Shown here: positions 1 to 64,000 of the stretch, in pieces
Position numbering within the stretch: position 1 is the first letter of the stretch
Layout of the letters: each line of letters opens with the position of its first letter
Source of the DNA: Candidatus Zixiibacteriota bacterium
Lineage (GTDB): Bacteria; Zixibacteria; MSB-5A5; GN15; PGXB01
DNA length: 64,000 nucleotides
Assembly: GCA_900498245.1 (NCBI GenBank)
Contig: LS998015.1
Coordinates: 435,882-499,881, forward strand
Direction: 5' to 3'
Made by a program: the position numbers and the translations under genes
The notes under the pieces: model-generated
What the model was told of the DNA's origin: nothing
The model's database searches: none
Seen by the model: the letters and a program-made list of their open reading frames with translations, nothing else

Positions 1-584
1 GCGGCCGACTGCATGCCGCGAATATCGCCTCCCTCAGCCTGAGCCGCATCCAGCGCCGCCATCATTTTGTCGGCGAGGTCGCCGGGGGTTGCTTCGAACG
101 CCTTGGCCATGGCGCCCCAGACGGTGTTTTTAAGCATGAGGTTGGCCTGCACCGAATAATTTTTGCCGATCAGGTGTCCCGCCTCGGCGATACATTTGCT
201 GCCGGTATGGGTGGCGATAACGCCGTTTTTATCGATCATCGCCACCTGCCGGACGGCGTTATTAGAATCGCTGGCGAGAAGCCCGACCAGGGCCTCTTTG
301 GCCGATTTGCCGTTTTTCATCATATCGAGGCCGAGCGGGCCGTAGGCGAAATCGACCAGGGACTGGGTCGCCACGGCGCCGATACCCGGTTCCAGCCAGA
401 TAACATCGGCGACCTTGAAATAATGCGACTGCACGGCGGCCCCGAACTCACCGGTGGCGCTGTCGTAGCAGACAATCGAAAAGGTGTGGACCGGTCGGAG
501 GGGCATATCGAATTGAGTTCTGTCGGCGGCGGTAAGATTTGACGTCAGAAAAAGGATAAGTGCGATTGTCAGAATGTAGCGCAT
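1..584 (-). CDS. DUF1028 family secreted protein (3' end cut by window edge)
   Basis: An open frame on the minus strand starts at ATG 584 and runs off the left edge, so the C-terminus is missing. This start was chosen because AAAGGAG lies 6 bases upstream; an in-frame ATG at 590 has no room for a ribosome binding site. The first 20 or so residues form a hydrophobic signal peptide. The mature part has the DUF1028 layout: an N-terminal HTFSIVCYD-like strand, then a GEFGAAVQS segment, a GIGAVATQS segment and a KNYSVQANLM segment. Family members adopt an Ntn-hydrolase-like fold, but their substrate is not established. Function remains unknown. Confidence 0.8.
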   Translation of the reverse strand, partial: MRYILTIALILFLTSNLTAADRTQFDMPLRPVHTFSIVCYDSATGEFGAAVQSHYFKVADVIWLEPGIGAVATQSLVDFAYGPLGLDMMKNGKSAKEALVGLLASDSNNAVRQVAMIDKNGVIATHTGSKCIAEAGHLIGKNYSVQANLMLKNTVWGAMAKAFEATPGDLADKMMAALDAAQAEGGDIRGMQSA

Positions 585-640
585 ATCCATCTCCTTTGAG
601 TAAATTTTAAATAGTACGCGATTCAATTCTCGATATTGGA

Positions 641-1795
641 CTATATTGATACTGACATTTTCATGTAATTGAGAGTGATATCATACCAGGGGGTGACCCG
701 GCCGTAATCATACCGGAAATCGAGATTTCGCAAAAACCCGGCCCCCCGTTTTCGGCTATTCTCGGGTCCGGAGTAAAATCTTTCAATCACTCCCTTCAGA
801 GACACACCGAATCCCCAGGTTTTGGTCCTCTGGGCGTTATCATCGACATCGCGATTCCCGATTCGTCCGTACAGAATATCGAACAGGCCCAACTCAATGC
901 CCCAGTGTCTCAGGTTCTCATCGCTATTATCCGACGATCCTTTCAAGGATAAATTATTTACATAGTCAATCTGAAGAACCGGGTTCAGGGTCAGGACAGT
1001 AAAGTTGTTACGGCTTATGTAGAGCGGCAGAGACAGGCCAAGAGATTTTATTTTGTCACTATAGCGATTGTAGTCGTGTCCGATATTGGAGATAACGTAA
1101 GCCAGAGAAGGGGTGAATCGCAATTTATACCCGTCCGACAAGTCCCGGGAATTTTCCCCACTTCCTTGCGGCAACCACTGAACCATGAAGCCGATGTCGT
1201 GAACATAATATTCGACCGTGTCCTCAAGCAAGACGCCATTAAATATGTTTTCGGAATTAAGAACCTTATATGAATATCCGGCGCCGACACGGAATTGGCT
1301 GATATCGATGGCCGCGGCGGCGGTGTAGAATGTCATATGATGGGCAAATTTGACGGGGATGGGGAGATATTCATAGGATATGGCGTATAATTCATCCTGT
1401 ACCGTTCTCTCCGAGTAGGCCAGGGCCAGGGAAAAGCCGATTTTGTTGAGGTCATCTCGAGTCCGGCTGATCAGGGGAACACGCGCGCTTCCGGCGAATG
1501 TGCGAATCCGGAAATTACCATCGCGGCCGGGAAGGAGTTTGGTGCTGTTGGGAAAGGAAAAAGCGGCCAGTTTGATTAAGTGAAACAATCCCAAAGCCCC
1601 GGGGTTGTGCAGAGAGGACTCTTCGTCGATCAGATTAATGGTGCATAATCCCATCGAAATGGCGCGGGCCGAACCGGTCGGAAAGGCCCCGTCCCAGGTG
1701 CCGATTTTATCCTGCGACAGCAATATGGGGGCGGACATAAGAACCAGCGCCGCCGCCGTACCAATGATTTTTGAAATGAATGACGGTCTTGACAT
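641..1795 (-). CDS. PorV/PorQ-like outer membrane beta-barrel protein
   Basis: The product is 384 residues. The frame is open to 1879, but ATG 1795 follows GGGGAGG at a 5-base spacing and begins a clear signal peptide, so it is preferred. After the signal comes GSARAISMG...NPGALG, the N-terminal signature of PorV/PorQ (UPF0164-like) outer-membrane proteins. Alternating amphipathic strands and many aromatic residues fill the rest, as expected for a barrel. Relatives take part in type IX secretion or fatty-acid-transporter-like roles in the FCB group. No other type IX secretion gene lies nearby, so the role here is open. Confidence 0.6.
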   Translation of the reverse strand: MSRPSFISKIIGTAAALVLMSAPILLSQDKIGTWDGAFPTGSARAISMGLCTINLIDEESSLHNPGALGLFHLIKLAAFSFPNSTKLLPGRDGNFRIRTFAGSARVPLISRTRDDLNKIGFSLALAYSERTVQDELYAISYEYLPIPVKFAHHMTFYTAAAAIDISQFRVGAGYSYKVLNSENIFNGVLLEDTVEYYVHDIGFMVQWLPQGSGENSRDLSDGYKLRFTPSLAYVISNIGHDYNRYSDKIKSLGLSLPLYISRNNFTVLTLNPVLQIDYVNNLSLKGSSDNSDENLRHWGIELGLFDILYGRIGNRDVDDNAQRTKTWGFGVSLKGVIERFYSGPENSRKRGAGFLRNLDFRYDYGRVTPWYDITLNYMKMSVSI

Positions 1796-1912
1796 CAATA
1801 CCTCCCCAAAGACATAATCCAGAAAGTGGAATGTCTGAAATTTCAATTGTAAAATATCTTTTCGCCGGCCGGAGGGCAAGGGAAATTAGAAGGGGATAAA
1901 CAGGAGACCGAA

Positions 1913-2692
1913 CTAAAAAGTGATTTCACCGATGAAGAAGGTCACGGCCTGGCCGCTGATAAGGACGCGGTTGCCCAGGAATTCGCAGAATATTTCGCCG
2001 CGACGTTTCGATTCCTGATGGGCGTGCATTACTCTTTTGCCGAGCCGCTCCGCCCAGAAGGGAATGAGGGCGGTATGGGCCGAGCCGGTGACAGGGTCCT
2101 CGTTGATGCCGAGCCGGGGGGCAAAGAAACGAGAAAGAAAATCGCAGTCGGTTCCGGGGGCGGTGACGATGACGGCATGGGCATCGATTTTACCCAGGAG
2201 ATCGAAATTCGGTTTGAGGTTGATGATATCGTCGGGTGATTTATAGACCGCAAAGATGTCACGCGATGTCAGAATTTCGGCCGGTTCCTTACCCAGGGCC
2301 TCGACAAGGTTATCAGGCATTTCAATCGGGCGCGGTTTATCGGCGGGGAAATTGAGGGATATCATGGTTCCGGTGCGGGTGACAATAAGTTCTCCGCCTT
2401 TGCTCATGAAGACAATGCGGTTTCCTTCGAATCCGAGATGATTAAATAAGACATGGCCGGTTGCAAGAGTCGGATGGCCGGCGAGATTTATTTCGGCCAC
2501 CGGGGTGAACCAGCGGATTTCGAAATGCTCGTCGCGCCGTATAAAGAAGGCGGTTTCGGAGAGATTGTTTTCGGCGGCGATATTCTGCATCAAATCATCG
2601 GGGATCCATCGCTCGAGCGGGCAGACGGCGGCGGGGTTGCCGCCGAATAATTTGCCGGTAAAAGCATCGACCTGATAAATGGGAATTTTCAT
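1913..2692 (-). CDS. PhzF family epimerase/isomerase
   Basis: The product is 259 residues, close to the usual PhzF length. The start at 2692 gives the typical beginning MKIPIYQVDAF; an upstream in-frame ATG at 2728 would add an unconserved tail. Visible family features are FGGNPAAVCPL near residue 20, the catalytic glutamate in the NNLSETAFF segment, AGHPTLATGH near residue 70, and DPVTGSAHTAL in the C-terminal half. Members share a diaminopimelate-epimerase fold and act on small molecules. No phenazine genes are present, so the substrate is unknown. A palindromic repeat separates it from selD upstream. Confidence 0.9.
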   Translation of the reverse strand: MKIPIYQVDAFTGKLFGGNPAAVCPLERWIPDDLMQNIAAENNLSETAFFIRRDEHFEIRWFTPVAEINLAGHPTLATGHVLFNHLGFEGNRIVFMSKGGELIVTRTGTMISLNFPADKPRPIEMPDNLVEALGKEPAEILTSRDIFAVYKSPDDIINLKPNFDLLGKIDAHAVIVTAPGTDCDFLSRFFAPRLGINEDPVTGSAHTALIPFWAERLGKRVMHAHQESKRRGEIFCEFLGNRVLISGQAVTFFIGEITF

Positions 2693-2742
2693 AAAATCAT
2701 CACATGTATTACTATAAATAGCGTCCATTAATAATCAAAGGC

Positions 2743-2763
2743 GGGCAGGCGCAAGACCTGCCC
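2743..2763. repeat. REP-like palindrome between selD and the phzF-family gene
   Basis: GGGCAGG and CCTGCCC are perfect 7-base arms around the loop CGCAAGA. It directly abuts the selD stop codon. There is no T-run on either side, so it is more likely a dispersed palindromic repeat than a simple terminator. It resembles the hairpins around the REP-associated transposase at 13 kb. Confidence 0.6.
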
Positions 2764-3822
2764 CTACAATTCAACTATTATCTCCTTCTCAACATTATTT
2801 ATGACGTCACCAATTTCAAATGCCGTCAAATTCCGTTTTCGAGCCATTTCCGAGAATTTCGCGGCGTCATCGGGAGAAAGGGCGATCAATAATCCCCCCG
2901 AAGTCTGCGGGTCGTGCAGAAGGAATTTTTGGGCATCGGTCAGGTTCGGCGGCAGTTGCACTTTGTCGGCCATATATTCGATATTGGCGTTGGTGCCGCC
3001 CGGCACGGCCCATTCTTCGGCGAATCTGATAACATTGGGCAAAAGCGGCAATTTGTCCCAATAGAATCGGATAGTAACATCGGAACAATGCGCCATCTCA
3101 TAGGCATGGCCAAGGAGGCCGAAGCCGGTGATATCGGTGGCGGCATGGGCGCCGCATGCCACCATAAGTTCCGAGGCGACATTATTGAGGGTGGTCATGC
3201 CGACGGTGACAGTCACAATATCTTCGGGCGACGCCAGATTTTTTTTGATGGCGGTCGTGATCAGTCCGGTTCCGAGCGGTTTGGTAAGGAAAATCCGGTC
3301 GCCGACTTTCGCCCCGACATTACGGATGATTTTGTCAATATCAATGATGCCGGTGACAGCCACTCCGTATTTGAGTTCTTTATCCTTGATGGAATGCCCG
3401 CCGACAATGACGGCGCCGGCTTCGCGGATTTTTTCGGCCCCGCCCAGAAGAATCCGGCTTAGGATTTCGGGCGGCATGGTCCCCTCGGGAAAACCGACAA
3501 TATTGAGCGCGGTAAGCGGTTTTCCCCCCATGGCATAAATGTCCGAGAGAGCATTGGCGGCCGCCACCTGGCCGAAAGCATAGGGGTCATCCAGGATAGG
3601 CGGGAAAAAGTCGACGGTCTGCACCAATGCCTGACGGTCATCTATCCGAAAGATGCCGGCGTCATCTGAGGTCTCGAATCCGACCAGAAGGTTAGGGTTC
3701 GGCTCGGAAGGCAAGTTTTTGAGCAAATCGGCCAAAAACTTTGGCCCCAATTTTGACGCTCAACCGGCGCAGGTGACTTCGGCGGTCAATTTTACCGTAA
3801 TCTGTTCTTTCTCGTTTTTCAT
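2764..3822 (-). CDS. selD: Selenide, water dikinase (selenophosphate synthase), itself a selenoprotein
   Basis: SelD makes selenophosphate from selenide and ATP for selenocysteine and selenouridine synthesis. The conventional frame begins only after a TGA at 3762-3760. Reading that codon as selenocysteine extends the protein to ATG 3822 and gives 352 residues, the normal family length. Residues 17-23 then read T-C-A-G-U-A-S, followed by K, which matches the SelD active-site loop where Cys or Sec precedes the catalytic lysine. Downstream, DDAGIF, TVDFFPPI, GQVAAANALSDIYAMGG and DPQTSGGLL are classic SelD segments. A SECIS-like hairpin follows the UGA. The start has no strong Shine-Dalgarno sequence. 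The organism must therefore encode SelA, SelB and tRNA-Sec elsewhere. Confidence 0.93.
3730..3746 (-). promoter_or_regulatory. bacterial SECIS-like hairpin in selD
   Basis: On the mRNA strand, 13 bases after the UGA at 3762-3760, GGCCAAA and UUUGGCC form a 7-bp stem around the loop GUU. Bacterial SECIS elements lie just downstream of the UGA and carry a GU at the tip of the apical loop, which this shows. It would recruit SelB carrying Sec-tRNA. Confidence 0.75.
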
Positions 3823-4002
3823 AAGGACACGAAGAAAATACGGTTCTTTTGCCCGGCTTGTCAAGAAGTTAGGGGACGATCGAAAATATTCAAAAAGCAC
3901 TGACAGTCCTTGTCAGCGGCCGGTTTTATCATACCTGCGACAGAAACGGGCCGAAGCGAAAGTAGCACAAGTCCGGGGAATCCTGAAAGGAGGGATTTTT
4001 TT

Positions 4003-5364
4003 ATGAAATGTCGCGGAATTATTAATCGCCTGGTGATGCCCTGGTATTATTCCCGGTACGGGGGAGCTCCGAATTTGTGTCCCACCTGCCATGAATTGAT
4101 CAATCATAATGAATGGGACCGGTCCCGCCTTGAGGCCTATCAGTTTTATGCTCTCAGGAAAATTTTAATACATGCCGGGAACCATACGAAATATTACCGG
4201 GGCCTGTTCGACGAATACGGATTCAAACCGGAAAAGATGTCGGCACCCGATGAATTGAGCGGTCTTCCGCTTTTGACCAAGGAGATAATTCGGGCGCGTT
4301 TCGATGACCTGCTGGCGGATAATTATGACCACACCATGCGGCATATCTCGTACACCGGGGGAACGACAGGGGTCAAAGTAAAAATCTGCCGCGATAATGA
4401 TTGCCGGGGAAAGCGAACCGTGTTTCAATGGCGCTCCGACAATTGGACGGGGTGGAAATTACATTCCCGAATAGCGGTGATATGGCCCGCCGCTCAGGAT
4501 ATAATCCCCGGGGCATCATTCAAGCAGAGGTTCGCCGACAGGTATATCAGTCGGGAAAGAGTCTATTTTGCCGGGGTGTTGAACGAGAAATCGCTGGCCG
4601 ACGTGGCGTCCGATTTGAGAAAATTTCGACCCCGCCTGATTCGATGTTTCCCCTCGCCGGGGTTGGAGGTGGCGCGCTATCTTTGGGAAAGAAATATTGG
4701 TATCGATAGCATCGAAGCCGTGATATCCACGGGAGAACCCCTTTATCCGCATCAGCGGCGCCTTCTGGAGCGAGGGTTCATGGCGCCGGTGCACAATCTG
4801 TACGCTTCCCGGGAGACGGGCACGACCGCCGCGGAATGCCGGAATCGTCACAACCTCCATATTGCGACCGACTCGGTATATTTGGAGATAGTGCGCGACG
4901 GCAAAACGCAGCCCCCCGGCGCGGAAGGTGAAATTGTCCTGACCGATTTGTGCAATTACGGTATGCCGCTGATTCGGTATGCCATCAATGATTGCGGAAT
5001 GCTGACCGGGCAAAATTGCCAATGCGGGCTGCCGTTCCCGACGCTGGCCGGGGTGGTGGGAAGAAGTTGCGACAATTTCATCGACGCCGACGGGAACATT
5101 GTCGTCTCGGCCTCGCTGGTGCTTCATCTTATAGATGAAGGACCGGCGGTCGGGCAGGTGCAGTTGATACAGGAAAGCCGGACCGAAATATTGGTGCGTA
5201 TTTCCGCCAATCCCCATCCCGATCAGGAGGTTCTCAATTATTATGAGCGGACCCTGCGCCGGATAATCAAGGGTCTGGAGGTGGTGAAGTTCAGTATCGT
5301 AGATAAAATTGAAGCCGAAAAGTCGGGGAAATACCGTTTTGCCATCTGCCGGGTAGGGAACTGA
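4003..5364 (+). CDS. PaaK/CapK-like AMP-forming ligase
   Basis: The product is 453 residues from ATG 4003, which follows AAGGAGG at a 9-base spacing; the frame is open further upstream, but that part has no support. The family activates carboxylic acids as acyl-adenylates, usually for transfer to CoA. The phosphate-binding loop SYTGGTTGVKVKI lies near residue 115, the YASRETGT adenine-binding segment near residue 267, and GVVGRSCDNF marks the start of the mobile C-terminal domain. N-terminal CPTC and later CQCG pairs could bind zinc. PaaK-like proteins also occur in cell-surface polysaccharide loci, so phenylacetate is not necessarily the substrate. It stands alone and divergent from selD. 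Confidence 0.8.
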   Translation: MKCRGIINRLVMPWYYSRYGGAPNLCPTCHELINHNEWDRSRLEAYQFYALRKILIHAGNHTKYYRGLFDEYGFKPEKMSAPDELSGLPLLTKEIIRARFDDLLADNYDHTMRHISYTGGTTGVKVKICRDNDCRGKRTVFQWRSDNWTGWKLHSRIAVIWPAAQDIIPGASFKQRFADRYISRERVYFAGVLNEKSLADVASDLRKFRPRLIRCFPSPGLEVARYLWERNIGIDSIEAVISTGEPLYPHQRRLLERGFMAPVHNLYASRETGTTAAECRNRHNLHIATDSVYLEIVRDGKTQPPGAEGEIVLTDLCNYGMPLIRYAINDCGMLTGQNCQCGLPFPTLAGVVGRSCDNFIDADGNIVVSASLVLHLIDEGPAVGQVQLIQESRTEILVRISANPHPDQEVLNYYERTLRRIIKGLEVVKFSIVDKIEAEKSGKYRFAICRVGN

Positions 5365-5380
5365 CAATTTCGGAAGGGAT

Positions 5381-6379
5381 TCAACGGACCAGATAGGCCA
5401 GGCGGCTTTTCTGACGGTAACGGATCTCTTTCGGAATGGATTTGATGATGGAATTTATATATAGTTTTATTTCTTTTATTTTATCACTGAATTTAAGATT
5501 CTCGCAGGCGCGACGGTACCAATAGGCCGATTCGATAACATTGAAATAGTTGCCCGGTTTTGTCTTGAGTCGCTGGAGGAGTTGATAATAAATATCCGCC
5601 GCTTTTTCATAGTCGCCGTCTTTGAAAAACGACTCCGCCAGCGGCCAAAGAAAATTGTTGCCGTCGGGATAGGCACTCAGCAAGCGCGAGCACAGGGCAA
5701 TCGCGGAATCGTATTTTTTCTCCTCGATAAAAATCCAAATCATGGCGGCCCGGGCCGATTGAGACGAAAAATAGGAGGAATCGATGGCCAGTTTAATTTC
5801 GGAAATCCCCTTCAGTCGATCATCGCTGAAGATTCCGGCGGTGCGGAGCAATCCGGCTTTTACCGATTTCCAGTAATGATAGGAGCCGAGGCCGAGGTAG
5901 AGGTCATACAGAGTGGAATCGGCGGCCAGCCCATCCTGATAATAACCTTTGGCTTTGAGGCCCAGGGTAAGAGCCGCGAAGCGCGAACCGAAGCGGGCCT
6001 CAAAAAGGGAACGATAGGCCGCTTGATGACCTAAGTACAAAAAGCAGACCGCCGAATCGCGACGACTGCAATGTGAGAGACGCCGATTGGCGTAAAAGGC
6101 CACACTATCCAGCATACGAAGAAACCGCCGTCCGTAGGTTTCGTCCTCGCGGTCAATCATTTCCGCCTGCAAGACAGTGGCGGGAAAAAGAAATGCGGCG
6201 GGGTCGGTATTGTCGATAGACCGCAGGGAATCAAAAATGGCGGACGCCTCATCCCAGCGGCTGTCGAAAATGGCTTCCTGCCCGGCCCGGATTATATCAA
6301 TTTTTTCCGGGGTCAAGAGACAACTGTCGGACGGCGCGGCAAGGGTCAGGAAGAAGAGGGTTCCGAAAATCGCGATCAT
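5381..6379 (-). CDS. Exported TPR protein, paralogue of the next gene
   Basis: The product is 332 residues with an N-terminal signal peptide (MIAIFGTLFFLTLAAP). Helical TPR-like units follow, with typical patterns such as AAIFDSLRSIDNTDPAAFLFPATVL and DGDYEKAADIYYQLL. LYDLYLGLGSYHYWKS near residue 165 is nearly identical to a segment of the upstream neighbour, so the pair arose by tandem duplication. Its start overlaps the upstream stop by 4 bases, which indicates translational coupling. It probably belongs to the sigma / anti-sigma operon and may act in envelope-stress sensing, but no enzymatic motif is visible. Confidence 0.75.
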   Translation of the reverse strand: MIAIFGTLFFLTLAAPSDSCLLTPEKIDIIRAGQEAIFDSRWDEASAIFDSLRSIDNTDPAAFLFPATVLQAEMIDREDETYGRRFLRMLDSVAFYANRRLSHCSRRDSAVCFLYLGHQAAYRSLFEARFGSRFAALTLGLKAKGYYQDGLAADSTLYDLYLGLGSYHYWKSVKAGLLRTAGIFSDDRLKGISEIKLAIDSSYFSSQSARAAMIWIFIEEKKYDSAIALCSRLLSAYPDGNNFLWPLAESFFKDGDYEKAADIYYQLLQRLKTKPGNYFNVIESAYWYRRACENLKFSDKIKEIKLYINSIIKSIPKEIRYRQKSRLAYLVR

Positions 6380-7410
6380 CGGACCGAGGGGGCGAAAGAT
6401 TCGGCTTTGTCGAGCGTTTCGAGATAGTAGGCGTTGGAGCGGCCCATTTTTCTGTCGGCGATGATCCGATCGATAATCTTTTTGGCGGTTTCTTTATCCC
6501 CGCGCTTGGAGAATATTCGGGCGCTTTGGAACTCAGCTTCATAGAGTCCGAAAGGATCGAAATAGGGTGATGATTTCCAGGCGAGGCGCAGTTGGCGGAT
6601 GCACTCATCGGCATCATCAAGGCGGCCGACCGCTATCAGGGCCTGGGCTTCATATAGCAGGCGATAGGGGTCATGGGGATTGCCGGGGGTAAGGGAATCG
6701 GCCAGAGCAATGGCCTCGGCATAGCGTTCCTCGGTGAAATAGATGCGGATCAATGATTCCTCGGCATTATATGACGCCAAGAAACCATGCTCGGCGGCGA
6801 TTTTTATTTCGGCGATGCCCTGGTCGCGCTGGTCGCTGATAAAGGGGAGCCAGAGGAAATCCTTGGCCTTGATTGTCCGGTAGTAGTGATATGCCCCCAG
6901 TCCCAGATAAGCATCATACAAGGTGCTGTCGAGTTTTAAGGAGCGATTCAAATCCGAGGTGCAGGACAGGCCATCCCGAAAGGCACCGAACCAGTTACCG
7001 TGAAAGGCGCGGAGAAGGGCGCGGTAGCCATAGGAAGCCCCGGTGATGAAGTACCAATCGCCGTTATCCGGATCGACGGTTTTACGCCCGTCGGCCAGGG
7101 TGATGGCGCTGTCGAGATAAAGAGCAATGCTGTCTTTGAAGCGATCGGTCCGATATGATTCGGAAATGCTTTGATATATTGTCCCGAGGATGAAATAGCC
7201 GACCGGATTGAAGGGTTCCTCTTGAATCAGGGTATTGGTCTCATCGATGGCGTCGGCAAAATTATAGTACCATATATTATGCGCGATTTTCAGCGTTTTA
7301 TCGCTTCGAACCGGCGTTTCGGCAGTCACCCGACCGGGAACCAATAGCAGAACGATTATAAAAGGCGAGATTATTTCGTATATCGATGTTGAAAAGTGCC
7401 CGTTACGCAT
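6376..7410 (-). CDS. Exported TPR protein, paralogue of the previous gene
   Basis: The product is 344 residues from ATG 7410; the adjoining GTG at 7413 is less likely. A signal peptide or membrane anchor (IVLLLVPG) is followed by repeated helix pairs. LYDAYLGLGAYHYYRTIKA and the sequence around RDQGIAEIKIAAEHG align with the downstream paralogue. RYAEAIALADSLTPGNPHDPYR is a good TPR match. The gene is 46 bases downstream of the anti-sigma gene on the same strand. Function is unknown beyond probable protein-protein interaction in the periplasm. Confidence 0.75.
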   Translation of the reverse strand: MRNGHFSTSIYEIISPFIIVLLLVPGRVTAETPVRSDKTLKIAHNIWYYNFADAIDETNTLIQEEPFNPVGYFILGTIYQSISESYRTDRFKDSIALYLDSAITLADGRKTVDPDNGDWYFITGASYGYRALLRAFHGNWFGAFRDGLSCTSDLNRSLKLDSTLYDAYLGLGAYHYYRTIKAKDFLWLPFISDQRDQGIAEIKIAAEHGFLASYNAEESLIRIYFTEERYAEAIALADSLTPGNPHDPYRLLYEAQALIAVGRLDDADECIRQLRLAWKSSPYFDPFGLYEAEFQSARIFSKRGDKETAKKIIDRIIADRKMGRSNAYYLETLDKAESFAPSVR

Positions 7411-7456
7411 CACGTATAATATTTGCCAAAAACGAAGAAAAGGGCAATATATTTTT

Positions 7457-8233
7457 TTAGAGAGGCACGATGGCCGAAATCAGAACGGGAAGATCAATCT
7501 TCTTATTTTCGGAAACCGCTATAAATATGGTATTTCCCCTGGTCCAGTAAACCACCTGACATTGCAGACAGATAAGCTTGAAATATTCGGTTCCTTCGGA
7601 AATTTCCCGCGCAAAGCCCGGCATTTCCATATCGGCGGCATTGCCGACGAACAACGATACTTGACTCTCCCCGTTGTCATAGCGCAGGTGAACAAAATGT
7701 TGTCCCCGGATGTCGTCGAAACCGGCGTGGGCGAGGCTGAAGCCCTGGGGATCGCTATTTATGGCCAGATGCATGGAACCGGCCAGGTAATCCTTAACGC
7801 CGTCAAGAGCGGCAGCACTGATGATTTGACCACCCGCAGTATTGTCCGCGGTCATATGGTTTTTCTCAAAGGGGTAGACAAATTTCTGATGGCGGTAAAA
7901 TTGAGCGACAGCCAGCGCCGCGGTGACAAATAAAATAAGAGCGGCCGCGGAGGCCAGATAGAGCAGCCGCTTGCGCAGGGGCGACGGCTGACGGTAGGAG
8001 GTCTCGGTTTGAGCATCTTCGATGCGGCTCAGGATTTTGGCTTTGAGCTGGGCCGATTTGACCGACGAGGTGCTTTTTTCCGTGACAAAGGCCTTGAACA
8101 TTTTCTCGAATTCATAGCGCGACATGCAGTCGGAGCAATGAGCGAGGTGCTTTTTCACCTCTTCGATATCGATATCGCTGGCCTCTTTATCAATTACTTC
8201 ATAGAGCAATCGCAGGGCTTCTTGACATGTCAT
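7457..8233 (-). CDS. Anti-sigma factor with zinc-finger (ZAS/zf-HC2) domain
   Basis: The product is 258 residues. Residues 1-40 carry the anti-sigma zinc motif: an early Cys (MTCQEAL) and HLAHCSDC, giving the HxxxCxxC pattern. One transmembrane helix (LLYLASAAALILFVTAALAVAQF) lies near residues 90-112, followed by a periplasmic domain of about 145 residues. Its ATG overlaps the sigma-factor stop as ATGA. By analogy with RsrA/ChrR-type pairs it would hold the sigma factor at the membrane until a signal releases it. Two cysteines late in the sequence (LICLQCQVV) could be redox-active. Confidence 0.9.
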   Translation of the reverse strand: MTCQEALRLLYEVIDKEASDIDIEEVKKHLAHCSDCMSRYEFEKMFKAFVTEKSTSSVKSAQLKAKILSRIEDAQTETSYRQPSPLRKRLLYLASAAALILFVTAALAVAQFYRHQKFVYPFEKNHMTADNTAGGQIISAAALDGVKDYLAGSMHLAINSDPQGFSLAHAGFDDIRGQHFVHLRYDNGESQVSLFVGNAADMEMPGFAREISEGTEYFKLICLQCQVVYWTRGNTIFIAVSENKKIDLPVLISAIVPL

Positions 8234-8805
8234 TTAGCTGCTTCCTTGATGAAACCATTCTTTATGGCGTATTCCCACAAGGATTTTTGAAGAAGTTTGC
8301 GTCCCCGGTGCAATCGTGATTTGACGGTCCCGATATTGAGGCCGGCGATTTCGGCGATCTCCTGATAACTGAACCCTTCCAGAAAAGAGAGAACCACCAC
8401 CAATCGGAAGTCTTCGGGTAATTCCTCGATTGCTTTCTTGACATCATCATCAAAAACCTTGGCGAAGAAATGCTGCTCGGGGTTTTCGGAAGGTCCCAGA
8501 GCCGCGAGTTGGCCGAACAGGAAATCATCATCGACATCCTGCAGATCGACCACCTGCGGTGTGCGCGACTTCGCCCGGTAGTTGTTGATAAAGATGTTGG
8601 TCATTATCTTGAACAACCAGGCGCGGCAATTAGAACCCTCTTCGAACTTGTCCCAGAAACGGTACGCTTTCAAAAACGTCTCCTGCACCAGGTCATCGGC
8701 TTCATTTTCGTTGCGGGTCATCCGCAAAGCCGTGCGATGCAGGGAGTCGACATGAATCAGCGCTTCCGCTTCAAACCGTTCCTTCTTTTTGTTATCACCC
8801 GACAT
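8230..8805 (-). CDS. ECF-type RNA polymerase sigma factor
   Basis: The product is 191 residues from ATG 8805; a TTG at 8817 is an alternative start. Region 2 includes NEADDLVQETFLKAYRFWDKF and NCRAWLFKIMTNIFINNYR. Region 4 includes EELPEDFRLVVVLSFLEGFSYQEIAEI and a GTVKSRLHRGRKLL recognition helix. Region 3 is absent, as in ECF (RpoE/SigE-like) factors. The gene is translationally coupled to the membrane anti-sigma factor and followed by two TPR genes, which are probably part of its regulon or signalling chain. Confidence 0.93.
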   Translation of the reverse strand: MSGDNKKKERFEAEALIHVDSLHRTALRMTRNENEADDLVQETFLKAYRFWDKFEEGSNCRAWLFKIMTNIFINNYRAKSRTPQVVDLQDVDDDFLFGQLAALGPSENPEQHFFAKVFDDDVKKAIEELPEDFRLVVVLSFLEGFSYQEIAEIAGLNIGTVKSRLHRGRKLLQKSLWEYAIKNGFIKEAAK

Positions 8806-8817
8806 CCGGTCGCTCAA

Positions 8818-9236
8818 TTCTTTCTATATGTGGCCGGCCGGTTCGGGCAAATAGTTAATTCATTGATATATAACATAACCGGCTCGGCCGATGTTCCTCT
8901 GCCGCTTAATTTGGACCCCTAAAGGGACTACTTGTGGCGGCGGAGCAGACATTTACCATATCACTGATACACAGTTTCCGCTCAAAGGAATCAGAAATCC
9001 TTTTATATAAACTTAAGCCGGAGCGACGGTTTTGGCAAGACAAAACGGATTTCCCCTATCAATTATCGGCAGTTTGGCGGAATTAGGCGGAGAAGGAGGT
9101 TTATTTATCGCTGTAAGTAATTTATAAATAATGACTTGTGAGATTGTTGCGGCCGCTTTGGAGAAAATGACGCCCGGTTCCATTTTTTCGAAAAAAACTG
9201 GAGTAAGTGGCAGGCAATTCCGATATAAATAATATC
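8818..9236. other. Intergenic region without a recognised gene
   Basis: About 420 bases separate the divergent sigma-factor and lipoprotein genes, so promoters for both should lie here. The only distinct structure seen is the palindrome TTTTTTCGAAAAAA near 9183-9196. No ORF with a convincing ribosome binding site was found. Confidence 0.5.
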
Positions 9237-9992
9237 ATGAGGAAATTTGTTACCATTTTGCTATTGCCAATTCTGGCCGGCTCTTTAGTGTGGCTGGGTT
9301 GTAACCAGAGAATTGTCCGGACCAAAACATCCGGGTATACCCTTCAGGGTGCGGTCGTCAAAAATCTGGATGACAGTACTCTGTTCGCGGGAGCGATATT
9401 CAATCGTGTCGATTCCGTTTTGATGGCGGCGACGGTAAAAATAGGTACCACGGCTTTGAATTATGATAACGGCGTCTATGTCAAAAATTATGATTCTCTC
9501 AAGGCCCTCACGGCCGGCACGTACTATCTTAAACTCCAGGATTCTTCCCGGCTGAATGATTCGGTTCAATTTGCCGTCCCGGTCGATCTGGCAATTGTGA
9601 ATATAGCGCCCGATACCCGCATTTTCACATCGGCGACGCAGGAGGTGCGGATAGATTTTCTGGCTTCGGCGGGAAGTAACGGATATGCTTATGGTGTCGT
9701 GAAGGCCGATTCCGCCTATCAAATCAACGGCTATTCGGGGTTTGTTATCAGCCAGGTGAATTCCGCCACGATACCGCCCGACGCTTTCCGAAATACGGCC
9801 GGTGATCTCGATACGGGGTGGTACTATATTTACATTTACGCCTACTCCGGCGCCCCGGCCCCGACCTCACATATGCCGACATCGTTTCCGCCCGGACTGA
9901 CCGCCAATATCACCCGATTGAATCTGAACGGATTTTGGGGAACGGTGGTAATCTCGCCGCGCGATTCGATGCATGTGACATCGCTCCAGTGA
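9237..9992 (+). CDS. Putative lipoprotein of unknown function
   Basis: The product is 251 residues from ATG 9237; a frame extending to 9207 would spoil the signal peptide. MRKFVTILLLPILAGSLVW precedes a lipobox ending in LGC, so export and lipid attachment are likely. The mature part is rich in Ser, Thr, Asp and beta-prone stretches (GTYYLKLQDSSRLNDSVQF), suggesting a beta-sandwich surface domain. No enzymatic motif is visible. The ribosome binding site is weak. It is transcribed in the same direction as murQ, 52 bases downstream. Confidence 0.7.
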   Translation: MRKFVTILLLPILAGSLVWLGCNQRIVRTKTSGYTLQGAVVKNLDDSTLFAGAIFNRVDSVLMAATVKIGTTALNYDNGVYVKNYDSLKALTAGTYYLKLQDSSRLNDSVQFAVPVDLAIVNIAPDTRIFTSATQEVRIDFLASAGSNGYAYGVVKADSAYQINGYSGFVISQVNSATIPPDAFRNTAGDLDTGWYYIYIYAYSGAPAPTSHMPTSFPPGLTANITRLNLNGFWGTVVISPRDSMHVTSLQ

Positions 9993-10044
9993 CCGCTCAA
10001 AATTTCTTTTGCCTCATAGGCAAAGTTTCTCTTAATTGCCGGTT

Positions 10045-10962
10045 ATGACCGAAGACAAGCGCAAAAATCTGATCGGTATTTTAAAGAATCTTTCCACGGA
10101 GCAGACTAATCCCGATACTGTCGATATCGACACGCTAACGCCCTTGGAAATCGTGCGCAGGATCAATTCCGAGGATAAGAAGGTTGCCCTGGCGGTGGAG
10201 CATGCGCTTCCCGAAATCGCGCAGGCGGGGCAAATCGCCGCCGATACTCTAAAAAAGGGGGGAAGAATTATCTATATCGGCGCCGGGACATCGGGACGGC
10301 TCGGGGTTCTCGATGCCGCCGAATGCCCACCGACTTTCGGAACCGATCCGGAACAGATAGTCGGTTTGATATCGGGCGGGTATGAGACGCTGCTGTTATC
10401 AAAAGAGGGGGCCGAAGATCACACCGATTGGGCGGTGGCCGATTTGAAAAATATTAAGCTGAACGAACATGATTTTGTAATCGGTATCGCCGCTTCGGTC
10501 CGAACCCCGTACACGACAGCGGGACTGGAGTATGCGATTTCGGTCGGATGCCGCACCGCCTTCATAGTCTGTAACGACGCCGATATATTGAATTTCAGGC
10601 CGGATATACTGATTGTTTTGAAAGTGGGGCCGGAAGCAATTACAGGATCGACAAGAATGAAATCGGGAACGGCACAAAAGATGACTTTGAATTTGATTTC
10701 GACCACGGCCATGATATTATTGGGGAAAACGTACGGCAACCTGATGGTCGACCTGAAGGCCCGTTCCGAGAAACTGGCGGCCCGCTCGCGCAAGATATTG
10801 ATGGAACTATTGGAGATCGATTATGAAGCCGCGGATCGCCTGCTGGATGAGGCCGGTGGTTCGGTAAAGACGGCGATTGCAATGAAATGGCTGTCGGTCG
10901 GTAAGACGGAGGCGGAAGAGCGGCTGGCGGCGGCGGACGGTTTTCTCAAGCGGATTAAGTAG
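10045..10962 (+). CDS. murQ: N-acetylmuramic acid 6-phosphate etherase
   Basis: MurQ cleaves the lactyl ether of N-acetylmuramic acid 6-phosphate during peptidoglycan recycling. The product is 305 residues, the usual length. The N-terminus has LSTEQTNPDTVDIDTLTPLEIV, the MurQ signature start. The SIS sugar-isomerase domain has IYIGAGTSGRLGVLDAAECPPTF with the catalytic glutamate near residue 90, then KEGAEDH near residue 120 and TGSTRMKSGTAQK near residue 200. A TTG at 10036 is an alternative start, but ATG 10045 is preferred. No anmK or sugar phosphotransferase gene is adjacent, so its substrate is probably supplied from elsewhere. Confidence 0.96.
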   Translation: MTEDKRKNLIGILKNLSTEQTNPDTVDIDTLTPLEIVRRINSEDKKVALAVEHALPEIAQAGQIAADTLKKGGRIIYIGAGTSGRLGVLDAAECPPTFGTDPEQIVGLISGGYETLLLSKEGAEDHTDWAVADLKNIKLNEHDFVIGIAASVRTPYTTAGLEYAISVGCRTAFIVCNDADILNFRPDILIVLKVGPEAITGSTRMKSGTAQKMTLNLISTTAMILLGKTYGNLMVDLKARSEKLAARSRKILMELLEIDYEAADRLLDEAGGSVKTAIAMKWLSVGKTEAEERLAAADGFLKRIK

Positions 10963-11054
10963 TTTTTTCATATATTGCCATAGATCCGAACTGACGAATA
11001 TCGCTCCCGTACGCAAGGACGCCTGCGGGAACGTCGAATGCAGGGAGGTAGTAA

Positions 11055-12422
11055 ATGAAGGCGTTGTTCATATTCATATTGCTTCTCTTGGCCGGGGCGG
11101 CCGCAGCCCAGCAATTATCTCCCCAGCCAACTGTCCCGAAATCATCGGACTGGCTCAATGTGGCCAATTTCGGAGCCAGAGGGGATTCGCTCACCAATGA
11201 TATTCCGGCTTTTGACAGCGCCCTGGCCGCTCTGAAATCGGGCGGAGGGGTAATCTATGTTCCCGGGGGAAGAGCGTATCGTCTTGATTCCCCCTGGCGG
11301 ATCGATAAATCGAATGTCACCATAATGATAGACGACGGCGCGCGGCTCTGTTTCCAAGTGAAATACGGTACCGCCCGCAACGGTATCATGATAGATTCCC
11401 TGAGCAATGTCACGATCGAAGGGGGAGAAATTATCGGCGATATGCCCGATGACACTCTATATTTCAACCGCTCCGGCTGGGGTAACGGGATATTTGTCGG
11501 AGCCGGGGCCAATATCCAGTTGCACGATCTAAAGGTCACCGGGTTCGAATACGGCATTTACCTGGCCGACGGCTCCCACGACTGCATGGTGCGGCACAGC
11601 GAGATATTCGGGAACCGCCGTGACGGCATCTGCATCCAGAACGGCTGGAAAAATGTGGTCTCGTTCAATCACTCGTATGACAACGGCCGTCTCGATTACG
11701 GACCCGACAGCGTCTACGGGATCTGGAACAAGGACAACGGCGACGTGGGAAGCGGTATTTCGGTCCGAAATTTCGCTTTCAGCCTCGATTCCTCCCGGGC
11801 CAACAGGATCGATCATAACACTTGCAGCGGCAACCGCGGCCACGGAATCCTTCTCTGGATGGAAAAAGGGGGAAGACAAGTTACCAACAGTTTGATTCTC
11901 GAGAACACCTGTTTCAATAACCGGATGCACGGTATCACGGTGGCCAACGCCCCGCAGACAACAGTGCAATCAAATGTCTGTTACGATAACAACCGCCCCA
12001 ATGATTTCAAAGGGAATATATTTCTGCCATTCGGTTATGGCGGCGGGGGCGGAATCCAGGCGGAGATACTATCCAATGAAAGCGTTTTCGAAGATAACCG
12101 CTGTTTCGAAACCAGAACCTATGATCCGGAAAAAGGGGATGAGGGGCTTCAGAACCAGGGGATAAATATCGGCAACGGCAATGACGAGGAACCGTCGCCG
12201 GAGAATTGTATTATCCGCAATAATGTGCTTTATAATAATAAGCGGTTTCAGAAGGCGGTGATGCGCAACTCGGACGGCTCATTTAAATACACGCATGAGG
12301 AGATCGACGGCCCGGGGCGTCTGGATATTTATTTATGGCGGGACGGGCAGGATAATCTGGCGATTGACACGATGGCGGCGCAGACGACGACGGTGGAGAA
12401 CAACAGTTATCGGCCAAACTAA
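11055..12422 (+). CDS. Exported right-handed parallel beta-helix protein
   Basis: The product is 455 residues, starting after GGGAGGT at good spacing. A signal peptide (MKALFIFILLLLAGAAAAQ) precedes a pectate-lyase-3-like cap with LNVANFGARGDSLTNDIPAFDSAL, typical of pectate_lyase_3/GH28-like folds. A long ladder of short repeats follows, rich in N, G and H (HDCMVRHSEIFGNRRDGICI, RIDHNTCSGNRGHGILL, ENTCFNNRMHGITV), one rung about every 20-25 residues. Such proteins bind or cleave polysaccharides. Catalytic residues could not be assigned, so it may be a lyase, a hydrolase or an epimerase. Confidence 0.85.
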   Translation: MKALFIFILLLLAGAAAAQQLSPQPTVPKSSDWLNVANFGARGDSLTNDIPAFDSALAALKSGGGVIYVPGGRAYRLDSPWRIDKSNVTIMIDDGARLCFQVKYGTARNGIMIDSLSNVTIEGGEIIGDMPDDTLYFNRSGWGNGIFVGAGANIQLHDLKVTGFEYGIYLADGSHDCMVRHSEIFGNRRDGICIQNGWKNVVSFNHSYDNGRLDYGPDSVYGIWNKDNGDVGSGISVRNFAFSLDSSRANRIDHNTCSGNRGHGILLWMEKGGRQVTNSLILENTCFNNRMHGITVANAPQTTVQSNVCYDNNRPNDFKGNIFLPFGYGGGGGIQAEILSNESVFEDNRCFETRTYDPEKGDEGLQNQGINIGNGNDEEPSPENCIIRNNVLYNNKRFQKAVMRNSDGSFKYTHEEIDGPGRLDIYLWRDGQDNLAIDTMAAQTTTVENNSYRPN

Positions 12423-12459
12423 AGTATGGGCATTTGCCTTGGAAAATGGAATAGGAAAT

Positions 12460-12945
12460 ATGCAGAGAATTAGAGAAGATATTGGTTTGATAAGGAGGGT
12501 AGTCGAAAATTTGCAGTTTCTGAAAAGAAAGGATCGGGCAGATGTAATTTATGATGCATTGTGCCGCTATCGAATGACCGATGCTATGCTTGAAAAATGC
12601 CTATCAATATCAAAAGATAAGGGCTTGAAAAAGAAATTTATTGAAATAGCATTGACCAATTTGGATGGGCGTGTGAATAAATCATTACTTCATCCGTACG
12701 ATTGGCAAGCCGTTGTAGAAGTCTTCGAATTATTGCGATTTTGGATGATTGAGTGGAATCCAAAAGAAATTACCAAATTCCTATTGAACCAATGTTCCTG
12801 GAAACAGGATGATTGTCGGAAAGTAGCCAGTTTATGTGAACGAATTCTTAATGGCCATAATATTAGAATGAAACTTGGATATTCAACTTGGCAGGATGAG
12901 AAATTTGATTTATGGTATAGGCAAGCAATTAAATCGGCTAGATAA
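12460..12945 (+). CDS. Hypothetical helical protein
   Basis: The product is 161 residues from ATG 12460. The frame is open upstream to 12295, but that part overlaps the previous gene and is arginine-rich noise, so it is excluded. Helix-prone and basic segments dominate (LIRRVVENLQFLKRKDRADVI), and the sequence is more AT-rich than its neighbours. No family was recognised. It ends right at the left REP palindrome of the transposase unit, so it may have arrived with it. Confidence 0.45.
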   Translation: MQRIREDIGLIRRVVENLQFLKRKDRADVIYDALCRYRMTDAMLEKCLSISKDKGLKKKFIEIALTNLDGRVNKSLLHPYDWQAVVEVFELLRFWMIEWNPKEITKFLLNQCSWKQDDCRKVASLCERILNGHNIRMKLGYSTWQDEKFDLWYRQAIKSAR

Positions 12946-12950
12946 TTCAT

Positions 12951-12978
12951 GTGCGCGGCAGACGCTTCGTCTGCCCGA
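12951..12978 (+). repeat. REP palindrome, left copy of an inverted pair
   Basis: This 28-base sequence is the exact reverse complement of 13600-13627. Internally GGCAGACG and CGTCTGCC form an 8-bp hairpin with a 3-base loop. It lies 4 bases beyond the stop codon of the transposase gene. Confidence 0.85.
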
Positions 12979-12982
12979 ATTT

Positions 12983-13507
12983 CTATTCATTCCACCAAAA
13001 ATCTGGGTCAATTTTCAGACTTTCTGAGCTGTCATTAAGCCAATCGTTCGCGCTGGAATATTTCCAATGCGTTGGCTTGCTTATCAAACCTGCCTTTACC
13101 GGATTATTGTGGATATATTCCAACTTGATTCTAAATTGCTCGTTTGAGATAATAATCAAATCATCGAATCTTCTCTGCCATAAACTGAAAGTGCTTTTCC
13201 TCATGGAGCAATCAGTCTTAGCGAGAATATTCTTGACCGCCATCGCACTATTAGCCTTAAATCTTTGCATAAAGAATGATAGATGCTCAATTTGTGGAAA
13301 CCCAATCAGACCATGAAAGTGAGAGGGCATAAGAACGTACCCCATAATTGAAGCATGGAAATAGTCTGAAGCTTCCTTCAACTGACTGATGCAAGCATCG
13401 GCCAATTTAAAGTCGTTGAATATTGGTCTCCTATCGACTACAGAGGTAGTTACAAAAACCAGCGCTTTACCAGACAATTGCAGACGTCTGCGTAATACCA
13501 CTACCAT
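12983..13507 (-). CDS. REP-associated tyrosine transposase (RayT, Y1/HUH type)
   Basis: The product is 174 residues, in the normal range for RayT. YVLMPSHFHGLI near residue 58 is the HUH metal-binding motif (His-x-His). The catalytic tyrosine is probably the one in KLEYIHNNPVKAGL near residue 130; that helix and the following HWKYSSANDWL are hallmarks of RayT proteins. These enzymes bind and cut REP hairpins, which fits the inverted REP copies immediately outside the gene on both sides. The whole 12951-13627 segment behaves as a REP-transposase unit, probably domesticated and not an active insertion sequence. Confidence 0.93.
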   Translation of the reverse strand: MVVVLRRRLQLSGKALVFVTTSVVDRRPIFNDFKLADACISQLKEASDYFHASIMGYVLMPSHFHGLIGFPQIEHLSFFMQRFKANSAMAVKNILAKTDCSMRKSTFSLWQRRFDDLIIISNEQFRIKLEYIHNNPVKAGLISKPTHWKYSSANDWLNDSSESLKIDPDFWWNE

Positions 13508-13837
13508 TTACCACCGTGAGATTCCTGCTCTTTGCCTGGAATTTACACGTTGGAGCTGACAGATAACGTCAGTAAATATCCTATTTGTGTGAATAAAGAT
13601 CGGGCAGACGAAGCGTCTGCCGCGCACGGAAATCCGAAAAAGTTCTCTCGTGCTTTATAAAACGGCGGCAGGGCAAACATTCCTGTTAGATCCGCGGGTT
13701 AGTGATCTTCCCGGATTTTAATAATTATCTATCTGGTAATTGGCGGGCGACCGCAAGGATCGCCTCTTTGGAAAATATGAACTTGCCGGCAACTATAAAT
13801 AAGGCCGCGTGCGGTTCTACCGTCCAGCCAATGGAAT
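13508..13837. other. Intergenic region with REP copy and a second hairpin
   Basis: The 330 bases between the transposase start and the next lipoprotein gene contain the right REP copy. They also hold a hairpin near 13746-13765 with GGCGA/TCGCC arms and an inner CC-GCAA-GG tetraloop. No ORF is supported here. Confidence 0.5.
13600..13627 (-). repeat. REP palindrome, right copy of an inverted pair
   Basis: It is identical on the opposite strand to 12951-12978 over all 28 bases. It lies 93 bases upstream of the transposase start and probably serves as a recognition site of the RayT protein. Confidence 0.85.
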
Positions 13838-14239
13838 TTACGGCTTCTGCACCCTGAAATTGAGAGTGCCGCTATAATTATTCAATTGGACGACTATTCG
13901 CCAGATACCGGCGGCTCCGATAGATGTCGTGAACGTGCCGTTGTCGTTCAAATTGTGCGTAAATACCTGGTTATTTTGCGAGTCGAAAATGGTCAGAGTT
14001 GCCGTGCCGGCCGTGAAAGTGGTCGCCTGATTGACATTTGCCGTGGTTCCGCTGTTGCTCCAATTGTAATTCAAAGTAGTGCTGGTATTTTTCACGGCTG
14101 TAGCCTGCATTTGAAAATTGTCGGCGACATTATTTACTTCGGGCTGAAAGGGGGCGAGACTATTGCCGGAACTGCATCCACCCGCGATTAAAAAAAGAAC
14201 CAGCAACCCCAAAGCCATTTCACCTGTAATTTTCTTCAT
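13838..14239 (-). CDS. Small putative lipoprotein
   Basis: The product is 133 residues from ATG 14239, preceded by GGGGAAG. The signal peptide ends in a lipobox (LFLIAGGC), followed by a Ser/Asn-rich linker. The mature domain has TATLTIFDSQNNQVFTHNL and WRIVVQLNNYSGTLNF, a pattern of a small beta-sandwich. Its protein family was not recognised. It probably sits on the outer membrane or cell surface. The adjacent lipoprotein at 14.4-14.8 kb has the same orientation but no sequence similarity. Confidence 0.65.
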   Translation of the reverse strand: MKKITGEMALGLLVLFLIAGGCSSGNSLAPFQPEVNNVADNFQMQATAVKNTSTTLNYNWSNSGTTANVNQATTFTAGTATLTIFDSQNNQVFTHNLNDNGTFTTSIGAAGIWRIVVQLNNYSGTLNFRVQKP

Positions 14240-14431
14240 GGCATCTTCCCCTATTTTGCAAAACATTCAAATAGATTTGCCCGTTCAAAACTTCAATTAC
14301 CTTATAAAGGGTAACAGCCAAATTGGGAAATGGTTTCACGGTTTTTTGAAGAACGGCGCAAAATAATAGCCGACCTTTGAAGTCGACTATCGCAATCTAA
14401 AACAGATATTACACCGAACAATGGACGGAGG

Positions 14432-14845
14432 CTATTTGTACTTTATAAAGGTAGCCTTGATCTGCTTTTTCTCTTCGGTGCTGCTGGACTGGGTGCCGGT
14501 CGTGACAGTTTTGTCCTTGCCTTTTTTATCTTTCTCATGTTTGGTCGTTTCGGTGTAGGATGAAGTCGTGCCGGATTGATAGCGGTCGAGGTCTTCGAAA
14601 ATGACGGCATCGGCGCCCTTCTCCTTGGCCTTCTTGATAATATCTTTCTGCATCTTTTCGGAACTGACGATATCGGCGGCCGTGGCCACCAGCGTTCCCA
14701 TAACAGTGTAATCCTGTTCGACATCGGACGGAGCGAAAAACATATCGACCTGAGTGGTCGGGGGGTACTCCTGGCCGATATAATCAATTTTAGTACAGGA
14801 GATAACAAGAAGGAGAAGCGGTAACAAATATAGCTTTTTGCTCAT
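14432..14845 (-). CDS. Small putative lipoprotein with charged C-terminus
   Basis: The product is 137 residues from ATG 14845, with GAGGAT upstream; the open frame to 14893 would hide the signal peptide. MSKKLYLLPLLLLVISC is a lipoprotein signal. The mature part contains VMGTLVATAADIVSSEKMQKDI and KEKGADAVIFEDLDRY, resembling small envelope proteins with a YajQ/Rcs-like alpha/beta fold. A Lys/Ser/Thr-rich low-complexity tail follows. No function can be assigned. Confidence 0.65.
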   Translation of the reverse strand: MSKKLYLLPLLLLVISCTKIDYIGQEYPPTTQVDMFFAPSDVEQDYTVMGTLVATAADIVSSEKMQKDIIKKAKEKGADAVIFEDLDRYQSGTTSSYTETTKHEKDKKGKDKTVTTGTQSSSTEEKKQIKATFIKYK

Positions 14846-15164
14846 TGCAGATATCCTCGATTTATTCATGTTGCTTATCCGGGTTATCGACAAAATAGAA
14901 ATTTCTCATAAAATTTGGCAAATTAAAATTGAGCGACGTCTCCGCAGAGTTATTATAGGTTGTGGAAAAGTTCAATTTTTAACGGGCTGCTATTATCTCG
15001 CACAAATTATTATGTTGTAATACAATAAGATACGTCAATTTACGGAAATGTTTGTATTTTTGGAACACCGGTTCCGAAATTCTGTTAAAGAAAGAAGAAA
15101 AATACTTTACTTAATTGTAATGATTTCGTATATTGGGAAATGAAAGGCCGTTAAAGGAAAGAAA

Positions 15165-15629
15165 ATGAAAGTTACAGCGCTTGAAGAATATGGATTGCGG
15201 TGCATGATTCTCCTGGCCCGGAGCGGCACCGGCGAATCCCTGACTTTGCCGGAAATCAGCGCCAAAGAAGGATTGTCACTCCCCTATGCGGGAAAACTGC
15301 TGATGATTTTGAAGCAATCCGGTCTGGTTAAGGCGGTGCGGGGCCGCCGCGGCGGTTATACCCTGGCCAAGCCGGCGGAGGAGATAGTCTTGCGGGAAGT
15401 GTTCGACGCTCTGGGGGAGCCGGTATTTGGTCCCAACCATTGTGAAAGATATAATGAGGATGGCGAGTGCTGTGTTCACAATGATGACTGCACGGTCCGC
15501 ACGGTATGGGGGACATTCAACCGTTTTGTGAGCGGTTACCTTGATTCCGTGACGCTGGCCGATCTTGTCAAAGGGAACGGCAATGCGACAAAAGGCGAAT
15601 TGCCGACCCAGATGGATCAATCCAACTAG
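15165..15629 (+). CDS. Rrf2 family iron-sulfur transcriptional regulator of the suf operon
   Basis: The product is 154 residues. The N-terminal winged helix (YGLRCMILLARS, LSLPYAGKLLMILKQSGLVKAVRGRRGGYTLA) is typical Rrf2/IscR. Cysteines at 93, 102, 103 and 109 sit where Rrf2 proteins bind a [2Fe-2S] cluster. The gene heads the suf operon, 77 bases before sufC, so it probably senses cluster status and controls this operon and itself, in the manner of IscR or SufR. Confidence 0.92.
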   Translation: MKVTALEEYGLRCMILLARSGTGESLTLPEISAKEGLSLPYAGKLLMILKQSGLVKAVRGRRGGYTLAKPAEEIVLREVFDALGEPVFGPNHCERYNEDGECCVHNDDCTVRTVWGTFNRFVSGYLDSVTLADLVKGNGNATKGELPTQMDQSN

Positions 15630-15706
15630 ATGATATGAAATTTTGCGGTATGAGATAAGTGGATTTAAAATGAAGATAATTTGTATCGAAATAGTAGAGG
15701 TTCAAA

Positions 15707-16474
15707 ATGTCGGATAAGGTGTTTTCTTTCAAGGATATTCATGTTACGGTCGAGGGCAAGGAGGTTGTCAAAGGGGTCAGTCTGGAAATCGGCCGGGGTG
15801 AGAAGCATGCCATTATGGGGCCGAACGGCTCCGGTAAATCGAGTTTAGTCAATGCTCTCGCGGGGCACCCGAATTATGCCATCACTCAGGGCGAGGCCTT
15901 CATTAACGGCGAGAATTTGATGGAAATGGACGCCACGGAGCGGGCCAAAGCAGGGCTCTTTCTGGCCTTTCAGTACCCTCTGGCGATTCCGGGGGTGACG
16001 GTGTCCAATTTCCTTCGCGCCGCCATCAAGGCCAAGCATGGCGGGGAAGAAGCCGTGCTTAAAGATTTCCGCAAGGAGTTGATGGAGAAATTTTCGTCCC
16101 TCGAAATAGATAAGTCATTCGCGACCCGTTATATCAATGACGGTTTCTCGGGCGGGGAGAAGAAGCGGATCGAGATATTGCAGATGGCGATGCTTAAGCC
16201 GCTGGTGGCGCTTCTGGATGAAACCGATTCCGGTCTCGATATCGACGCCCTTCGCATTGTCTCGAACGGGATCAACCAGTATGCCCCATCCGACGGCGGG
16301 ATCCTTTTGGTGACCCATTATCAGCGGATGCTCAACTATGTCAAGCCGGATTTCGTGCATGTCATGATGCACGGCCAACTGGTTCGTTCCGGCGGCCCGG
16401 AATTGGCGCTTCAACTGGAAGCCGAGGGGTACGAGAAAATTGAAAACGAGGTCTTCAGCAACGTCGGGGTGTAA
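15707..16474 (+). CDS. sufC: SUF complex ATPase SufC
   Basis: SufC is the ABC-type ATPase of the SufBCD scaffold that assembles iron-sulfur clusters in the cytoplasm. The 255-residue product has Walker [10 protein letters not shown] at about 38-46, the SufC signature GFSGGEKKR at 146-154, and Walker [13 protein letters not shown] at about 167-178. No transmembrane partner exists, as expected. It is followed directly by sufB with a 2-base gap. Order and spacing show a single operon. Confidence 0.97.
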
Positions 16475-16476
16475 TT

Positions 16477-17904
16477 ATGGAAGAAGTAACTAGAAATAAA
16501 AATATAGCGGTAATCGGCGACGATTACGCCGAGAAGTACGGGTTCCGGGACCCGGAAGAATATTTCCTCAAAGGGGCCAAGGGGCTGAGCCACGAAGTGG
16601 TTGAGATGATATCGCGGATGAAGAAGGAAGAAGACTGGATGCGCAAGTTCCGTCACGACGCCCTCGATATCTTCCTGTCCAAACCGATGCCGAAATGGGG
16701 GGACACGGAACTTCTGAATTCCATCGATTTCAGCGATATTTATTATTACATCAAGCCAACCGAGTTTCAGGGGAAGACCTGGGATGAAGTTCCGGAGAAT
16801 ATCAAGAATACCTTCGACCGTCTCGGTATTCCCGAGGCGGAGAGAAAGTTTCTGGCCGGGGTGTCGGCGCAATATGAATCGGAGGTTGTCTATCACTCGT
16901 TCAAGGCCGACCTGGAGAAACAGGGAATAATTTTTCTCGACATGGACAGCGCCGTGAGGGAGCATCCGGAAATTGTCAAAAAATATTTCGCGACCGTCAT
17001 TCTTCCCAACGATAACAAATTCGCCGCCCTTAATTCGGCGGTCTGGTCGGGCGGTTCCTTTATTTATGTTCCGCCGGGAATCGATGTCAAGATACCGCTT
17101 CAGGCCTATTTCCGAATAAATGCCGAAAATATGGGGCAATTTGAACGAACCCTGATTATCGCCGACAAGGGCTCGCGGGTTCATTATATCGAAGGGTGCA
17201 CGGCGCCGGTATATACCAGCAATTCGCTTCACTCGGCGGTGGTGGAACTGGTGGCGCTCGATGGGGCCTATATCAGGTACACCACGATCCAGAATTGGGC
17301 TCATAACATATTCAACCTGGTCACCAAAAGAGCGATGGCGCACAAGAACGCCACGGTGGAATGGGTGGACGGGAATATCGGGTCGAAACTGACGATGAAA
17401 TTCCCCTGTGTTTATCTGGTCGGTGAAGGGGCCAAAGGGGAGATTCTCTCGATTGCTTTCGCCGGCACGGGTCAGCATCAGGACGCCGGAGCGAAAGTGA
17501 TTCACGCCGCTCCCAATACCAGTTCGCGGATAACCTCGAAATCGATTTCCAAGGCCGGCGGGCGGGCCTCGTACCGCGGGCTGGTACAGGTTCATCCGAA
17601 CGCGGTCGGGAGCAAGGTTTCGGTCGAATGCGACGCCCTTCTGATAGACGGCGCGTCGCGCTCCGACACATATCCGACGATGGAAATTAACGCCGATGAG
17701 GTTCGTATTGAGCATGAAGCGAGAGTCAGCAAGGTAGCCGAAGAGCAGATTTTTTATCTGACCAGCCGGGGCCTGAGCGAGGACGAAGCGCGTCTTCTGA
17801 TAGTCAACGGCTTCATCGAGCCGTTCACCAAGGAACTGCCGATGGAATACGCGGTGGAACTGAATCGTCTGATCGAACTGGAAATGGAAGGGTCGGTCGG
17901 TTAA
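16477..17904 (+). CDS. sufB: Iron-sulfur cluster scaffold SufB
   Basis: The product is 475 residues, the normal SufB length. Conserved segments include the N-terminal [40 protein letters not shown] and EGCTAP with a conserved Cys near residue 240. The C-terminal part has [33 protein letters not shown] and a GLSEDEA segment. SufB and SufD form the beta-helical core on which clusters are built. Long antisense frames over this gene are shadows. Confidence 0.97.
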
Positions 17905-17933
17905 TCCGGCTGAAATTTGATAAAGGTACAATC

Positions 17934-19235
17934 ATGAACTTAACAGCAATTGAAGATAAAGTGACCGCCTTCAGGGCGATACATAAATTGGAGCCGGAGT
18001 GGCTTTATAATCTTCGGCAGGAAAGCTGGGGCCGTTATAATGATATGCCGTTGCCCGAGCGGGTGACCAATGTCTGGCGCTATACGAAGCCGGAGAGTTT
18101 TCTGGTCGCCAATGCGGAGGAAATCATGAGTACGGCGCCGATAATTCCCGACGGGTCCAACGGGCATCCCTATCCGAAAAATACCGAATATGCGGCGGTG
18201 GGGTACAACCGCGAAGATATGATGACACTGGTGAAAATCGAGCCGGAAGCAATGGCCAAGGGAATTATCATAAAGAATCTCTTTCAGGCGGCGCGGGAAA
18301 ACGAGGAAGTGGTGCGTCGCTACCTGGGAACGATGGTCGGATATGGTTTCGGGAAGTTTGAGGCGCTCAATATGGCCCTCTGGAACAATGGATTTTTTGT
18401 CTATGTGCCGGATAATACGGTAATTGAGAAGCCAATCGCGCTGAACCGTCACCCCGGCGGCAAATTTTCGCATATTCGGCTATTAGTTGTAATCGGCCGG
18501 AATTCGCAGGTGACTCTGGTTGATAATTACGCCTGCAGCGGAAGGGGCGAAAGCGGAGTGGACAACGGGGCGGTGGAAATTTTTGCCGGAGATTCGGCGC
18601 GGGTCAAATATGTGAATCTCCAGCGTCTGGGGGCACAGTGCACCGGTTATATCACGCAACGAGCCCGTATCGGTACGAGCGGAAGTATTTTCTCGATTTA
18701 CGGAGCCACCGGGGGGGCGATATCGAAGGTCAACGCCGGGACCATCCTGGCGGGCCGTCACGCCGAAAGCCGGATGTCGGGAATTCTTTTCGGAAATAAG
18801 AATCAGCATTTTGACTATCACACCATGCATTATCATCAGGATAACGAGTCGTATTCGAATATCGATTTTAAGGTTATTTTGAAAGACAAAGCCAATTCGG
18901 CGTACACCGGCCTGATAAAGATTGAAAAAGATACTGTCAACAATGAGGCCTATCAGGAAAATAGGAATCTCCTTTTAAACAAGGGGACCAAGGCCGAATC
19001 GATTCCGGAACTGGAGATTTTGACTGACCAGGTGCGATGCACGCACGGGGCGACCATGGGCCCGATTGATCCGCAGATGCTGTTCTATCTGAAGGCGCGC
19101 GGAATAGGGCACGAGGATGCGGTTAAAATGATCGCGTCCGGTTTCGTCGAACCGACCATCACCCAGATGCCGAATGAATTGCAGGAAATGATGCGGGGCA
19201 TCGTGACAGATAAATTAACGGGGGACCAGAGATGA
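17934..19235 (+). CDS. sufD: Iron-sulfur cluster assembly protein SufD
   Basis: The product is 433 residues and is SufB-related in its C-terminal half: RIGTSGSIFSIYGATGG, SGILFGNKNQHFDYHTMHYH, CTHGATMGPIDPQMLFYLKARG and the GIGHEDAVKMIASGF segment. The His in the HFDYHT segment corresponds to the SufD residue implicated in cluster formation. The N-terminal part is divergent, as is usual for SufD. The stop overlaps the Rieske gene by 4 bases. Confidence 0.95.
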   Translation: MNLTAIEDKVTAFRAIHKLEPEWLYNLRQESWGRYNDMPLPERVTNVWRYTKPESFLVANAEEIMSTAPIIPDGSNGHPYPKNTEYAAVGYNREDMMTLVKIEPEAMAKGIIIKNLFQAARENEEVVRRYLGTMVGYGFGKFEALNMALWNNGFFVYVPDNTVIEKPIALNRHPGGKFSHIRLLVVIGRNSQVTLVDNYACSGRGESGVDNGAVEIFAGDSARVKYVNLQRLGAQCTGYITQRARIGTSGSIFSIYGATGGAISKVNAGTILAGRHAESRMSGILFGNKNQHFDYHTMHYHQDNESYSNIDFKVILKDKANSAYTGLIKIEKDTVNNEAYQENRNLLLNKGTKAESIPELEILTDQVRCTHGATMGPIDPQMLFYLKARGIGHEDAVKMIASGFVEPTITQMPNELQEMMRGIVTDKLTGDQR

Positions 19236-19549
19236 CCGGGCAGTACACAAAAATCTGTTCTCTTTCCGATCTTCGGGAAGGAGAGGTGCGCAGTTTTTCG
19301 GCCAACGGCCGGGAAATTGTTCTGGCGATTCAGGATGGTGCAGTCTATGCGCTGGACAATCTCTGCACCCACGACGGCGGAGATCTGGGTGACGGGGAAC
19401 TGAAGAACGGCCATGTCGAATGTCCGCGTCACGGCGCCTGGTTTGATATTAAAACGGGGGCGGCCATACGAATGCCAGCGGTGGAAGGGATTCAAACATA
19501 CGAAGTAAAAATTGAAAACGGCGAAGTATTCGTGGCTTTAGCGGAATGA
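19232..19549 (+). CDS. Rieske-type [2Fe-2S] ferredoxin in the suf operon
   Basis: The product is 105 residues. The two Rieske motifs are complete: CTH with Cys45 and His47, and CPRH with Cys64 and His67. HVECPRHGAWFDIKTG is typical of NirD-like or dioxygenase ferredoxin proteins. It is coupled to sufD by a 4-base overlap and lies 10 bases before sufS. Placement between sufD and sufS suggests it supplies electrons for cluster assembly or sulfane reduction; that role is inferred from position. Confidence 0.92.
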   Translation: MTGQYTKICSLSDLREGEVRSFSANGREIVLAIQDGAVYALDNLCTHDGGDLGDGELKNGHVECPRHGAWFDIKTGAAIRMPAVEGIQTYEVKIENGEVFVALAE

Positions 19550-19559
19550 GGGGAGCAAT

Positions 19560-20852
19560 ATGAAGGGCGAAAAACTGATGGCGGAAACGATGCCGGAAGA
19601 GCCGGTTAAAAGGGACGGAGCGGTTTTCAAAGCGGAAGACTATAAGAAAGACTTCCCGATTCTATCGCGACTGATTCGCGGGACAAAACTGGTCTATCTG
19701 GACAGCGCCGCTACCACCCAGAAGCCGCAGATAGTCATTGACGCCGTCGAACAGTATTATCGCCTTCACAACGCCAATGTTCATAGAGGATTACATACTC
19801 TGGCGGAGGAAGCCACCTCGGCCTATGAAGCGACCCGCGACAAGATTGCCGAATTTCTGGGTGGCGTGAATCGTCAGGAAATAATTTACACCCGCAACGC
19901 TACCGAAGCGATTAACATGGTGGCATCATCATGGGGCTATCAGCATATTAAAAAGGGGGACCGGATAGTTATCACGCAGATGGAGCATCACGCCAATCTG
20001 GTGCCATGGCTCGTTCTGGCTAAGAGGACCGGGGCGGAATTGGTGTATATCCCGATTGATCCGGAAGGATATTTGGATTTGACCAATTTGAAAGATATTA
20101 TTGCGCCGAATACCAAGATTGTCGCTTTGACTCACATGTCGAATGTTTTGGGGACGATCAATCCGGTCGAAGAGGTTATCGCACTGGCGCATAAGAGGGG
20201 TGCTTTGGCCTTGATTGACGGCGCTCAAAGTGTTCCGCATATGCCGGTCAATCTAAAAGCGATGAACGCCGATTTCCTGGCTTTCTCGGCACACAAGATG
20301 CTTGGTCCGACCGGGCTCGGTGTTTTGTACGGCAAGGAGGAATTTCTCCAGGACATGGAACCGGTGCAGTTTGGGGGAGAGATGATAAGTGAGGTAAGAT
20401 ATGACGGCGCGAAATGGAACGAACTACCGCACAAATTCGAAGCCGGGACGCCGAATATCGAGGGGGCCTTCGCTTTTCTTCCAGCCCTCGAATATCTTGA
20501 AAAAATCGGTATGGAGAAGATTCGCCGGCACGAAATGGATCTGACCGCCTATGCTCTGGATAAATTGGGACAACTCGAATTCATTAAAGTTTTTGGGCCG
20601 AAAGATGTTAAATATCGTGGTGGAGCAGTGTCATTTGTGGATAAAGATATCCATCCCCATGACATGGCCACCTTTCTCGATACCCTGGGCATCGCGGTTC
20701 GAGCGGGACATCACTGCGCCCAGCCCCTGACCCGGCTTCTGGGTATAAATTCCACGACCCGCGCCAGTTTTTATTTGTATAACACTCATGATGATATCGA
20801 TCAACTGGTAACCGGACTGAAAGAAGCAAGGAGATATTTCCGTCATGAGTGA
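19560..20852 (+). CDS. sufS: Cysteine desulfurase SufS
   Basis: SufS takes sulfur from cysteine using pyridoxal phosphate and passes it to SufU. The product is 430 residues with a start after GAGGGGAG. About 20 residues extend beyond the usual N-terminus. The PLP lysine is K246 in FSAHKMLGPTG. The catalytic cysteine is C386 in RAGHHCAQPL. MEHHANLVPW and LIDGAQSVPHMPV are also typical of class V aminotransferases of the SufS/CsdA group. The stop overlaps sufU. Confidence 0.97.
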   Translation: MKGEKLMAETMPEEPVKRDGAVFKAEDYKKDFPILSRLIRGTKLVYLDSAATTQKPQIVIDAVEQYYRLHNANVHRGLHTLAEEATSAYEATRDKIAEFLGGVNRQEIIYTRNATEAINMVASSWGYQHIKKGDRIVITQMEHHANLVPWLVLAKRTGAELVYIPIDPEGYLDLTNLKDIIAPNTKIVALTHMSNVLGTINPVEEVIALAHKRGALALIDGAQSVPHMPVNLKAMNADFLAFSAHKMLGPTGLGVLYGKEEFLQDMEPVQFGGEMISEVRYDGAKWNELPHKFEAGTPNIEGAFAFLPALEYLEKIGMEKIRRHEMDLTAYALDKLGQLEFIKVFGPKDVKYRGGAVSFVDKDIHPHDMATFLDTLGIAVRAGHHCAQPLTRLLGINSTTRASFYLYNTHDDIDQLVTGLKEARRYFRHE

Positions 20853-21309
20853 CCATCTCGACGATCTTTACCGTGATATATTGATGGAACATTACCGTTT
20901 CCCGCGCGGGCGGCACCACCTGGAGCATGAGGACATTCATAACGAAGGGCAAAATCCGACCTGCGGCGATGAAATCGAACTGGCGCTGGAATTGGAAGGG
21001 GATAAAGTAAAAGATGTTTACGTCAGTTGCATGGGTTGCGCGGTTTCGGTGGCATCGGGATCGATGCTGGCCGAAGTGACCAAGGGAAAGAGTCTTGAGG
21101 AAGTGAAAAAAATTGCCGAGACCATTAAGGCGATGCTGACAGGCGGGGCGGTCCCTAAAGACGCCGATCTAGGGGACCTGGAGGCGTTGAGCGGAGTCAA
21201 GAAGTTCCCGGTCCGGGTCAAATGTGCGCTACTATCGTGGACGACTCTGGTAAACGCCCTGGAGGCCAGAGAAAAAGGGAAGCAAGCGGCACCGTCGACA
21301 ACGGAGTAA
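20845..21309 (+). CDS. sufU: Zinc-dependent sulfurtransferase SufU
   Basis: The product is 154 residues. The SufU zinc ligands are present: C40 with D42 in NPTCGDEIEL, C65 in the SCMGCAVSVASGSML segment, and C127 in KFPVRVKCALLSW. The 18-20 residue insertion between the second and third Cys that separates SufU from IscU is also present. It accepts persulfide from SufS and forwards it to SufBCD. Its start overlaps the sufS stop. Confidence 0.96.
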   Translation: MSDHLDDLYRDILMEHYRFPRGRHHLEHEDIHNEGQNPTCGDEIELALELEGDKVKDVYVSCMGCAVSVASGSMLAEVTKGKSLEEVKKIAETIKAMLTGGAVPKDADLGDLEALSGVKKFPVRVKCALLSWTTLVNALEAREKGKQAAPSTTE

Positions 21310-21316
21310 TGCGATT

Positions 21317-21622
21317 ATGATTACGTCTGAAGAGGTTAGGGAGAAAATCAGGACGGTCGAGGATCCTGAAATCGGTCTGGGCGTGGTTGACCTGGGGCTG
21401 ATATATGATATCGATGTCACCGACGGGAGGATCGTGACGGTGATCATGACTCTGACGACGCCGGCGTGCCCGTACGGCCCGGTTCTGGTCGAACAGGTCA
21501 AAGAGAAGATAAAAGAAATGCCGGGGGTGGAGAAAGTCGATGTGATGGTGGTCTGGGATCCGCCGTGGAACCCGGAGGAGATGGCATCCGATATGGCGAA
21601 AGATGCTCTCGGGATTTGGTGA
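21317..21622 (+). CDS. sufT: SufT-like DUF59/MIP18 iron-sulfur maturation factor
   Basis: The product is 101 residues. The DUF59 domain is whole: VEDPEIGLGVVDLGLIYDI, then TLTTPACPYGPVLVEQV with the conserved cysteine near residue 54, and VMVVWDPPWNPEEM at the end. Proteins of this family help deliver clusters to apoproteins. It is the last gene of the suf operon, 7 bases after sufU, and is followed by a strong terminator. Confidence 0.93.
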   Translation: MITSEEVREKIRTVEDPEIGLGVVDLGLIYDIDVTDGRIVTVIMTLTTPACPYGPVLVEQVKEKIKEMPGVEKVDVMVVWDPPWNPEEMASDMAKDALGIW

Positions 21623-21709
21623 ACTTTTTTGGAATTTGAGGGTTATAAGAGACAGACTACAATGAACCCGCAAGGGTCTTGAAATATATTTAAGAGATGT
21701 TGATTGATG

Positions 21710-21746
21710 AACGGCGGAGGCAGGAAGCCTCCGCCGTTTTAATTTT
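21710..21746 (+). terminator. Terminator after the suf operon
   Basis: AACGGCGGAGGC and GCCTCCGCCGTT form a perfect 12-bp stem with a 5-base loop, followed by TTAATTTT. It lies between the convergent suf operon and cupin gene. On the opposite strand the tail is poorer in T, so it mainly serves the suf operon. Confidence 0.9.
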
Positions 21747-21759
21747 AAACCAAAAAATG

Positions 21760-22107
21760 TCAGTACTCCCCTTTGTTGGGGACGATACAAATGAATTCGA
21801 AATCCGTATCAAATGGGTTCTGAAATTGATGCGGCGTGTTCGGGGGCACAAAGGCAAAATCCTTTTCATTCACCTCGAATTCTTTGCCGTCGAGAAAGAG
21901 TTTGCCTTTACCCGATATAATGTAATTGACATGTTCCCAGTCGTGCTGGTGACGCGGGGTATGGCCCCCGGGGGCGATGCGGAAAACCCGCATGGTGTAA
22001 CCGTCCCACCCGACATTTTTCCCGATCGGCACCGCTTTAGTGACATGGGCGATTCCTTCGCCTTCGATCTTTTTGCGCTCCAGTTCCTTATATTTTATTA
22101 CCGGCAT
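21760..22107 (-). CDS. Single-domain cupin protein
   Basis: The product is 115 residues. The cupin metal site is visible: GGHTPRHQHDWEH in the first motif and PPNTPHQFQNP in the second, with GKGKLFLDGKEFEV between them. It probably binds a divalent metal and a small ligand, but single-domain cupins have many activities and none is shown here. It converges with the suf operon across a shared terminator region. Confidence 0.88.
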   Translation of the reverse strand: MPVIKYKELERKKIEGEGIAHVTKAVPIGKNVGWDGYTMRVFRIAPGGHTPRHQHDWEHVNYIISGKGKLFLDGKEFEVNEKDFAFVPPNTPHQFQNPFDTDFEFICIVPNKGEY

Positions 22108-22342
22108 AAGTAATTCCTTTCATTTATTTCGATATAACAGCGAATTTATGTCCCGGTTTCATTTGTGACCGGGACCAGCCCGAACATTTAAATATAAGGA
22201 TTTTATTTCGAGTGGGCAATGGCGGGGAGGAAGTGCTTGATGGGGCCGAGCGAACAAACTGCGATCATATTCGCACATCAGCCGGCACATAACGAAATAT
22301 CTTTTTTCTTGAAGATAAGGCAGAAATCTTTACTTTGTAATT

Positions 22343-22984
22343 ATGGAATCGGCTCATACGATAATCTCCATCAGGCGCAAAGGCAAAACAATGGTCGTAT
22401 CTCTGGAAGAGGGCGGTGAAATAATATTGGATCGGGAAATAGTTGAATCTTGCCGGTTAAAAGTCGGTGGCGAGATAGGCGCCGATGAATTCGCGAAAAT
22501 CAAATATCAGTCAGATTATAAGCGAGCCGGTGATTATGCCGCGTATTTATTGGCGGCCCGGGGATACTCATCGGGGATGCTAAAACAAAAAATGAGCGAA
22601 AAGGGATTCGACCCCAGGGCCGCGAACACGGTTCTGTCGGAATTAAGGCGCAGCGGTCTGGTCGATGACAGGCGGTACGCGATTCAGACCGCAGAATCAC
22701 TTCTTCGCCGGAAACCGGCCGGCCGGAAATTCCTGGTCGCTTATCTTCAGGCCCGTCACATTCCACACCGGCTGGCGGAAGAAGCTGTCGCCAAAGTGAT
22801 GGAAAATATCGATGAAGTCGAACTGGCCCAAAGGCTTTTGGAGAAAATCAGGAATCGGCTCGGCAAATTTGAACTTGAAACAGCCCGCGCCAAAGCGTAT
22901 AATTACCTCTCGCGCCGTGCCATCGGATACAACGCGGCCAGAAAAGCGTTTGACATAATTTGGAAGAAGGAGCCCGAAGATTAA
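22343..22984 (+). CDS. recX: Regulatory protein RecX
   Basis: RecX limits RecA filament growth. The product is 213 residues with three-helix repeats: YAAYLLAARGYSSGMLKQKM, VLSELRRSGLVDDRRYAIQTAES and ARAKAYNYLSRRAIGYNAARKAF, all typical RecX spacing. The N-terminal 60 residues are a less conserved extension. recX usually follows recA; here it is instead coupled to alaS, an arrangement also known in other bacteria. Its TAA stop shares bases with the proposed alaS start. Confidence 0.9.
   Translation: MESAHTIISIRRKGKTMVVSLEEGGEIILDREIVESCRLKVGGEIGADEFAKIKYQSDYKRAGDYAAYLLAARGYSSGMLKQKMSEKGFDPRAANTVLSELRRSGLVDDRRYAIQTAESLLRRKPAGRKFLVAYLQARHIPHRLAEEAVAKVMENIDEVELAQRLLEKIRNRLGKFELETARAKAYNYLSRRAIGYNAARKAFDIIWKKEPED
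22967..22982 (+). promoter_or_regulatory. Ribosome binding site and ATT start of alaS inside recX
   Basis: AAGGAG at 22967-22972 is followed 7 bases later by ATT at 22980, in frame with alaS. No ATG, GTG or TTG lies between the upstream stop (TAA at 22956) and ATT 22980, and none before ATG 23103. The bases ATTAA join the alaS start to the recX stop. Confidence 0.7.
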
Positions 22985-25616
22985 AGCGTCAGATATAAGA
23001 AAATCGTTCGTCGATCATTTCAGGTCGAAAGATCATCACGAACTGCCGTCATCGCCGGTAATCCCCTTCGATGACCCCACCATTCTTTTTGCCAATGCCG
23101 GGATGAACCAGTTCAAGGATATCTTTACGGGAAAGAAGAAGGCCGAATTCAAGAGGGTCGTGACCGTCCAGAAATGTATGCGGGCCGGGGGAAAGCATAA
23201 CGATCTGGAAAATGTCGGGCGAACCGGTCGGCACCAGACTTTTTTTGAGATGCTGGGGAATTTTTCGTTCGGCGATTATTTCAAAGAGGCCGCCATTCTA
23301 TATGCCTGGGAGTGGGTAAATAAGACTTTGCAACTCCGGCCGGATAGACTGTATGCCACGGTATATGAAGATGATGACGAAGCCTTTGCGCTTTGGGAAA
23401 AAATCGCCCCGGAACTGAAGGACGGCCGGGTGCTTCGGTTCGGCAAGAAGGATAATTACTGGTCGATGGGTGATGTCGGCCCCAACGGCCCGTGCAGCGA
23501 ACTGCACTATGACCGGGGAGCGCAATATAGTTGCGGCAAGGAGACCTGTTTTGTCAATTGCGACTGCGACCGGTATGTCGAGATCGGGAACCTAGTTTTC
23601 ATGCAGTATAATTCGAAACCCGACGGCACTGTTGAGCCGCTTCCGAAGCCGTCGGTCGATACCGGCTCCGGCCTGGAACGGATCACGGCCATCATTCAGG
23701 GGGTAAATTCCAATTACGAGACCGATTTATTCACCGGCATAATTGCGCAGGTCGAAGAAATTTCGAAGAAAAAATATGATATCGGCGAACCGGGGGTGTC
23801 ACATCGGGTGATCGCCGATCATCTTCGGGCCCTGACATTTTGTATTGCCGACGGCGGGGGGTTGTCCAATGAGAAGCAGGGGTATGTATTGCGCCGGATT
23901 TTGCGCCGCGCCGCGCGCCACGGCCGCCTCCTTGATGTCCACGAGCCGTTTATTTATAAATTGGTACCGACACTGGTCGGCGTGATGGGTGATGTTTATC
24001 CGGAAATAAAGCAGCGGCAGGAGCATATCGAGAATGTCATCCGCTCCGAGGAAGAATCGTTCGGGCGGACCCTTGACAACGGTCTGGAGTTGTTTGACGA
24101 GGTCGCTAAAAAGACGGTCGGATCCGGCAACAAGGTAATTCCCGGTGAGCAGATATTCAAATTGTATGATACCTTTGGTTTCCCGGTCGATCTGACCGCG
24201 GTGATGGCGGAGGAAAAGGGCCTGACGCTCGATATGGCGGGTTTCGAGGCGGCGATGGCCTTACAGCAGGAGAAGGCACGGGCGGCGTCGCAATTCGATA
24301 ATGCATACGGGAAAGAAATCGCCGCTCTGCAGGAGATTCTCCTGAAGAATGAAACAGCGGCGAATATCGCAACGAAATTTGCCAGGGACAGATTTATAAT
24401 AACAGCCAAAGTCGCGGAAGCGCTGGAAATTCCGGGGGCGCAGGTTAACCGTCTGGCCATAATTCCCGATCAGACGCCGTTTTACTCCGAAGCGGGGGGA
24501 CAGATCAGCGATGCCGGGTTAATAGCCGGAAATCTTTTCAAAGCCAGGGTGGTATCTATTTTCCGATTCAACGATGCGCTTGTGCATATTTGCGAAGTAT
24601 TTGAAAAAGGATATAATAATATCGGGCAATTGAAGGGAACGGAAGCGCAATTCGAAATCGATTCGCCCCGGCGCTGGGATATTATGCGCAACCATACGGC
24701 GACACATCTTCTGCACGCCGCCCTGAGAAAAGTCCTTGGTGAGCATGTGCATCAATCGGGTTCGTATGTCGGCCCGGATAAACTGCGGTTCGACTTTTCG
24801 CATTTCAAGCCGATGACGCCCGAAGAATTGGTCCGCGTGGAGAAAATTGTCAATGAAGAGATTCTTACCGGAGGGCCGGTGCTGACGGTGGAAGAAGATA
24901 TTGAGAAGGCTAAGAAATCGGGGGCAATGGCGATTTTCGGCGAGAAGTACGGGAGCCGGGTGCGCGTGGTGACGGTGGGGGATTTTTCGAAAGAGTTGTG
25001 CGGCGGAACGCATGTTGACCTGGTATCTCAAATCGGGCCGTTCTTGATAACTCTCGAGACCGGTATTGCTTCCGGGATCCGCCGTATCGAGGCGATTACC
25101 GGGCGCTCCGCTATCGTCAAAATGCTGGAACAGAAGAAGTCGTTCGACGATATCGCCCGGTTGCTTAACCGGACCGAAGGGGAAATTGTCGGCGCAATCG
25201 GAGATTTGAACCAGAAAGTCTTAGAGTTGCAGAAGGAGAACAAGAAACTCAAGACCGAAAAATTCGCCGGCGGGGCGGTATCGATTGGAAAGGAAATATC
25301 AATCGGCGCCATAAAATTCCGTTTTCATGATTTCGGGGAAGTGGACGCCGAAGAAATGGCCGGATGGGTAGACAGCGGGAAAGGAGCCGCGGGGTCTCTG
25401 GTGACGGCGGCTCTGGGGAAAGTGGATGGCAAATTGACCCTGATGGTATCTTCGAGCAATGGCGTGAAATCGCATATTGGAAATATTTCCCGAGATATCC
25501 TGAAACGATTCGGCGGGCGCGGGGGAGGCAAGGACAATTTTGCGCAGGGGACGGTACCGGCCGAGTGCAATTCGGACGAATTTTTCCGGGCGTTTGGAGA
25601 GAAACTGAGGGAATAG
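22980..25616 (+). CDS. alaS: Alanine-tRNA ligase
   Basis: AlaRS charges tRNA-Ala. The first ATG (23103) lies inside the conserved FANAGMNQF motif, so starting there would remove about 41 essential residues. Reading from ATT 22980 gives 878 residues and a proper N-terminus, KASDIRKSFVDHF. Aminoacylation domain motifs follow, such as VGRTGRHQTFFEMLGNFSFG and GLERI. The editing domain has the metal site H572/H576 in NHTATHLLHA and C674/H678 in CGGTHVD. A coiled coil and a C-Ala DHHA1 domain with GGRGGGKDNFAQG finish the protein. It is coupled to recX upstream and precedes the prenyltransferase gene by 18 bases. Confidence 0.95.
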   Translation: MKASDIRKSFVDHFRSKDHHELPSSPVIPFDDPTILFANAGMNQFKDIFTGKKKAEFKRVVTVQKCMRAGGKHNDLENVGRTGRHQTFFEMLGNFSFGDYFKEAAILYAWEWVNKTLQLRPDRLYATVYEDDDEAFALWEKIAPELKDGRVLRFGKKDNYWSMGDVGPNGPCSELHYDRGAQYSCGKETCFVNCDCDRYVEIGNLVFMQYNSKPDGTVEPLPKPSVDTGSGLERITAIIQGVNSNYETDLFTGIIAQVEEISKKKYDIGEPGVSHRVIADHLRALTFCIADGGGLSNEKQGYVLRRILRRAARHGRLLDVHEPFIYKLVPTLVGVMGDVYPEIKQRQEHIENVIRSEEESFGRTLDNGLELFDEVAKKTVGSGNKVIPGEQIFKLYDTFGFPVDLTAVMAEEKGLTLDMAGFEAAMALQQEKARAASQFDNAYGKEIAALQEILLKNETAANIATKFARDRFIITAKVAEALEIPGAQVNRLAIIPDQTPFYSEAGGQISDAGLIAGNLFKARVVSIFRFNDALVHICEVFEKGYNNIGQLKGTEAQFEIDSPRRWDIMRNHTATHLLHAALRKVLGEHVHQSGSYVGPDKLRFDFSHFKPMTPEELVRVEKIVNEEILTGGPVLTVEEDIEKAKKSGAMAIFGEKYGSRVRVVTVGDFSKELCGGTHVDLVSQIGPFLITLETGIASGIRRIEAITGRSAIVKMLEQKKSFDDIARLLNRTEGEIVGAIGDLNQKVLELQKENKKLKTEKFAGGAVSIGKEISIGAIKFRFHDFGEVDAEEMAGWVDSGKGAAGSLVTAALGKVDGKLTLMVSSSNGVKSHIGNISRDILKRFGGRGGGKDNFAQGTVPAECNSDEFFRAFGEKLRE

Positions 25617-25634
25617 ATTAAGGGCCATTGACGC

Positions 25635-26393
25635 ATGACCGTATTTGACCGATTATTACAGACGCGAAACCGCAAGGGGGGAGGTTTTTTCCTTCTTCTG
25701 GATCCGGATCGCCTTTCCCCGCGAGCGATCGAGGAGCTGGTTGGAGCGGCTTCGGACGCCGAGGTCGATGCCATTCTGGTCGGCACAAGTCTGGCGCTGT
25801 TCAAGAATTTTCAGCATTCGGTCAGATTGATTAAGGGGCTCGCTCAATGCCCGGTGATAATTTTCCCCGGCTCCCACAGTCAGATTGCACCAGACGCCGA
25901 CGCCGTCTTATTCACGTCGCTCATATCGGGCCGCAATCCCAATTATTTGATCGAGGAACAGGTCAAGGGGGCCCCGATAATCAAGGAATATGGGTTGGAG
26001 ACAATTCCAACCGGTTATATGCTGATCGATTCCGGACGGTACACGTCGGTGCAGTTCATTTCTCATACCCTGCCGATTCCTTCGGACAAGAACGATATTG
26101 CCTGTGCCCACGCCCTGGCGGCGGAATTCCTGGGAATGAAGATGGTTTTTCTGGAGGCGGGCTCAGGAGCGGAAAGACCGGTTCCGGACGAAATGATTAA
26201 GGAAGTTTCCGAATATATTTCGATTCCGATAATGGTGGGCGGCGGCATCAGAACCCCCCGCGAAGTGGAACGTAAGATTAAGGCCGGGGCCTCTTTTGTA
26301 GTAGTCGGCAATCATTTTGAAGAAGGCGCCGGGCGGGAATTGATGAGGGAATTTGTCGATGCCGCTCACCCCCGGCAGCAGGTTGGAGTATGA
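25635..26393 (+). CDS. Geranylgeranylglyceryl phosphate synthase (GGGPS/PcrB family, group II)
   Basis: This TIM-barrel prenyltransferase joins a polyprenyl diphosphate to glycerol-1-phosphate, the first committed step of archaeal-type ether lipids. The product is 252 residues. Hallmarks are FLLLDPDR near residue 20, AILVGTSLA, IIFPGSHSQIAPDADAVLFTSLISGRNP, EAGSGAERPVP near residue 175 and the phosphate-binding IMVGGGIRTP near residue 199. The long form with this loop structure matches the group II enzymes found in archaea and in Bacteroidota-related bacteria. No other archaeal lipid gene is adjacent. It overlaps gmhA by 4 bases. Confidence 0.93.
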   Translation: MTVFDRLLQTRNRKGGGFFLLLDPDRLSPRAIEELVGAASDAEVDAILVGTSLALFKNFQHSVRLIKGLAQCPVIIFPGSHSQIAPDADAVLFTSLISGRNPNYLIEEQVKGAPIIKEYGLETIPTGYMLIDSGRYTSVQFISHTLPIPSDKNDIACAHALAAEFLGMKMVFLEAGSGAERPVPDEMIKEVSEYISIPIMVGGGIRTPREVERKIKAGASFVVVGNHFEEGAGRELMREFVDAAHPRQQVGV

Positions 26394-26980
26394 ATAATAA
26401 AGATCGGATAAAAATGATAATTAAGGAGGCCGGCGACAGCGCGGCCCTTCGGCGTATGGTCGGCGAGACTCTGGCGGAACCATTGGTGGAACTGGCGAAT
26501 ACCTGTTCGGGGGTAATTGGGAGCGGAGGCAAGATTATGATTTGCGGGAACGGCGGGTCGGCGGCCGACAGTAGTCATATGGCGGCGGAGATGATTGTCC
26601 GGCTGACATCATCGCGGAACCGTCAATCTCTCCCGGCCATCTCACTAGCCGCAGATATGTCGATAATGACGGCGGCCGGGAACGATTTTGGATTCGAGCG
26701 GATATTTGCCCGGCAGGTGGAGGGGTTGGGAAACAAGAATGATTTGCTGCTTCTGATTTCGACCTCCGGAAACTCTTCGAATCTCCTTCGGGCCGCGGAA
26801 GCGGCTAATGAAAAGGGGATGAGGACGGCGGCTCTGCTCGGCGGCGACGGCGGCAAACTGGGGGAATTGGTGGAGCAGAGATTAATAATTCCGCATCGCT
26901 CGGTTCAGCGGATCCAGGAAGAACAGATATTTTTGATACATCTTTTGGTGGAACTGATCGAAAGTGATCTTTTTGGATGA
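26390..26980 (+). CDS. gmhA: Phosphoheptose isomerase (sedoheptulose 7-phosphate isomerase)
   Basis: GmhA converts sedoheptulose 7-phosphate to heptose 7-phosphate for lipopolysaccharide core or glycoprotein heptoses. The product is 196 residues. The SIS domain has ICGNGGSAADSSHMAAEM at about 49-66 and LLISTSGNSSNLLRAAEAA at about 121-139, both characteristic of GmhA. A catalytic-type His-Gln region, EEQIFLIHLLVELIE, is at the end. It is coupled at both ends by 4-base overlaps to GGGPS and the O-antigen-ligase-like gene. Confidence 0.93.
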   Translation: MNNKDRIKMIIKEAGDSAALRRMVGETLAEPLVELANTCSGVIGSGGKIMICGNGGSAADSSHMAAEMIVRLTSSRNRQSLPAISLAADMSIMTAAGNDFGFERIFARQVEGLGNKNDLLLLISTSGNSSNLLRAAEAANEKGMRTAALLGGDGGKLGELVEQRLIIPHRSVQRIQEEQIFLIHLLVELIESDLFG

Positions 26981-28218
26981 TTGATGCCGTTGCCAGTAAA
27001 TCAAAGCAGATCGCCTTTTATGCTCTGACCGGGTTTTTCTTCTCCCTGACATTTTCAATTGCTTTGTCACAGATTCTGATGGGGGTGACCATTTTTTTTG
27101 CCGCTGTTGCCCTCCTGAGTAAGGAACAGAGGCAATATCCGGCGGGATTTAAGTGGTTTTATATCTGGACCGCACTTTTTGTGATCTGGTCCCTGATATC
27201 ATCGGCCCTGGGGCCGACCCCGATAAAGTCGCTCCTGATTAATAAAGAAGAGTGGTTATTCTTTATAATACCTTTAACAGCCTTCCTGATTACGGATGAA
27301 AGGAAGGTTCGGATCATGATTGCGGCGCTGGCCCTTTCTGTCCTTTTAGTCTCTTTGTATGCGGCATTTCAGCATTTTACCGGCCTTGATCTGTATCATC
27401 ACGAACAACTCCCGGCCGCTCCTCTTTTCGGTTACCGGGTGAGCGGGACATTTTCCAATCGTTTGACTTTCGGGGATTTGTTCGCGGTCGCGGCGATGCT
27501 GTTTCTTCCGGTTGCTTCGGTTGTCCCGCCGAGAAAAGGGAAGACCATTCTGTATGCCGTTTTTGTGATGGCTTCTCTGGCCGTGGTTTTTTCTTACGGG
27601 CGCGGACCGGTTCTGGTATTGGTATCGGGAATTATTCTCTATATTATTGTATTTCATCGCCGCAAGATTTGGAGCCTGATAGCCGTCGTTGCCGTGCTGG
27701 CCGTTCTGATATCGATTCTGGCTCCCGGTATTCTCTCCGGATATGAACGTTCGGTAAAGAAAGAATGGGCCGGCATTCATCCCAGTTCGCGGATATCGAT
27801 CTGGAAATCGGCGGCCCGTATGGCCGCCGATCATCCGTTTATCGGCGTAGGACAGGGGAATTTCGAGGAGCAATTTAGGAATTACCGGGCTCCCAATTCA
27901 ACCAAGATTTTTGCCCATGGTCACAATGATATTCTCAATATTGCCGCCTATGAAGGGATCCCGGGGGCAGTTATATATTTGGGCATGTGGGCGGCGATTG
28001 TTTTCCTGATGCTGAAAAAAATGAAGGCGGTGCGGAAAGGGACGGTTCTTCATGGTTTGATGGCCGGGATATTGATGGCCAGCCTGGTTTTTTTCATGAC
28101 TTCCGTTTATGAGGCCACTTTTGCCGATGAAGAGGTTCGGCAGTTTCTGATGGCCCTCTGGGGGGCTTTTATCGCTTGTGCCGGAATGGTTAAGGGGCGG
28201 GAGGAGTTGGCCGATTAA
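26977..28218 (+). CDS. O-antigen ligase family (Wzy_C) membrane protein
   Basis: The product is 413 residues with about ten hydrophobic helices. The Wzy_C signature with its large periplasmic loop is visible: GYRVSGTFSNRLTFGDLFAV in the middle, then SSRISIWKSAARMAADHPFIGVGQGNF and HGHNDILNIAAYEGIPG, where the histidines and the FIGVG motif are typical of WaaL/Wzy. It joins or polymerises sugar chains at the periplasmic face. With gmhA next to it, a role in the cell-surface glycan is likely. Confidence 0.88.
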   Translation: MIDAVASKSKQIAFYALTGFFFSLTFSIALSQILMGVTIFFAAVALLSKEQRQYPAGFKWFYIWTALFVIWSLISSALGPTPIKSLLINKEEWLFFIIPLTAFLITDERKVRIMIAALALSVLLVSLYAAFQHFTGLDLYHHEQLPAAPLFGYRVSGTFSNRLTFGDLFAVAAMLFLPVASVVPPRKGKTILYAVFVMASLAVVFSYGRGPVLVLVSGIILYIIVFHRRKIWSLIAVVAVLAVLISILAPGILSGYERSVKKEWAGIHPSSRISIWKSAARMAADHPFIGVGQGNFEEQFRNYRAPNSTKIFAHGHNDILNIAAYEGIPGAVIYLGMWAAIVFLMLKKMKAVRKGTVLHGLMAGILMASLVFFMTSVYEATFADEEVRQFLMALWGAFIACAGMVKGREELAD

Positions 28219-28230
28219 GGGAGAAAAGGC

Positions 28231-28258
28231 TTGACTTTTCGGTATAACCCTTTATAAT
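28231..28258 (+). promoter_or_regulatory. Sigma-70-type promoter before the small membrane protein and tRNA-Val
   Basis: TTGACT (28231-28236) and TATAAT (28253-28258) are 16 bases apart, a near-consensus vegetative promoter. The expected transcription start is near 28265, leaving only about 12 bases before the next ATG. Confidence 0.75.
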
Positions 28259-28276
28259 AGGCTGCTGTTTTTTGAT

Positions 28277-28519
28277 ATGGCAAAGAAAGTAAAAAAAGCG
28301 GAAAAGGATCGGTTTGAATGGCCGTTTGGCCCCAAGAACTATTATATCTTCGGGGCGGCCCTCTTGATTATAATTTTGGGGTATATCACGCTGGCAAGCG
28401 GTTCGATTACCCTGGCGCCGATTCTTTTGATTTTGGGCTACTGTGTCCTGATTCCGATTTCGATTATAATCGACGGTCGGAAGAAAGTGCCCCCTTCGGA
28501 TAATGTCAAAGTCGAATAG
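28277..28519 (+). CDS. Small two-helix membrane protein, DUF3098-like
   Basis: The product is 80 residues. A basic N-terminus (MAKKVKKAEKDR) precedes FEWPFGPKNYYIFG and two hydrophobic helices (ALLIIILGYITLASGS and APILLILGYCVLIPISII), then a charged tail. The FxFGxxNY start and layout recall DUF3098 of Bacteroidota, but this is a weak resemblance. There is no clear ribosome binding site; the short leader may make translation start near the 5' end. Function is unknown. Confidence 0.6.
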   Translation: MAKKVKKAEKDRFEWPFGPKNYYIFGAALLIIILGYITLASGSITLAPILLILGYCVLIPISIIIDGRKKVPPSDNVKVE

Positions 28520-28534
28520 ACTGGGACAAATTGC

Positions 28535-28608
28535 GGGCAGTTAGCTCAGTTGGTTAGAGCACCTGCCTTACACGCAGGGGGTCACTGGTTCGAGTCCAGT
28601 ACTGCCCA
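28535..28608 (+). tRNA. tRNA-Val (anticodon TAC)
   Basis: A full cloverleaf is visible. Acceptor arms are GGGCAGT and ACTGCCC with discriminator A. The D-arm is TAGCTCAGTTGGTTAGAGC. The anticodon arm CCTGC-CTTACAC-GCAGG gives TAC. The T-arm is CTGGTTCGAGTCCAG. CCA is not encoded. Confidence 0.97.
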
Positions 28609-28614
28609 ATTTTG

Positions 28615-28639
28615 AAATGCCGGACCGGACGGCATTTTT
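28615..28639 (+). terminator. Terminator after tRNA-Val
   Basis: AAATGCCG and CGGCATTT form an 8-bp stem around GACCGGA, running into a T-run at 28635-28639. It would end the transcript of the small membrane protein and tRNA-Val. Confidence 0.8.
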
Positions 28640-28710
28640 GGAGCTTTCAGAGACGGCAAAATGCTTTTCGAAACCGGCTGGTTTCGATGTTGTTTGAAAT
28701 AGAAGTGATC

Positions 28711-28785
28711 GGGGTTGTAGTTCAGTTTGGTTAGAACGTCTGCCTGTCACGCAGAAGGCCGCGAGTTCGAGTCTCGTCAACCCCG
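28711..28785 (+). tRNA. tRNA-Asp (anticodon GTC), integration target
   Basis: The acceptor arms are GGGGTTG and CAACCCC with discriminator G. The anticodon arm TCTGC-CTGTCAC-GCAGA gives GTC, and the T-arm GCGAG-TTCGAGT-CTCGT is complete. The last 9 bases overlap the 3' end of the serine recombinase gene on the opposite strand. This shows the element is inserted at the tRNA 3' end and restores the tRNA on this side. Confidence 0.97.
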
Positions 28786-28790
28786 CTTTT
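28755..28790. other. Probable left attachment site (attL) at the tRNA-Asp 3' end
   Basis: The recombinase gene reads out of the foreign DNA into the tRNA 3' half, the standard layout of tRNA-targeted elements. No second copy of the tRNA-Asp 3' sequence was seen to position 64000, so attR lies further right. The limits given are approximate. Confidence 0.6.
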
Positions 28791-30330
28791 TATCACTCTC
28801 AGCAAACTCTGGATGTTTCAGCAGATATTCCAGAGGCTTTTTTTTGTCTCCAAGCGGAAAAACAGAAATCTTTAACGTGTCTTCCCCCAAGACAACTTCT
28901 TGAACCATAAGCTGTAACAGGCGCGTTTGCTCTTCAGGAGTAAGTTCGTTATAGATGGTTCGGAAATCCTGTAACGTCTTTGTGAGTAATTCTGTGTCTA
29001 TTTGATAGTCTTTTAGCTGCCCAATCTCGAATTCCAGACGCTGAATCTGGGTTTCAAGTTGTTCTTTTCGGGTTTCCAGTTCTGGGAGACGGTCAGACAT
29101 AGCTTTCGGTAGGTCGCCGCGCTTCTCCACGTATCGGATCATGTTGTCGATTGAGTCTTGAACCGGCTTCAGTTCCTTTTTCAGGGCATTCAGCTCTCTG
29201 GTCTTGGTCTTGGCGTTGGTCACTGAAGCCTTGTTGGCCTTGCGGACCGCTTCTTTGATGACAGCCTCGTCCGTTCCAATCTCGCAAAGCTTGTTGACGA
29301 CCGCATCCTCAATCGCACGAGCACCAATCTTCCTGACTTTGCACTCTTCCTTGGAATACTTTGACACTCGGGTACACCGGTAGTAAAGGTATCGTCCACT
29401 CTTGGCAGGACTCGGTGTCATCATCGAGCCACAATCGCCGCACTTGAGAATACCTCTTAGCCGGAAATTATATTTGTTCTGGGTGGGCCCTGTTCGCGTC
29501 TGTTTGTTCTTTTCCAGCATCTTCTGCACATGATTGAATCTATTGACTGGGATGAGCGCTTTGTGTTTGCCGTCAAAGCTCTGTCCGCCGAAAGTCGTCT
29601 TTCCAATATATAGTGGATTGGAAAGAATGTAAGTGATCGTCCACTTCGAAAACTTCGTTTTCTTCTTACTCTTGGTCCGATAACCCATGCCATTGATTTC
29701 TTTGGCTACCGCTGCCGGCGATCCCAATTTTACGAAGAGATCGAAAATCCTTTTCACAACCGCAGCTTCTGTCTTGTGCGGAATCAGCAGGCCCTTCCTA
29801 TCCTTATGGCGTTCGTAACCAAACGGGGATCGTCCACCGTGCCAGAGACCCTCCTCGGCCTGGGATAGCATCTTCGCCCGGGTTCTTTCCCTAATAGTTT
29901 CAAGTTCAAACTCCGCAAAACTCATCAGGATGTTGATGAAAAAACGGCCGTGAGCGGTCGTAGAGTTCAGTTCCTGTGTGGCGCAGACGAACTGGCAATC
30001 ATGCTCCTGCATGACTTCATAGAGCGTCCAGAAGTCTTTGATATTCCTGGTCAGCCGATCCATCTTGGTCGTAACGACCACATCAACCTTGTTCTGCTTG
30101 ATATGTTCGAGAAGCTCGCTCAGTCCGGGCCGGTCCGTGCTGCCGCCGGAGCTGAGGTCCTTGATTGTCGTAACATACTTCCAGCCGTTCGGCTCCTGGC
30201 TGGCGATGTAAGCCTTACAGACCTTTTTCTGACTCTCAAGCGACGAGTATTCGGCGCGCCGGTGCTGATCCTCCGTGGACAGCCTCGCGTAAACGTAACA
30301 GCGTTTCTTCTCACTGTTGACTGGACTCAA
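28777..30330 (-). CDS. Large serine recombinase (site-specific integrase)
   Basis: The product is 517 residues. The N-terminal resolvase domain has YARLSTEDQ with the catalytic serine near residue 18, KMDRLTRNIKD near residue 89 and LMSFAEFELETIRERTR near residue 134. The recombinase domain has PFGYERH and LYIGKTTFGG. A zinc ribbon, LKCGDCGSMM with YYRCTR, and a long coiled coil end the protein, as in large serine integrases. The TTG start at 30330 overlaps the stop of the small RHH gene by 4 bases. The stop lies inside tRNA-Asp. Confidence 0.96.
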   Translation of the reverse strand: MSPVNSEKKRCYVYARLSTEDQHRRAEYSSLESQKKVCKAYIASQEPNGWKYVTTIKDLSSGGSTDRPGLSELLEHIKQNKVDVVVTTKMDRLTRNIKDFWTLYEVMQEHDCQFVCATQELNSTTAHGRFFINILMSFAEFELETIRERTRAKMLSQAEEGLWHGGRSPFGYERHKDRKGLLIPHKTEAAVVKRIFDLFVKLGSPAAVAKEINGMGYRTKSKKKTKFSKWTITYILSNPLYIGKTTFGGQSFDGKHKALIPVNRFNHVQKMLEKNKQTRTGPTQNKYNFRLRGILKCGDCGSMMTPSPAKSGRYLYYRCTRVSKYSKEECKVRKIGARAIEDAVVNKLCEIGTDEAVIKEAVRKANKASVTNAKTKTRELNALKKELKPVQDSIDNMIRYVEKRGDLPKAMSDRLPELETRKEQLETQIQRLEFEIGQLKDYQIDTELLTKTLQDFRTIYNELTPEEQTRLLQLMVQEVVLGEDTLKISVFPLGDKKKPLEYLLKHPEFAESDKKRG

Positions 30331-30500
30331 GACTGCTTCCCTCGCCCCGGTTTGACGTTCTTGTCGATTAGCTGTTCCACCCAGTCCTGAATTGTCTGAT
30401 TCTCTTTGGCCACCTGAATTCGCAGCTGCTGGTGAAGTTCCTCACTTAGTCGAATGTGAATCATCTTCGGTTTCGTATGTGTCGTCTTCTCTCTGGGCAT
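30327..30500 (-). CDS. Small ribbon-helix-helix (Arc/CopG-like) protein
   Basis: The product is 57 residues from ATG 30500, with an alternative ATG at 30506. PKMIHIRLSEELHQQLRIQVAKE followed by a helix NQTIQDWVEQLIDK is the classic RHH strand-helix-helix pattern, with a basic start (MPREKTTHTKPK). AAGGTGG lies 9 bases upstream. Its TGA overlaps the recombinase TTG start, so both proteins are made from one message. It probably binds DNA as a dimer and controls the integrase gene or acts as its directionality factor; this role is inferred from position. Confidence 0.75.
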   Translation of the reverse strand: MPREKTTHTKPKMIHIRLSEELHQQLRIQVAKENQTIQDWVEQLIDKNVKPGRGKQS

Positions 30501-30654
30501 TGGCATCTACCACCTTGAAATGAAAGTGTAGCTATAAATATAGCTTGCGGATTCAGCAGCGTCCAGTTAAATTATTGCAGTTTCTCGATCAGGAGAGCAG
30601 TTTTGGATTTGCTATGTTAATAACCTCATCAAAGTCCGAAGAGAGGATTTGCAT

Positions 30655-31860
30655 GTGAGCGGAAACCAGCGTGGTCAGTTTTCGGCTTCGGCACCTACGC
30701 TTGGGTACTTCTACCAGTGTCGCTATGCGCTACTGGAGGCGTTACGTAGACTGCCAAGCGGTGACCGTATTTGTGTTAGCATCGAAACTCTGGATGACGT
30801 TGTATTCGAAACGGATGGTACGCCGATTGATATCCTCCAAACTAAGCACCATATCAATTCAGCAGGAAATCTGGGAGACGCCTCAATAGATCTTTGGAAG
30901 ACACTCCGAATTTGGGTTGAGGGGCAATCCGACGGCAGCATTCCATTGGGAGCTCGTTTCTTCCTAATCACAACCTCGCTTTGTAGTGAAGGTACCGCGG
31001 TAGCCTATTTGCGACCAACCGGTCGCAATGTGTCGGCCGCTCTGGAACGATTGAGAGCCACAGCCACTACGTCAACAAATCAGACGAATGCTGCCGCCTA
31101 TCAGGTCTTTAGAGAACTCGAGAACAACGATCAAGTAAGGTTGGTCGAATCAATTACTGTCCTGGACTCTTCTCCATCAATAGGTCAATTAGACGATGAC
31201 TTACACCAGGCGATATTTCATGCAGTCGAACGACAACACCTTGGATCCTTCCTTCAACGATTGGAAGGCTGGTGGTTTCAGCGAGTTATCAAGCATCTCT
31301 TGGACGACGAGGCATTACCGATCTTGGGTGAGGAATTAGAGGCAGAGGAAAGTCACATAAGATCGCAGTTTCGTCAAGACAACCTTCCGATTGATGATGA
31401 CATTATGCAAGAGAGTGTTGATGCAACCGGATATCTGGACAGAATATTTGTCGAGCAACTTAAGTTGATTGGAGTCAATCAAAACCGAATCCTGAGCGCT
31501 ATAACAAACTATTATAGAGCATTTACACATCGCTCGCGTTGGATTCGAGAAAATCTCATTTATGTTGGGGACCTTGAGAGATATGAAAGAAAGTTGATTG
31601 AGGAATGGGACGTCATGTTCCAGCAGATGCGAGACGAGCTAGGCAATAGCGCTGCCGAAAATGCAAAGACCAGAGCTGCGCAACAGCTATATAAGTGGAT
31701 TGAGGCAGGTTCACATATTCAGATAAGACCAGCGGTGACTGAACCCGCGATCGCCCGCGGGACATATCAAATGTTGGCTGATGGTTTGAAGGTTGGATGG
31801 CATCTGGAGTTTCGCGACCGCCTTGAAGCTCTTCTATCAGGTGTGGAGGCAAGCCAATGA
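30655..31860 (+). CDS. ABC-three-component (ABC-3C) effector protein with N-terminal dsDNA-nuclease-like domain
   Basis: The product is 401 residues from GTG 30655, which follows AGAGGA at 7 bases; a TTG at 30649 is the alternative. The N-terminus has a conserved ABC-3C effector pattern: SAPTLGYFYQCRYALLEAL, then VCISIETLDDVVFE-like strands and DILQTKHHI, where D and QxK match a restriction-endonuclease-like catalytic core. The C-terminal 250 residues are helical and probably hold the ABC-3C-specific interaction domain. The gene overlaps the middle component by 4 bases. The operon is the counterpart of the conflict systems described by Aravind and colleagues. Confidence 0.85.
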   Translation: MSGNQRGQFSASAPTLGYFYQCRYALLEALRRLPSGDRICVSIETLDDVVFETDGTPIDILQTKHHINSAGNLGDASIDLWKTLRIWVEGQSDGSIPLGARFFLITTSLCSEGTAVAYLRPTGRNVSAALERLRATATTSTNQTNAAAYQVFRELENNDQVRLVESITVLDSSPSIGQLDDDLHQAIFHAVERQHLGSFLQRLEGWWFQRVIKHLLDDEALPILGEELEAEESHIRSQFRQDNLPIDDDIMQESVDATGYLDRIFVEQLKLIGVNQNRILSAITNYYRAFTHRSRWIRENLIYVGDLERYERKLIEEWDVMFQQMRDELGNSAAENAKTRAAQQLYKWIEAGSHIQIRPAVTEPAIARGTYQMLADGLKVGWHLEFRDRLEALLSGVEASQ

Positions 31861-32354
31861 ATCCTTGGCCCCAGCGAATTCGAGAAGAGGCTCATCTTCT
31901 CAATCCTGCGTTTACTTGTTTGACTCTTATCTCAGCCTGTGCTGGTTTCATGGAGAAGTCCAGTCGGCCGATTCCCTTTGCACTTACGTTTATGGTGCTT
32001 CCAATCGCATTGCACAAACAAACGCGTGACACCCTGCCCCATACTACCCGAACATCGGTACCTGCTTGGTTACAGTGTAATGCGGAGGCTAGGATAGGGT
32101 TTTACGACAGGCTTATGGCACTGCGACCGTACACGAGAGAGGCGTTGCATTACGGACTTGCCTCAAACTGGCTGGAAGCCGTTGACTCAGGAAACATTGC
32201 GTGTGTTGCGCCGCATTCACTAATCGACAGAGCAATTCGCCAGTTAAGTGGCGATGCTAAGGATTGCATATCCCGAGCGCGCTTTCTTGGTAAGTGGTTC
32301 GCTGTAACTCCTTCAGCATCAACAATTATGGCGCTTTGGGGGGTTCGTCCATGA
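31857..32354 (+). CDS. ABC-3C middle component
   Basis: The product is 165 residues. [20 protein letters not shown] at the start and [22 protein letters not shown] near residue 40 are typical of ABC-3C middle-component proteins. These adopt a small helical fold and connect the ATPase with the effector. The gene overlaps both neighbours by 4 bases, which shows a tight three-gene operon. No catalytic residues are evident. Confidence 0.85.
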
Positions 32355-34336
32355 GTTTCCAAATCAAGAACATTGTCCTCTACAGTCATAGTGGTGCTAT
32401 TCGCACTATTCAGCTCATTCCTGGAAAGCTAAACATCATTACGGGTTCGTCCAAAACTGGTAAGACGGCTCTGATAGCGATTCTGGAATACTGCTTTGGT
32501 TCATCAGAGTGTCGCATTCCTGAGGGTATTATACGCAGATCTGTCGCATGGGTCGCTGTCAAGCTGGCGGTTTCCGAGGGTGAAGCGTTCATTGCTAGGA
32601 GAGTGCCTGCCCCGGGACGCAACTCTTCGTCGGATGTCTATTACACAGTCGGGACTCAGGTGGCAATACCGCCGGCGGACCAATTGATACAGACCACTAA
32701 TGCTGATGCACTTCAAGGATTACTCACTGCTCACGCTGGCATCGGGGACAACCGCCATGATCCTCCGCCTGGGCAAACGAGACCTCCTTTACAAGCGAAT
32801 ATCAGCCATGCACTCATATATTGCTTGCAACACCAGACAGAGATTGACAGTAATCAGCAGCTTTTTCATAGGCAGAGTGAGCCGTTTCTACCTCAAGCTA
32901 TTAAAGACACCATTCCATACTTTCTTGGAGCCGTTGACGATGATTATGTCGCACGCTTGGCGGAGTTGAGGCGATTGCGTCGGGAAATGCGAGCAATCGA
33001 GCGGCGGCTTGAGGAATACAACGCAGTAAAGGGCGAAGGTTTTTCTGTTGCGCAGGGACTCTTCTCCGAGGCGAAAGACCTTGGATTGCACTCTGATCAA
33101 GAGGATCCGCAAACGTGGGATGATCTTCTTGAGGCACTCCGCCTGCTGTCCATTGCCCCGTCCCCACCCGAAGAACAGCAGATTAGTGACGAGGGAACTG
33201 AGTTCCGAAGGTTACAGGGTGAAAGAGAGGCAATAGTCCGAGAGTTACGAGTGGTTCAAGATCAACTTGAAGCCGCAAAGATGCTGAGTTCGGATCGTAT
33301 TGGGTTTTCTCATGAGGCTAGTGCTCAAGTGCTTCGCTTGAAGAGTATTGAGCTGTTTGAAGCGAGTAGTGAAGAGGAAGGACCATCAATCTGCCCACTG
33401 TGTCAGACCGAGCTACAGAGCAATGTTGCGCCACCTACCGTTAATGAAATCCGGACATCTCTCGCTAGGCTAGAAGAAGAGGTGCGGCAGGTTGAGGACC
33501 ACGCACCTCAAATGCAAGCAGTGATCACAAAGCTTGAGGAAAGAGAGGGAAATCTCAAGTCTCGACTTCAAAACAACCGGGAAACGCTTGATGCAATTCA
33601 AAGAGAAAACACGAGACTTCAAGAATTTCGCGATCGAAATGCCAGAAGAGCGCATATCATCGGAAGAATCAGCCTTTACCTTGAGAGTGTCCCTCCAGTA
33701 GAAGACCATAGTAACCTTCGAAGCCAGCTTTCAGCACTACGAGAACAAATTGACTCGCTCGAGCAGGAGCTGAGTGATGAAAAGATAGAGGAACGAGTTC
33801 AATCAGCGTTGTCGATTATGTCCCGCCACATGAGTCAGTGGGCAGAAGAACTCCAACTTGAGCACGCAGAATTCCCACTCCGTCTAGATATTAGCAAATT
33901 GACTGTTATTGCCGATGGTCAAGATGGACCAATCCCGATGAATCGAATGGGTAGCGGCGAAAACTGGGTGGGATATCACTTAATTGCACACTTTGCTCTG
34001 CACCGACGGTTCGTGTCGAAGAGCCGGCCTGTACCGCGTTTTATCTTTATAGATCAGCCATCTCAAGTGTACTTTCCTGAAGACGAAGACTGGCAGCGCC
34101 GGGAAAATGGGACAGTTGGTATCAGTGAAGATAGACAAAAAGTCGAGCGGATGTTCAAGCTTTCTTATGATTTCGTCAACGAGTTTGATGGTCAGTTCCA
34201 AATTATCGTTACGGATCACGCAAACATAAACCAGCAATGGTTCCAAGACTGTGTAGTTGAGAGATGGCGCGAGGGGAGAAAGCTCGTTCCTCCAGAATGG
34301 GATGTGACTCCAGACGAGAATCACTCCGAAGGGTGA
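32351..34336 (+). CDS. ABC-3C SMC-like ATPase (DUF3732-type)
   Basis: The product is 661 residues from ATG 32351, overlapping the previous stop; an earlier in-frame start at 32294 is unlikely. Walker A is [11 protein letters not shown] at about 31-41. A long coiled coil spans about 215-510, interrupted by a zinc-hook-like CPLC near residue 347. The signature region [13 protein letters not shown] is near residue 532, and Walker B with the D-loop, [13 protein letters not shown], near residue 562. The layout is that of Rad50/RecF-type ATPases. In ABC-3C systems the ATPase is thought to sense invading DNA or its replication and activate the effector. Confidence 0.9.
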
Positions 34337-34552
34337 CGAAATCTGTGGCCGATAATCCAACGATACTTAACCACCGAACATACTTGTTATGGCGAGGAGA
34401 ATGTCGTGTGTTTAGGTAGTATGTTGCCTGGTCCTTCCTGAAGGCTACCTTGGAGCTATCGTGATTGTTGTTTCTATCTGAAATTATCTGCTAATCTTAG
34501 CCCCAGTTCTACTAAGATCATCATAGAGCGCTTGGTTCAAGTAGAACCAGAC
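34337..34552. other. Convergent intergenic region
   Basis: This is the gap between the ABC-3C operon and the convergent ATPase gene. A short hairpin, TGGTTC-AAGTA-GAACCA (about 34533-34549), is the only structure noted; it lacks a T-run. No ORF is supported. Confidence 0.4.
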
Positions 34553-35863
34553 TTAAGTTGTTTGTTGTGTCACCATAATGACTCTAATAGGATCAGCCAT
34601 CCACAAGTCGATTTGTTTTTCAATTGCGATCTTGTCTTCCCCGTATCGTATACGAGAAAGCTGAACAATGGCATCACGGTGACTTTCTCTGATAGCCGTC
34701 TCCGGCAACGTCTGGGCGCTGAAGGCGTCAGTCGTTCTTCCGTTGATTGAGAGCTTGACGTAGATATCATATGCGGCCAGCGATTGCAGGTCTGAGGCCC
34801 TGAATGTGGGCCAATATTCGCGTTCCAGGTATTCTCCGTCCTCAGCGCCTATTCTAAAAGCCATTATCGTTCCCACGTTGCCGAATATGGCTGATTTGAG
34901 CTGTAAAGGTAGCTGGGCGAGGTATTGGTGCGCCAAGACTAAATGAAGGCCAAATTTGCGCATTTCAGAGAGAGTGTGGGAGAAGTTGTCTGATGCGAAA
35001 CTCTGAAATTCGTCAATATACACAGTATATGGCTTTCTCTGGCTTTGCGGCGTATCTGACCGAGACATGGCCGTCAAGAATAGCTTGGAGACGATCAGCG
35101 ACCCCAGAAGGCCGGTGTTGTCCTCTCCAAGCCGTCCTTTGGCCAGGTTCACGATCAGAATCTTGCCAGAATCCATTACCGAGCGGAAATCAACCTTGTT
35201 TTGGACCTGTCCGAGGATATTTCGCATCACGGGCACTGATAGGAACTGACCAACCTTGTTCTGGATTGGGGATATTGTTTCAGTCCGAAAAACCTTTGGA
35301 TACAACTCGTATTCCACTTGCCAGAAGGTACGGACAACCGGATCTTGCACACGGCTTAGCACAGCCGCCCTGAATTCGGGATCTATAAGCAGTCTCGGAA
35401 TCGATAGCAGCGTGTGTCCAGCGCACTCAAGGAGTGCGAGAAGCGTGTTTCTGAGGATGTATTCCAGTCGTGGCCCCCAGGAATCAGACCAAATCTTCTT
35501 GAAAATGTCAACCAGATGAGAGGCGATCAAATGGCGTCCGGCAGACTTGTCGCCATCCAGCAGGTTTATCCCTACTGGATATTCAGTGTCAGCCGGGTTG
35601 ATGTAGATGACATCGGTCATTCGTCTCTGGGGGATATGATCTAACAGCTGCTCCGCCAAGTCGCCGTGCGGGTCTATCAGGGCTACGCCCTTACCACGCT
35701 GGATGTCCTGAACCAGCATGTTTAGCAAGAGCGTAGATTTGCCCATTCCAGTCTGTCCGACGACGTAAACATGCCGTTGTCGGTCATGATCCTTGATCCC
35801 AAACCGCTCCCGCTGATTGCGGTAGTTTGTCTCGCCCAAAATCGTAATATCCTGATTCTCCAT
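34553..35863 (-). CDS. HerA/VirD4-like P-loop ATPase
   Basis: The product is 436 residues. Walker A, VGQTGMGKSTLL, lies at about 35-46, followed by VALIDPHGDLAEQLL at about 65-79, which is characteristic of the HerA/VirD4/TraG group. Walker B is YIDEFQSFASD near residue 290 and a sensor region LAHQYLAQLPLQLKSAIFGNVGTIM follows. The group pumps DNA in conjugation or works with nucleases in repair and defence. It is divergent from an Mrr-type nuclease. A second related gene lies at 58.5-60.3 kb. Whether it serves transfer or defence cannot be decided from sequence. Confidence 0.85.
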   Translation of the reverse strand: MENQDITILGETNYRNQRERFGIKDHDRQRHVYVVGQTGMGKSTLLLNMLVQDIQRGKGVALIDPHGDLAEQLLDHIPQRRMTDVIYINPADTEYPVGINLLDGDKSAGRHLIASHLVDIFKKIWSDSWGPRLEYILRNTLLALLECAGHTLLSIPRLLIDPEFRAAVLSRVQDPVVRTFWQVEYELYPKVFRTETISPIQNKVGQFLSVPVMRNILGQVQNKVDFRSVMDSGKILIVNLAKGRLGEDNTGLLGSLIVSKLFLTAMSRSDTPQSQRKPYTVYIDEFQSFASDNFSHTLSEMRKFGLHLVLAHQYLAQLPLQLKSAIFGNVGTIMAFRIGAEDGEYLEREYWPTFRASDLQSLAAYDIYVKLSINGRTTDAFSAQTLPETAIRESHRDAIVQLSRIRYGEDKIAIEKQIDLWMADPIRVIMVTQQTT

Positions 35864-35905
35864 ATCGAGCTACCTTACCACAGCTCAATAAGGATTGTAA
35901 GGGCT

Positions 35906-35940
35906 ACTAATTGCCGATTGTGGCAAACACCCCTATTAGT
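35906..35940. promoter_or_regulatory. Possible operator in the divergent ATPase / nuclease intergenic region
   Basis: ACTAAT and ATTAGT face each other as outer arms at 35906-35911 and 35935-35940, and TTGCC/GGCAA form an inner inverted repeat around GATTGT. The symmetry between two divergent genes suggests a regulator binding site. The evidence is weak, as the arms are short. Confidence 0.3.
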
Positions 35941-35999
35941 TATATTTATATCAACATCGACGTAAATTGGACCGCTAACGAATTCGTTGGGAGATAGTA

Positions 36000-36995
36000 A
36001 TGGGAAAGATAAGCCGGGCCTGGGTTGTGAGACCATATCCGCATGGAAAGTATCGGATGCAGGAGTTTCTTGAAAAGGGGATGGTCGCTATAGGTTGGCC
36101 GTCAACCGGTGATCTCGCATCAAAAACCAGAGACGAGATAGGTAATATTCTCAAGACCACGTATTACACTGGGGCCAGTAGTGGAACCTTGGGGCAAGTG
36201 ACTGGCATTGTCAATCGCTTCGTCAATCAGATCCAGGAAGGTGACACAATCATTGTGCCGGATGGTAACTTCATCTATCTGGGCACAACAACGTGTACTT
36301 ATGAGTTCAGGCCAGAGCTTCAAGCTGACGATCAGGGTTACCCTCACTGGGTTAGAGTCGACTGGCTATTCGACAAAAGGCCGGTCGTACGGGCTGAACT
36401 GCCGGCGATACTATTCGATTCGCTCAAAGGACGACAAACAGTCTATGGTATCCCATCGGAAGCTATTGAACCTGTGATCAAGAGCCCGGATAGCTACATT
36501 GCATTCGACGCCTCAGTAGAATTCGAGTACAAGCGCACGTACATTGAACGGTTATCTAAGGGAACAGTCCCAGGCATCAACAGCCCCGCTTTCGAAAAAG
36601 CAGTGATGAGGGTGTTGAGGCTTTACTTCCCATCTTTGCGTCAATTGGCAACTACCAATGCTCCAGTAGGTGCCGATACTGATCTGATCGCTGAGCTCCC
36701 CGGTTCGGTTGTAGTTAGAATTCAGGTTAAGTGCTTCCAAGATAAGAGCGGACTTCTGAAACCGTGGGTAGTAACACAACTCCGCGACTCAATGGAGTCG
36801 GGTGAAAATGGCATCATTGTCACAACAAATCGGATTGGCCAGGATGCTCGAGAAGAGGCGGAACGAGATTCCGAGAGGCCAATTGACTTCATTGATGTTG
36901 CAGAATTTGCCCAGCTAGTTTTTGACAATCAAGTGAGTCTTACGGATCAAGACCTCTGGGCATTGGGGCTAAAGCGATCGATTATCGGCCGCTAA
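36000..36995 (+). CDS. Mrr-type restriction nuclease with N-terminal PUA/EVE-like domain
   Basis: The product is 331 residues, with GGGAG 7 bases before the ATG. Residues 1-125 (AWVVRPYPHGKYRMQEFLEKG, VAIGWPSTGDL, GDTIIVPDGNFIYLG, YPHWVRVDWL) resemble the modified-base-reader domain seen in type IV restriction enzymes. Residues 195-250 form the Mrr_cat core: E199 in FEKAV, D226/D228 in GADTDLI and the IQVK segment with K244. The combination suggests cleavage of modified foreign DNA. It must tolerate any methylation made by the DISARM methylase on the same element. Confidence 0.85.
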   Translation: MGKISRAWVVRPYPHGKYRMQEFLEKGMVAIGWPSTGDLASKTRDEIGNILKTTYYTGASSGTLGQVTGIVNRFVNQIQEGDTIIVPDGNFIYLGTTTCTYEFRPELQADDQGYPHWVRVDWLFDKRPVVRAELPAILFDSLKGRQTVYGIPSEAIEPVIKSPDSYIAFDASVEFEYKRTYIERLSKGTVPGINSPAFEKAVMRVLRLYFPSLRQLATTNAPVGADTDLIAELPGSVVVRIQVKCFQDKSGLLKPWVVTQLRDSMESGENGIIVTTNRIGQDAREEAERDSERPIDFIDVAEFAQLVFDNQVSLTDQDLWALGLKRSIIGR

Positions 36996-37176
36996 GTGCC
37001 GAGTTTTCGCATAGATCCGACTCTCCAACGATATCCTCGTATACTTCCAGACGCCTAATCTTCCCCGCCATGTTGCCAGCCCCGGCAATTGACGGTCTAA
37101 ACAGACCTGTTAAGGTCCAGACTGATCACACAAAAACAGTCCTTTTCACAATCACCCCAAACCTAAGGAGGACAGT

Positions 37177-37866
37177 ATGTCTGGAAATGGCAGTCTGGTG
37201 AAGACGATTGAAATCAAGGATCGTCAGGGTCGAGTAATTGCGACCGAGGATGTTGTCACCTATGCGGGCTTGTTAAGCCTGGCTCACGACCAGGGGCTTA
37301 AGAGGATCGAGACCGCCTTGGTGCAGCTTCCCGAGGAAGCGAACGGTCACACCGCCGTTTTTCTGGCCATTGTGGAAACCGAAAGCGGTATCTACAAAGG
37401 TCACGGCGATGCCAGCCCGGATAATGTCGCGTCGAGGATCATTCCTCACATCATCCGGATGGCAGAGACCCGCGCGAAAGCAAGGGCACTCCGCGACGCC
37501 GTGAACATCGGTGTCGTGTCGATTGAGGAGTTGGCTCTGGAGGGCAACGGCCGACCTGTCAACGGCAATTCGACTGAACCGCAGCCAAACCACGGAAGCA
37601 ACAGGATTCCCGGCGTCAGAAGCAGATCAAGGCCACAGAACGAATCCGATCAGCCAAGTAACTCGGATTCTCCAATGACCGATGCTCAACGCCGGTATCT
37701 GTTCCGACTTCTGGCCGAACGCCAGATTGAAGGCGACGACGCTCACCGACACTTACTTGAGAAAGCGAGTGTAGAGTCGCTGGATCAGATCACCAAAGGC
37801 AAAGCGAGTATCCTGATTGACGAGATGGTCAACGCGGTCAAGCCGGCCGAGGAGGTACCGTTTTGA
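37177..37866 (+). CDS. Probable single-strand annealing / recombination-mediator protein
   Basis: The product is 229 residues. An AAGGAGG site precedes the ATG by 5-6 bases. Residues 10-110 contain VVTYAGLLSLAHDQGLKRIETAL and HIIRMAETRAKARALRDAVNIG; the ETRAxARALR helix is typical of Rad52/ERF-like annealing proteins of phages and plasmids. A Ser/Asn-rich linker follows. The C-terminal helical domain (MTDAQRRYLFRLLAERQIEGDDA) is also found attached to such proteins. It is coupled to a RecB-like nuclease gene, a usual partner. Family membership is by pattern only. Confidence 0.6.
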   Translation: MSGNGSLVKTIEIKDRQGRVIATEDVVTYAGLLSLAHDQGLKRIETALVQLPEEANGHTAVFLAIVETESGIYKGHGDASPDNVASRIIPHIIRMAETRAKARALRDAVNIGVVSIEELALEGNGRPVNGNSTEPQPNHGSNRIPGVRSRSRPQNESDQPSNSDSPMTDAQRRYLFRLLAERQIEGDDAHRHLLEKASVESLDQITKGKASILIDEMVNAVKPAEEVPF

Positions 37867-38648
37867 ACACCAATCGGAATGGTCATCCAACAGATCATGT
37901 CTCAGTATCTCAGATCAACCTCTACCTAATGTGCCCGCTGAAGTACCGCTTCGTGTACGTTGATAAGCTATCGCGGCCGTTCAAACCTATTGAATTGGCG
38001 CTTGGTACCGCATTCCACGCGGCGGTTGAATGGTGGCACCAACACAGGAAGAACGGTTCGACTCCGAGTGCTGAGGATGTTGCCAGGATTCTGACGGCTG
38101 ACCTACGCGCGCAGGCTGAGGAGAAGTTGCAGTTCAAGAATGGCGAATCGCTCGATGACGTAATTCAGGTCGGAGGAAAGCTCGCTAGCACTTATGTAAA
38201 AGGCTTTCGCGGCAAGCCGGTAAACGACACGGAGGTTCCGTTTCGTGTGCCGCTTGTTGACCTCGAAACCGGTGAAGATCTGGGATTGCCACTTGATGGC
38301 TACTTCGATCTTCTCGAAGCCGAGGACACCGTTGTCGAAACCAAGACAGCGGCCCGAGCCTACGACAATCTGACGATCCTGAATCACCTGCAACTCACAG
38401 CCTATGGGTATGCCTATCGCATCCTATATGACCGCGAGCCGAACCTGCGAATTGATGTTGTCACCAAGACTAAGAATCCACGACTGCAGACAGTCGAGGT
38501 GTTTCGAGACAAGTCAGACATGGTCCGGTTCTTTCACCTTGCCAAGTCGGTCTGCAGATCAATAAGCAGTGGCTGCTATCACCCCAATTACGGGTGGCAA
38601 TGCGGCAACTGCGAGTTCGCTGACCCTTGCCGACGTTGGCGTGGATGA
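37863..38648 (+). CDS. PD-(D/E)XK nuclease (RecB/Cas4-like)
   Basis: The product is 261 residues. It starts at TTG 37863, which overlaps the upstream stop and has GAGGAGG 8 bases before it. SVSQINLYLMCPLKYRFVYVDKL is the RecB/AddB-type start with its first Cys. LDGYFDLLEAEDTVVETKTA near residue 140 holds the D-(E)xK core. CGNCEFADPCRRW at the end supplies three more Cys, consistent with an iron-sulfur cluster as in Cas4 and AddB. With the upstream annealing protein it may form an exonuclease-annealase pair. Confidence 0.88.
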   Translation: MNTNRNGHPTDHVSVSQINLYLMCPLKYRFVYVDKLSRPFKPIELALGTAFHAAVEWWHQHRKNGSTPSAEDVARILTADLRAQAEEKLQFKNGESLDDVIQVGGKLASTYVKGFRGKPVNDTEVPFRVPLVDLETGEDLGLPLDGYFDLLEAEDTVVETKTAARAYDNLTILNHLQLTAYGYAYRILYDREPNLRIDVVTKTKNPRLQTVEVFRDKSDMVRFFHLAKSVCRSISSGCYHPNYGWQCGNCEFADPCRRWRG

Positions 38649-38721
38649 GCGGGCTAGTATTTGCAGGCTAGACTTTCTCCTAACAGAAATCCCAAACAGA
38701 AATTCAAACATGGAGGAAATG

Positions 38722-39783
38722 ATGTCTTCGAATCTATACGATGCTCATCGTCAGTGGTGCATCCGACCACCTGACGAGAGGTTCCACGATCTGGATAGTC
38801 TGCAGGCGTTTACTCAGCGTCTGAAGGACGCATCCGAAGAGAAGGTCCGCGGACTTCCGGATGTCCATCTCGATGTCACCGGCCATCTGGGAATAGCCCT
38901 AAACGGGTCCGAGGAACCAGCCATTCTGACGAATTGGTCATTCAACCAGCTTTGCACTACTGCTGGTGCTCCGGCAAAATACCTTCGCACGTTGCCACCG
39001 GAGATAGTAATCGAGTGTCTCAGGTACAGCCTCAACAGACGAGATACTCAGGCAAAGCTGCTCTTTCGGAACGGTACCGGAGATCGAGTCGTATCGGCAT
39101 TCACTGGACCAAAGTACGGACGTATCTGGGATGCAGACGTAGTGGCTTCTTTGAAAGACGCCGTTGAAGGGACGGGTTGGCGAGTGCCGCCCGCCCGCAA
39201 CAACGGAGGCTCGGACAATGCAGGCCTGTATGCCTCGGATCGGGATATGTTTGCATTTTTCGTCAACGATGAAAGCCCTATCGAGGTTGGCAACGCCAAG
39301 CTCGGTCGCGGTTTTTTTTGCTGGAACTCTGAAACGGGGTCTTGCACATTTGGCCTTACCACATTCCTGTACAACTATGTCTGCGGTAACCACATTGTGT
39401 GGGGTGTCGAGCAAGTCCAGGAACTGAAGATTGTCCATCGGTCAAAGGCTACAGATCGCTTTCGGTCAGACGCCTTGCCAGCTCTTAACCGATTCGTGGA
39501 GAATCGCAAGGCTACCGAGGCAATCACTCGCGGAGTAGACCAAGCCGCACGGCTGAAGGTTGGCGACGATCTGGAAAAGGTCACCGAGTGGTTCAAGGAG
39601 AAGCCGTTCACCGGCTCGGAGATCATCGCCGGATGGCGAGCTGGTCGAAACGAAGGTGACGACGTCTCCACACTCTGGGGCATGGTGCAGGGGCTCACTG
39701 CCTATGCCCGTCAGCTACCCCACACCGACGTTCGGGTGAACCTCGAGCGCCGAGCAGGGACATTGCTGAAATCCACTTATTAG
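38722..39783 (+). CDS. DUF932 family protein
   Basis: The product is 353 residues from ATG 38722, with GGAGG 5 bases upstream. The frame extends back to 38569 inside the nuclease gene, but that part lacks a site. Conserved DUF932 segments are YDAHRQWCIRPPDERFHDLDSL, AFTGPKYGRIWDADVV and GFFCWNSETGSCTFGLTTFLYNYVCGNHIVWG. DUF932 proteins are common on plasmids and phages and are of unknown biochemical role; a link with DNA recombination or replication is suspected from context. It is followed by a terminator, so it closes the recombination cassette. Confidence 0.85.
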   Translation: MSSNLYDAHRQWCIRPPDERFHDLDSLQAFTQRLKDASEEKVRGLPDVHLDVTGHLGIALNGSEEPAILTNWSFNQLCTTAGAPAKYLRTLPPEIVIECLRYSLNRRDTQAKLLFRNGTGDRVVSAFTGPKYGRIWDADVVASLKDAVEGTGWRVPPARNNGGSDNAGLYASDRDMFAFFVNDESPIEVGNAKLGRGFFCWNSETGSCTFGLTTFLYNYVCGNHIVWGVEQVQELKIVHRSKATDRFRSDALPALNRFVENRKATEAITRGVDQAARLKVGDDLEKVTEWFKEKPFTGSEIIAGWRAGRNEGDDVSTLWGMVQGLTAYARQLPHTDVRVNLERRAGTLLKSTY

Positions 39784-39873
39784 TTCATTTCCGGAGTCTG
39801 AACCCAAATTCAGGCTACCGCTTCTCCTTCAATTGTCAATCAAATGCGACAATTCGAAAGAGAACACCCCCAA

Positions 39874-39906
39874 GAGGGATAGTCATAAGGCTATCCCTCA
39901 CTTTTT
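39874..39906 (+). terminator. Terminator after the DUF932 gene
   Basis: GAGGGATAG and CTATCCCTC form a perfect 9-bp stem with an 8-base loop, followed by a five-T run at 39902-39906. It separates the recombination cassette from the DISARM operon. Confidence 0.88.
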
Positions 39907-39940
39907 AGCGAGACACTTGTCTCTTTTCGCGCAAACAGCC

Positions 39941-39969
39941 TTGACAATCGACAACAGTCGAGCTATTTT
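39941..39969 (+). promoter_or_regulatory. Promoter of the HTH-DISARM operon
   Basis: A perfect TTGACA at 39941-39946 and TATTTT at 39964-39969 are 17 bases apart. It lies downstream of the terminator and about 87 bases before the HTH start codon. Confidence 0.7.
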
Positions 39970-40055
39970 AGCATGATATAGCGGGATTTATTGGACACAG
40001 ATGCCATTAGGTAAGCCCATGACGAATCCCGAACCTCTACTCAAGGGGAATTCAA

Positions 40056-40250
40056 GTGAAAGACGATCGCTGGCTATCCGTCGACGAAATAGCCTCCTAT
40101 TTGGGTGTTAAGCGGGATACCATTTACAAATGGATCAGACGGCGGGGGTTGCCTGCTCACAAAGTCGGCCGCCTGTGGAAATTCAGGTCAAAAGAGATCG
40201 ATCAGTGGGTCACTGGTTCCAAGAGGGGTAGAAATTCTGATGCGAGGTGA
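40056..40250 (+). CDS. Excisionase-type helix-turn-helix protein leading the DISARM operon
   Basis: The product is 64 residues from GTG 40056, with AAGGGG 8 bases upstream. WLSVDEIASYLGVKRDTIYKWIRR followed by LPAHKVGRLWKFRSKEIDQWV is the complete MerR/excisionase winged-helix pattern. Only 3 bases separate it from drmD, so the two are co-transcribed. It may regulate the defence operon from its own promoter; an excisionase role for the element is possible but less likely, as it lies far from the recombinase. Confidence 0.88.
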   Translation: MKDDRWLSVDEIASYLGVKRDTIYKWIRRRGLPAHKVGRLWKFRSKEIDQWVTGSKRGRNSDAR

Positions 40251-40253
40251 GCG

Positions 40254-43200
40254 TTGGCTGTCAGGCAAGATGTAGTAATAGATGGCGTACCAGAACCAGG
40301 TCAGGTTGTAATGATCCGAAGCAAGGCTTGGGTTGTAACCGATGTCCAAAGCTCTCAAATACAACATTCAACGCCTGCAGCTACTCGGCAAGCATCGACT
40401 CACGTTGTGGAGTTGTCATCCCTTGAAGATGATGCATTTGGTGAGGAATCGCAGGTTCTATGGGAGATTGAACCGAGCAAACAAATCTATGAACGTGTCA
40501 GCCTGCCGGATGCATCAAAATTCGATGATCCTGTTCTTTTGGATGCCTTTCTTAATTCTGTAAGATGGGGCGCAATTTCATCCGCTGACCAAAGGTCGCT
40601 TCAGTCACCCTTTAGGAGTGGAATAGACCTGGAAGAGTATCAATTAGACCCGGTAGTCCGCGCTTTGCGGATGCCTAGGGCTAATTTGCTGATTGCTGAC
40701 GATGTTGGTCTTGGTAAAACAATTGAAACAGGGCTTGTTGCCCAAGAATTGTTCCTAAGGCATCGAGTGAGAACCATACTTGTTGTCTGTCCTTCATCTC
40801 TGCAGATTCAATGGGCAACCCAGATGAGGGATAAATTCGGCCTTGAGTTCCGAATCATTGATAGTGACTTCATGAAAGAACTGAGGCGCAGGAGAGGCTT
40901 GCACACGAACCCATGGACACATTTCCCTCGTTTGATTACGTCTATCGACTTTCTTAAGCGAGACCGTTCTATGAGACTTTTTAGAGAGACTCTTCCATCA
41001 GAGGGTGAAGCTCTCTACCCCAGACGATATGATCTACTGATCGTCGATGAAGCTCATAACATGGCCCCTTCCGGTAGAGGTCACTATGCTACCGACTCAC
41101 AGAGAACACAGGCAATTCGTACACTAGTTCCGCATTTCGAGCACCGGCTTTTCTTGACCGCAACACCACATAACGGATATACAGAAAGTTTTACAGCTCT
41201 CTTGGAGCTGCTCGATAATCAGCGCTTCGCACGAGGTGTAATGCCTGATCGGAAGCAACTTGAAACCGTTATGGTTCGACGAATGAAGAGCGAACTTGAA
41301 CTCAAATGGGATGGTTCAAGACGCTTCGCTGCCCGCGTGATCGAGCCAATCGAGGTCGAATACAGCAAAGCAGAGCAACTCGCCCACAAACAGCTTCGCG
41401 AGTATGCACAATCAAGGCAAAAAACTGCGTCATCTGAATCAGAACGACTGGCAACTGAGTTTGTGTTGAAACTACTGAAGAAGCGGCTGTTCTCTTCCCC
41501 AGCAGCCTTTGCTTCGACCTTGGACAAGCACGAGCAATCTCTGTTTACTGCAAGGCGTCGAAAATCTGTAGCCACATCGCCTTCTGTTAAAGTGTTGCGT
41601 CGAACGATAGATGAAGTCGAGGAAGAATTTGCTGATGATGAGTCGTACGATGAGGCCACGAATGAGGCTATAAGTGTTACAGGACGCCTGTTCACAGATC
41701 CCTCAAAGGATGAGAGCACTCTGCTTAGGGCCCTAAAGGAATATGCGAGAAATGCATCAGCCCGTCCCGACAGCAAAGCGGCTGAACTGATCAAATGGCT
41801 GAAAGAAAATATCTTTGTCAATGGCCAATGGACTGACAACAGGGTTCTAATCTTCACCGAGTACCGAGCCACACAGAAGTGGCTGCACGGAATCTTCGCT
41901 TCCGAGGGACTCGCGGATCAGAATCGGCTCATGCTTCTATACGGTGGGATGGATTCAGATGAGCGTGAACGAATCAAGGCGGCTTTTCAGGCGGATCCGG
42001 CTGTTTCGCCAATTCGCATTCTCCTTGCCACTGACGCTGCTTCTGAAGGTATTGACCTACAGAACCATTGCTCCAATTTGATTCACTATGAGATTCCGTG
42101 GAATCCCAACCGCCTTGAACAGCGCAACGGACGCCTCGACCGGCATGGCCAAAGAGCAGCCGATGTCAAAATCTACCACTTTGTGACCAAAGGGTTTAAG
42201 GAATCGAGTACGCAAAAATCCCCCGGTGAATTGGATGCCGACTTAGAGTTTCTCATGCGGGCGGTGCTCAAAGTTGAGACTATCCGGGAGGACATCGGAA
42301 AAGTCGGTCCGGTCATTGCCACGCAGGTGGAAGAGGCAATGCTTGGCGCCCGCAAGGTCATGGACACACGTCAGGCCGAGCGAGAAGCTGAGCCAGTGCG
42401 CCATATCCTGAAGTTTGAAAGAGAACTCAGGAAACAGCTTGAACAACTCCATTCACAGCTGCTTGATACTCGCAAAGAACTTCACATCAGCCCTGAGAAC
42501 GTCCAGAAGATAATCGAAATTGGACTCCAGATGGCTGGGCAGCCAGCTCTTATGGAAGCAAAGTTGCCGGGCGTTTGGCCGGATCCCAGTGGTAAGAGAA
42601 AGACCTCTCCGGTATTCAATGTGCCCGCCCTGTCTGGAAGTTGGGCAAGATGTGCCGAGGGGCTTGCGCATCCTCATACGGGAGCTATCAGGCCGATAAC
42701 ATTTGATCACAATATTGTGGATGGTAGAGATGATGTAGTTCTGGCTCACTTAAACCATCGGCTTGTGCAAATGTGTCTGCGTTTGCTTCGAGCAGAGATT
42801 TGGTCTCAGGAAGGCGCGAAGCACCTAAATCGAGTTTCGGCCCGCATCTCTTCAGATACCGCAATGGTTCACCCGGCAGTAATTGCCCATGGTCGGATTG
42901 TCGTTCTAAGCGGTGACAATCAGAGAGTTCATGAAGAAGTAATTACGGCCGGTGGGGCGATTAGGGAGGGTCGATTCTCGCGACTAAATGTCGGCGAGGT
43001 CCAATCTGCTTTGGACAGTGGAACTGACGAAGAAGCTCCGGAGGCGATTAAAAAGAGTATCCAATCCCTTTGGCCCAAAATATCCGAACCCCTCTTGCAG
43101 TCCCTTGAAGCGCGAATGCAGGATCGTACAAAGAATCTGCAGAAGAACCTTGATGAACGCGCGGAAAAAGAAGTTGCCGACATGACCGCGATCATGAACG

Positions 43201-43457
43201 AATTGGCCAGGTCAATTAGGGACCAGCTTGATAAACCACCGGAACAGCTTGAGCTATTCTCTTCGACCGAAAAGGAGCAGTATCAAGCGGATACGAATAG
43301 CCTGCAGAGAAGGCTAGACAAAATCCCCGAGGAAATAGAGCAGGAATCTCAGTCTATACGAAATCGATACAAGAATCCTCAGCCGCGATTATTCCCGGTC
43401 GCGGTCACATTCATTATTCCAAGGAAGATAGCATCTCAAGCGGGAGGGCTGACATAA
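40254..43457 (+). CDS. drmD: DISARM SNF2-like helicase DrmD
   Basis: The product is 1067 residues with a TTG start after GAGGTGAG. Helicase motifs are intact: I in IADDVGLGKTIETGL near residue 152, II as VDEAH near residue 264, III in FLTATPHNGY near residue 302, and V-VI in LATDAASEGIDLQN and LEQRNGRLDRHGQ near residues 595-630. Long helical regions follow. DrmD defines class 1 DISARM together with DrmMI. The stop overlaps the methylase start (TAATG). DISARM restricts unmodified incoming phage DNA. Confidence 0.93.
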   Translation: MAVRQDVVIDGVPEPGQVVMIRSKAWVVTDVQSSQIQHSTPAATRQASTHVVELSSLEDDAFGEESQVLWEIEPSKQIYERVSLPDASKFDDPVLLDAFLNSVRWGAISSADQRSLQSPFRSGIDLEEYQLDPVVRALRMPRANLLIADDVGLGKTIETGLVAQELFLRHRVRTILVVCPSSLQIQWATQMRDKFGLEFRIIDSDFMKELRRRRGLHTNPWTHFPRLITSIDFLKRDRSMRLFRETLPSEGEALYPRRYDLLIVDEAHNMAPSGRGHYATDSQRTQAIRTLVPHFEHRLFLTATPHNGYTESFTALLELLDNQRFARGVMPDRKQLETVMVRRMKSELELKWDGSRRFAARVIEPIEVEYSKAEQLAHKQLREYAQSRQKTASSESERLATEFVLKLLKKRLFSSPAAFASTLDKHEQSLFTARRRKSVATSPSVKVLRRTIDEVEEEFADDESYDEATNEAISVTGRLFTDPSKDESTLLRALKEYARNASARPDSKAAELIKWLKENIFVNGQWTDNRVLIFTEYRATQKWLHGIFASEGLADQNRLMLLYGGMDSDERERIKAAFQADPAVSPIRILLATDAASEGIDLQNHCSNLIHYEIPWNPNRLEQRNGRLDRHGQRAADVKIYHFVTKGFKESSTQKSPGELDADLEFLMRAVLKVETIREDIGKVGPVIATQVEEAMLGARKVMDTRQAEREAEPVRHILKFERELRKQLEQLHSQLLDTRKELHISPENVQKIIEIGLQMAGQPALMEAKLPGVWPDPSGKRKTSPVFNVPALSGSWARCAEGLAHPHTGAIRPITFDHNIVDGRDDVVLAHLNHRLVQMCLRLLRAEIWSQEGAKHLNRVSARISSDTAMVHPAVIAHGRIVVLSGDNQRVHEEVITAGGAIREGRFSRLNVGEVQSALDSGTDEEAPEAIKKSIQSLWPKISEPLLQSLEARMQDRTKNLQKNLDERAEKEVADMTAIMNELARSIRDQLDKPPEQLELFSSTEKEQYQADTNSLQRRLDKIPEEIEQESQSIRNRYKNPQPRLFPVAVTFIIPRKIASQAGGLT

Positions 43458-46400
43458 TGTCTATTGCGCGGCATCACGCAGAATGGCTTTCCCTTGTAGA
43501 CCAATCGGGGCCGTTTCTTTCAGTCCCGGTCTTGATGCGCGCGTTTCCGCAGGGTCTCGACAAACCTGATGCCGACCTAAAGCGGGAGATGCGTCTCGCA
43601 TATGATGAATGGTTACAGCAGCAACATGATCCTGCCATACAAACTGCCTGGATTCGTTTTGTTCTTACACAATTACTGGAATACCCTGATGATCTTATTG
43701 CCGAAGGTCAGTCTTTACCAGGCGGATTGTCCGCGCTTGTCTCGGAGCAGAATGAGACGCTCCGGCCTGACCTGGCGATTATTCATAGCAATGGCAATCC
43801 AAGTAACGGCAAGCCGTCCTTGTTGATTCAGAAATACCGGCCCAACCAGAGACTAGAGAGCGCAGTTGCTGGCAAGCATTGGAAGGCTTCTCCTGCGACG
43901 CGAATGATGGAGTTGCTGCATGCCACTGATGTCCCCCTGGGTTTAGTCACCAATGGTGAGCAGTGGATGCTAGTATATGCGCCCCGAAATGAAACTACGG
44001 GTTTCGCATCTTGGTACGCTTCGCTTTGGTCAGAGGAGCCTGCAACTTTTCAGGCTTTCGTCAGTCTTTTGTCGGTCAGGCGCTTCTTTGGAGTTGCTGA
44101 TTCAGATACGCTTCCTGCGTTGTTGGATGAAAGTGCCAAGAACCAGCAGGAAGTCACCGATCAGTTGGGCCTTCAAGTTCGCCAGGCGGTTGAGGTCTTG
44201 GTTCAGGCTTTTGATCGAATTGACCAGGATTCAGGCCGCATCTTGCTAAAAGGTATGGACGAAAAACGCCTCTATGAAGCGTCTCTGACAGTCATGATGC
44301 GTCTGGTTTTCCTTTTCTGCGCCGAGGAGAGAAAACTTCTACCTATCGATGAGTATGCACTGTATGCGCAGTCGTATGCGGTGTCCAATTTGGGGGCACA
44401 ACTGCGCGAGGTGGCTGATAAACATGGTGAGGAGATCCTCGAGCGAAGCTTCGATGCCTGGAGCCGATTGCTGGCGGCTTTCCGAATCGTTTATGCAGGT
44501 GTCGATCACGAATCCATGCGTTTGCCTCCTTATGGTGGCAACCTGTTCAACCCCGATCGTTTTCCATTTCTGGAAGGTCGTCCGCCACACGGCACATGGC
44601 GCGATACCCCGGCCGAACCACTACGGATAGATAATAGAACCGTACTGCATCTTCTGGAAGCCCTGCAGTGGCTGGTTGTGAAGATTCCCGGTGGCGGCCC
44701 CCGAGAGCGACGCCGCCTATCATTTCGGGCGCTCGATATCGAGCAGATTGGCCACGTGTATGAGGGCTTACTTGATCACACCGCTGTTCGGGCTACTGAT
44801 AGTATTCTCGGTTTATCGGGCGGTAAAGGAAAAGAGCCTGAAATCGCTCTAAGCAAGCTGGAACAGTTGCGCGATAAGGGTGAAGACGATCTTGTGGAGT
44901 TTCTCACAAAGGAAACAGGTCGGAGTGAGAAAGCTCTTCTGAAGGCAGTATCTGAACCTGTTATGATTGATGAGGCCAAATTGCGCGTGGCCTGCCGGAA
45001 CGACACGAATCTGATGAAACGAGTTCTGCCGTTTGTGTCGTTGATCCGCGATGATACGTTTGGCTATCCTGTGATAATCGCAGAAGGCTCGGTGTATGTC
45101 ACCGCGGGCACGGACCGCCGTAGCTCTGGAACTCACTATACCCCAAGAAGCCTGACCGAGCCTATCGTCCAGCACACTTTGGAGCCACTTGTGTATGAGG
45201 GTCCGGCCGAAGGAGTACCAAAGGACAAATGGAGACTCAAGACTGCCCGCGAAATCCTCGATCTGAATGTCTGTGACATGGCCATGGGATCGGGGGCGTT
45301 CTTGGTTCAGTCGTGCCGGTATCTCTCCGAACGGCTGCTTGAGGCCTGGGAAACGGCTGAGAAGGAGCTGGGCGGAAGTATCCAGATTACGCCCGAAGGT
45401 GAAAGGTCTAAAGGGGTACCTGAGGAGCGCCTTGTGCCTACTGACCCTGATGAGCGGTCGGCTATCGCGATGAGGATTGTGGCTGAGCGGTGTCTTTATG
45501 GCGTAGATAAGAACCCACTGGCGGTCGAGATGGCCAAGCTATCGCTTTGGCTGATCACACTTTCTAAGGGCAAGCCCTTTACGTTCCTCGATCATGCTCT
45601 CAAATGCGGTGACTCGCTGGTCGGGGCGGATGCGAAGATGTTCCTCGACTGGGCGCGGGGTGGCACCAAAGAACAGGTGACCATATTCGATGAGAAACTC
45701 AAGAAGCTGCTCGATGATGCCCGGCTGAAGCGAAAAGAGCTTGAGTCATTTGAGGTCAAGGATGTTAGAGATGCCGAGCGTAAGTCTGATCTGCTTGACG
45801 AAGCGGAAATGGCTATGCAGTGGGTAAAGCAAGGTTGTAATCTTTTGATAGGGACACTGCTCTCCGACAGGAGCGCCGCTGAGAAAAGAACTCAACTGAA
45901 CAAACTCCTCATCGGTTATCTCAAAGACCTAACAGTCCCCGGACCGGAGGCTGTCGAAGCCATCAAACTCGCAGATAACGAGCGCGCGTTTCACTGGCCG
46001 TTTGAGTTTCCAGAAGTATTTGAACGAGGTGGGTTTGATGCCTTTATTGGAAATCCTCCCTTCATGGGAGGCCAACGAATTACTGGCAATCTTGGAACTT
46101 ACTATCGTGAGTACATCGTCATTGAACTGGCTGGAGGTAAGCGCGGGACAGCAGATCTGTGTGTTTTCTTTTTCATACGGGGTTACCAGCTGATCAAGCA
46201 TCGTGGCATTTTGGGCATGTTAGCAACCAATACAATTAGCCAGGGAGATTCACGAGAAGTAGGTCTTGAGCAAATCTGTAATACTAATGGAGCTATACTG
46301 AGGGCAATTCCAACTCAGAAATGGCCGGGACAGATAAATCTCCAAGTCTCTGTAGTTTGGATAGGAAAAGGAGATTGGAATTATAAGAGAACTCTTGACG

Positions 46401-47572
46401 ATGCATCAGTAGATAATATAACACCCTACTTAACCGAATCCGGTTCCGAGTTCGAGAAACCACTGAAATTGTCAGAAAGCGCGACTCTCGCATTCATAGG
46501 GTCCTATATTCTTGGCTTGGGCTTCATTCTTACGCCTGATGAGCGGCACAAGTTGGTTAACGGCAACAGTCATAATGAAGACGTCATATTTCCGTTCATA
46601 AACGGCGAGGAAATAAATGCGGATCCTGGAAGGTCTCAACCTCGATTTGCCATTAACTTCTTCGATTGGCCTCTAGATAGATCACAATCCGGCTCTTGGA
46701 AGGATGCGTCAGCCCAACAGCGGCGTCAATGGCTAAGGACGGGCCGAGTACCAAGCGATTATCCAGATCCTGTAGCCGCTGATTATCCAGATTGCCTCAA
46801 TATCGTTCAAACTCGAGTTAAACCTGTTCGCGATAAAGTCACATATAGCAAGAGTGCAAGAGAGCAATGGTGGCTTTATGAACGATTGAGAAAGGAGATG
46901 TACGCTGCTACGAGTGGCATGACGAGAATTATCGTATGTTCGTTGATTTCAAAATACACAGCTGTGGAGTTTGTACAACTTCCAGCAGTGTGTAGTCACA
47001 ATACTGTGGTTTTTGCTCGAGACGACTTTGCTCACTTCGCCTTTCTACAGTCGACTGTAAACGCTATCTGGGTTAGCGAAAACATGTCAACATTTGGCAA
47101 GACCCAGATTTATGCTGTTGGCGACTGTGTAGAGACTCTTGTTCTGCCACCTAGAATTAACACTATGTCAACAATAGGCGAAGAATACTATGTGGCGCGG
47201 CGAAAGCTAATGGTCTCTGGCGGCTTAGGGTTGACCTCCTTCTATAACTGCGTGCATGATCCAGAGAACAAGGATCAAGGGATGTCATATATACGAGAAC
47301 TCCAGTGTGAGGTGGATGCTGTAGTTTGCAGCCTTTATGGCTGGAGTGACCTCCAGTTGAACCATGGTTTCTATAAAACGAGGCATGGAGTAAGATACAC
47401 ATTATGTGATGAGGCTCGTAATGCCATCTTTGTTAGACTACTTGAGCTTAATCATCATCAGTATCAGGATGAATGCGAGCAAGGACTTCACGACAAGAAA
47501 TCCAACAAGACCAAGAACAAGCGGGTAGGTAAAAGGAAGAAGGGACATGGCAACGCCGAATTGCCGTTGTGA
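43457..47572 (+). CDS. drmMI: DISARM class 1 N6-adenine methyltransferase DrmMI
   Basis: The product is 1371 residues, the large type IIG-like methylase form. The SAM-binding motif DLNVCDMAMGSGAFLVQSC lies near residue 605, with GVDKNPLAVEMAKLSLWL downstream. The catalytic NPPF is in AFIGNPPFMGGQ near residue 865, which indicates N6-adenine methylation. The N-terminal 500 residues resemble the nuclease-like and helical parts of related enzymes but without a clear nuclease core. The C-terminal part would read the target sequence. It marks the host DNA so that DISARM spares it. Confidence 0.94.
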   Translation: MSIARHHAEWLSLVDQSGPFLSVPVLMRAFPQGLDKPDADLKREMRLAYDEWLQQQHDPAIQTAWIRFVLTQLLEYPDDLIAEGQSLPGGLSALVSEQNETLRPDLAIIHSNGNPSNGKPSLLIQKYRPNQRLESAVAGKHWKASPATRMMELLHATDVPLGLVTNGEQWMLVYAPRNETTGFASWYASLWSEEPATFQAFVSLLSVRRFFGVADSDTLPALLDESAKNQQEVTDQLGLQVRQAVEVLVQAFDRIDQDSGRILLKGMDEKRLYEASLTVMMRLVFLFCAEERKLLPIDEYALYAQSYAVSNLGAQLREVADKHGEEILERSFDAWSRLLAAFRIVYAGVDHESMRLPPYGGNLFNPDRFPFLEGRPPHGTWRDTPAEPLRIDNRTVLHLLEALQWLVVKIPGGGPRERRRLSFRALDIEQIGHVYEGLLDHTAVRATDSILGLSGGKGKEPEIALSKLEQLRDKGEDDLVEFLTKETGRSEKALLKAVSEPVMIDEAKLRVACRNDTNLMKRVLPFVSLIRDDTFGYPVIIAEGSVYVTAGTDRRSSGTHYTPRSLTEPIVQHTLEPLVYEGPAEGVPKDKWRLKTAREILDLNVCDMAMGSGAFLVQSCRYLSERLLEAWETAEKELGGSIQITPEGERSKGVPEERLVPTDPDERSAIAMRIVAERCLYGVDKNPLAVEMAKLSLWLITLSKGKPFTFLDHALKCGDSLVGADAKMFLDWARGGTKEQVTIFDEKLKKLLDDARLKRKELESFEVKDVRDAERKSDLLDEAEMAMQWVKQGCNLLIGTLLSDRSAAEKRTQLNKLLIGYLKDLTVPGPEAVEAIKLADNERAFHWPFEFPEVFERGGFDAFIGNPPFMGGQRITGNLGTYYREYIVIELAGGKRGTADLCVFFFIRGYQLIKHRGILGMLATNTISQGDSREVGLEQICNTNGAILRAIPTQKWPGQINLQVSVVWIGKGDWNYKRTLDDASVDNITPYLTESGSEFEKPLKLSESATLAFIGSYILGLGFILTPDERHKLVNGNSHNEDVIFPFINGEEINADPGRSQPRFAINFFDWPLDRSQSGSWKDASAQQRRQWLRTGRVPSDYPDPVAADYPDCLNIVQTRVKPVRDKVTYSKSAREQWWLYERLRKEMYAATSGMTRIIVCSLISKYTAVEFVQLPAVCSHNTVVFARDDFAHFAFLQSTVNAIWVSENMSTFGKTQIYAVGDCVETLVLPPRINTMSTIGEEYYVARRKLMVSGGLGLTSFYNCVHDPENKDQGMSYIRELQCEVDAVVCSLYGWSDLQLNHGFYKTRHGVRYTLCDEARNAIFVRLLELNHHQYQDECEQGLHDKKSNKTKNKRVGKRKKGHGNAELPL

Positions 47573-47593
47573 CAAATGATACTTGGAGAATAA

Positions 47594-50500
47594 ATGACAG
47601 AATTGCTAGACAAGCCATCAGCATTTGCGATAAGAGATGAACTGCATAAGCTAGTACTCAACGACCTGCTTGGGCCAGCCGGCGGCCCCTCTGAGGAGGT
47701 CGATGAGCAGGCGGTGCGTGAGCGGTATCTGGTCGGTATGTTGGCACCACGCAGGACATCGACAGAACCGAATCAGCAGGATGAATTAGCCGTCGCCGGT
47801 ACCGGGATGGATGAAGATGGTAATGCCGACACTGGTGCCATGCAGGCGGACTCGCTTATCCCGTCATCCTTTGGATTGACCTTTTCAGTGGATTCCAAGG
47901 CCACCGCTATAAGGGTCACGGCTCGTTGGGGTCGATACCAGCGTGAGGAAAGTGCTACACTGACAAATGACAAGGGCAACCCCGCCCGAATCTGGAAACG
48001 CTATCAGATCGAAGCGACGTCGCCAGATATCACACTTGCCGAAGGGAATATCACGCCCTGGGTGGTTGATAAGAACTACCCTGATGTAGTTGTCCGCGGT
48101 GTAATCCGCAAACCAAAGGACAATTACACTGATTGGATCGTGACTTTATTTTTAGTTAACGGCCAACTGGAAACAAAAACACTCAAAGATGAACAGTGGC
48201 TGTTTCAGCCAGAGCTGATCGTCGAAGCCCCCGACAAAAGCCCAATTTTCGTCCGACGGTCTTACAAGCACGATGCCACCCGGATGGACCCGGTAGCATA
48301 CTTCGAAGAACAGACTATGGCGATGCTATATCGGCACAAGAAGGAGTTCGCGGTAGGTCATGGCGTCGCGGTTAATGTAACACAGAGCGAAGGGGACAAC
48401 AGCCGAGCCGTCAGAATCTCAACCGTATCCGTTCCCGTTAGTGAAGTGCCGATGCAGACACCGCCCACAAAAGACGAAATCCCGGAACTATCCAGTTTGA
48501 CGCTGGACATGAAGGCGCTTGCTGAGACTCCGCCAGATCAACTTCCCAGTAAGCTGGAGGCACTACCCAAGGCATATGCTGAATGGATCGAAAAGGAACG
48601 AGCCAAAATTGACTCCGATTCGAGTCTGTCTGAGTTTGAAAAACAAGCCCAGGACGCGGTTGGTAATTGTTCCAAAGCGTGTAAGCGCATTGAAGATGGA
48701 ATAGCGCTTCTTAAGAACGATACTAAGGCCGCCGACGCATTCCTCTTTGCGAACAAGGCTATGTGGTTACAACGCATCCACACCATCTTTGCTGAGCAGG
48801 TCCGCCGCGGCGGCAAGCCGAAACTGGAAGACATTGATAGCGAGAACAACCGAAGCTGGTATCCCTTCCAGCTTGCGTTCATTCTCCTGAATCTGCCGGG
48901 GATCACCATTCTCGACCACCCGGACCGTACGGAAAAGCAGTCTGCCACGGCTGATTTGCTTTGGTTTCCGACGGGCGGCGGTAAGACCGAAGCGTACCTT
49001 GGACTAGCGGCCTACACTCTGGCTATCAGACGATTACAAGGAGAGATCGGCGGACTCGATGGCGAGCACGGAGTCGCGGTCCTGATGCGATATACGCTAC
49101 GAGTGCTGACCCTTCAGCAATTCCAGCGTGCGACGACGTTAATCTGCGCTTGTGAATCAATTCGTCGAGAGAGAATCAAGGACGGTGACAACAGTTTGGG
49201 CAACGAACCATTCCGAATCGGTATCTGGGTCGGTCAACGCACGACTCCGAATACGACGGACCAAAGTGCCGAGGCTGTACGTCTTGACCACGGCCACTTC
49301 CGAAGAGCAAGTATTGCCGCCGGGTCAGGATCACCTGCACAGCTCAAGACCTGCCCCTGGTGTGGCATGGAAATCAAGCCGGGACGAGACATTCAAGTTG
49401 AGGCGTTTACTCAAGGCCGGTGCCGGACATTCACCTACTGCTCGGATCCGCTAGGTCAATGCCTTTTCAGCAGGAAGCAATCCCCGGATGAAGGTATCCC
49501 GGTTCTGCTAGTCGATGAAGAGATATATCGCAGGTTGCCATCACTCCTGATTGCGACCGTCGATAAGTTTGCACAGATGCCCTGGAAGGGCGAGGTGCAA
49601 ATGTTGTTTGGTCGGGTAAACGGATACTGCCCAAGACATGGCTTCCGGTCACCTGAGATAGACGACAGCGATTCGCACCCTAAGAGAGGTTCATTTCCTG
49701 CAGTTAAAACCGTACCTCATGGTCGGCTGCGCCCACCGGACTTGATAATCCAAGATGAGCTACACCTTATTAGCGGACCACTTGGTACCTTGGTTGGCCT
49801 ATATGAGACGGCAGTCGATAAGCTGGCATCTTTCGACCTAAACGGAAAGACGGTAAGGCCAAAGGTCATTGCCTCTACTGCTACTATTCGCCGAGCCGAA
49901 CAACAGGTTCATCAGCTATTCCTCAGGAGAGTCAATATCTTCCCCCCTCACGGTACCGATGTTCGGGACAACTTCTTCTCAATTCAGAGAGAACCGAGCG
50001 AGAAGTTCCCCGGACGAAGGTATTTGGGTATCTGTGCGGTGGGCAAACGCATAAAGACAGCAATCATCAGAACAGACTTGGCATATCTGGCGGCTGCTCA
50101 GAAACTCTACGAAAAATACGGAACGAATGCTGATCCGTGGATGACACTCGTAGCCTACTTCAACTCTATGCGAGAGCTTGGCGGGGCGAGGCGTCTGGTT
50201 GATGACTCAATCCGCTCAATGTTAAGAGAAACGATTCGCCGTGGACTCGCCAACAGAGGCAGACCCCTTGTCAAGGAGCTGACGTCGCGTATGACCGCGA
50301 CGGATATCCCTGAGATCCTTGATCAGCTCGAAGTGACATTCGATCCGGAAATTGAGCGGCAAAGAAAAGAAGCCAGGAAAGCGGGGCGCATGCTCGATCT
50401 CCAGTATCCAATTGACGTGCTCCTGGCGACAAACATGGTCTCGGTCGGTGTTGACGTTAAGCGTCTTGGTTTGATGGTAGTGGTTGGCCAACCAAAGACA

Positions 50501-51130
50501 ACGGCAGAATACATTCAGGCCACCAGCCGTATTGGACGAAACAAGCCCGGTATTGTCTGCACCGTATATAATTGGGCACGCCCCCGGGATTTGTCACATT
50601 ATGAGCGATTTGATCACTACCATGGCACCTTCTATCAGCAGGTCGAAGCTCTATCTCTTACACCATTTGCTGCTCGCGCTATTGATCGCGGCTTGGCGGC
50701 ACTCCTGGTGTCCCTGATTCGACTGGAAAGTGATACCTATAACGCCAACAAATCTGCTGCTGGAGTCAATGCTCAGGATCAACAGGTGATGAATGCGATC
50801 AAGAGTATCATCGAACGCGCTGAACTACTTGCCGACAGGGATGAGTTTAAACAAGTTCGCGACCGCCTCATGCCATTGTTAGACAAGTGGCGAAATTATG
50901 CCAAGCGACCGACTGGCGGGCAGCTGTTGGGGTATCGAACCGAAAAGGACGGTGTTACGGTCGGTCTGCTTCAGCTCGCTGGATTGGGGACGTGGGAAGA
51001 CTTTACGTGCCTAATGTCGCTTCGGGAAGTTGAGCCAAGCGTAAGCCTTATTCTGGACAATCAGGACATTCAAGCCGTTCCTGTTGGTCCGGAAAGCGCT
51101 GACGTCGAGGGAGGGGTTGCCAGTGCCTAA
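47594..51130 (+). CDS. drmA: DISARM helicase DrmA
   Basis: The product is 1178 residues. Walker A is WFPTGGGKTEAYLGLAAY near residue 457. Motif II appears as IIQDELHLISGPLGT near residue 719, an unusual QDEL in place of DEAH that is typical of DrmA. Motifs V-VI are LLATNMVSVGVDVKRLGLMVV and YIQATSRIGR near residues 955-985. A CPWC/CSDPLGQC region near residue 600 probably binds zinc. DrmA works with DrmB as the DNA-entry-blocking core of DISARM. Its end overlaps drmB by 8 bases. Confidence 0.95.
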   Translation: MTELLDKPSAFAIRDELHKLVLNDLLGPAGGPSEEVDEQAVRERYLVGMLAPRRTSTEPNQQDELAVAGTGMDEDGNADTGAMQADSLIPSSFGLTFSVDSKATAIRVTARWGRYQREESATLTNDKGNPARIWKRYQIEATSPDITLAEGNITPWVVDKNYPDVVVRGVIRKPKDNYTDWIVTLFLVNGQLETKTLKDEQWLFQPELIVEAPDKSPIFVRRSYKHDATRMDPVAYFEEQTMAMLYRHKKEFAVGHGVAVNVTQSEGDNSRAVRISTVSVPVSEVPMQTPPTKDEIPELSSLTLDMKALAETPPDQLPSKLEALPKAYAEWIEKERAKIDSDSSLSEFEKQAQDAVGNCSKACKRIEDGIALLKNDTKAADAFLFANKAMWLQRIHTIFAEQVRRGGKPKLEDIDSENNRSWYPFQLAFILLNLPGITILDHPDRTEKQSATADLLWFPTGGGKTEAYLGLAAYTLAIRRLQGEIGGLDGEHGVAVLMRYTLRVLTLQQFQRATTLICACESIRRERIKDGDNSLGNEPFRIGIWVGQRTTPNTTDQSAEAVRLDHGHFRRASIAAGSGSPAQLKTCPWCGMEIKPGRDIQVEAFTQGRCRTFTYCSDPLGQCLFSRKQSPDEGIPVLLVDEEIYRRLPSLLIATVDKFAQMPWKGEVQMLFGRVNGYCPRHGFRSPEIDDSDSHPKRGSFPAVKTVPHGRLRPPDLIIQDELHLISGPLGTLVGLYETAVDKLASFDLNGKTVRPKVIASTATIRRAEQQVHQLFLRRVNIFPPHGTDVRDNFFSIQREPSEKFPGRRYLGICAVGKRIKTAIIRTDLAYLAAAQKLYEKYGTNADPWMTLVAYFNSMRELGGARRLVDDSIRSMLRETIRRGLANRGRPLVKELTSRMTATDIPEILDQLEVTFDPEIERQRKEARKAGRMLDLQYPIDVLLATNMVSVGVDVKRLGLMVVVGQPKTTAEYIQATSRIGRNKPGIVCTVYNWARPRDLSHYERFDHYHGTFYQQVEALSLTPFAARAIDRGLAALLVSLIRLESDTYNANKSAAGVNAQDQQVMNAIKSIIERAELLADRDEFKQVRDRLMPLLDKWRNYAKRPTGGQLLGYRTEKDGVTVGLLQLAGLGTWEDFTCLMSLREVEPSVSLILDNQDIQAVPVGPESADVEGGVASA

Positions 51131-52979
51131 GCAGTTTACCAAGAACAAAGTCGGCGATCTGAGGCCCAGTCAACTCCTGTACTCGTTCGGAATTGGATCC
51201 ATGGTTGATCTGCCCAATCTGTCAGTCATGGTCATGGGGATTGAAGATTGGGATACAACTCAGATGGTGGCGATCGCTGAAGACCGGCTTCTAGCCGCAG
51301 TCCGGAAGGAAGTAGGCAACCAGTTGGAGAGACTCTGTTTTCCACCAATTCCTGAACAGTCCAGTTTGAGTTGGGGAAATCCTTTTGACGAAAGCGCACG
51401 AGTCGGAGTACCAGTGGCACCGTTCCCCCACTGGGTACGCTGTCCCATGTGTGATCTCCTGGCTCCGTTGGATTTTGGGGTTTTTGAACTGAAAACGCGG
51501 GCTTTTCATCACGACCAAACTCGATATGTTCACATAAACTGTAACAAGGCACCTTCACCGCCAACGGTCTTGCCAGCACGTTTTCTGATGGCCTGCGAGA
51601 ACGGGCATATCGATGATTTCCCGTGGATTCAGTACGTGCATAATGGCAGTCCGTGCAAGAACCCAGTGCTTCGTTTACGTGAATGGGGTGTCTCGGGTAC
51701 AGTCTCGGAGGTTCAAGTCAGTTGTGACACCTGTGGTAAAAAGAGAAGAATGCGAGATGCGTTCTTTGAAGATGCGAAGAGTGTTATGCCGATGTGTAAT
51801 GCGAGGAGGCCACACCTTAGAGACCATGACGAAGCGGGATGTAAGCAGCAGATGAAAGCTATTCTACTTGGTGCCTCAAATGCATGGTTTCCGATTACAC
51901 TATCATCGCTTTACATCCCGAAAGCCAAGGATAAGCTATCTAGACTGGTTGAAACGCACTGGAACAATCTGATTCCGGTAACAACTAAGGATATTCTTTC
52001 GGCGTTTAGACAAACACCTCTCCTGAGGCCGTTTTCTGAGTTCTCGGATGACGAAGTTTGGCAAGCCATTGAAACGAAGAGAAACGCGGATAAAGATGGA
52101 TCACAAGAAAGAGCCGCTGATCTTAAGACTCCCGAATGGGAAGCTTTTACCAATCCAGATTCTGTTGGGCATTCCGATGATTTTGAATTGCGCGAGGTCG
52201 ACCCACCTGAACCGCTGAGGGAAGTTTTCGAGCGAGTTATCAAAGTCGAACGAATACGTGAAGTACGTGCACTCACTGGATTCACGAGAATCGAATCCCC
52301 CGGTGATTATGACGATATTGGAACGATACCTGAGGAAAAGCGAGCTCCTTTATCGCGAAAGCCGCCATTATGGGTGCCCGCAGCTGAGATCCGAGGTGAA
52401 GGGATATTCATTCAATTCCGCGAGGAAATTCTATCAGCGTGGATAAAGAAAAACGCGGAGAGAGAAGGTGAGTTTAGGCAAGCTCATATCAATTGGCGCA
52501 AAGTTCGGGGCATCAAACCACCCGAAGCAGGATTCCCCGGAATACTGTACGTTCTGCTACATTCATTTTCGCATGCGCTCATGAGGCAAATCACACTTGA
52601 GTGTGGGTATACTGCCGCAAGTATTAGAGAGCGCATTTACTCAAGAGATGCTGGCGCTGACTCAACACCCATGTCTGGAATCTTGATATATACCGGTGCA
52701 AGTGATAGTGAAGGAACGTTAGGTGGATTGGCAAGCCTGGCGAAGCCTCAATTACTCCTGCGGCACATCGACCAAGCACTAGAGGCAATGCGGCTATGTG
52801 CTTCAGATCCACTCTGTAGCGAACACCATCCCTTCAAGGAGGGAATCACACTTCACGGGGCTGCTTGTCACGCCTGCCTATTCGCTCCGGAAACATCCTG
52901 CGAACGTGGCAATAAGTATCTTGATAGAACTGTGCTGGTAAAGACATTTGATTCAAACGTTGTGCCATTCTTTGGATGA
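51123..52979 (+). CDS. drmB: DISARM protein DrmB (DUF1998)
   Basis: The product is 618 residues from GTG 51123, which follows GGAGGGG; the longer frame from 51084 lies wholly within drmA. The N-terminus has KVGDLRPSQLLYSFGIGSMVDLPN, the DrmB start. Zinc-type cysteines occur as CPMC near residue 110, CDTC near residue 205, and CHAC...CERG near the end. The DUF1998 core is LLHSFSHALMRQITLECGYTAASIRERIYS. Class 1 and class 2 DISARM both need DrmB. The stop overlaps the drmC start. Confidence 0.95.
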   Translation: MPKQFTKNKVGDLRPSQLLYSFGIGSMVDLPNLSVMVMGIEDWDTTQMVAIAEDRLLAAVRKEVGNQLERLCFPPIPEQSSLSWGNPFDESARVGVPVAPFPHWVRCPMCDLLAPLDFGVFELKTRAFHHDQTRYVHINCNKAPSPPTVLPARFLMACENGHIDDFPWIQYVHNGSPCKNPVLRLREWGVSGTVSEVQVSCDTCGKKRRMRDAFFEDAKSVMPMCNARRPHLRDHDEAGCKQQMKAILLGASNAWFPITLSSLYIPKAKDKLSRLVETHWNNLIPVTTKDILSAFRQTPLLRPFSEFSDDEVWQAIETKRNADKDGSQERAADLKTPEWEAFTNPDSVGHSDDFELREVDPPEPLREVFERVIKVERIREVRALTGFTRIESPGDYDDIGTIPEEKRAPLSRKPPLWVPAAEIRGEGIFIQFREEILSAWIKKNAEREGEFRQAHINWRKVRGIKPPEAGFPGILYVLLHSFSHALMRQITLECGYTAASIRERIYSRDAGADSTPMSGILIYTGASDSEGTLGGLASLAKPQLLLRHIDQALEAMRLCASDPLCSEHHPFKEGITLHGAACHACLFAPETSCERGNKYLDRTVLVKTFDSNVVPFFG

Positions 52980-53791
52980 GCAATATGAGTATTTCTGCAG
53001 AAATCGCGGATCTAATAAGACGAGTAGCTCGGATATCATCCCCCAACCTCCTGCTACCTGTATGCGACGAACTCGAGCAATTACCGGCTGATGCTGATTT
53101 CGATCACATAACTTCTCTGCTTCGCCATGTTCAACATGCTGATACCCGAACCTGTCTCTTGGAAATCGTGTCAGCCTTCAAATCTCATGATCTTCAAGTA
53201 AATGCGGCTTCTCTCTCATTGGCCCTAAGATCTGCCATACCCAGCTTAGAAAGTCAGGGTGAAGAAACGGTTCTGGAACTTGTATGGAGTGGCCCTTCAA
53301 AGCCATTTTCTACCATTCGACGTACTGATCAAGCGTTGGCTGACATCATTGCAGAATCTCAGCAGTCGATTCTAATAGTCTCCTTTGCTGTCTACAAGGT
53401 TCCAGGAATTATGAATAGTTTGCGAGAGGCTGTCGACTGAGGCGTGTCAGTCAAGATCATAATCGAGACGGAAAAGGATAGCCACGGAAGACTCAAGGCC
53501 GATGGTTTGAATGAAATCTTAGGCTCAGGTATCCAGATAGCAGATGTATACGTGTGGCCAGAGTCCGAGAGACCTAGTAGTGACAAAGGCTACACGGGAG
53601 TGTTGCATGCCAAATGCTCGGTAGCGGATTCGCGGGTGGCTCTGATTTCAAGCGCAAATTTGACAGAGGCTGCTATGGATTTGAATATGGAAATGGGTAT
53701 CGTCATCCGCGGGTCTGAGGTTCCCTCAATTATTCATGATCACTTCAATTCACTCATTAGCAAAGGGGTCATCTCTCGGGTCGGCCATTAG
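52976..53791 (+). pseudogene. drmC: DISARM phospholipase-D-like protein DrmC, interrupted by an in-frame TGA
   Basis: Joined across the stop, the product would be 271 residues, a normal DrmC length. The first part (52976-53440, 154 residues) ends in NSLREAVD. The second part resumes in the same frame directly after TGA 53438-53440 with GVSVKIIIE. PLD proteins usually have Arg-Gly here, so CGA to TGA is the simple explanation. The catalytic HxKxxxxD (HAKCSVAD) lies only in the second part. GTG 53444 could allow a separate restart. It may be a broken gene, a split gene or a sequencing error. Confidence 0.85.
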
Positions 53792-53816
53792 TCAGAGTGA
53801 TCCCTTGCGCGCGATG

Positions 53817-53834
53817 AATTGATGGGTATCAATT
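53817..53834 (-). terminator. Possible terminator hairpin between convergent genes
   Basis: AATTGAT and ATCAATT make a perfect 7-bp stem with loop GGGT, overlapping the end of the small minus-strand gene and lying 26 bases past drmC. No strong T-run follows on either strand, so termination is uncertain. Confidence 0.35.
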
Positions 53835-53996
53835 GTCGTTAGCTCTTTCGGCGAGCTCCGTATCCGAGACCTCGCGAATGCGCTCCTCAACAAGCAAGTC
53901 CGCTATGAATTCAATCAATCTGCTTAAGTCCGCTGCAGCTATCTGCTCCTTGAACTCGTCACTTAGGTCAATAAAGACCTCCTGTCCTTTTGCCAT
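53829..53996 (-). CDS. Small acidic protein downstream of the replication gene
   Basis: The product is 55 residues. GGAG lies 8 bases before ATG 53996, a good ribosome binding site. The sequence is acidic and helical (IDLSDEFKEQIAAADLSRLIEF, then LLVEERIREVSDTELAERAND). It lies 25 bases after the winged-helix replication gene on the same strand, so they share an operon. No family was recognised; a small regulator or partner of the replication protein is plausible. The stop lies within a 7-bp hairpin. Confidence 0.6.
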   Translation of the reverse strand: MAKGQEVFIDLSDEFKEQIAAADLSRLIEFIADLLVEERIREVSDTELAERANDN

Positions 53997-54021
53997 TGTT
54001 CTCACTCCTATTGGTTATAGT

Positions 54022-54900
54022 TCATCTTCTGCCATAACGCCCAACCATCATTATTTCAGATGGTGCTGATAACTCCGCCGGTCTGGATTCCTGCTCCGCC
54101 CTCATTTCGTTGGCACCGTCGTCCTTAGTGAAGTCTATCCCCAACTCCTTTGCTTTGCGCTTGATCAAATCTGTGAACATTGCGCCAGGACGCTCGCGGA
54201 TGCGGCCGAGCTGCTCGGCTTCCTTCACTTGACTAAGGGCTTCATGTATTGCTCGCTCAGGTAGCAACCTCACTATCTTGCGGTAGAATGCCAATGATCT
54301 CTTGTCTCTGCATTGTTCCAGAATCTGTCGTGCCATGTATTCACGCTTGTCACGGGTAGACTTATCCACAGGTACTCTTCTAATGGGTTTATTAACGGTG
54401 TTACTAAACGTTATAGATGTCTTTTGTTGATCTGTATCTTGTGTGTGGTCTTTTTCTACCAGGGCTTGTGGACTTTCTTCTACAAGAGGCCTTGTAGTAT
54501 TGTTCCACCAGGGGGTATTAACAATGTTCAGGGCATATTCCGACGATTCATTACCATTTTCCGGAGAGGATTTCCTTGTGTGAACCAAGATTCCCTTGGA
54601 AACAAGCGCTCTTACGGCTCTAATAACAGTCTTCTTGTCCAAACCAGTGCCTTTATCAAGAATACTACCATCCTTCTTCTGGATGCCGTTTGTCATCTGT
54701 GAGAGGCTGATGTGATCAGAATCACGCTTAAATCCAAACGTGCGCCTTACTACATATAGCAAGACCTTTACTTCAGATCCAGAAAGCTCCGAGAGTAGCT
54801 CATCGAACAACTCATCGGGAACCTGTGTATATCTTGGGCTGGAAAAGCCAACAAACTGGCCGTTTTCGTTTCTCATATGAGGAAATATACTATAAGACAT
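54022..54900 (-). CDS. Replication-initiator-like winged-helix protein
   Basis: The product is about 292 residues from ATG 54900; 54909 and 54876 are other possible starts. FVGFSSPRYTQVPDELFDELLSELSGSEVKVLLYVVRRTFGFKRDSDHISL-type sequence is the N-terminal DNA-binding domain of phage/plasmid replication proteins (O-protein or RepA-like). KGTGLDKKTVIRAVRALVSKGIL is a second helix-turn-helix. The C-terminal part has AIHEALSQVKEAEQLGRI, which may contact the host helicase. Its promoter-like TTGACA and TATGCT lie upstream. It probably starts replication of the element when excised. Confidence 0.75.
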   Translation of the reverse strand: MSYSIFPHMRNENGQFVGFSSPRYTQVPDELFDELLSELSGSEVKVLLYVVRRTFGFKRDSDHISLSQMTNGIQKKDGSILDKGTGLDKKTVIRAVRALVSKGILVHTRKSSPENGNESSEYALNIVNTPWWNNTTRPLVEESPQALVEKDHTQDTDQQKTSITFSNTVNKPIRRVPVDKSTRDKREYMARQILEQCRDKRSLAFYRKIVRLLPERAIHEALSQVKEAEQLGRIRERPGAMFTDLIKRKAKELGIDFTKDDGANEMRAEQESRPAELSAPSEIMMVGRYGRR

Positions 54901-54904
54901 CCTT

Positions 54905-54934
54905 AGCATAGCACATTTTCAATAGTACTGTCAA
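54905..54934 (-). promoter_or_regulatory. Promoter of the replication-protein gene
   Basis: Read on the minus strand, TTGACA (54934-54929) and TATGCT (54910-54905) are 18 bases apart. Transcription would begin near 54898, so translation from 54900 or upstream would be impossible or nearly leaderless. This makes the downstream ATG at 54876 a real candidate. Confidence 0.5.
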
Positions 54935-55108
54935 ATGTGACCCAACATTTATCCCCTTGACAGGTTCTGTGAGTGTGCTAAGCTGTGCCGTTTTATTGAG
55001 CATCGTGATCCACGCTTAGTAGAATTGCAAATAGCCCTTTCCGGCAATTGCCACGCGTCATTGGTTATGTACAATGAATCGGTACAGAAACAAAAACAAA
55101 CAATAACT

Positions 55109-55393
55109 ATGTCCTTCAGTGCGAATTCACAATGCACCAACAGAATAAGAGCAGTCCGTCGGCGCCGCGGACTACTCTTGAAGGACGTGGCCAAAATGGC
55201 CGGCTTAACTGGTGCTGCTCATATTAGTCACTGGGAGAAATCCCGAAAGATGCCCAGTCTGAGAAACGCCTTGTTGCTTTCGGCAGCGTTGAAGTGTCCG
55301 GTCGAGATTTTGTTTCTGGACCTGTTTAACCAAGTAAGAAAACAAACCTATGAAAACCAATCACGTCACGGGATCAAACTCAACTACGACTAA
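55109..55393 (+). CDS. XRE-family helix-turn-helix regulator
   Basis: The product is 94 residues from ATG 55109; the frame extends to 55025 without support. TNRIRAVRRRRGLLLKDVAKMAGLTGAAHISHWEKSRKMPSLRNALLLSAAL is a typical XRE/Cro domain. It is divergent from the replication gene and overlaps the resolvase gene, so it probably represses the replication and maintenance genes. Confidence 0.85.
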   Translation: MSFSANSQCTNRIRAVRRRRGLLLKDVAKMAGLTGAAHISHWEKSRKMPSLRNALLLSAALKCPVEILFLDLFNQVRKQTYENQSRHGIKLNYD

Positions 55394-55901
55394 TACTCGA
55401 GATCGAAAAGCTCCTATTGCGTTAGTTGCAATAGACCCAGGCATTGCCAATCTTGGCTTAGCGACCTTTGAAGGGCGAAAGTTAACTGACTACACGGTCA
55501 AAACAATTCCTCAAAGACCCCTTGTAAGGAGCCGGCTCCTTCTACTACAGGAGATATTGGAGCGTTATCTTGATGAGAAACATCCCTCGAAGATCGCTCT
55601 CGAAAAAACGAACTTCTCTTCATCTACGCATAACGGTCTTTTGGTGCTGGTTTACTACAAGATTCTTGCCATTGCCCGGCACAAGCGAATAGAAGTCAGC
55701 GAGTATAGCCCGATCACTGTGCGTAAGGCAGTTTGTGGCAATGGACACGCCACGAAACGAGACGTCATGAAGATCCTTGTTAGTCGGTATCCGGAACTAC
55801 GTGTCTTTTCGGGGTCTGATCGCCGATATAAGGAACGCCATTTTTATAATCTATTCGATGCAGTGGCTGTGGGTTTGGCCCATCTGAAGCGAAGAAGTTA
55901 A
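55350..55901 (+). CDS. RuvC-like Holliday-junction resolvase
   Basis: The product is 183 residues. The RNase-H-fold catalytic residues are visible: D29 in ALVAIDPGIANLGLA, E85 in KIALEKTNF, and D170 in HFYNLFDAVAVGLAHL. HYKILAIARHKRIEVSEYSPITVRKAVCGNGHATKRDV-like sequence follows the RuvC pattern as well. Such resolvases are common on phages and plasmids. It overlaps the XRE gene by 44 bases and precedes a Replic_Relax gene by 1 base. It may process joint molecules during element replication or recombination. Confidence 0.85.
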   Translation: MKTNHVTGSNSTTTNTRDRKAPIALVAIDPGIANLGLATFEGRKLTDYTVKTIPQRPLVRSRLLLLQEILERYLDEKHPSKIALEKTNFSSSTHNGLLVLVYYKILAIARHKRIEVSEYSPITVRKAVCGNGHATKRDVMKILVSRYPELRVFSGSDRRYKERHFYNLFDAVAVGLAHLKRRS

Positions 55902-55902
55902 G

Positions 55903-56859
55903 ATGGCCCAAAAACAACATAGTCACCTTACTACAATAGCATCTGAAATCAGGAATACTACACCAATCATAGAGTCAGGAATTAGAATAACACCGAGGGA
56001 TATTTGTGTCTTGGAATCGGTAGCAGAGAATCAATTTCTCACAACGACCCAGATATGTGCGTCGCACTTTCCATCCCTGCACCGCACCCGGAAAAGATTG
56101 AACAGGCTCTGGAGCTGTGGTTTTCTCCAGAGAATAATAGTGCCACATGGGCTTGAAGGCCTGCCTCCTGAAGCAGTGTATTCTATCAGTAGAAGGGGGC
56201 GACAATTACTCCTGTCGCACGGCGGGGGTATCGAGAGTATCGCAATTCCGAAGCTGAAATCACGTCCCGGTAGCCTTTTGTTTCTAAGTCACACACTGTT
56301 CAGAAATAGCTTTAGAATCGCCCTTGAGGACTTCGTGCGGAATAATCCCTCCGTTTCACTACAAGCTTGGAGGCATGATGCATCTATCACGCTCCGACTA
56401 GTTGTCCCAGACAAGCGAACTCAGACACTCCAGAGAGTCTCGCTTAGAGCCGATGCCTATTTCCGGCTGATCAAAAACGATTGGGAATCTGAGTTCTATC
56501 TAGAAGCAGACAATGGAACAATGACCTTGACTCGGCTAACGGCAAAACTAAAAGCATATCAAATCTGGCGACAATCTCCGATGCATGCCACCAACGCTAC
56601 CACCATGTGTACACGTGTTCTTGTTCTGATGTCTTCAAGGAAGCGCGCCGAGAACCTGGTTGAGACGATATCGAGATCCTCCCGAACTAGCCCGGCCAAC
56701 CCATTGTTGCTCATTGCCTACATCAAGCGAGACACTCTTATTAAAACGTGTGTTCTCGGAAACCTGCATTGGTGCCAGTTTGAGCATAAGAGAGCCAGAA
56801 AGGTCACTTTACTGCAAGAACTGGACCGACTTAGCACTGGACAAAAGGACGCACCATAG
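55903..56859 (+). CDS. Replication-relaxation family (Replic_Relax) protein 1
   Basis: The product is 318 residues. ITPRDICVLESVAENQFLTTTQICASHFPS followed by RKRLNRLWSCGFL is the winged-helix start of Replic_Relax. The central part (SRPGSLLFLSHTLFRNSFRIALEDF, LRADAYFRLI, YLEADNGTMTLTRL) has the acidic residues of the nuclease-like core. Members are linked to plasmid replication and mobilisation, but their chemistry is not established. A second family member lies at 60.3-61.2 kb. Confidence 0.82.
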   Translation: MAQKQHSHLTTIASEIRNTTPIIESGIRITPRDICVLESVAENQFLTTTQICASHFPSLHRTRKRLNRLWSCGFLQRIIVPHGLEGLPPEAVYSISRRGRQLLLSHGGGIESIAIPKLKSRPGSLLFLSHTLFRNSFRIALEDFVRNNPSVSLQAWRHDASITLRLVVPDKRTQTLQRVSLRADAYFRLIKNDWESEFYLEADNGTMTLTRLTAKLKAYQIWRQSPMHATNATTMCTRVLVLMSSRKRAENLVETISRSSRTSPANPLLLIAYIKRDTLIKTCVLGNLHWCQFEHKRARKVTLLQELDRLSTGQKDAP

Positions 56860-56933
56860 ATATATTTATAACAATCTATAAGATTGGCGAATAGATATGG
56901 TTGGGTAAGACAGTCGCACTAGAGGTACAAGAA

Positions 56934-58469
56934 ATGCCATCCAAGGTTGTGAGAAAACGAGCTGCCGAGCTTTTTAACGAAGCATTGAGGGCACAGAGTC
57001 AATGGGACTTCAGAAAAAGCAGGCAGTTGAGTGCCAAAGCGTACAGAGTCGCCTTCATTGCGGCCGACTATGACATGTGTATTAAATGCTTAATTCTTGA
57101 ATCCAATTGTAGTTGGTACCTCGGTGACTTTGTGGTCTACGATAGGTCAATTGGCCAAGCAGTTACACTCAGTGAACAATATGCAGTGACCCCGCATTCG
57201 TACATGATTGCCCACCTCCGAAAGTGCGCTTATCTCCGAGAGCAAATGCACTTTAAAGAAGCAATTTCTTACGCGAACAAAGCACTCCGATTAGCAAGAA
57301 AAGAGCAGGATAGTGAGATCGAATACTATGCATTGCTCGCGCTCGCTAGGATCCATGAGGAAAACTATAACCACGAATACAGTCTCGTTTACTGTCGTAC
57401 TGCAAAGGATGTTGCTGCGAAAATGAACAGGCCAACTGTAACGGCAGAAGTGCAATATCAGACGGCGAAAGTACTTGTGGGGCAGAAGCGATTCTCTGAT
57501 GCACTTGACCTACTCGCAAGTGCCGAGCAACAACTGAATATACACAAAAACCCAGAGCTCATTTCCGACATGCGGTATCTGGCATCTTGTATTTATGGTG
57601 AGGTTGGGGACAGAGGCAAAGTAGAAGACACATTTAAGGATTTGTTTTTCATAAGGTCCTCTTTCAGGGAATCAGATCACTTTGCCGCAGAGATCGAGGG
57701 TCGCAACCGTGTACCAGATGTGGTAGCACGTCAACCTAATTCTGTATCGCAGCTTGAGTCCATAAGACTTAACTTGGAACAAAGTGGCCTTCAAGATCAT
57801 TTTCCCCTTGTGTATGTGTTTTTGGGAGGTTCCTTCCTGCTAGCAAAGAACTATGTGAGAGCGACGGAGAGCTATTGGAACGCCGCGGAGTTGCTGTGCA
57901 AGCTCCTCCCGGACAATCACATCAAGTTCTTCTTTGTCCTCCGGCAGCTTTGTACCTGTCTACAAATGACAGATAACGACAAAAGTGCGGTCCAATTGGG
58001 ATCACTTGGGACAAAGGGTGAAAAGCTCTTTGAGAAAACAGGATCCGTAGAAGATGTCATTACCGAGAAGCGGCGAGCGTACATTCATGGGCTTCCAGCA
58101 AATCTGCATGCCATTCGTTACTATTTGAGTCGGTACTTCAAGTGGAACAAAATCACAATTGACTTTGAAACGGGCGAAATTAGGAAGAACAAAAGGGTGG
58201 TGAAAAGGAAAATCCGCCAAAAACTAGTCCCTGTTAAGTTGACCAGCCGACAGATAAGAGTCCTCAGGAAGCTTGCAGAACGAATGCCAATGCCTGTAAC
58301 ATTTGATGAGATTGTCGAGGCGGCGGACGGATGCTCGCCGGCCGCAGGTGTTCCTACACGTGATCGCGCGAAATACTATCGAGACGAAATATGCGAGCGA
58401 GTAGGAGTCAATTTCATTGTATCTTCTTGGGGAACTGGCTTTCATATTCCAAAGGAAACCGCCTCCTAA
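56934..58469 (+). CDS. TPR protein with C-terminal OmpR-type winged helix
   Basis: The product is 511 residues from ATG 56934, with AGAGGT 7 bases upstream; a TTG at 56901 is the alternative. Residues 1-350 are TPR-like helix pairs (FKEAISYANKALRLARKEQDSEIEYYALLALARIHEE-type units). After a basic linker, residues 415-511 read like Trans_Reg_C: ITIDFETGEIRKNKR, VKLTSRQIRVLRKLAERM and a final hairpin VNFIVSSWGTGFHIP. The order TPR then DNA-binding is the reverse of SARP regulators. It probably regulates the element's genes in response to a protein or peptide signal, but this is not demonstrated. Confidence 0.65.
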   Translation: MPSKVVRKRAAELFNEALRAQSQWDFRKSRQLSAKAYRVAFIAADYDMCIKCLILESNCSWYLGDFVVYDRSIGQAVTLSEQYAVTPHSYMIAHLRKCAYLREQMHFKEAISYANKALRLARKEQDSEIEYYALLALARIHEENYNHEYSLVYCRTAKDVAAKMNRPTVTAEVQYQTAKVLVGQKRFSDALDLLASAEQQLNIHKNPELISDMRYLASCIYGEVGDRGKVEDTFKDLFFIRSSFRESDHFAAEIEGRNRVPDVVARQPNSVSQLESIRLNLEQSGLQDHFPLVYVFLGGSFLLAKNYVRATESYWNAAELLCKLLPDNHIKFFFVLRQLCTCLQMTDNDKSAVQLGSLGTKGEKLFEKTGSVEDVITEKRRAYIHGLPANLHAIRYYLSRYFKWNKITIDFETGEIRKNKRVVKRKIRQKLVPVKLTSRQIRVLRKLAERMPMPVTFDEIVEAADGCSPAAGVPTRDRAKYYRDEICERVGVNFIVSSWGTGFHIPKETAS

Positions 58470-58522
58470 TCCTCCCAGTTTCCTTCCTATCGTAATCCTA
58501 TCCTGAAGCCCTTATTAAGGGC

Positions 58523-60286
58523 ATGATAAGAAGGATTATTGCCATTTCGTTTGGTCTGATTCTGGGCGTAAGCAGCCCTATCCCATCACAATCGGACAAC
58601 TATCATGCTACGGACGTCTATTCGAGCCACATTACAGAATCCAGTTTCAAGATAGAACCGTCGCCCGATAAGCTCCCGTCAGCTTACCGAGTGACATCAG
58701 CAACAAGCCAGTCGCCGGGTGCGCTGAATCGGACATGCGACAATACTCTAGCATGGAGGTGCACTATAGGTATCAGAAAACCAACTAAGAACGAGAGTCA
58801 AGCATGTGGAACTTTCCTAGAACGCCAGTTCCTCAACGTCCTTCAACCCATTACTGATCTAATTGGTAGGACATTACACCAGCGCGGTCGGCCTCCGACA
58901 GAGCAGTCTATCAGTATAGGCTACTCACGCAATGCCTTTCATCCAACCGAGGTGATCGAAGAACTCTTATCGATATCACACCTAACTAAGGGCATTTATG
59001 TCTGCGGTAAGTCCGGCATGGGCAAGACAACGTTCATTCGACTACTGACAACTCAATTTATGAGGGCTGGTTTAGGATTCATAGTCATTGATCCACATGG
59101 CGACCTCTCACAGGCAATTTTGAATGTCATTTGCCAAACATGCAGGACTGAAGAGGAATTCGACTTCGTATGTGAACGCCTGATACTGCTTGAGCTATTC
59201 CATCCAACTTTAGTGCCTCGCATCAACTTGCTTCACTCTAATCGCCCCGAGCAGGCTTACGTTGAGGCCATTGAAATGTTGGCGATCTTTAAGAGAATCT
59301 TTAGTGATGTGGCATGGGGAGCACGAATGGAGGAAACCTTACGAAACGTGCTCTTGACCCTCTCCCTGAGTGGCCACCCCCTTATCGACGCTCCCCGGCT
59401 ACTTACTGATTCAGCATTTCAAGATGAAATCGTCAACTCACTCAGCGATCCCGACCTGCTCTTCTATTGGAAATCTCGCTTTGCGGGATTTTCTGATAGG
59501 ATGAAGCCGATGATAACAGAGCCTGTCTCGAATAAGCTATCGGTACTGACAGAGGGTCCGTTGATGCGCCATCTGGCGGCTCAAACAGAGTCACTCATCG
59601 ACTTCCGCCGCCTGCTTGATAACCGCAACTGGGTAATTATTAACCTCAGCAAAGGACTACTCGGTCAACATTCCAAGCTGCTGGGATCGATATTCACTGC
59701 CAAAATCAAATCTTCGGCAATGTCTCGAGCAGATATCCCGGAAGCTGACCGTATTGTATCACCACTCCTCATTGACGAATTTCAGAACTTCTCTGGTGAT
59801 AACTACGAGGAGATACTTTCAGAGGCACGTAAGTATCGCTTGGCGCTTCTTTTAGCTCATCAGAACCTCGACCAGATCAAGCGGTCCATGCGTGCTGCTA
59901 TCTTTGGTAATGTCGGGACAATGCTGTTGTTCAGACTTGGTCACCGTGATATCAGCGAGTTTGCGCAGGAATTCAACTCGACGAATCAACCGTTGGTGAG
60001 ACAGGCGCTTGCCAGCCTACAGATCGGAGAGATGGTCAAACGTGAGGATGATGGTAGTTTCTGCAGAATTCAGGTGCCGCGACCTAACGAGTTGGTGGTT
60101 AATGGTGCGGTTGAGGAACGGCTTCGACAGGCTTGCTACGCCAAATACTACCGGCCACGCGCTGAGATCGATGCCGAGCTAATCAAGGCACGCAGCGCTT
60201 CAGCGCGACCGTCTGTGGTCATCTACGGTACTTCAAAGTCGGCGGGAAAACCGCCGTCAGACGCTGCTGACGAGGTGTCACGATGA
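58523..60286 (+). CDS. Second HerA/VirD4-like P-loop ATPase
   Basis: The product is 587 residues. It differs from the 34.5 kb paralogue by an extra N-terminal 130 residues with a possible membrane or signal segment (IIAISFGLILGVSSP). Walker A, VCGKSGMGKTTFIRL, is near residue 162, FIVIDPHGDLSQAIL near residue 190, and Walker B, LLIDEFQNFSGD, near residue 417. AHQNLDQIKRSMRAAIFGNVGTML matches the same stretch in the paralogue. It overlaps a Replic_Relax gene by 4 bases. The membrane-like start and this pairing favour a role as a coupling protein in DNA transfer. Confidence 0.85.
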   Translation: MIRRIIAISFGLILGVSSPIPSQSDNYHATDVYSSHITESSFKIEPSPDKLPSAYRVTSATSQSPGALNRTCDNTLAWRCTIGIRKPTKNESQACGTFLERQFLNVLQPITDLIGRTLHQRGRPPTEQSISIGYSRNAFHPTEVIEELLSISHLTKGIYVCGKSGMGKTTFIRLLTTQFMRAGLGFIVIDPHGDLSQAILNVICQTCRTEEEFDFVCERLILLELFHPTLVPRINLLHSNRPEQAYVEAIEMLAIFKRIFSDVAWGARMEETLRNVLLTLSLSGHPLIDAPRLLTDSAFQDEIVNSLSDPDLLFYWKSRFAGFSDRMKPMITEPVSNKLSVLTEGPLMRHLAAQTESLIDFRRLLDNRNWVIINLSKGLLGQHSKLLGSIFTAKIKSSAMSRADIPEADRIVSPLLIDEFQNFSGDNYEEILSEARKYRLALLLAHQNLDQIKRSMRAAIFGNVGTMLLFRLGHRDISEFAQEFNSTNQPLVRQALASLQIGEMVKREDDGSFCRIQVPRPNELVVNGAVEERLRQACYAKYYRPRAEIDAELIKARSASARPSVVIYGTSKSAGKPPSDAADEVSR

Positions 60287-61170
60287 CAATCAAGAGAAAA
60301 GGACAGCGTCAATCTCGTTTCACCCGCCACAAGCGCGTTAGGCAGGTGATACTTCAACCACGTGACATGGATATTATCGTTGCTGTCTTTCAATCCCGCT
60401 TCCTCACCCGTGAGCAGATCCAGGGGATGTTTGATGTTTCCTGCGTAACGGTTGTCAATCGTACGCTGCGGAGACTCTTTGATGCGGGATTCCTCGACCG
60501 TCGATTTCTGCCACTTCTCCAGGGAAGTTCCCAAGCCATGTATTTTCTTGGTCAGCGCGGGATCCCCATTGTCAGCGAACGGTTGAATCTTGATCCTGAT
60601 GAAGTGGCTCGTAAACGTCGGCGCGACCAGGCACTTCGGACAGACCTGTTCCAGCATGAACGTCTTATCAATGACTTTCGGATACAATTGGAGACAGGGG
60701 GTTCAGAATCTTCAGTGTCCGTGGAACGCTTTCTGCATGCAAGAGAGTGCGAATGTAAGTTCGGCATACGGACCGGAGGTCGAGAGGTCAAATACTACCT
60801 GAAACCAGACGGCTACTTCGAGTTGAAGTCATCTCGGTCGCTGAGCAGCTATTTCCTCGAAATTGATCGTTCCACCAGCGGATTACGTAAGCTGAGTACG
60901 AAGTTCAAAACTTACCTGGCCTATCAAAACGCAGGCATTTTTGAGAAGCTATTCAACCGAGATTGCTTCACCGTTCTCATTGTAACTCTGAGTCCTCAAA
61001 GAGCTACGAACCTTATAAAACTCGCTGAGAGGCTCCAGTGTGACTTCTTCTACTGCACCAGCCAGCCCTTATTGACAGAAAAGGGGGCACTCGGTGGCGT
61101 CTGGATTCAACCAGGCTCGACCACTCCGGGGCCACTTCCCTCAATCAGCGTGAGGCGGGCTGAGATATGA
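60283..61170 (+). CDS. Replication-relaxation family (Replic_Relax) protein 2
   Basis: The product is 295 residues. LQPRDMDIIVAVFQSRFLTREQIQGMFDVSC with NRTLRRLFDAGFLDRRFL is the family's winged-helix start. FQHERLINDFRIQLE, LKPDGYFELKS and YFLEIDRSTSGLRKLSTKFKTYLAY follow the pattern of the first copy. The gene is coupled to the ATPase before it and to a zinc-ribbon membrane protein after it, which makes a four-base-overlap operon. It may act on DNA that the ATPase moves. Confidence 0.83.
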   Translation: MTIKRKGQRQSRFTRHKRVRQVILQPRDMDIIVAVFQSRFLTREQIQGMFDVSCVTVVNRTLRRLFDAGFLDRRFLPLLQGSSQAMYFLGQRGIPIVSERLNLDPDEVARKRRRDQALRTDLFQHERLINDFRIQLETGGSESSVSVERFLHARECECKFGIRTGGREVKYYLKPDGYFELKSSRSLSSYFLEIDRSTSGLRKLSTKFKTYLAYQNAGIFEKLFNRDCFTVLIVTLSPQRATNLIKLAERLQCDFFYCTSQPLLTEKGALGGVWIQPGSTTPGPLPSISVRRAEI

Positions 61171-61577
61171 GACTTTGCTTCCATTGCCTACGGTGGAGAG
61201 CCGGTGATAGCCCCAGATGCCCATATTGTGGATTGGGGCGGTCCGCACTATGCTCGGCTGGCCATGAAAATCCGCCAGATGCCAATGTGTGCGGTACTTG
61301 CGGTCGTGGAGATCTGTCACCGGCAGCTCCACCGCCTCGTTCCCTTCGTGTTCTTCGAGTCGTCTTCAAATTGACCCTCTGGCTGATAATTATCATTTTT
61401 GGATTCAGCCTTATTCAAGGGATGACTCAAGCTGTACGTGGGGGAATGGCAACTCCGTTTATCTTGGCCATCGCATTCCTGCTTGTAGCCCTGAACGTCT
61501 GCTCGAGAGTACTCGGATTCAAAATCGGCAAAGCCATAGTGAGACTAATATGGAAACTGTTTTCCAGAAAACACTAA
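61167..61577 (+). CDS. Small double zinc-ribbon membrane protein
   Basis: The product is 136 residues. Two zinc-ribbon halves fill the first 50 residues: CFHC...CPYC and CSAGHENPPDANVCGTCG. Two hydrophobic helices follow (FKLTLWLIIIIFGFSLI and ATPFILAIAFLLVALNV), then a basic end. Such proteins often sit at the inner membrane with the ribbon in the cytoplasm. It ends the coupled operon with the ATPase and Replic_Relax gene. Function is unknown. Confidence 0.75.
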   Translation: MRLCFHCLRWRAGDSPRCPYCGLGRSALCSAGHENPPDANVCGTCGRGDLSPAAPPPRSLRVLRVVFKLTLWLIIIIFGFSLIQGMTQAVRGGMATPFILAIAFLLVALNVCSRVLGFKIGKAIVRLIWKLFSRKH

Positions 61578-61798
61578 CAAACCATCTGTGGAACAGAATA
61601 TCCACGGGTCAAATCGTTTGCCGACGGCGAGTGATTGACGGGGATAAGCCTGCATCCAAGTTCTTGTTTGGCAATTGCTTTTCAGTCCGACCCCTGTGTG
61701 AAGAAGTCAGCTCAAAGGTAGTGCAATTGACTACACTACCTTTTACACCGGGTGGTATTCCCCTCACTTCTAGGATCCTTGCGAGGCTGACGTTGTGA
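61550..61798 (+). CDS. Hypothetical protein
   Basis: The product would be 82 residues from ATG 61550, which overlaps the previous gene; the frame is open upstream to 61289 but is then antisense-like noise. There is no clear ribosome binding site. It is basic and Cys/Ser-rich with no recognised family. It may not be translated. Confidence 0.25.
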   Translation: METVFQKTLTNHLWNRISTGQIVCRRRVIDGDKPASKFLFGNCFSVRPLCEEVSSKVVQLTTLPFTPGGIPLTSRILARLTL

Positions 61799-61965
61799 GA
61801 AAAGGCGTGGAAACATCAAGAGGAGAAAGGAAGGAAAGGATTGAGATGATTGCTGAACATCTTCTAACAGGAGCTACCAGAGTCATGGTTTCGGCTATCT
61901 CCGGACAAACGGAGACAGCCGTCATAGAAGAAAACAAACAACCTCTATCAAAGGAGATTATAGTC

Positions 61966-62373
61966 ATGAGAACCACACTAACAATTCAGACTATTAGTAG
62001 TCTTGCAGATTTCGTGGAATGGGTGCGGTCTGCTTGCCACGCCTCCTACGAAGAAACGAATTCGCAACCGCGCAAGAAGGACAAGATCAACCTCAACGCA
62101 GTGCCTGAGGCAGCCGCCTCAATAGCCGCTGATGAATTTGTCCAAAAACTGCCCCCGGAGTATACAAAGCGGACAACCAAACCCAACCCCCTTCTGTCCA
62201 CTGGCAGGAAGATTGACCTGCGAAAACCTGTTCCGGCAGAAATCGTCCTCAGTACGTTGAAACGAATGAAAACTCTTATTGTAGGCGATGAACCCGATAA
62301 TGAAGCCTCTGGCTTCAATACCTGCAAAAGAGCCCTCTCTACTCCATCTAGCACTCGTCTGGAGGTACAATGA
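61966..62373 (+). CDS. Hypothetical protein before the lipoprotein gene
   Basis: The product is 135 residues from ATG 61966, with AAGGAG 9 bases upstream. Alternative starts in the same frame are ATG 61846 and GTG 61795. SSLADFVEWVRSACHASYEE is a helical start; a Lys/Pro-rich middle follows. No domain was recognised. The stop overlaps the lipoprotein start by 4 bases, so they belong to one operon. Confidence 0.55.
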   Translation: MRTTLTIQTISSLADFVEWVRSACHASYEETNSQPRKKDKINLNAVPEAAASIAADEFVQKLPPEYTKRTTKPNPLLSTGRKIDLRKPVPAEIVLSTLKRMKTLIVGDEPDNEASGFNTCKRALSTPSSTRLEVQ

Positions 62374-63179
62374 TGTATGTCACTGACGCCTTAAAAGTGT
62401 TGCTGACTGCATTGCTCATAATAGGTCTCCTATCCTTAGGAGGATGCACAAACCAAGAAGGTCACGTAGAACCATTGATCAGGATGCAATACATACCTAT
62501 TAGAGTAGTCACATTCTTCGACATAACCGGCTCTGCGGTCGAGCACGGGGTACCGATAGTTGACAGCATCAGCATGGCCCCAATTGTCGAGTACGTGCTT
62601 GAAAACGGTGGTGAAGTAGCGATCGGGACTATCGAATCGGTCAGTGAACGCCCACTATTACGGTTGCGAGTCGATGTTCCTCCTCAGCCACCGACCGATG
62701 GCTCACAACAGAGCCAGAATGTCTTTCTCGCTGCCAAGCAAAAGGCAGCCTATGAAAAGAGGTTTACTTCATACCAGAGCCGTCTGAAAAGGTGGAAGGA
62801 CAAAAACCAACTGGCTATGAGGGGATTCTGGCAGTCAGTTCGAGAATTGCTGGCTATGCCAGCTAAGGAAAGTTCCACCGACGTCAGAAATGCCGTGCTT
62901 CGGGGAAATGCATTCTTGTCTGAATCGGATGCGTCCTGGAACGGTCCTACTCTCAGGTTTGCCATTTTATGCACGGACGGAGAGCACAATGTCAAAAGCC
63001 AACCGACAATCGTACCGGTCGATAGCACGGTTTACATTCTGGTTCCGGGAATTCGGGAAGGATGCCTGACATCCCTAAATCCTATCAAGTTCGAGAGCCT
63101 TCCCTCGGCTATTCGCTATGTAATATCCGGTGAGAAGTTTGTATCAAATGCAGCGGTCACTGCACAGAAAGGAGGCTAA
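62370..63179 (+). CDS. Lipoprotein with von Willebrand A-like domain
   Basis: The product is 269 residues. The signal ALLIIGLLSLGGC is a good lipobox. IRVVTFFDITGSAVEHG near residue 45 resembles a vWA metal-site strand with D and T/S, and LRFAILCTDGEHNV near residue 203 the later D-containing strand. STVYILVPG follows. The middle part is helical (SYQSRLKRWKDKNQLAMRGFW). Such proteins may gather partners at the envelope. It is placed between a small unknown gene and a membrane protein, which suggests a surface complex for transfer. Confidence 0.6.
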   Translation: MMYVTDALKVLLTALLIIGLLSLGGCTNQEGHVEPLIRMQYIPIRVVTFFDITGSAVEHGVPIVDSISMAPIVEYVLENGGEVAIGTIESVSERPLLRLRVDVPPQPPTDGSQQSQNVFLAAKQKAAYEKRFTSYQSRLKRWKDKNQLAMRGFWQSVRELLAMPAKESSTDVRNAVLRGNAFLSESDASWNGPTLRFAILCTDGEHNVKSQPTIVPVDSTVYILVPGIREGCLTSLNPIKFESLPSAIRYVISGEKFVSNAAVTAQKGG

Positions 63180-63181
63180 TA

Positions 63182-64000
63182 ATGCGTTCACCTCATCTTT
63201 CCGCGCCGCTGCGCCGTCTTCGGCTGACAATCTTTGAATCGTATCAGACCTTGGTCTACTGGGGACCGAAGCTTGGACGATCCCAGTTTGAAATCAAGAA
63301 GATCAATGAGCGAATTGATCAGATGGATAAGGCTCACCCGCACTGGGCCAACCCCAACATGGACGAAATCGCCACTCATATCAAAGTCCTTTTAATGTTG
63401 CCAATAGCCGCGGCTATCGACGCTTTGTTTTTGTCACCTACCGCTGATTATGCAGCGAGGGTGTTCTTCCCCAACCAGCCAATTTTCGCAACGGTGTCAA
63501 GAATCGTGGTTCCGATCTTTATGGTGTGGATTGAAGCGACCTTGGGGGTTCTGATCCATAACGCCGAGGAGACCCCCAAATGGGACGGCTCGAATCCTGA
63601 ATACCGGATCCTGAAGGCAATTGGGTACGGATTCGTTTTGGTAACGCCCTTGCTCGTTATAGCAACGTTTTTTGCTGCCCGAGCCGCCGGTGAGGGTGAC
63701 TTTCCGTTGCTCGCCTTTGTATTCGCACTATTTGCCGCAGTTCTCCACCTCGCCATCCTGAAAAGCGGTCGCTGGATACGCGATGCATTTGGCTGGCTTG
63801 CCTACACTATCAAGCGAAAGTATCTCTGTTCCTGTGAGGAAAAAGCCCAGCAAAAGCACGACGAAGCAGCTGAATCAGTTCTGACGGCCTATCCTGTGTT
63901 TCATACTTCCTGCAATCAGTATATGAAATCTCTTCCAGAAGATGCCTCTGTCATCAGACGCCTTCCTGAAGGTGTCGATAAGGCCGTCAGATTGCTCTTT
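63182..64000 (+). CDS. Multi-helix membrane protein (3' end cut by window edge)
   Basis: The frame from ATG 63182 stays open to the end of the window, giving at least 273 residues. The start lies 2 bases after the lipoprotein stop, near an AAAGGAGG site. Residues 65-85, 100-125, 140-170 and 180-200 are hydrophobic helices (HIKVLLMLPIAAAIDALFL, VVPIFMVWIEATLGVLI, YGFVLVTPLLVIATFF, LAFVFALFAAVLHLAIL). A cytoplasmic, charged C-terminal part with CSCEEKAQQKHDEA follows. No family was recognised. It may be part of an envelope complex with the lipoprotein. Confidence 0.7.
   Translation, partial: MRSPHLSAPLRRLRLTIFESYQTLVYWGPKLGRSQFEIKKINERIDQMDKAHPHWANPNMDEIATHIKVLLMLPIAAAIDALFLSPTADYAARVFFPNQPIFATVSRIVVPIFMVWIEATLGVLIHNAEETPKWDGSNPEYRILKAIGYGFVLVTPLLVIATFFAARAAGEGDFPLLAFVFALFAAVLHLAILKSGRWIRDAFGWLAYTIKRKYLCSCEEKAQQKHDEAAESVLTAYPVFHTSCNQYMKSLPEDASVIRRLPEGVDKAVRLLF

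Follow-up and report, generated by a model that had tools for sequence, protein, structure and literature searches.

A putative mobilisation module with two MOBC-family relaxases and a coupling ATPase in a tRNA-Asp-integrated element of Candidatus Zixiibacteriota

The region at 55,903–61,577 of the window (the whole 64,000-nucleotide stretch analysed here, from a Candidatus Zixiibacteriota bacterium) is very probably a DNA-mobilisation module belonging to an integrative mobilisable element (IME) that brings its own coupling ATPase (T4CP) and MOBC relaxase. An earlier note on this DNA had proposed a possible relaxase/coupling-protein pair, and this is the best reading of the region: the catalytic triad is intact and the same pair lies beside transfer genes on plasmids. 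The assignment draws on sequence homology, the preserved active-site residues, the overlapping genes, the conserved arrangement, the setting within an element and the occurrence of the element's left part in more than one genus. Among the features expected of an IME, the element shows its own integrase at tRNA-Asp, its own relaxases (RR1 and RR2) and no complete mating-pair formation (MPF) set. This kind of element is already known from streptococcal IMEs and CloDF13; new here are the presence in each element of two MOBC relaxases that diverged deeply, the first associated with a RuvC-like gene and the second with the ATPase, and the absence of VirB4 and VirB10 from the complete host genome, with nothing convincing in 14 other carriers.

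Relaxases, coupling ATPase and neighbouring genes

The genes named in the earlier note are present as open reading frames where it had placed them, all on the forward strand. An HTH_3 regulator (55,025–55,393; Pfam HTH_3, 3.9e-10) lies upstream of a RuvC-like resolvase (55,350–55,901; Pfam RuvC, 4.3e-12), confirming the resolvase reported nearby, whose gene is 1 bp from that of RR1 (55,903–56,859). There follow a TPR protein that is probably a regulator (56,901–58,469; TPR matches only, with what reads as a winged helix at its C terminus), the ATPase (58,523–60,286), RR2 (60,283–61,170) and a small protein with a zinc ribbon and two transmembrane (TM) helices (61,167–61,577). Successive 4-bp overlaps join the end of the ATPase gene to the start of RR2, and the end of RR2 to the start of the zinc-ribbon gene. 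A Pfam search also identifies a RepO-like protein at 54,022–54,909.

RR1 and RR2 both score far above the cut-off for the Replic_Relax family PF13814 (92.6 bits, E 4.2e-26 and 66.1 bits, E 5.7e-18, respectively; cut-off 25.3), as the earlier note had recognised. PF13814 is listed as a MobC-type relaxase domain by Coluzzi et al. (PMC5357655, Table 1), and a 2025 review (PMC12857230) assigns pAD1 TraX and CloDF13 MobC to MOBC, a family akin to PD-(D/E)XK endonucleases. TraX is the member with experimental data, a relaxase for which site-specific mutagenesis is reported (PMC12857230). The TraX of pAM373, a MOBC-typed plasmid with a T4CP gene close by, is annotated as a replication-relaxation protein and passes the PF13814 cut-off. 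A profile made from this phylum's proteins only, without TraX, finds it at 4.6e-6, and its T4CP neighbour is likewise found by a phylum-only profile (2.9e-15). The catalytic acidic triad of TraX (D152, E170 and E172) falls in alignment columns occupied by Asp, Glu and an acidic residue in every one of the 35 proteins aligned; the equivalents are D184, E201 and an acid in RR1, and D176, E193 and D195 in RR2. Judged by sequence, RR1 and RR2 are therefore members of the known MOBC relaxase family. With Replic_Relax being identical to the MOBC family (PMC5357655, PMC12857230), the earlier view of the pair as unrecognised is mistaken, as is the statement that no classical relaxase is present; IMEs carrying VirD4 and MobC had in any case been described (PMC5704250). 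The companion statement, that mating-pair genes are missing, holds for the element, in which we find no MPF gene.

AlphaFold models built from six-sequence alignments (mean pLDDT 78 for RR2 and 66 for RR1) show a MarR-like winged helix joined to a helix–strands–helix domain that bears the triad. Foldseek matches the winged helix with a probability near 1. The order of strands and helices fits the PD-(D/E)XK fold; since nuclease matches are weak (E-values: SSO0001 0.019, AddB 0.03, XisH-like 0.04, Cdn1 0.003), a nuclease-like fold is supported but not settled.

The ATPase (587 aa) exceeds the cut-offs of both DUF87 (HerA; 28.1 against 23.2) and TraG-D_C (25.4 against 22.0), and its Walker A motif (G162–T169) and D418–E419 are invariant across the compared set. 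The membrane-type N terminus previously ascribed to it is not borne out: no 19-residue stretch reaches a hydropathy of 1.6, and a short hydrophobic run at residues 4–16 is all that an N-terminal TM domain could draw on. Its same-branch homologues mostly lack an N-terminal TM helix too, whereas the type found in elements A and C has one. The four ATPases with such a helix (elements A and C, L047, L048) come without a zinc-ribbon/two-TM gene, and the branch without the helix carries it. This complementarity would fit the known subgroup of T4CPs lacking a TMD, which have small membrane partners, although each set is one branch and the pattern may reflect a single event. The zinc-ribbon/two-TM protein is a likely candidate for a membrane partner of the T4CP. 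Hydropathy peaks at residues 65 and 98 uphold the membrane half of its earlier description; the zinc ribbon is sub-threshold in Pfam (0.015), with a homologue in locus L050 reaching 1.7e-5.

The integrated element and its relatives

The host genome is complete (single contig, 3.51 Mb). A tRNA-Asp gene (28,711–28,786, forward strand; ARAGORN) is entered by the end of a large serine recombinase gene (28,777–30,330, reverse strand; overlap 28,777–28,786), from which it follows that the integrated element extends rightward from this point; the coordinates of the module should be widened to an element starting at the tRNA. The earlier note had missed this recombinase, and also a second, soluble HerA/VirD4-like ATPase of the element (34,553–35,863, reverse strand), which is 36% identical to the T4CP and 54% identical to the copy in element C. 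Cargo includes Lamassu- and DISARM-type systems among many defence genes, and the cargo gene drmC is interrupted by a stop. Searches for repeats of the tRNA end and among relatives did not find the right end, and no direct repeats that would mark an oriT were recognised; the only clean inverted repeat (61,714–61,743) may be a terminator.

A genome of another genus (G083) carries at the same tRNA-Asp a recombinase 95.7% identical and a soluble ATPase 90% identical at the protein level. DNA identity between the two genomes is 82–88% in the left part of the element against 69–72% in the adjoining chromosome. The G083 contig stops before the module and the genome has no Replic_Relax match, so sharing is demonstrated for the left part and the module itself has not been seen to move. 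Serine recombinases or a remnant abut the same tRNA in three other genera (that of G083 plus two more, which supply a recombinase and what reads as a recombinase remnant), marking the tRNA-Asp as an integration hotspot.

The same set of parts recurs in two further regions of the host genome, making three element-like regions; both further regions have two Replic_Relax genes, one overlapped by a RuvC-like gene and one by an ATPase gene. Our sample of the phylum comprised 132 genomes, 15 of which carry Replic_Relax. The earlier note had suggested looking for conserved ATPase–Replic_Relax pairs on mobile elements; such pairs occur on conjugative-type plasmids and, in loci fetched from the carriers, all 12 ATPase-linked Replic_Relax genes (8 genomes) lie at −4 to 0 bp from the ATPase gene, either overlapping it or directly abutting it, showing that the linkage is not due to chance. 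The zinc-ribbon/two-TM gene stands directly behind RR2 in eight loci (the window and seven further). RuvC-like (cluster c2) and serine recombinase (cluster c4) genes are each found in 12 loci, the HTH_3 regulator (c5) in 10 and the TPR protein (c6) in 8; cluster c3, a mixture of tyrosine recombinases, was left out. The RuvC-like gene overlaps or abuts an RR1-type gene in six loci. The conserved core of the element therefore consists of the ATPase–RR2 pair, the zinc-ribbon/two-TM protein, the RuvC-like resolvase and the serine recombinase.

The two Replic_Relax proteins of each element belong to different, deeply split branches, so that a recent duplication is not their origin; branches of this tree are long, and we take from it only the separation of the two types. 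Searching plasmids and phages by tblastn gave one distant plasmid match each for RR1 and RR2 and no phage match for RR1. Scans of viral contigs based on the RR proteins revealed no new relatives, and a scan of genome contigs with the T4CP alignment revealed seven distant loci, mostly in Patescibacteria, none of which had a Replic_Relax gene nearby.

Transfer channel and competing explanations

Four models detect neither VirB4 nor VirB10 in the complete host genome. Across the 14 other carriers there are faint matches only, none convincing; those that remain for VirB4 span at most 120 residues in frames of 384–523 aa, which we interpret as HerA-like ATPases. The same search gives a true VirB4 in G086 1014 bits. 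TIGR00929 is weak on TcpF-type VirB4, and the search was therefore repeated with a MOBC-associated VirB4 model and NF045971. At 1e-8, VirB4-like matches occur in 3 of the 132 genomes, none of them a carrier. One candidate in element C, C_068, was rejected as a HerA-like ATPase beside a SIR2-like gene. Since the element lacks MPF genes and the host has neither VirB4 nor VirB10, there is no channel at hand. Elsewhere, the ATPase–Replic_Relax pair adjoins conjugation genes, VirB4-like ones among them, on Staphylococcus (pWBG707), Niallia and Bacillus plasmids; in Embleya and Herpetosiphon, too, it has VirB4-like neighbours. pWBG707 conjugates (PMC13249265), and transfer from one Bacillus strain to another is documented for pGIAK1 (PMC3756968), a plasmid with Replic_Relax, VirD4 and VirB4. 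The earlier note had named two findings that would speak against it, Replic_Relax folds lacking any nuclease-like active site and no link to transfer genes; we find the MOBC triad intact and the pair adjoining VirB4/TcpE-type genes on plasmids.

We propose the following mechanism. The large serine recombinase would bring the element into the chromosome at tRNA-Asp. RR2, and probably RR1 too, would combine a PD-(D/E)XK-like nuclease with a winged helix for binding DNA; once the element is excised as a circle, RR2 would nick it at oriT, and the VirD4/HerA-type ATPase would take the nicked DNA and pump it outward, served by the zinc-ribbon/two-TM protein as membrane partner and through a channel borrowed from a helper element. 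RR1 may divide the work with RR2, acting with the RuvC-like resolvase as a second relaxase or as a nickase for replication or resolution. No covalent DNA link has been seen for MOBC relaxases (PMC12857230), which would make a resolvase partner for re-joining an attractive idea.

Transfer might also need no classical type IV secretion channel. The MOBC relaxase, ATPase and zinc-ribbon/two-TM protein could form a minimal inner-membrane DNA exporter, with the recipient taking up DNA by competence and RR1 plus RuvC re-circularising or replicating it; ComEC is present in the host genome. We regard this as unlikely, but if true it would make the element a relaxase-guided relative of Thermus transjugation. 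It is quite improbable that the genes serve replication without transfer, with RR1 and RR2 nicking the excised element and the HerA-type ATPase as helicase alongside the RepO-like and RuvC-like proteins. The Pfam family name, the RepO-like gene and the six loci in which RuvC-like and RR1 genes overlap or abut do point that way, but RR2 overlaps a VirD4-type ATPase gene, such a pair lies among conjugation genes elsewhere, and the experimentally studied TraX is a relaxase. Taken by itself, RR1 may yet act as a nickase in replication.

A HerA-type ATPase paired with a predicted nuclease in an element rich in defence genes also recalls the NurA–HerA and HerA–DUF4297 complexes of DNA repair and phage defence, in which case the ATPase would feed DNA to a Replic_Relax nuclease. 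This is very doubtful given a TraG-D_C match above cut-off, the MOBC-specific triad and the occurrence of the same pair on conjugative plasmids; moreover, NurA is absent from the ten genes at 54,022–63,179 (Pfam, NCBIfam), and PADLOC returns a weak ATPase match only (mad8, 3.5e-11). Finally, the absence of MPF genes and the broken drmC would suit an immobile remnant of an integrative conjugative element, yet this is scarcely credible: the reading frames of the T4CP, RR1, RR2, the RuvC-like protein and the recombinase are uninterrupted and their active sites preserved, these genes recur in three regions of the genome and in relatives, and the MPF genes supposedly lost are seen in none of the related loci of the phylum.

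Read as the mobilisation module of an IME, the region connects a Pfam family with a vague name, here in a phylum that has received little study, to relaxases known from experiment, and yields a clear catalytic prediction. Relaxase and coupling-ATPase elements are shared between genera and VirB4 is found in almost no genome of the lineage; either helpers are rare and transient, or an unrecognised channel exists. The two-relaxase layout, one RuvC-tied and one ATPase-tied, offers a testable division of labour.

Comparison with known systems

The window resembles the TraX and T4CP of the pheromone plasmids pAD1, pAM373 and pTEF1 in Pfam family, Asp/Glu/acid triad and a nearby T4CP gene. On those plasmids, however, TraX lies ~860 bp from the T4CP gene and a full channel is encoded, whereas in the window the genes overlap and there is no channel. 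TraX and the window relaxases are at a level of about 20% sequence identity, and the window has a second relaxase with RuvC. CloDF13 MobB–MobC (MOBC1) and the streptococcal IMEs with VirD4 and MobC share with the window the combination of a T4CP of their own, a MOBC relaxase and a missing channel (PMC7431656, PMC7434980, PMC5704250). These differ in that the window has two relaxases (CloDF13 MobC being compared by description, not sequence); in addition, CloDF13 MobB has an essential three-helix TM domain, where the window ATPase has no clear one and is co-encoded with the two-TM zinc-ribbon protein.

Gene order is shared with pWBG707 and the Niallia plasmids, in which the Replic_Relax gene directly follows the ATPase gene, and less tightly with a B. 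subtilis plasmid, where it follows within about 0.5 kb. The pWBG707, Niallia and Bacillus plasmids continue with genes for a conjugal transfer protein, TcpE and VirB4-like proteins, which have no counterpart in the window. TdtA of Thermus ICEth1 provides another parallel, being a HerA-like ATPase that drives DNA donation from a tRNA-integrated element which itself encodes no classical T4SS (PMC5365140). ICEth1 pairs TdtA with NurA and a restriction enzyme for general chromosomal transfer, whereas the ATPase of the window is paired with a MOBC relaxase instead.

Cargo in the window

A DISARM-like set (window 40254-53791) comprises DrmD, a methyltransferase, DrmA, DrmB and DrmC, of which PADLOC, in a scan of the four Drm proteins, identifies these four; the drmC frame (52976-53791) is interrupted by a single in-frame stop. 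Lamassu-type LmuA and LmuB (window 30649-34336; PADLOC 3e-71 and 8e-146, respectively) adjoin the serine recombinase, and this stretch is absent from the related left end at the same tRNA-Asp in a genome of another genus (G083). The latter genome also encodes the soluble HerA-like ATPase (window 34553-35863, minus strand) and two genes of a three-gene block (37177-39783), at 90–93%. Both the ATPase and the full block are present again in element C, an element-like region elsewhere in the host genome, at 48–60% identity.

Genes flanking the module and its relatives

Right of the window, after the Replic_Relax–coupling ATPase module, lie genes, possibly part of the same element, for a membrane protein, a DsbA-like protein, a 1668-aa CARDB/Por_Secre_tail protein and a pPIWI-associated nuclease (G000:C1:499063-510802, host genome numbering); a search of related loci for counterparts of these genes found none. 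Three loci of a single genome in the phylum (L059, L060 and L061; G002) form a third subfamily of Replic_Relax; two of them share four conserved neighbours (protein clusters c32–c35) and have no coupling ATPase gene nearby. In four elements (L050, L052, L053 and L054), genes for a ThiF-family protein and a JAB-protease-like protein (the latter assigned by eye) sit immediately upstream of the coupling ATPase gene.

A HerA-like ATPase in element C

Within element C (L015:6927-11745), the gene for a HerA-like ATPase (DUF87, 2e-19) adjoins one that by eye resembles SIR2, and the two probably constitute a defence pair.
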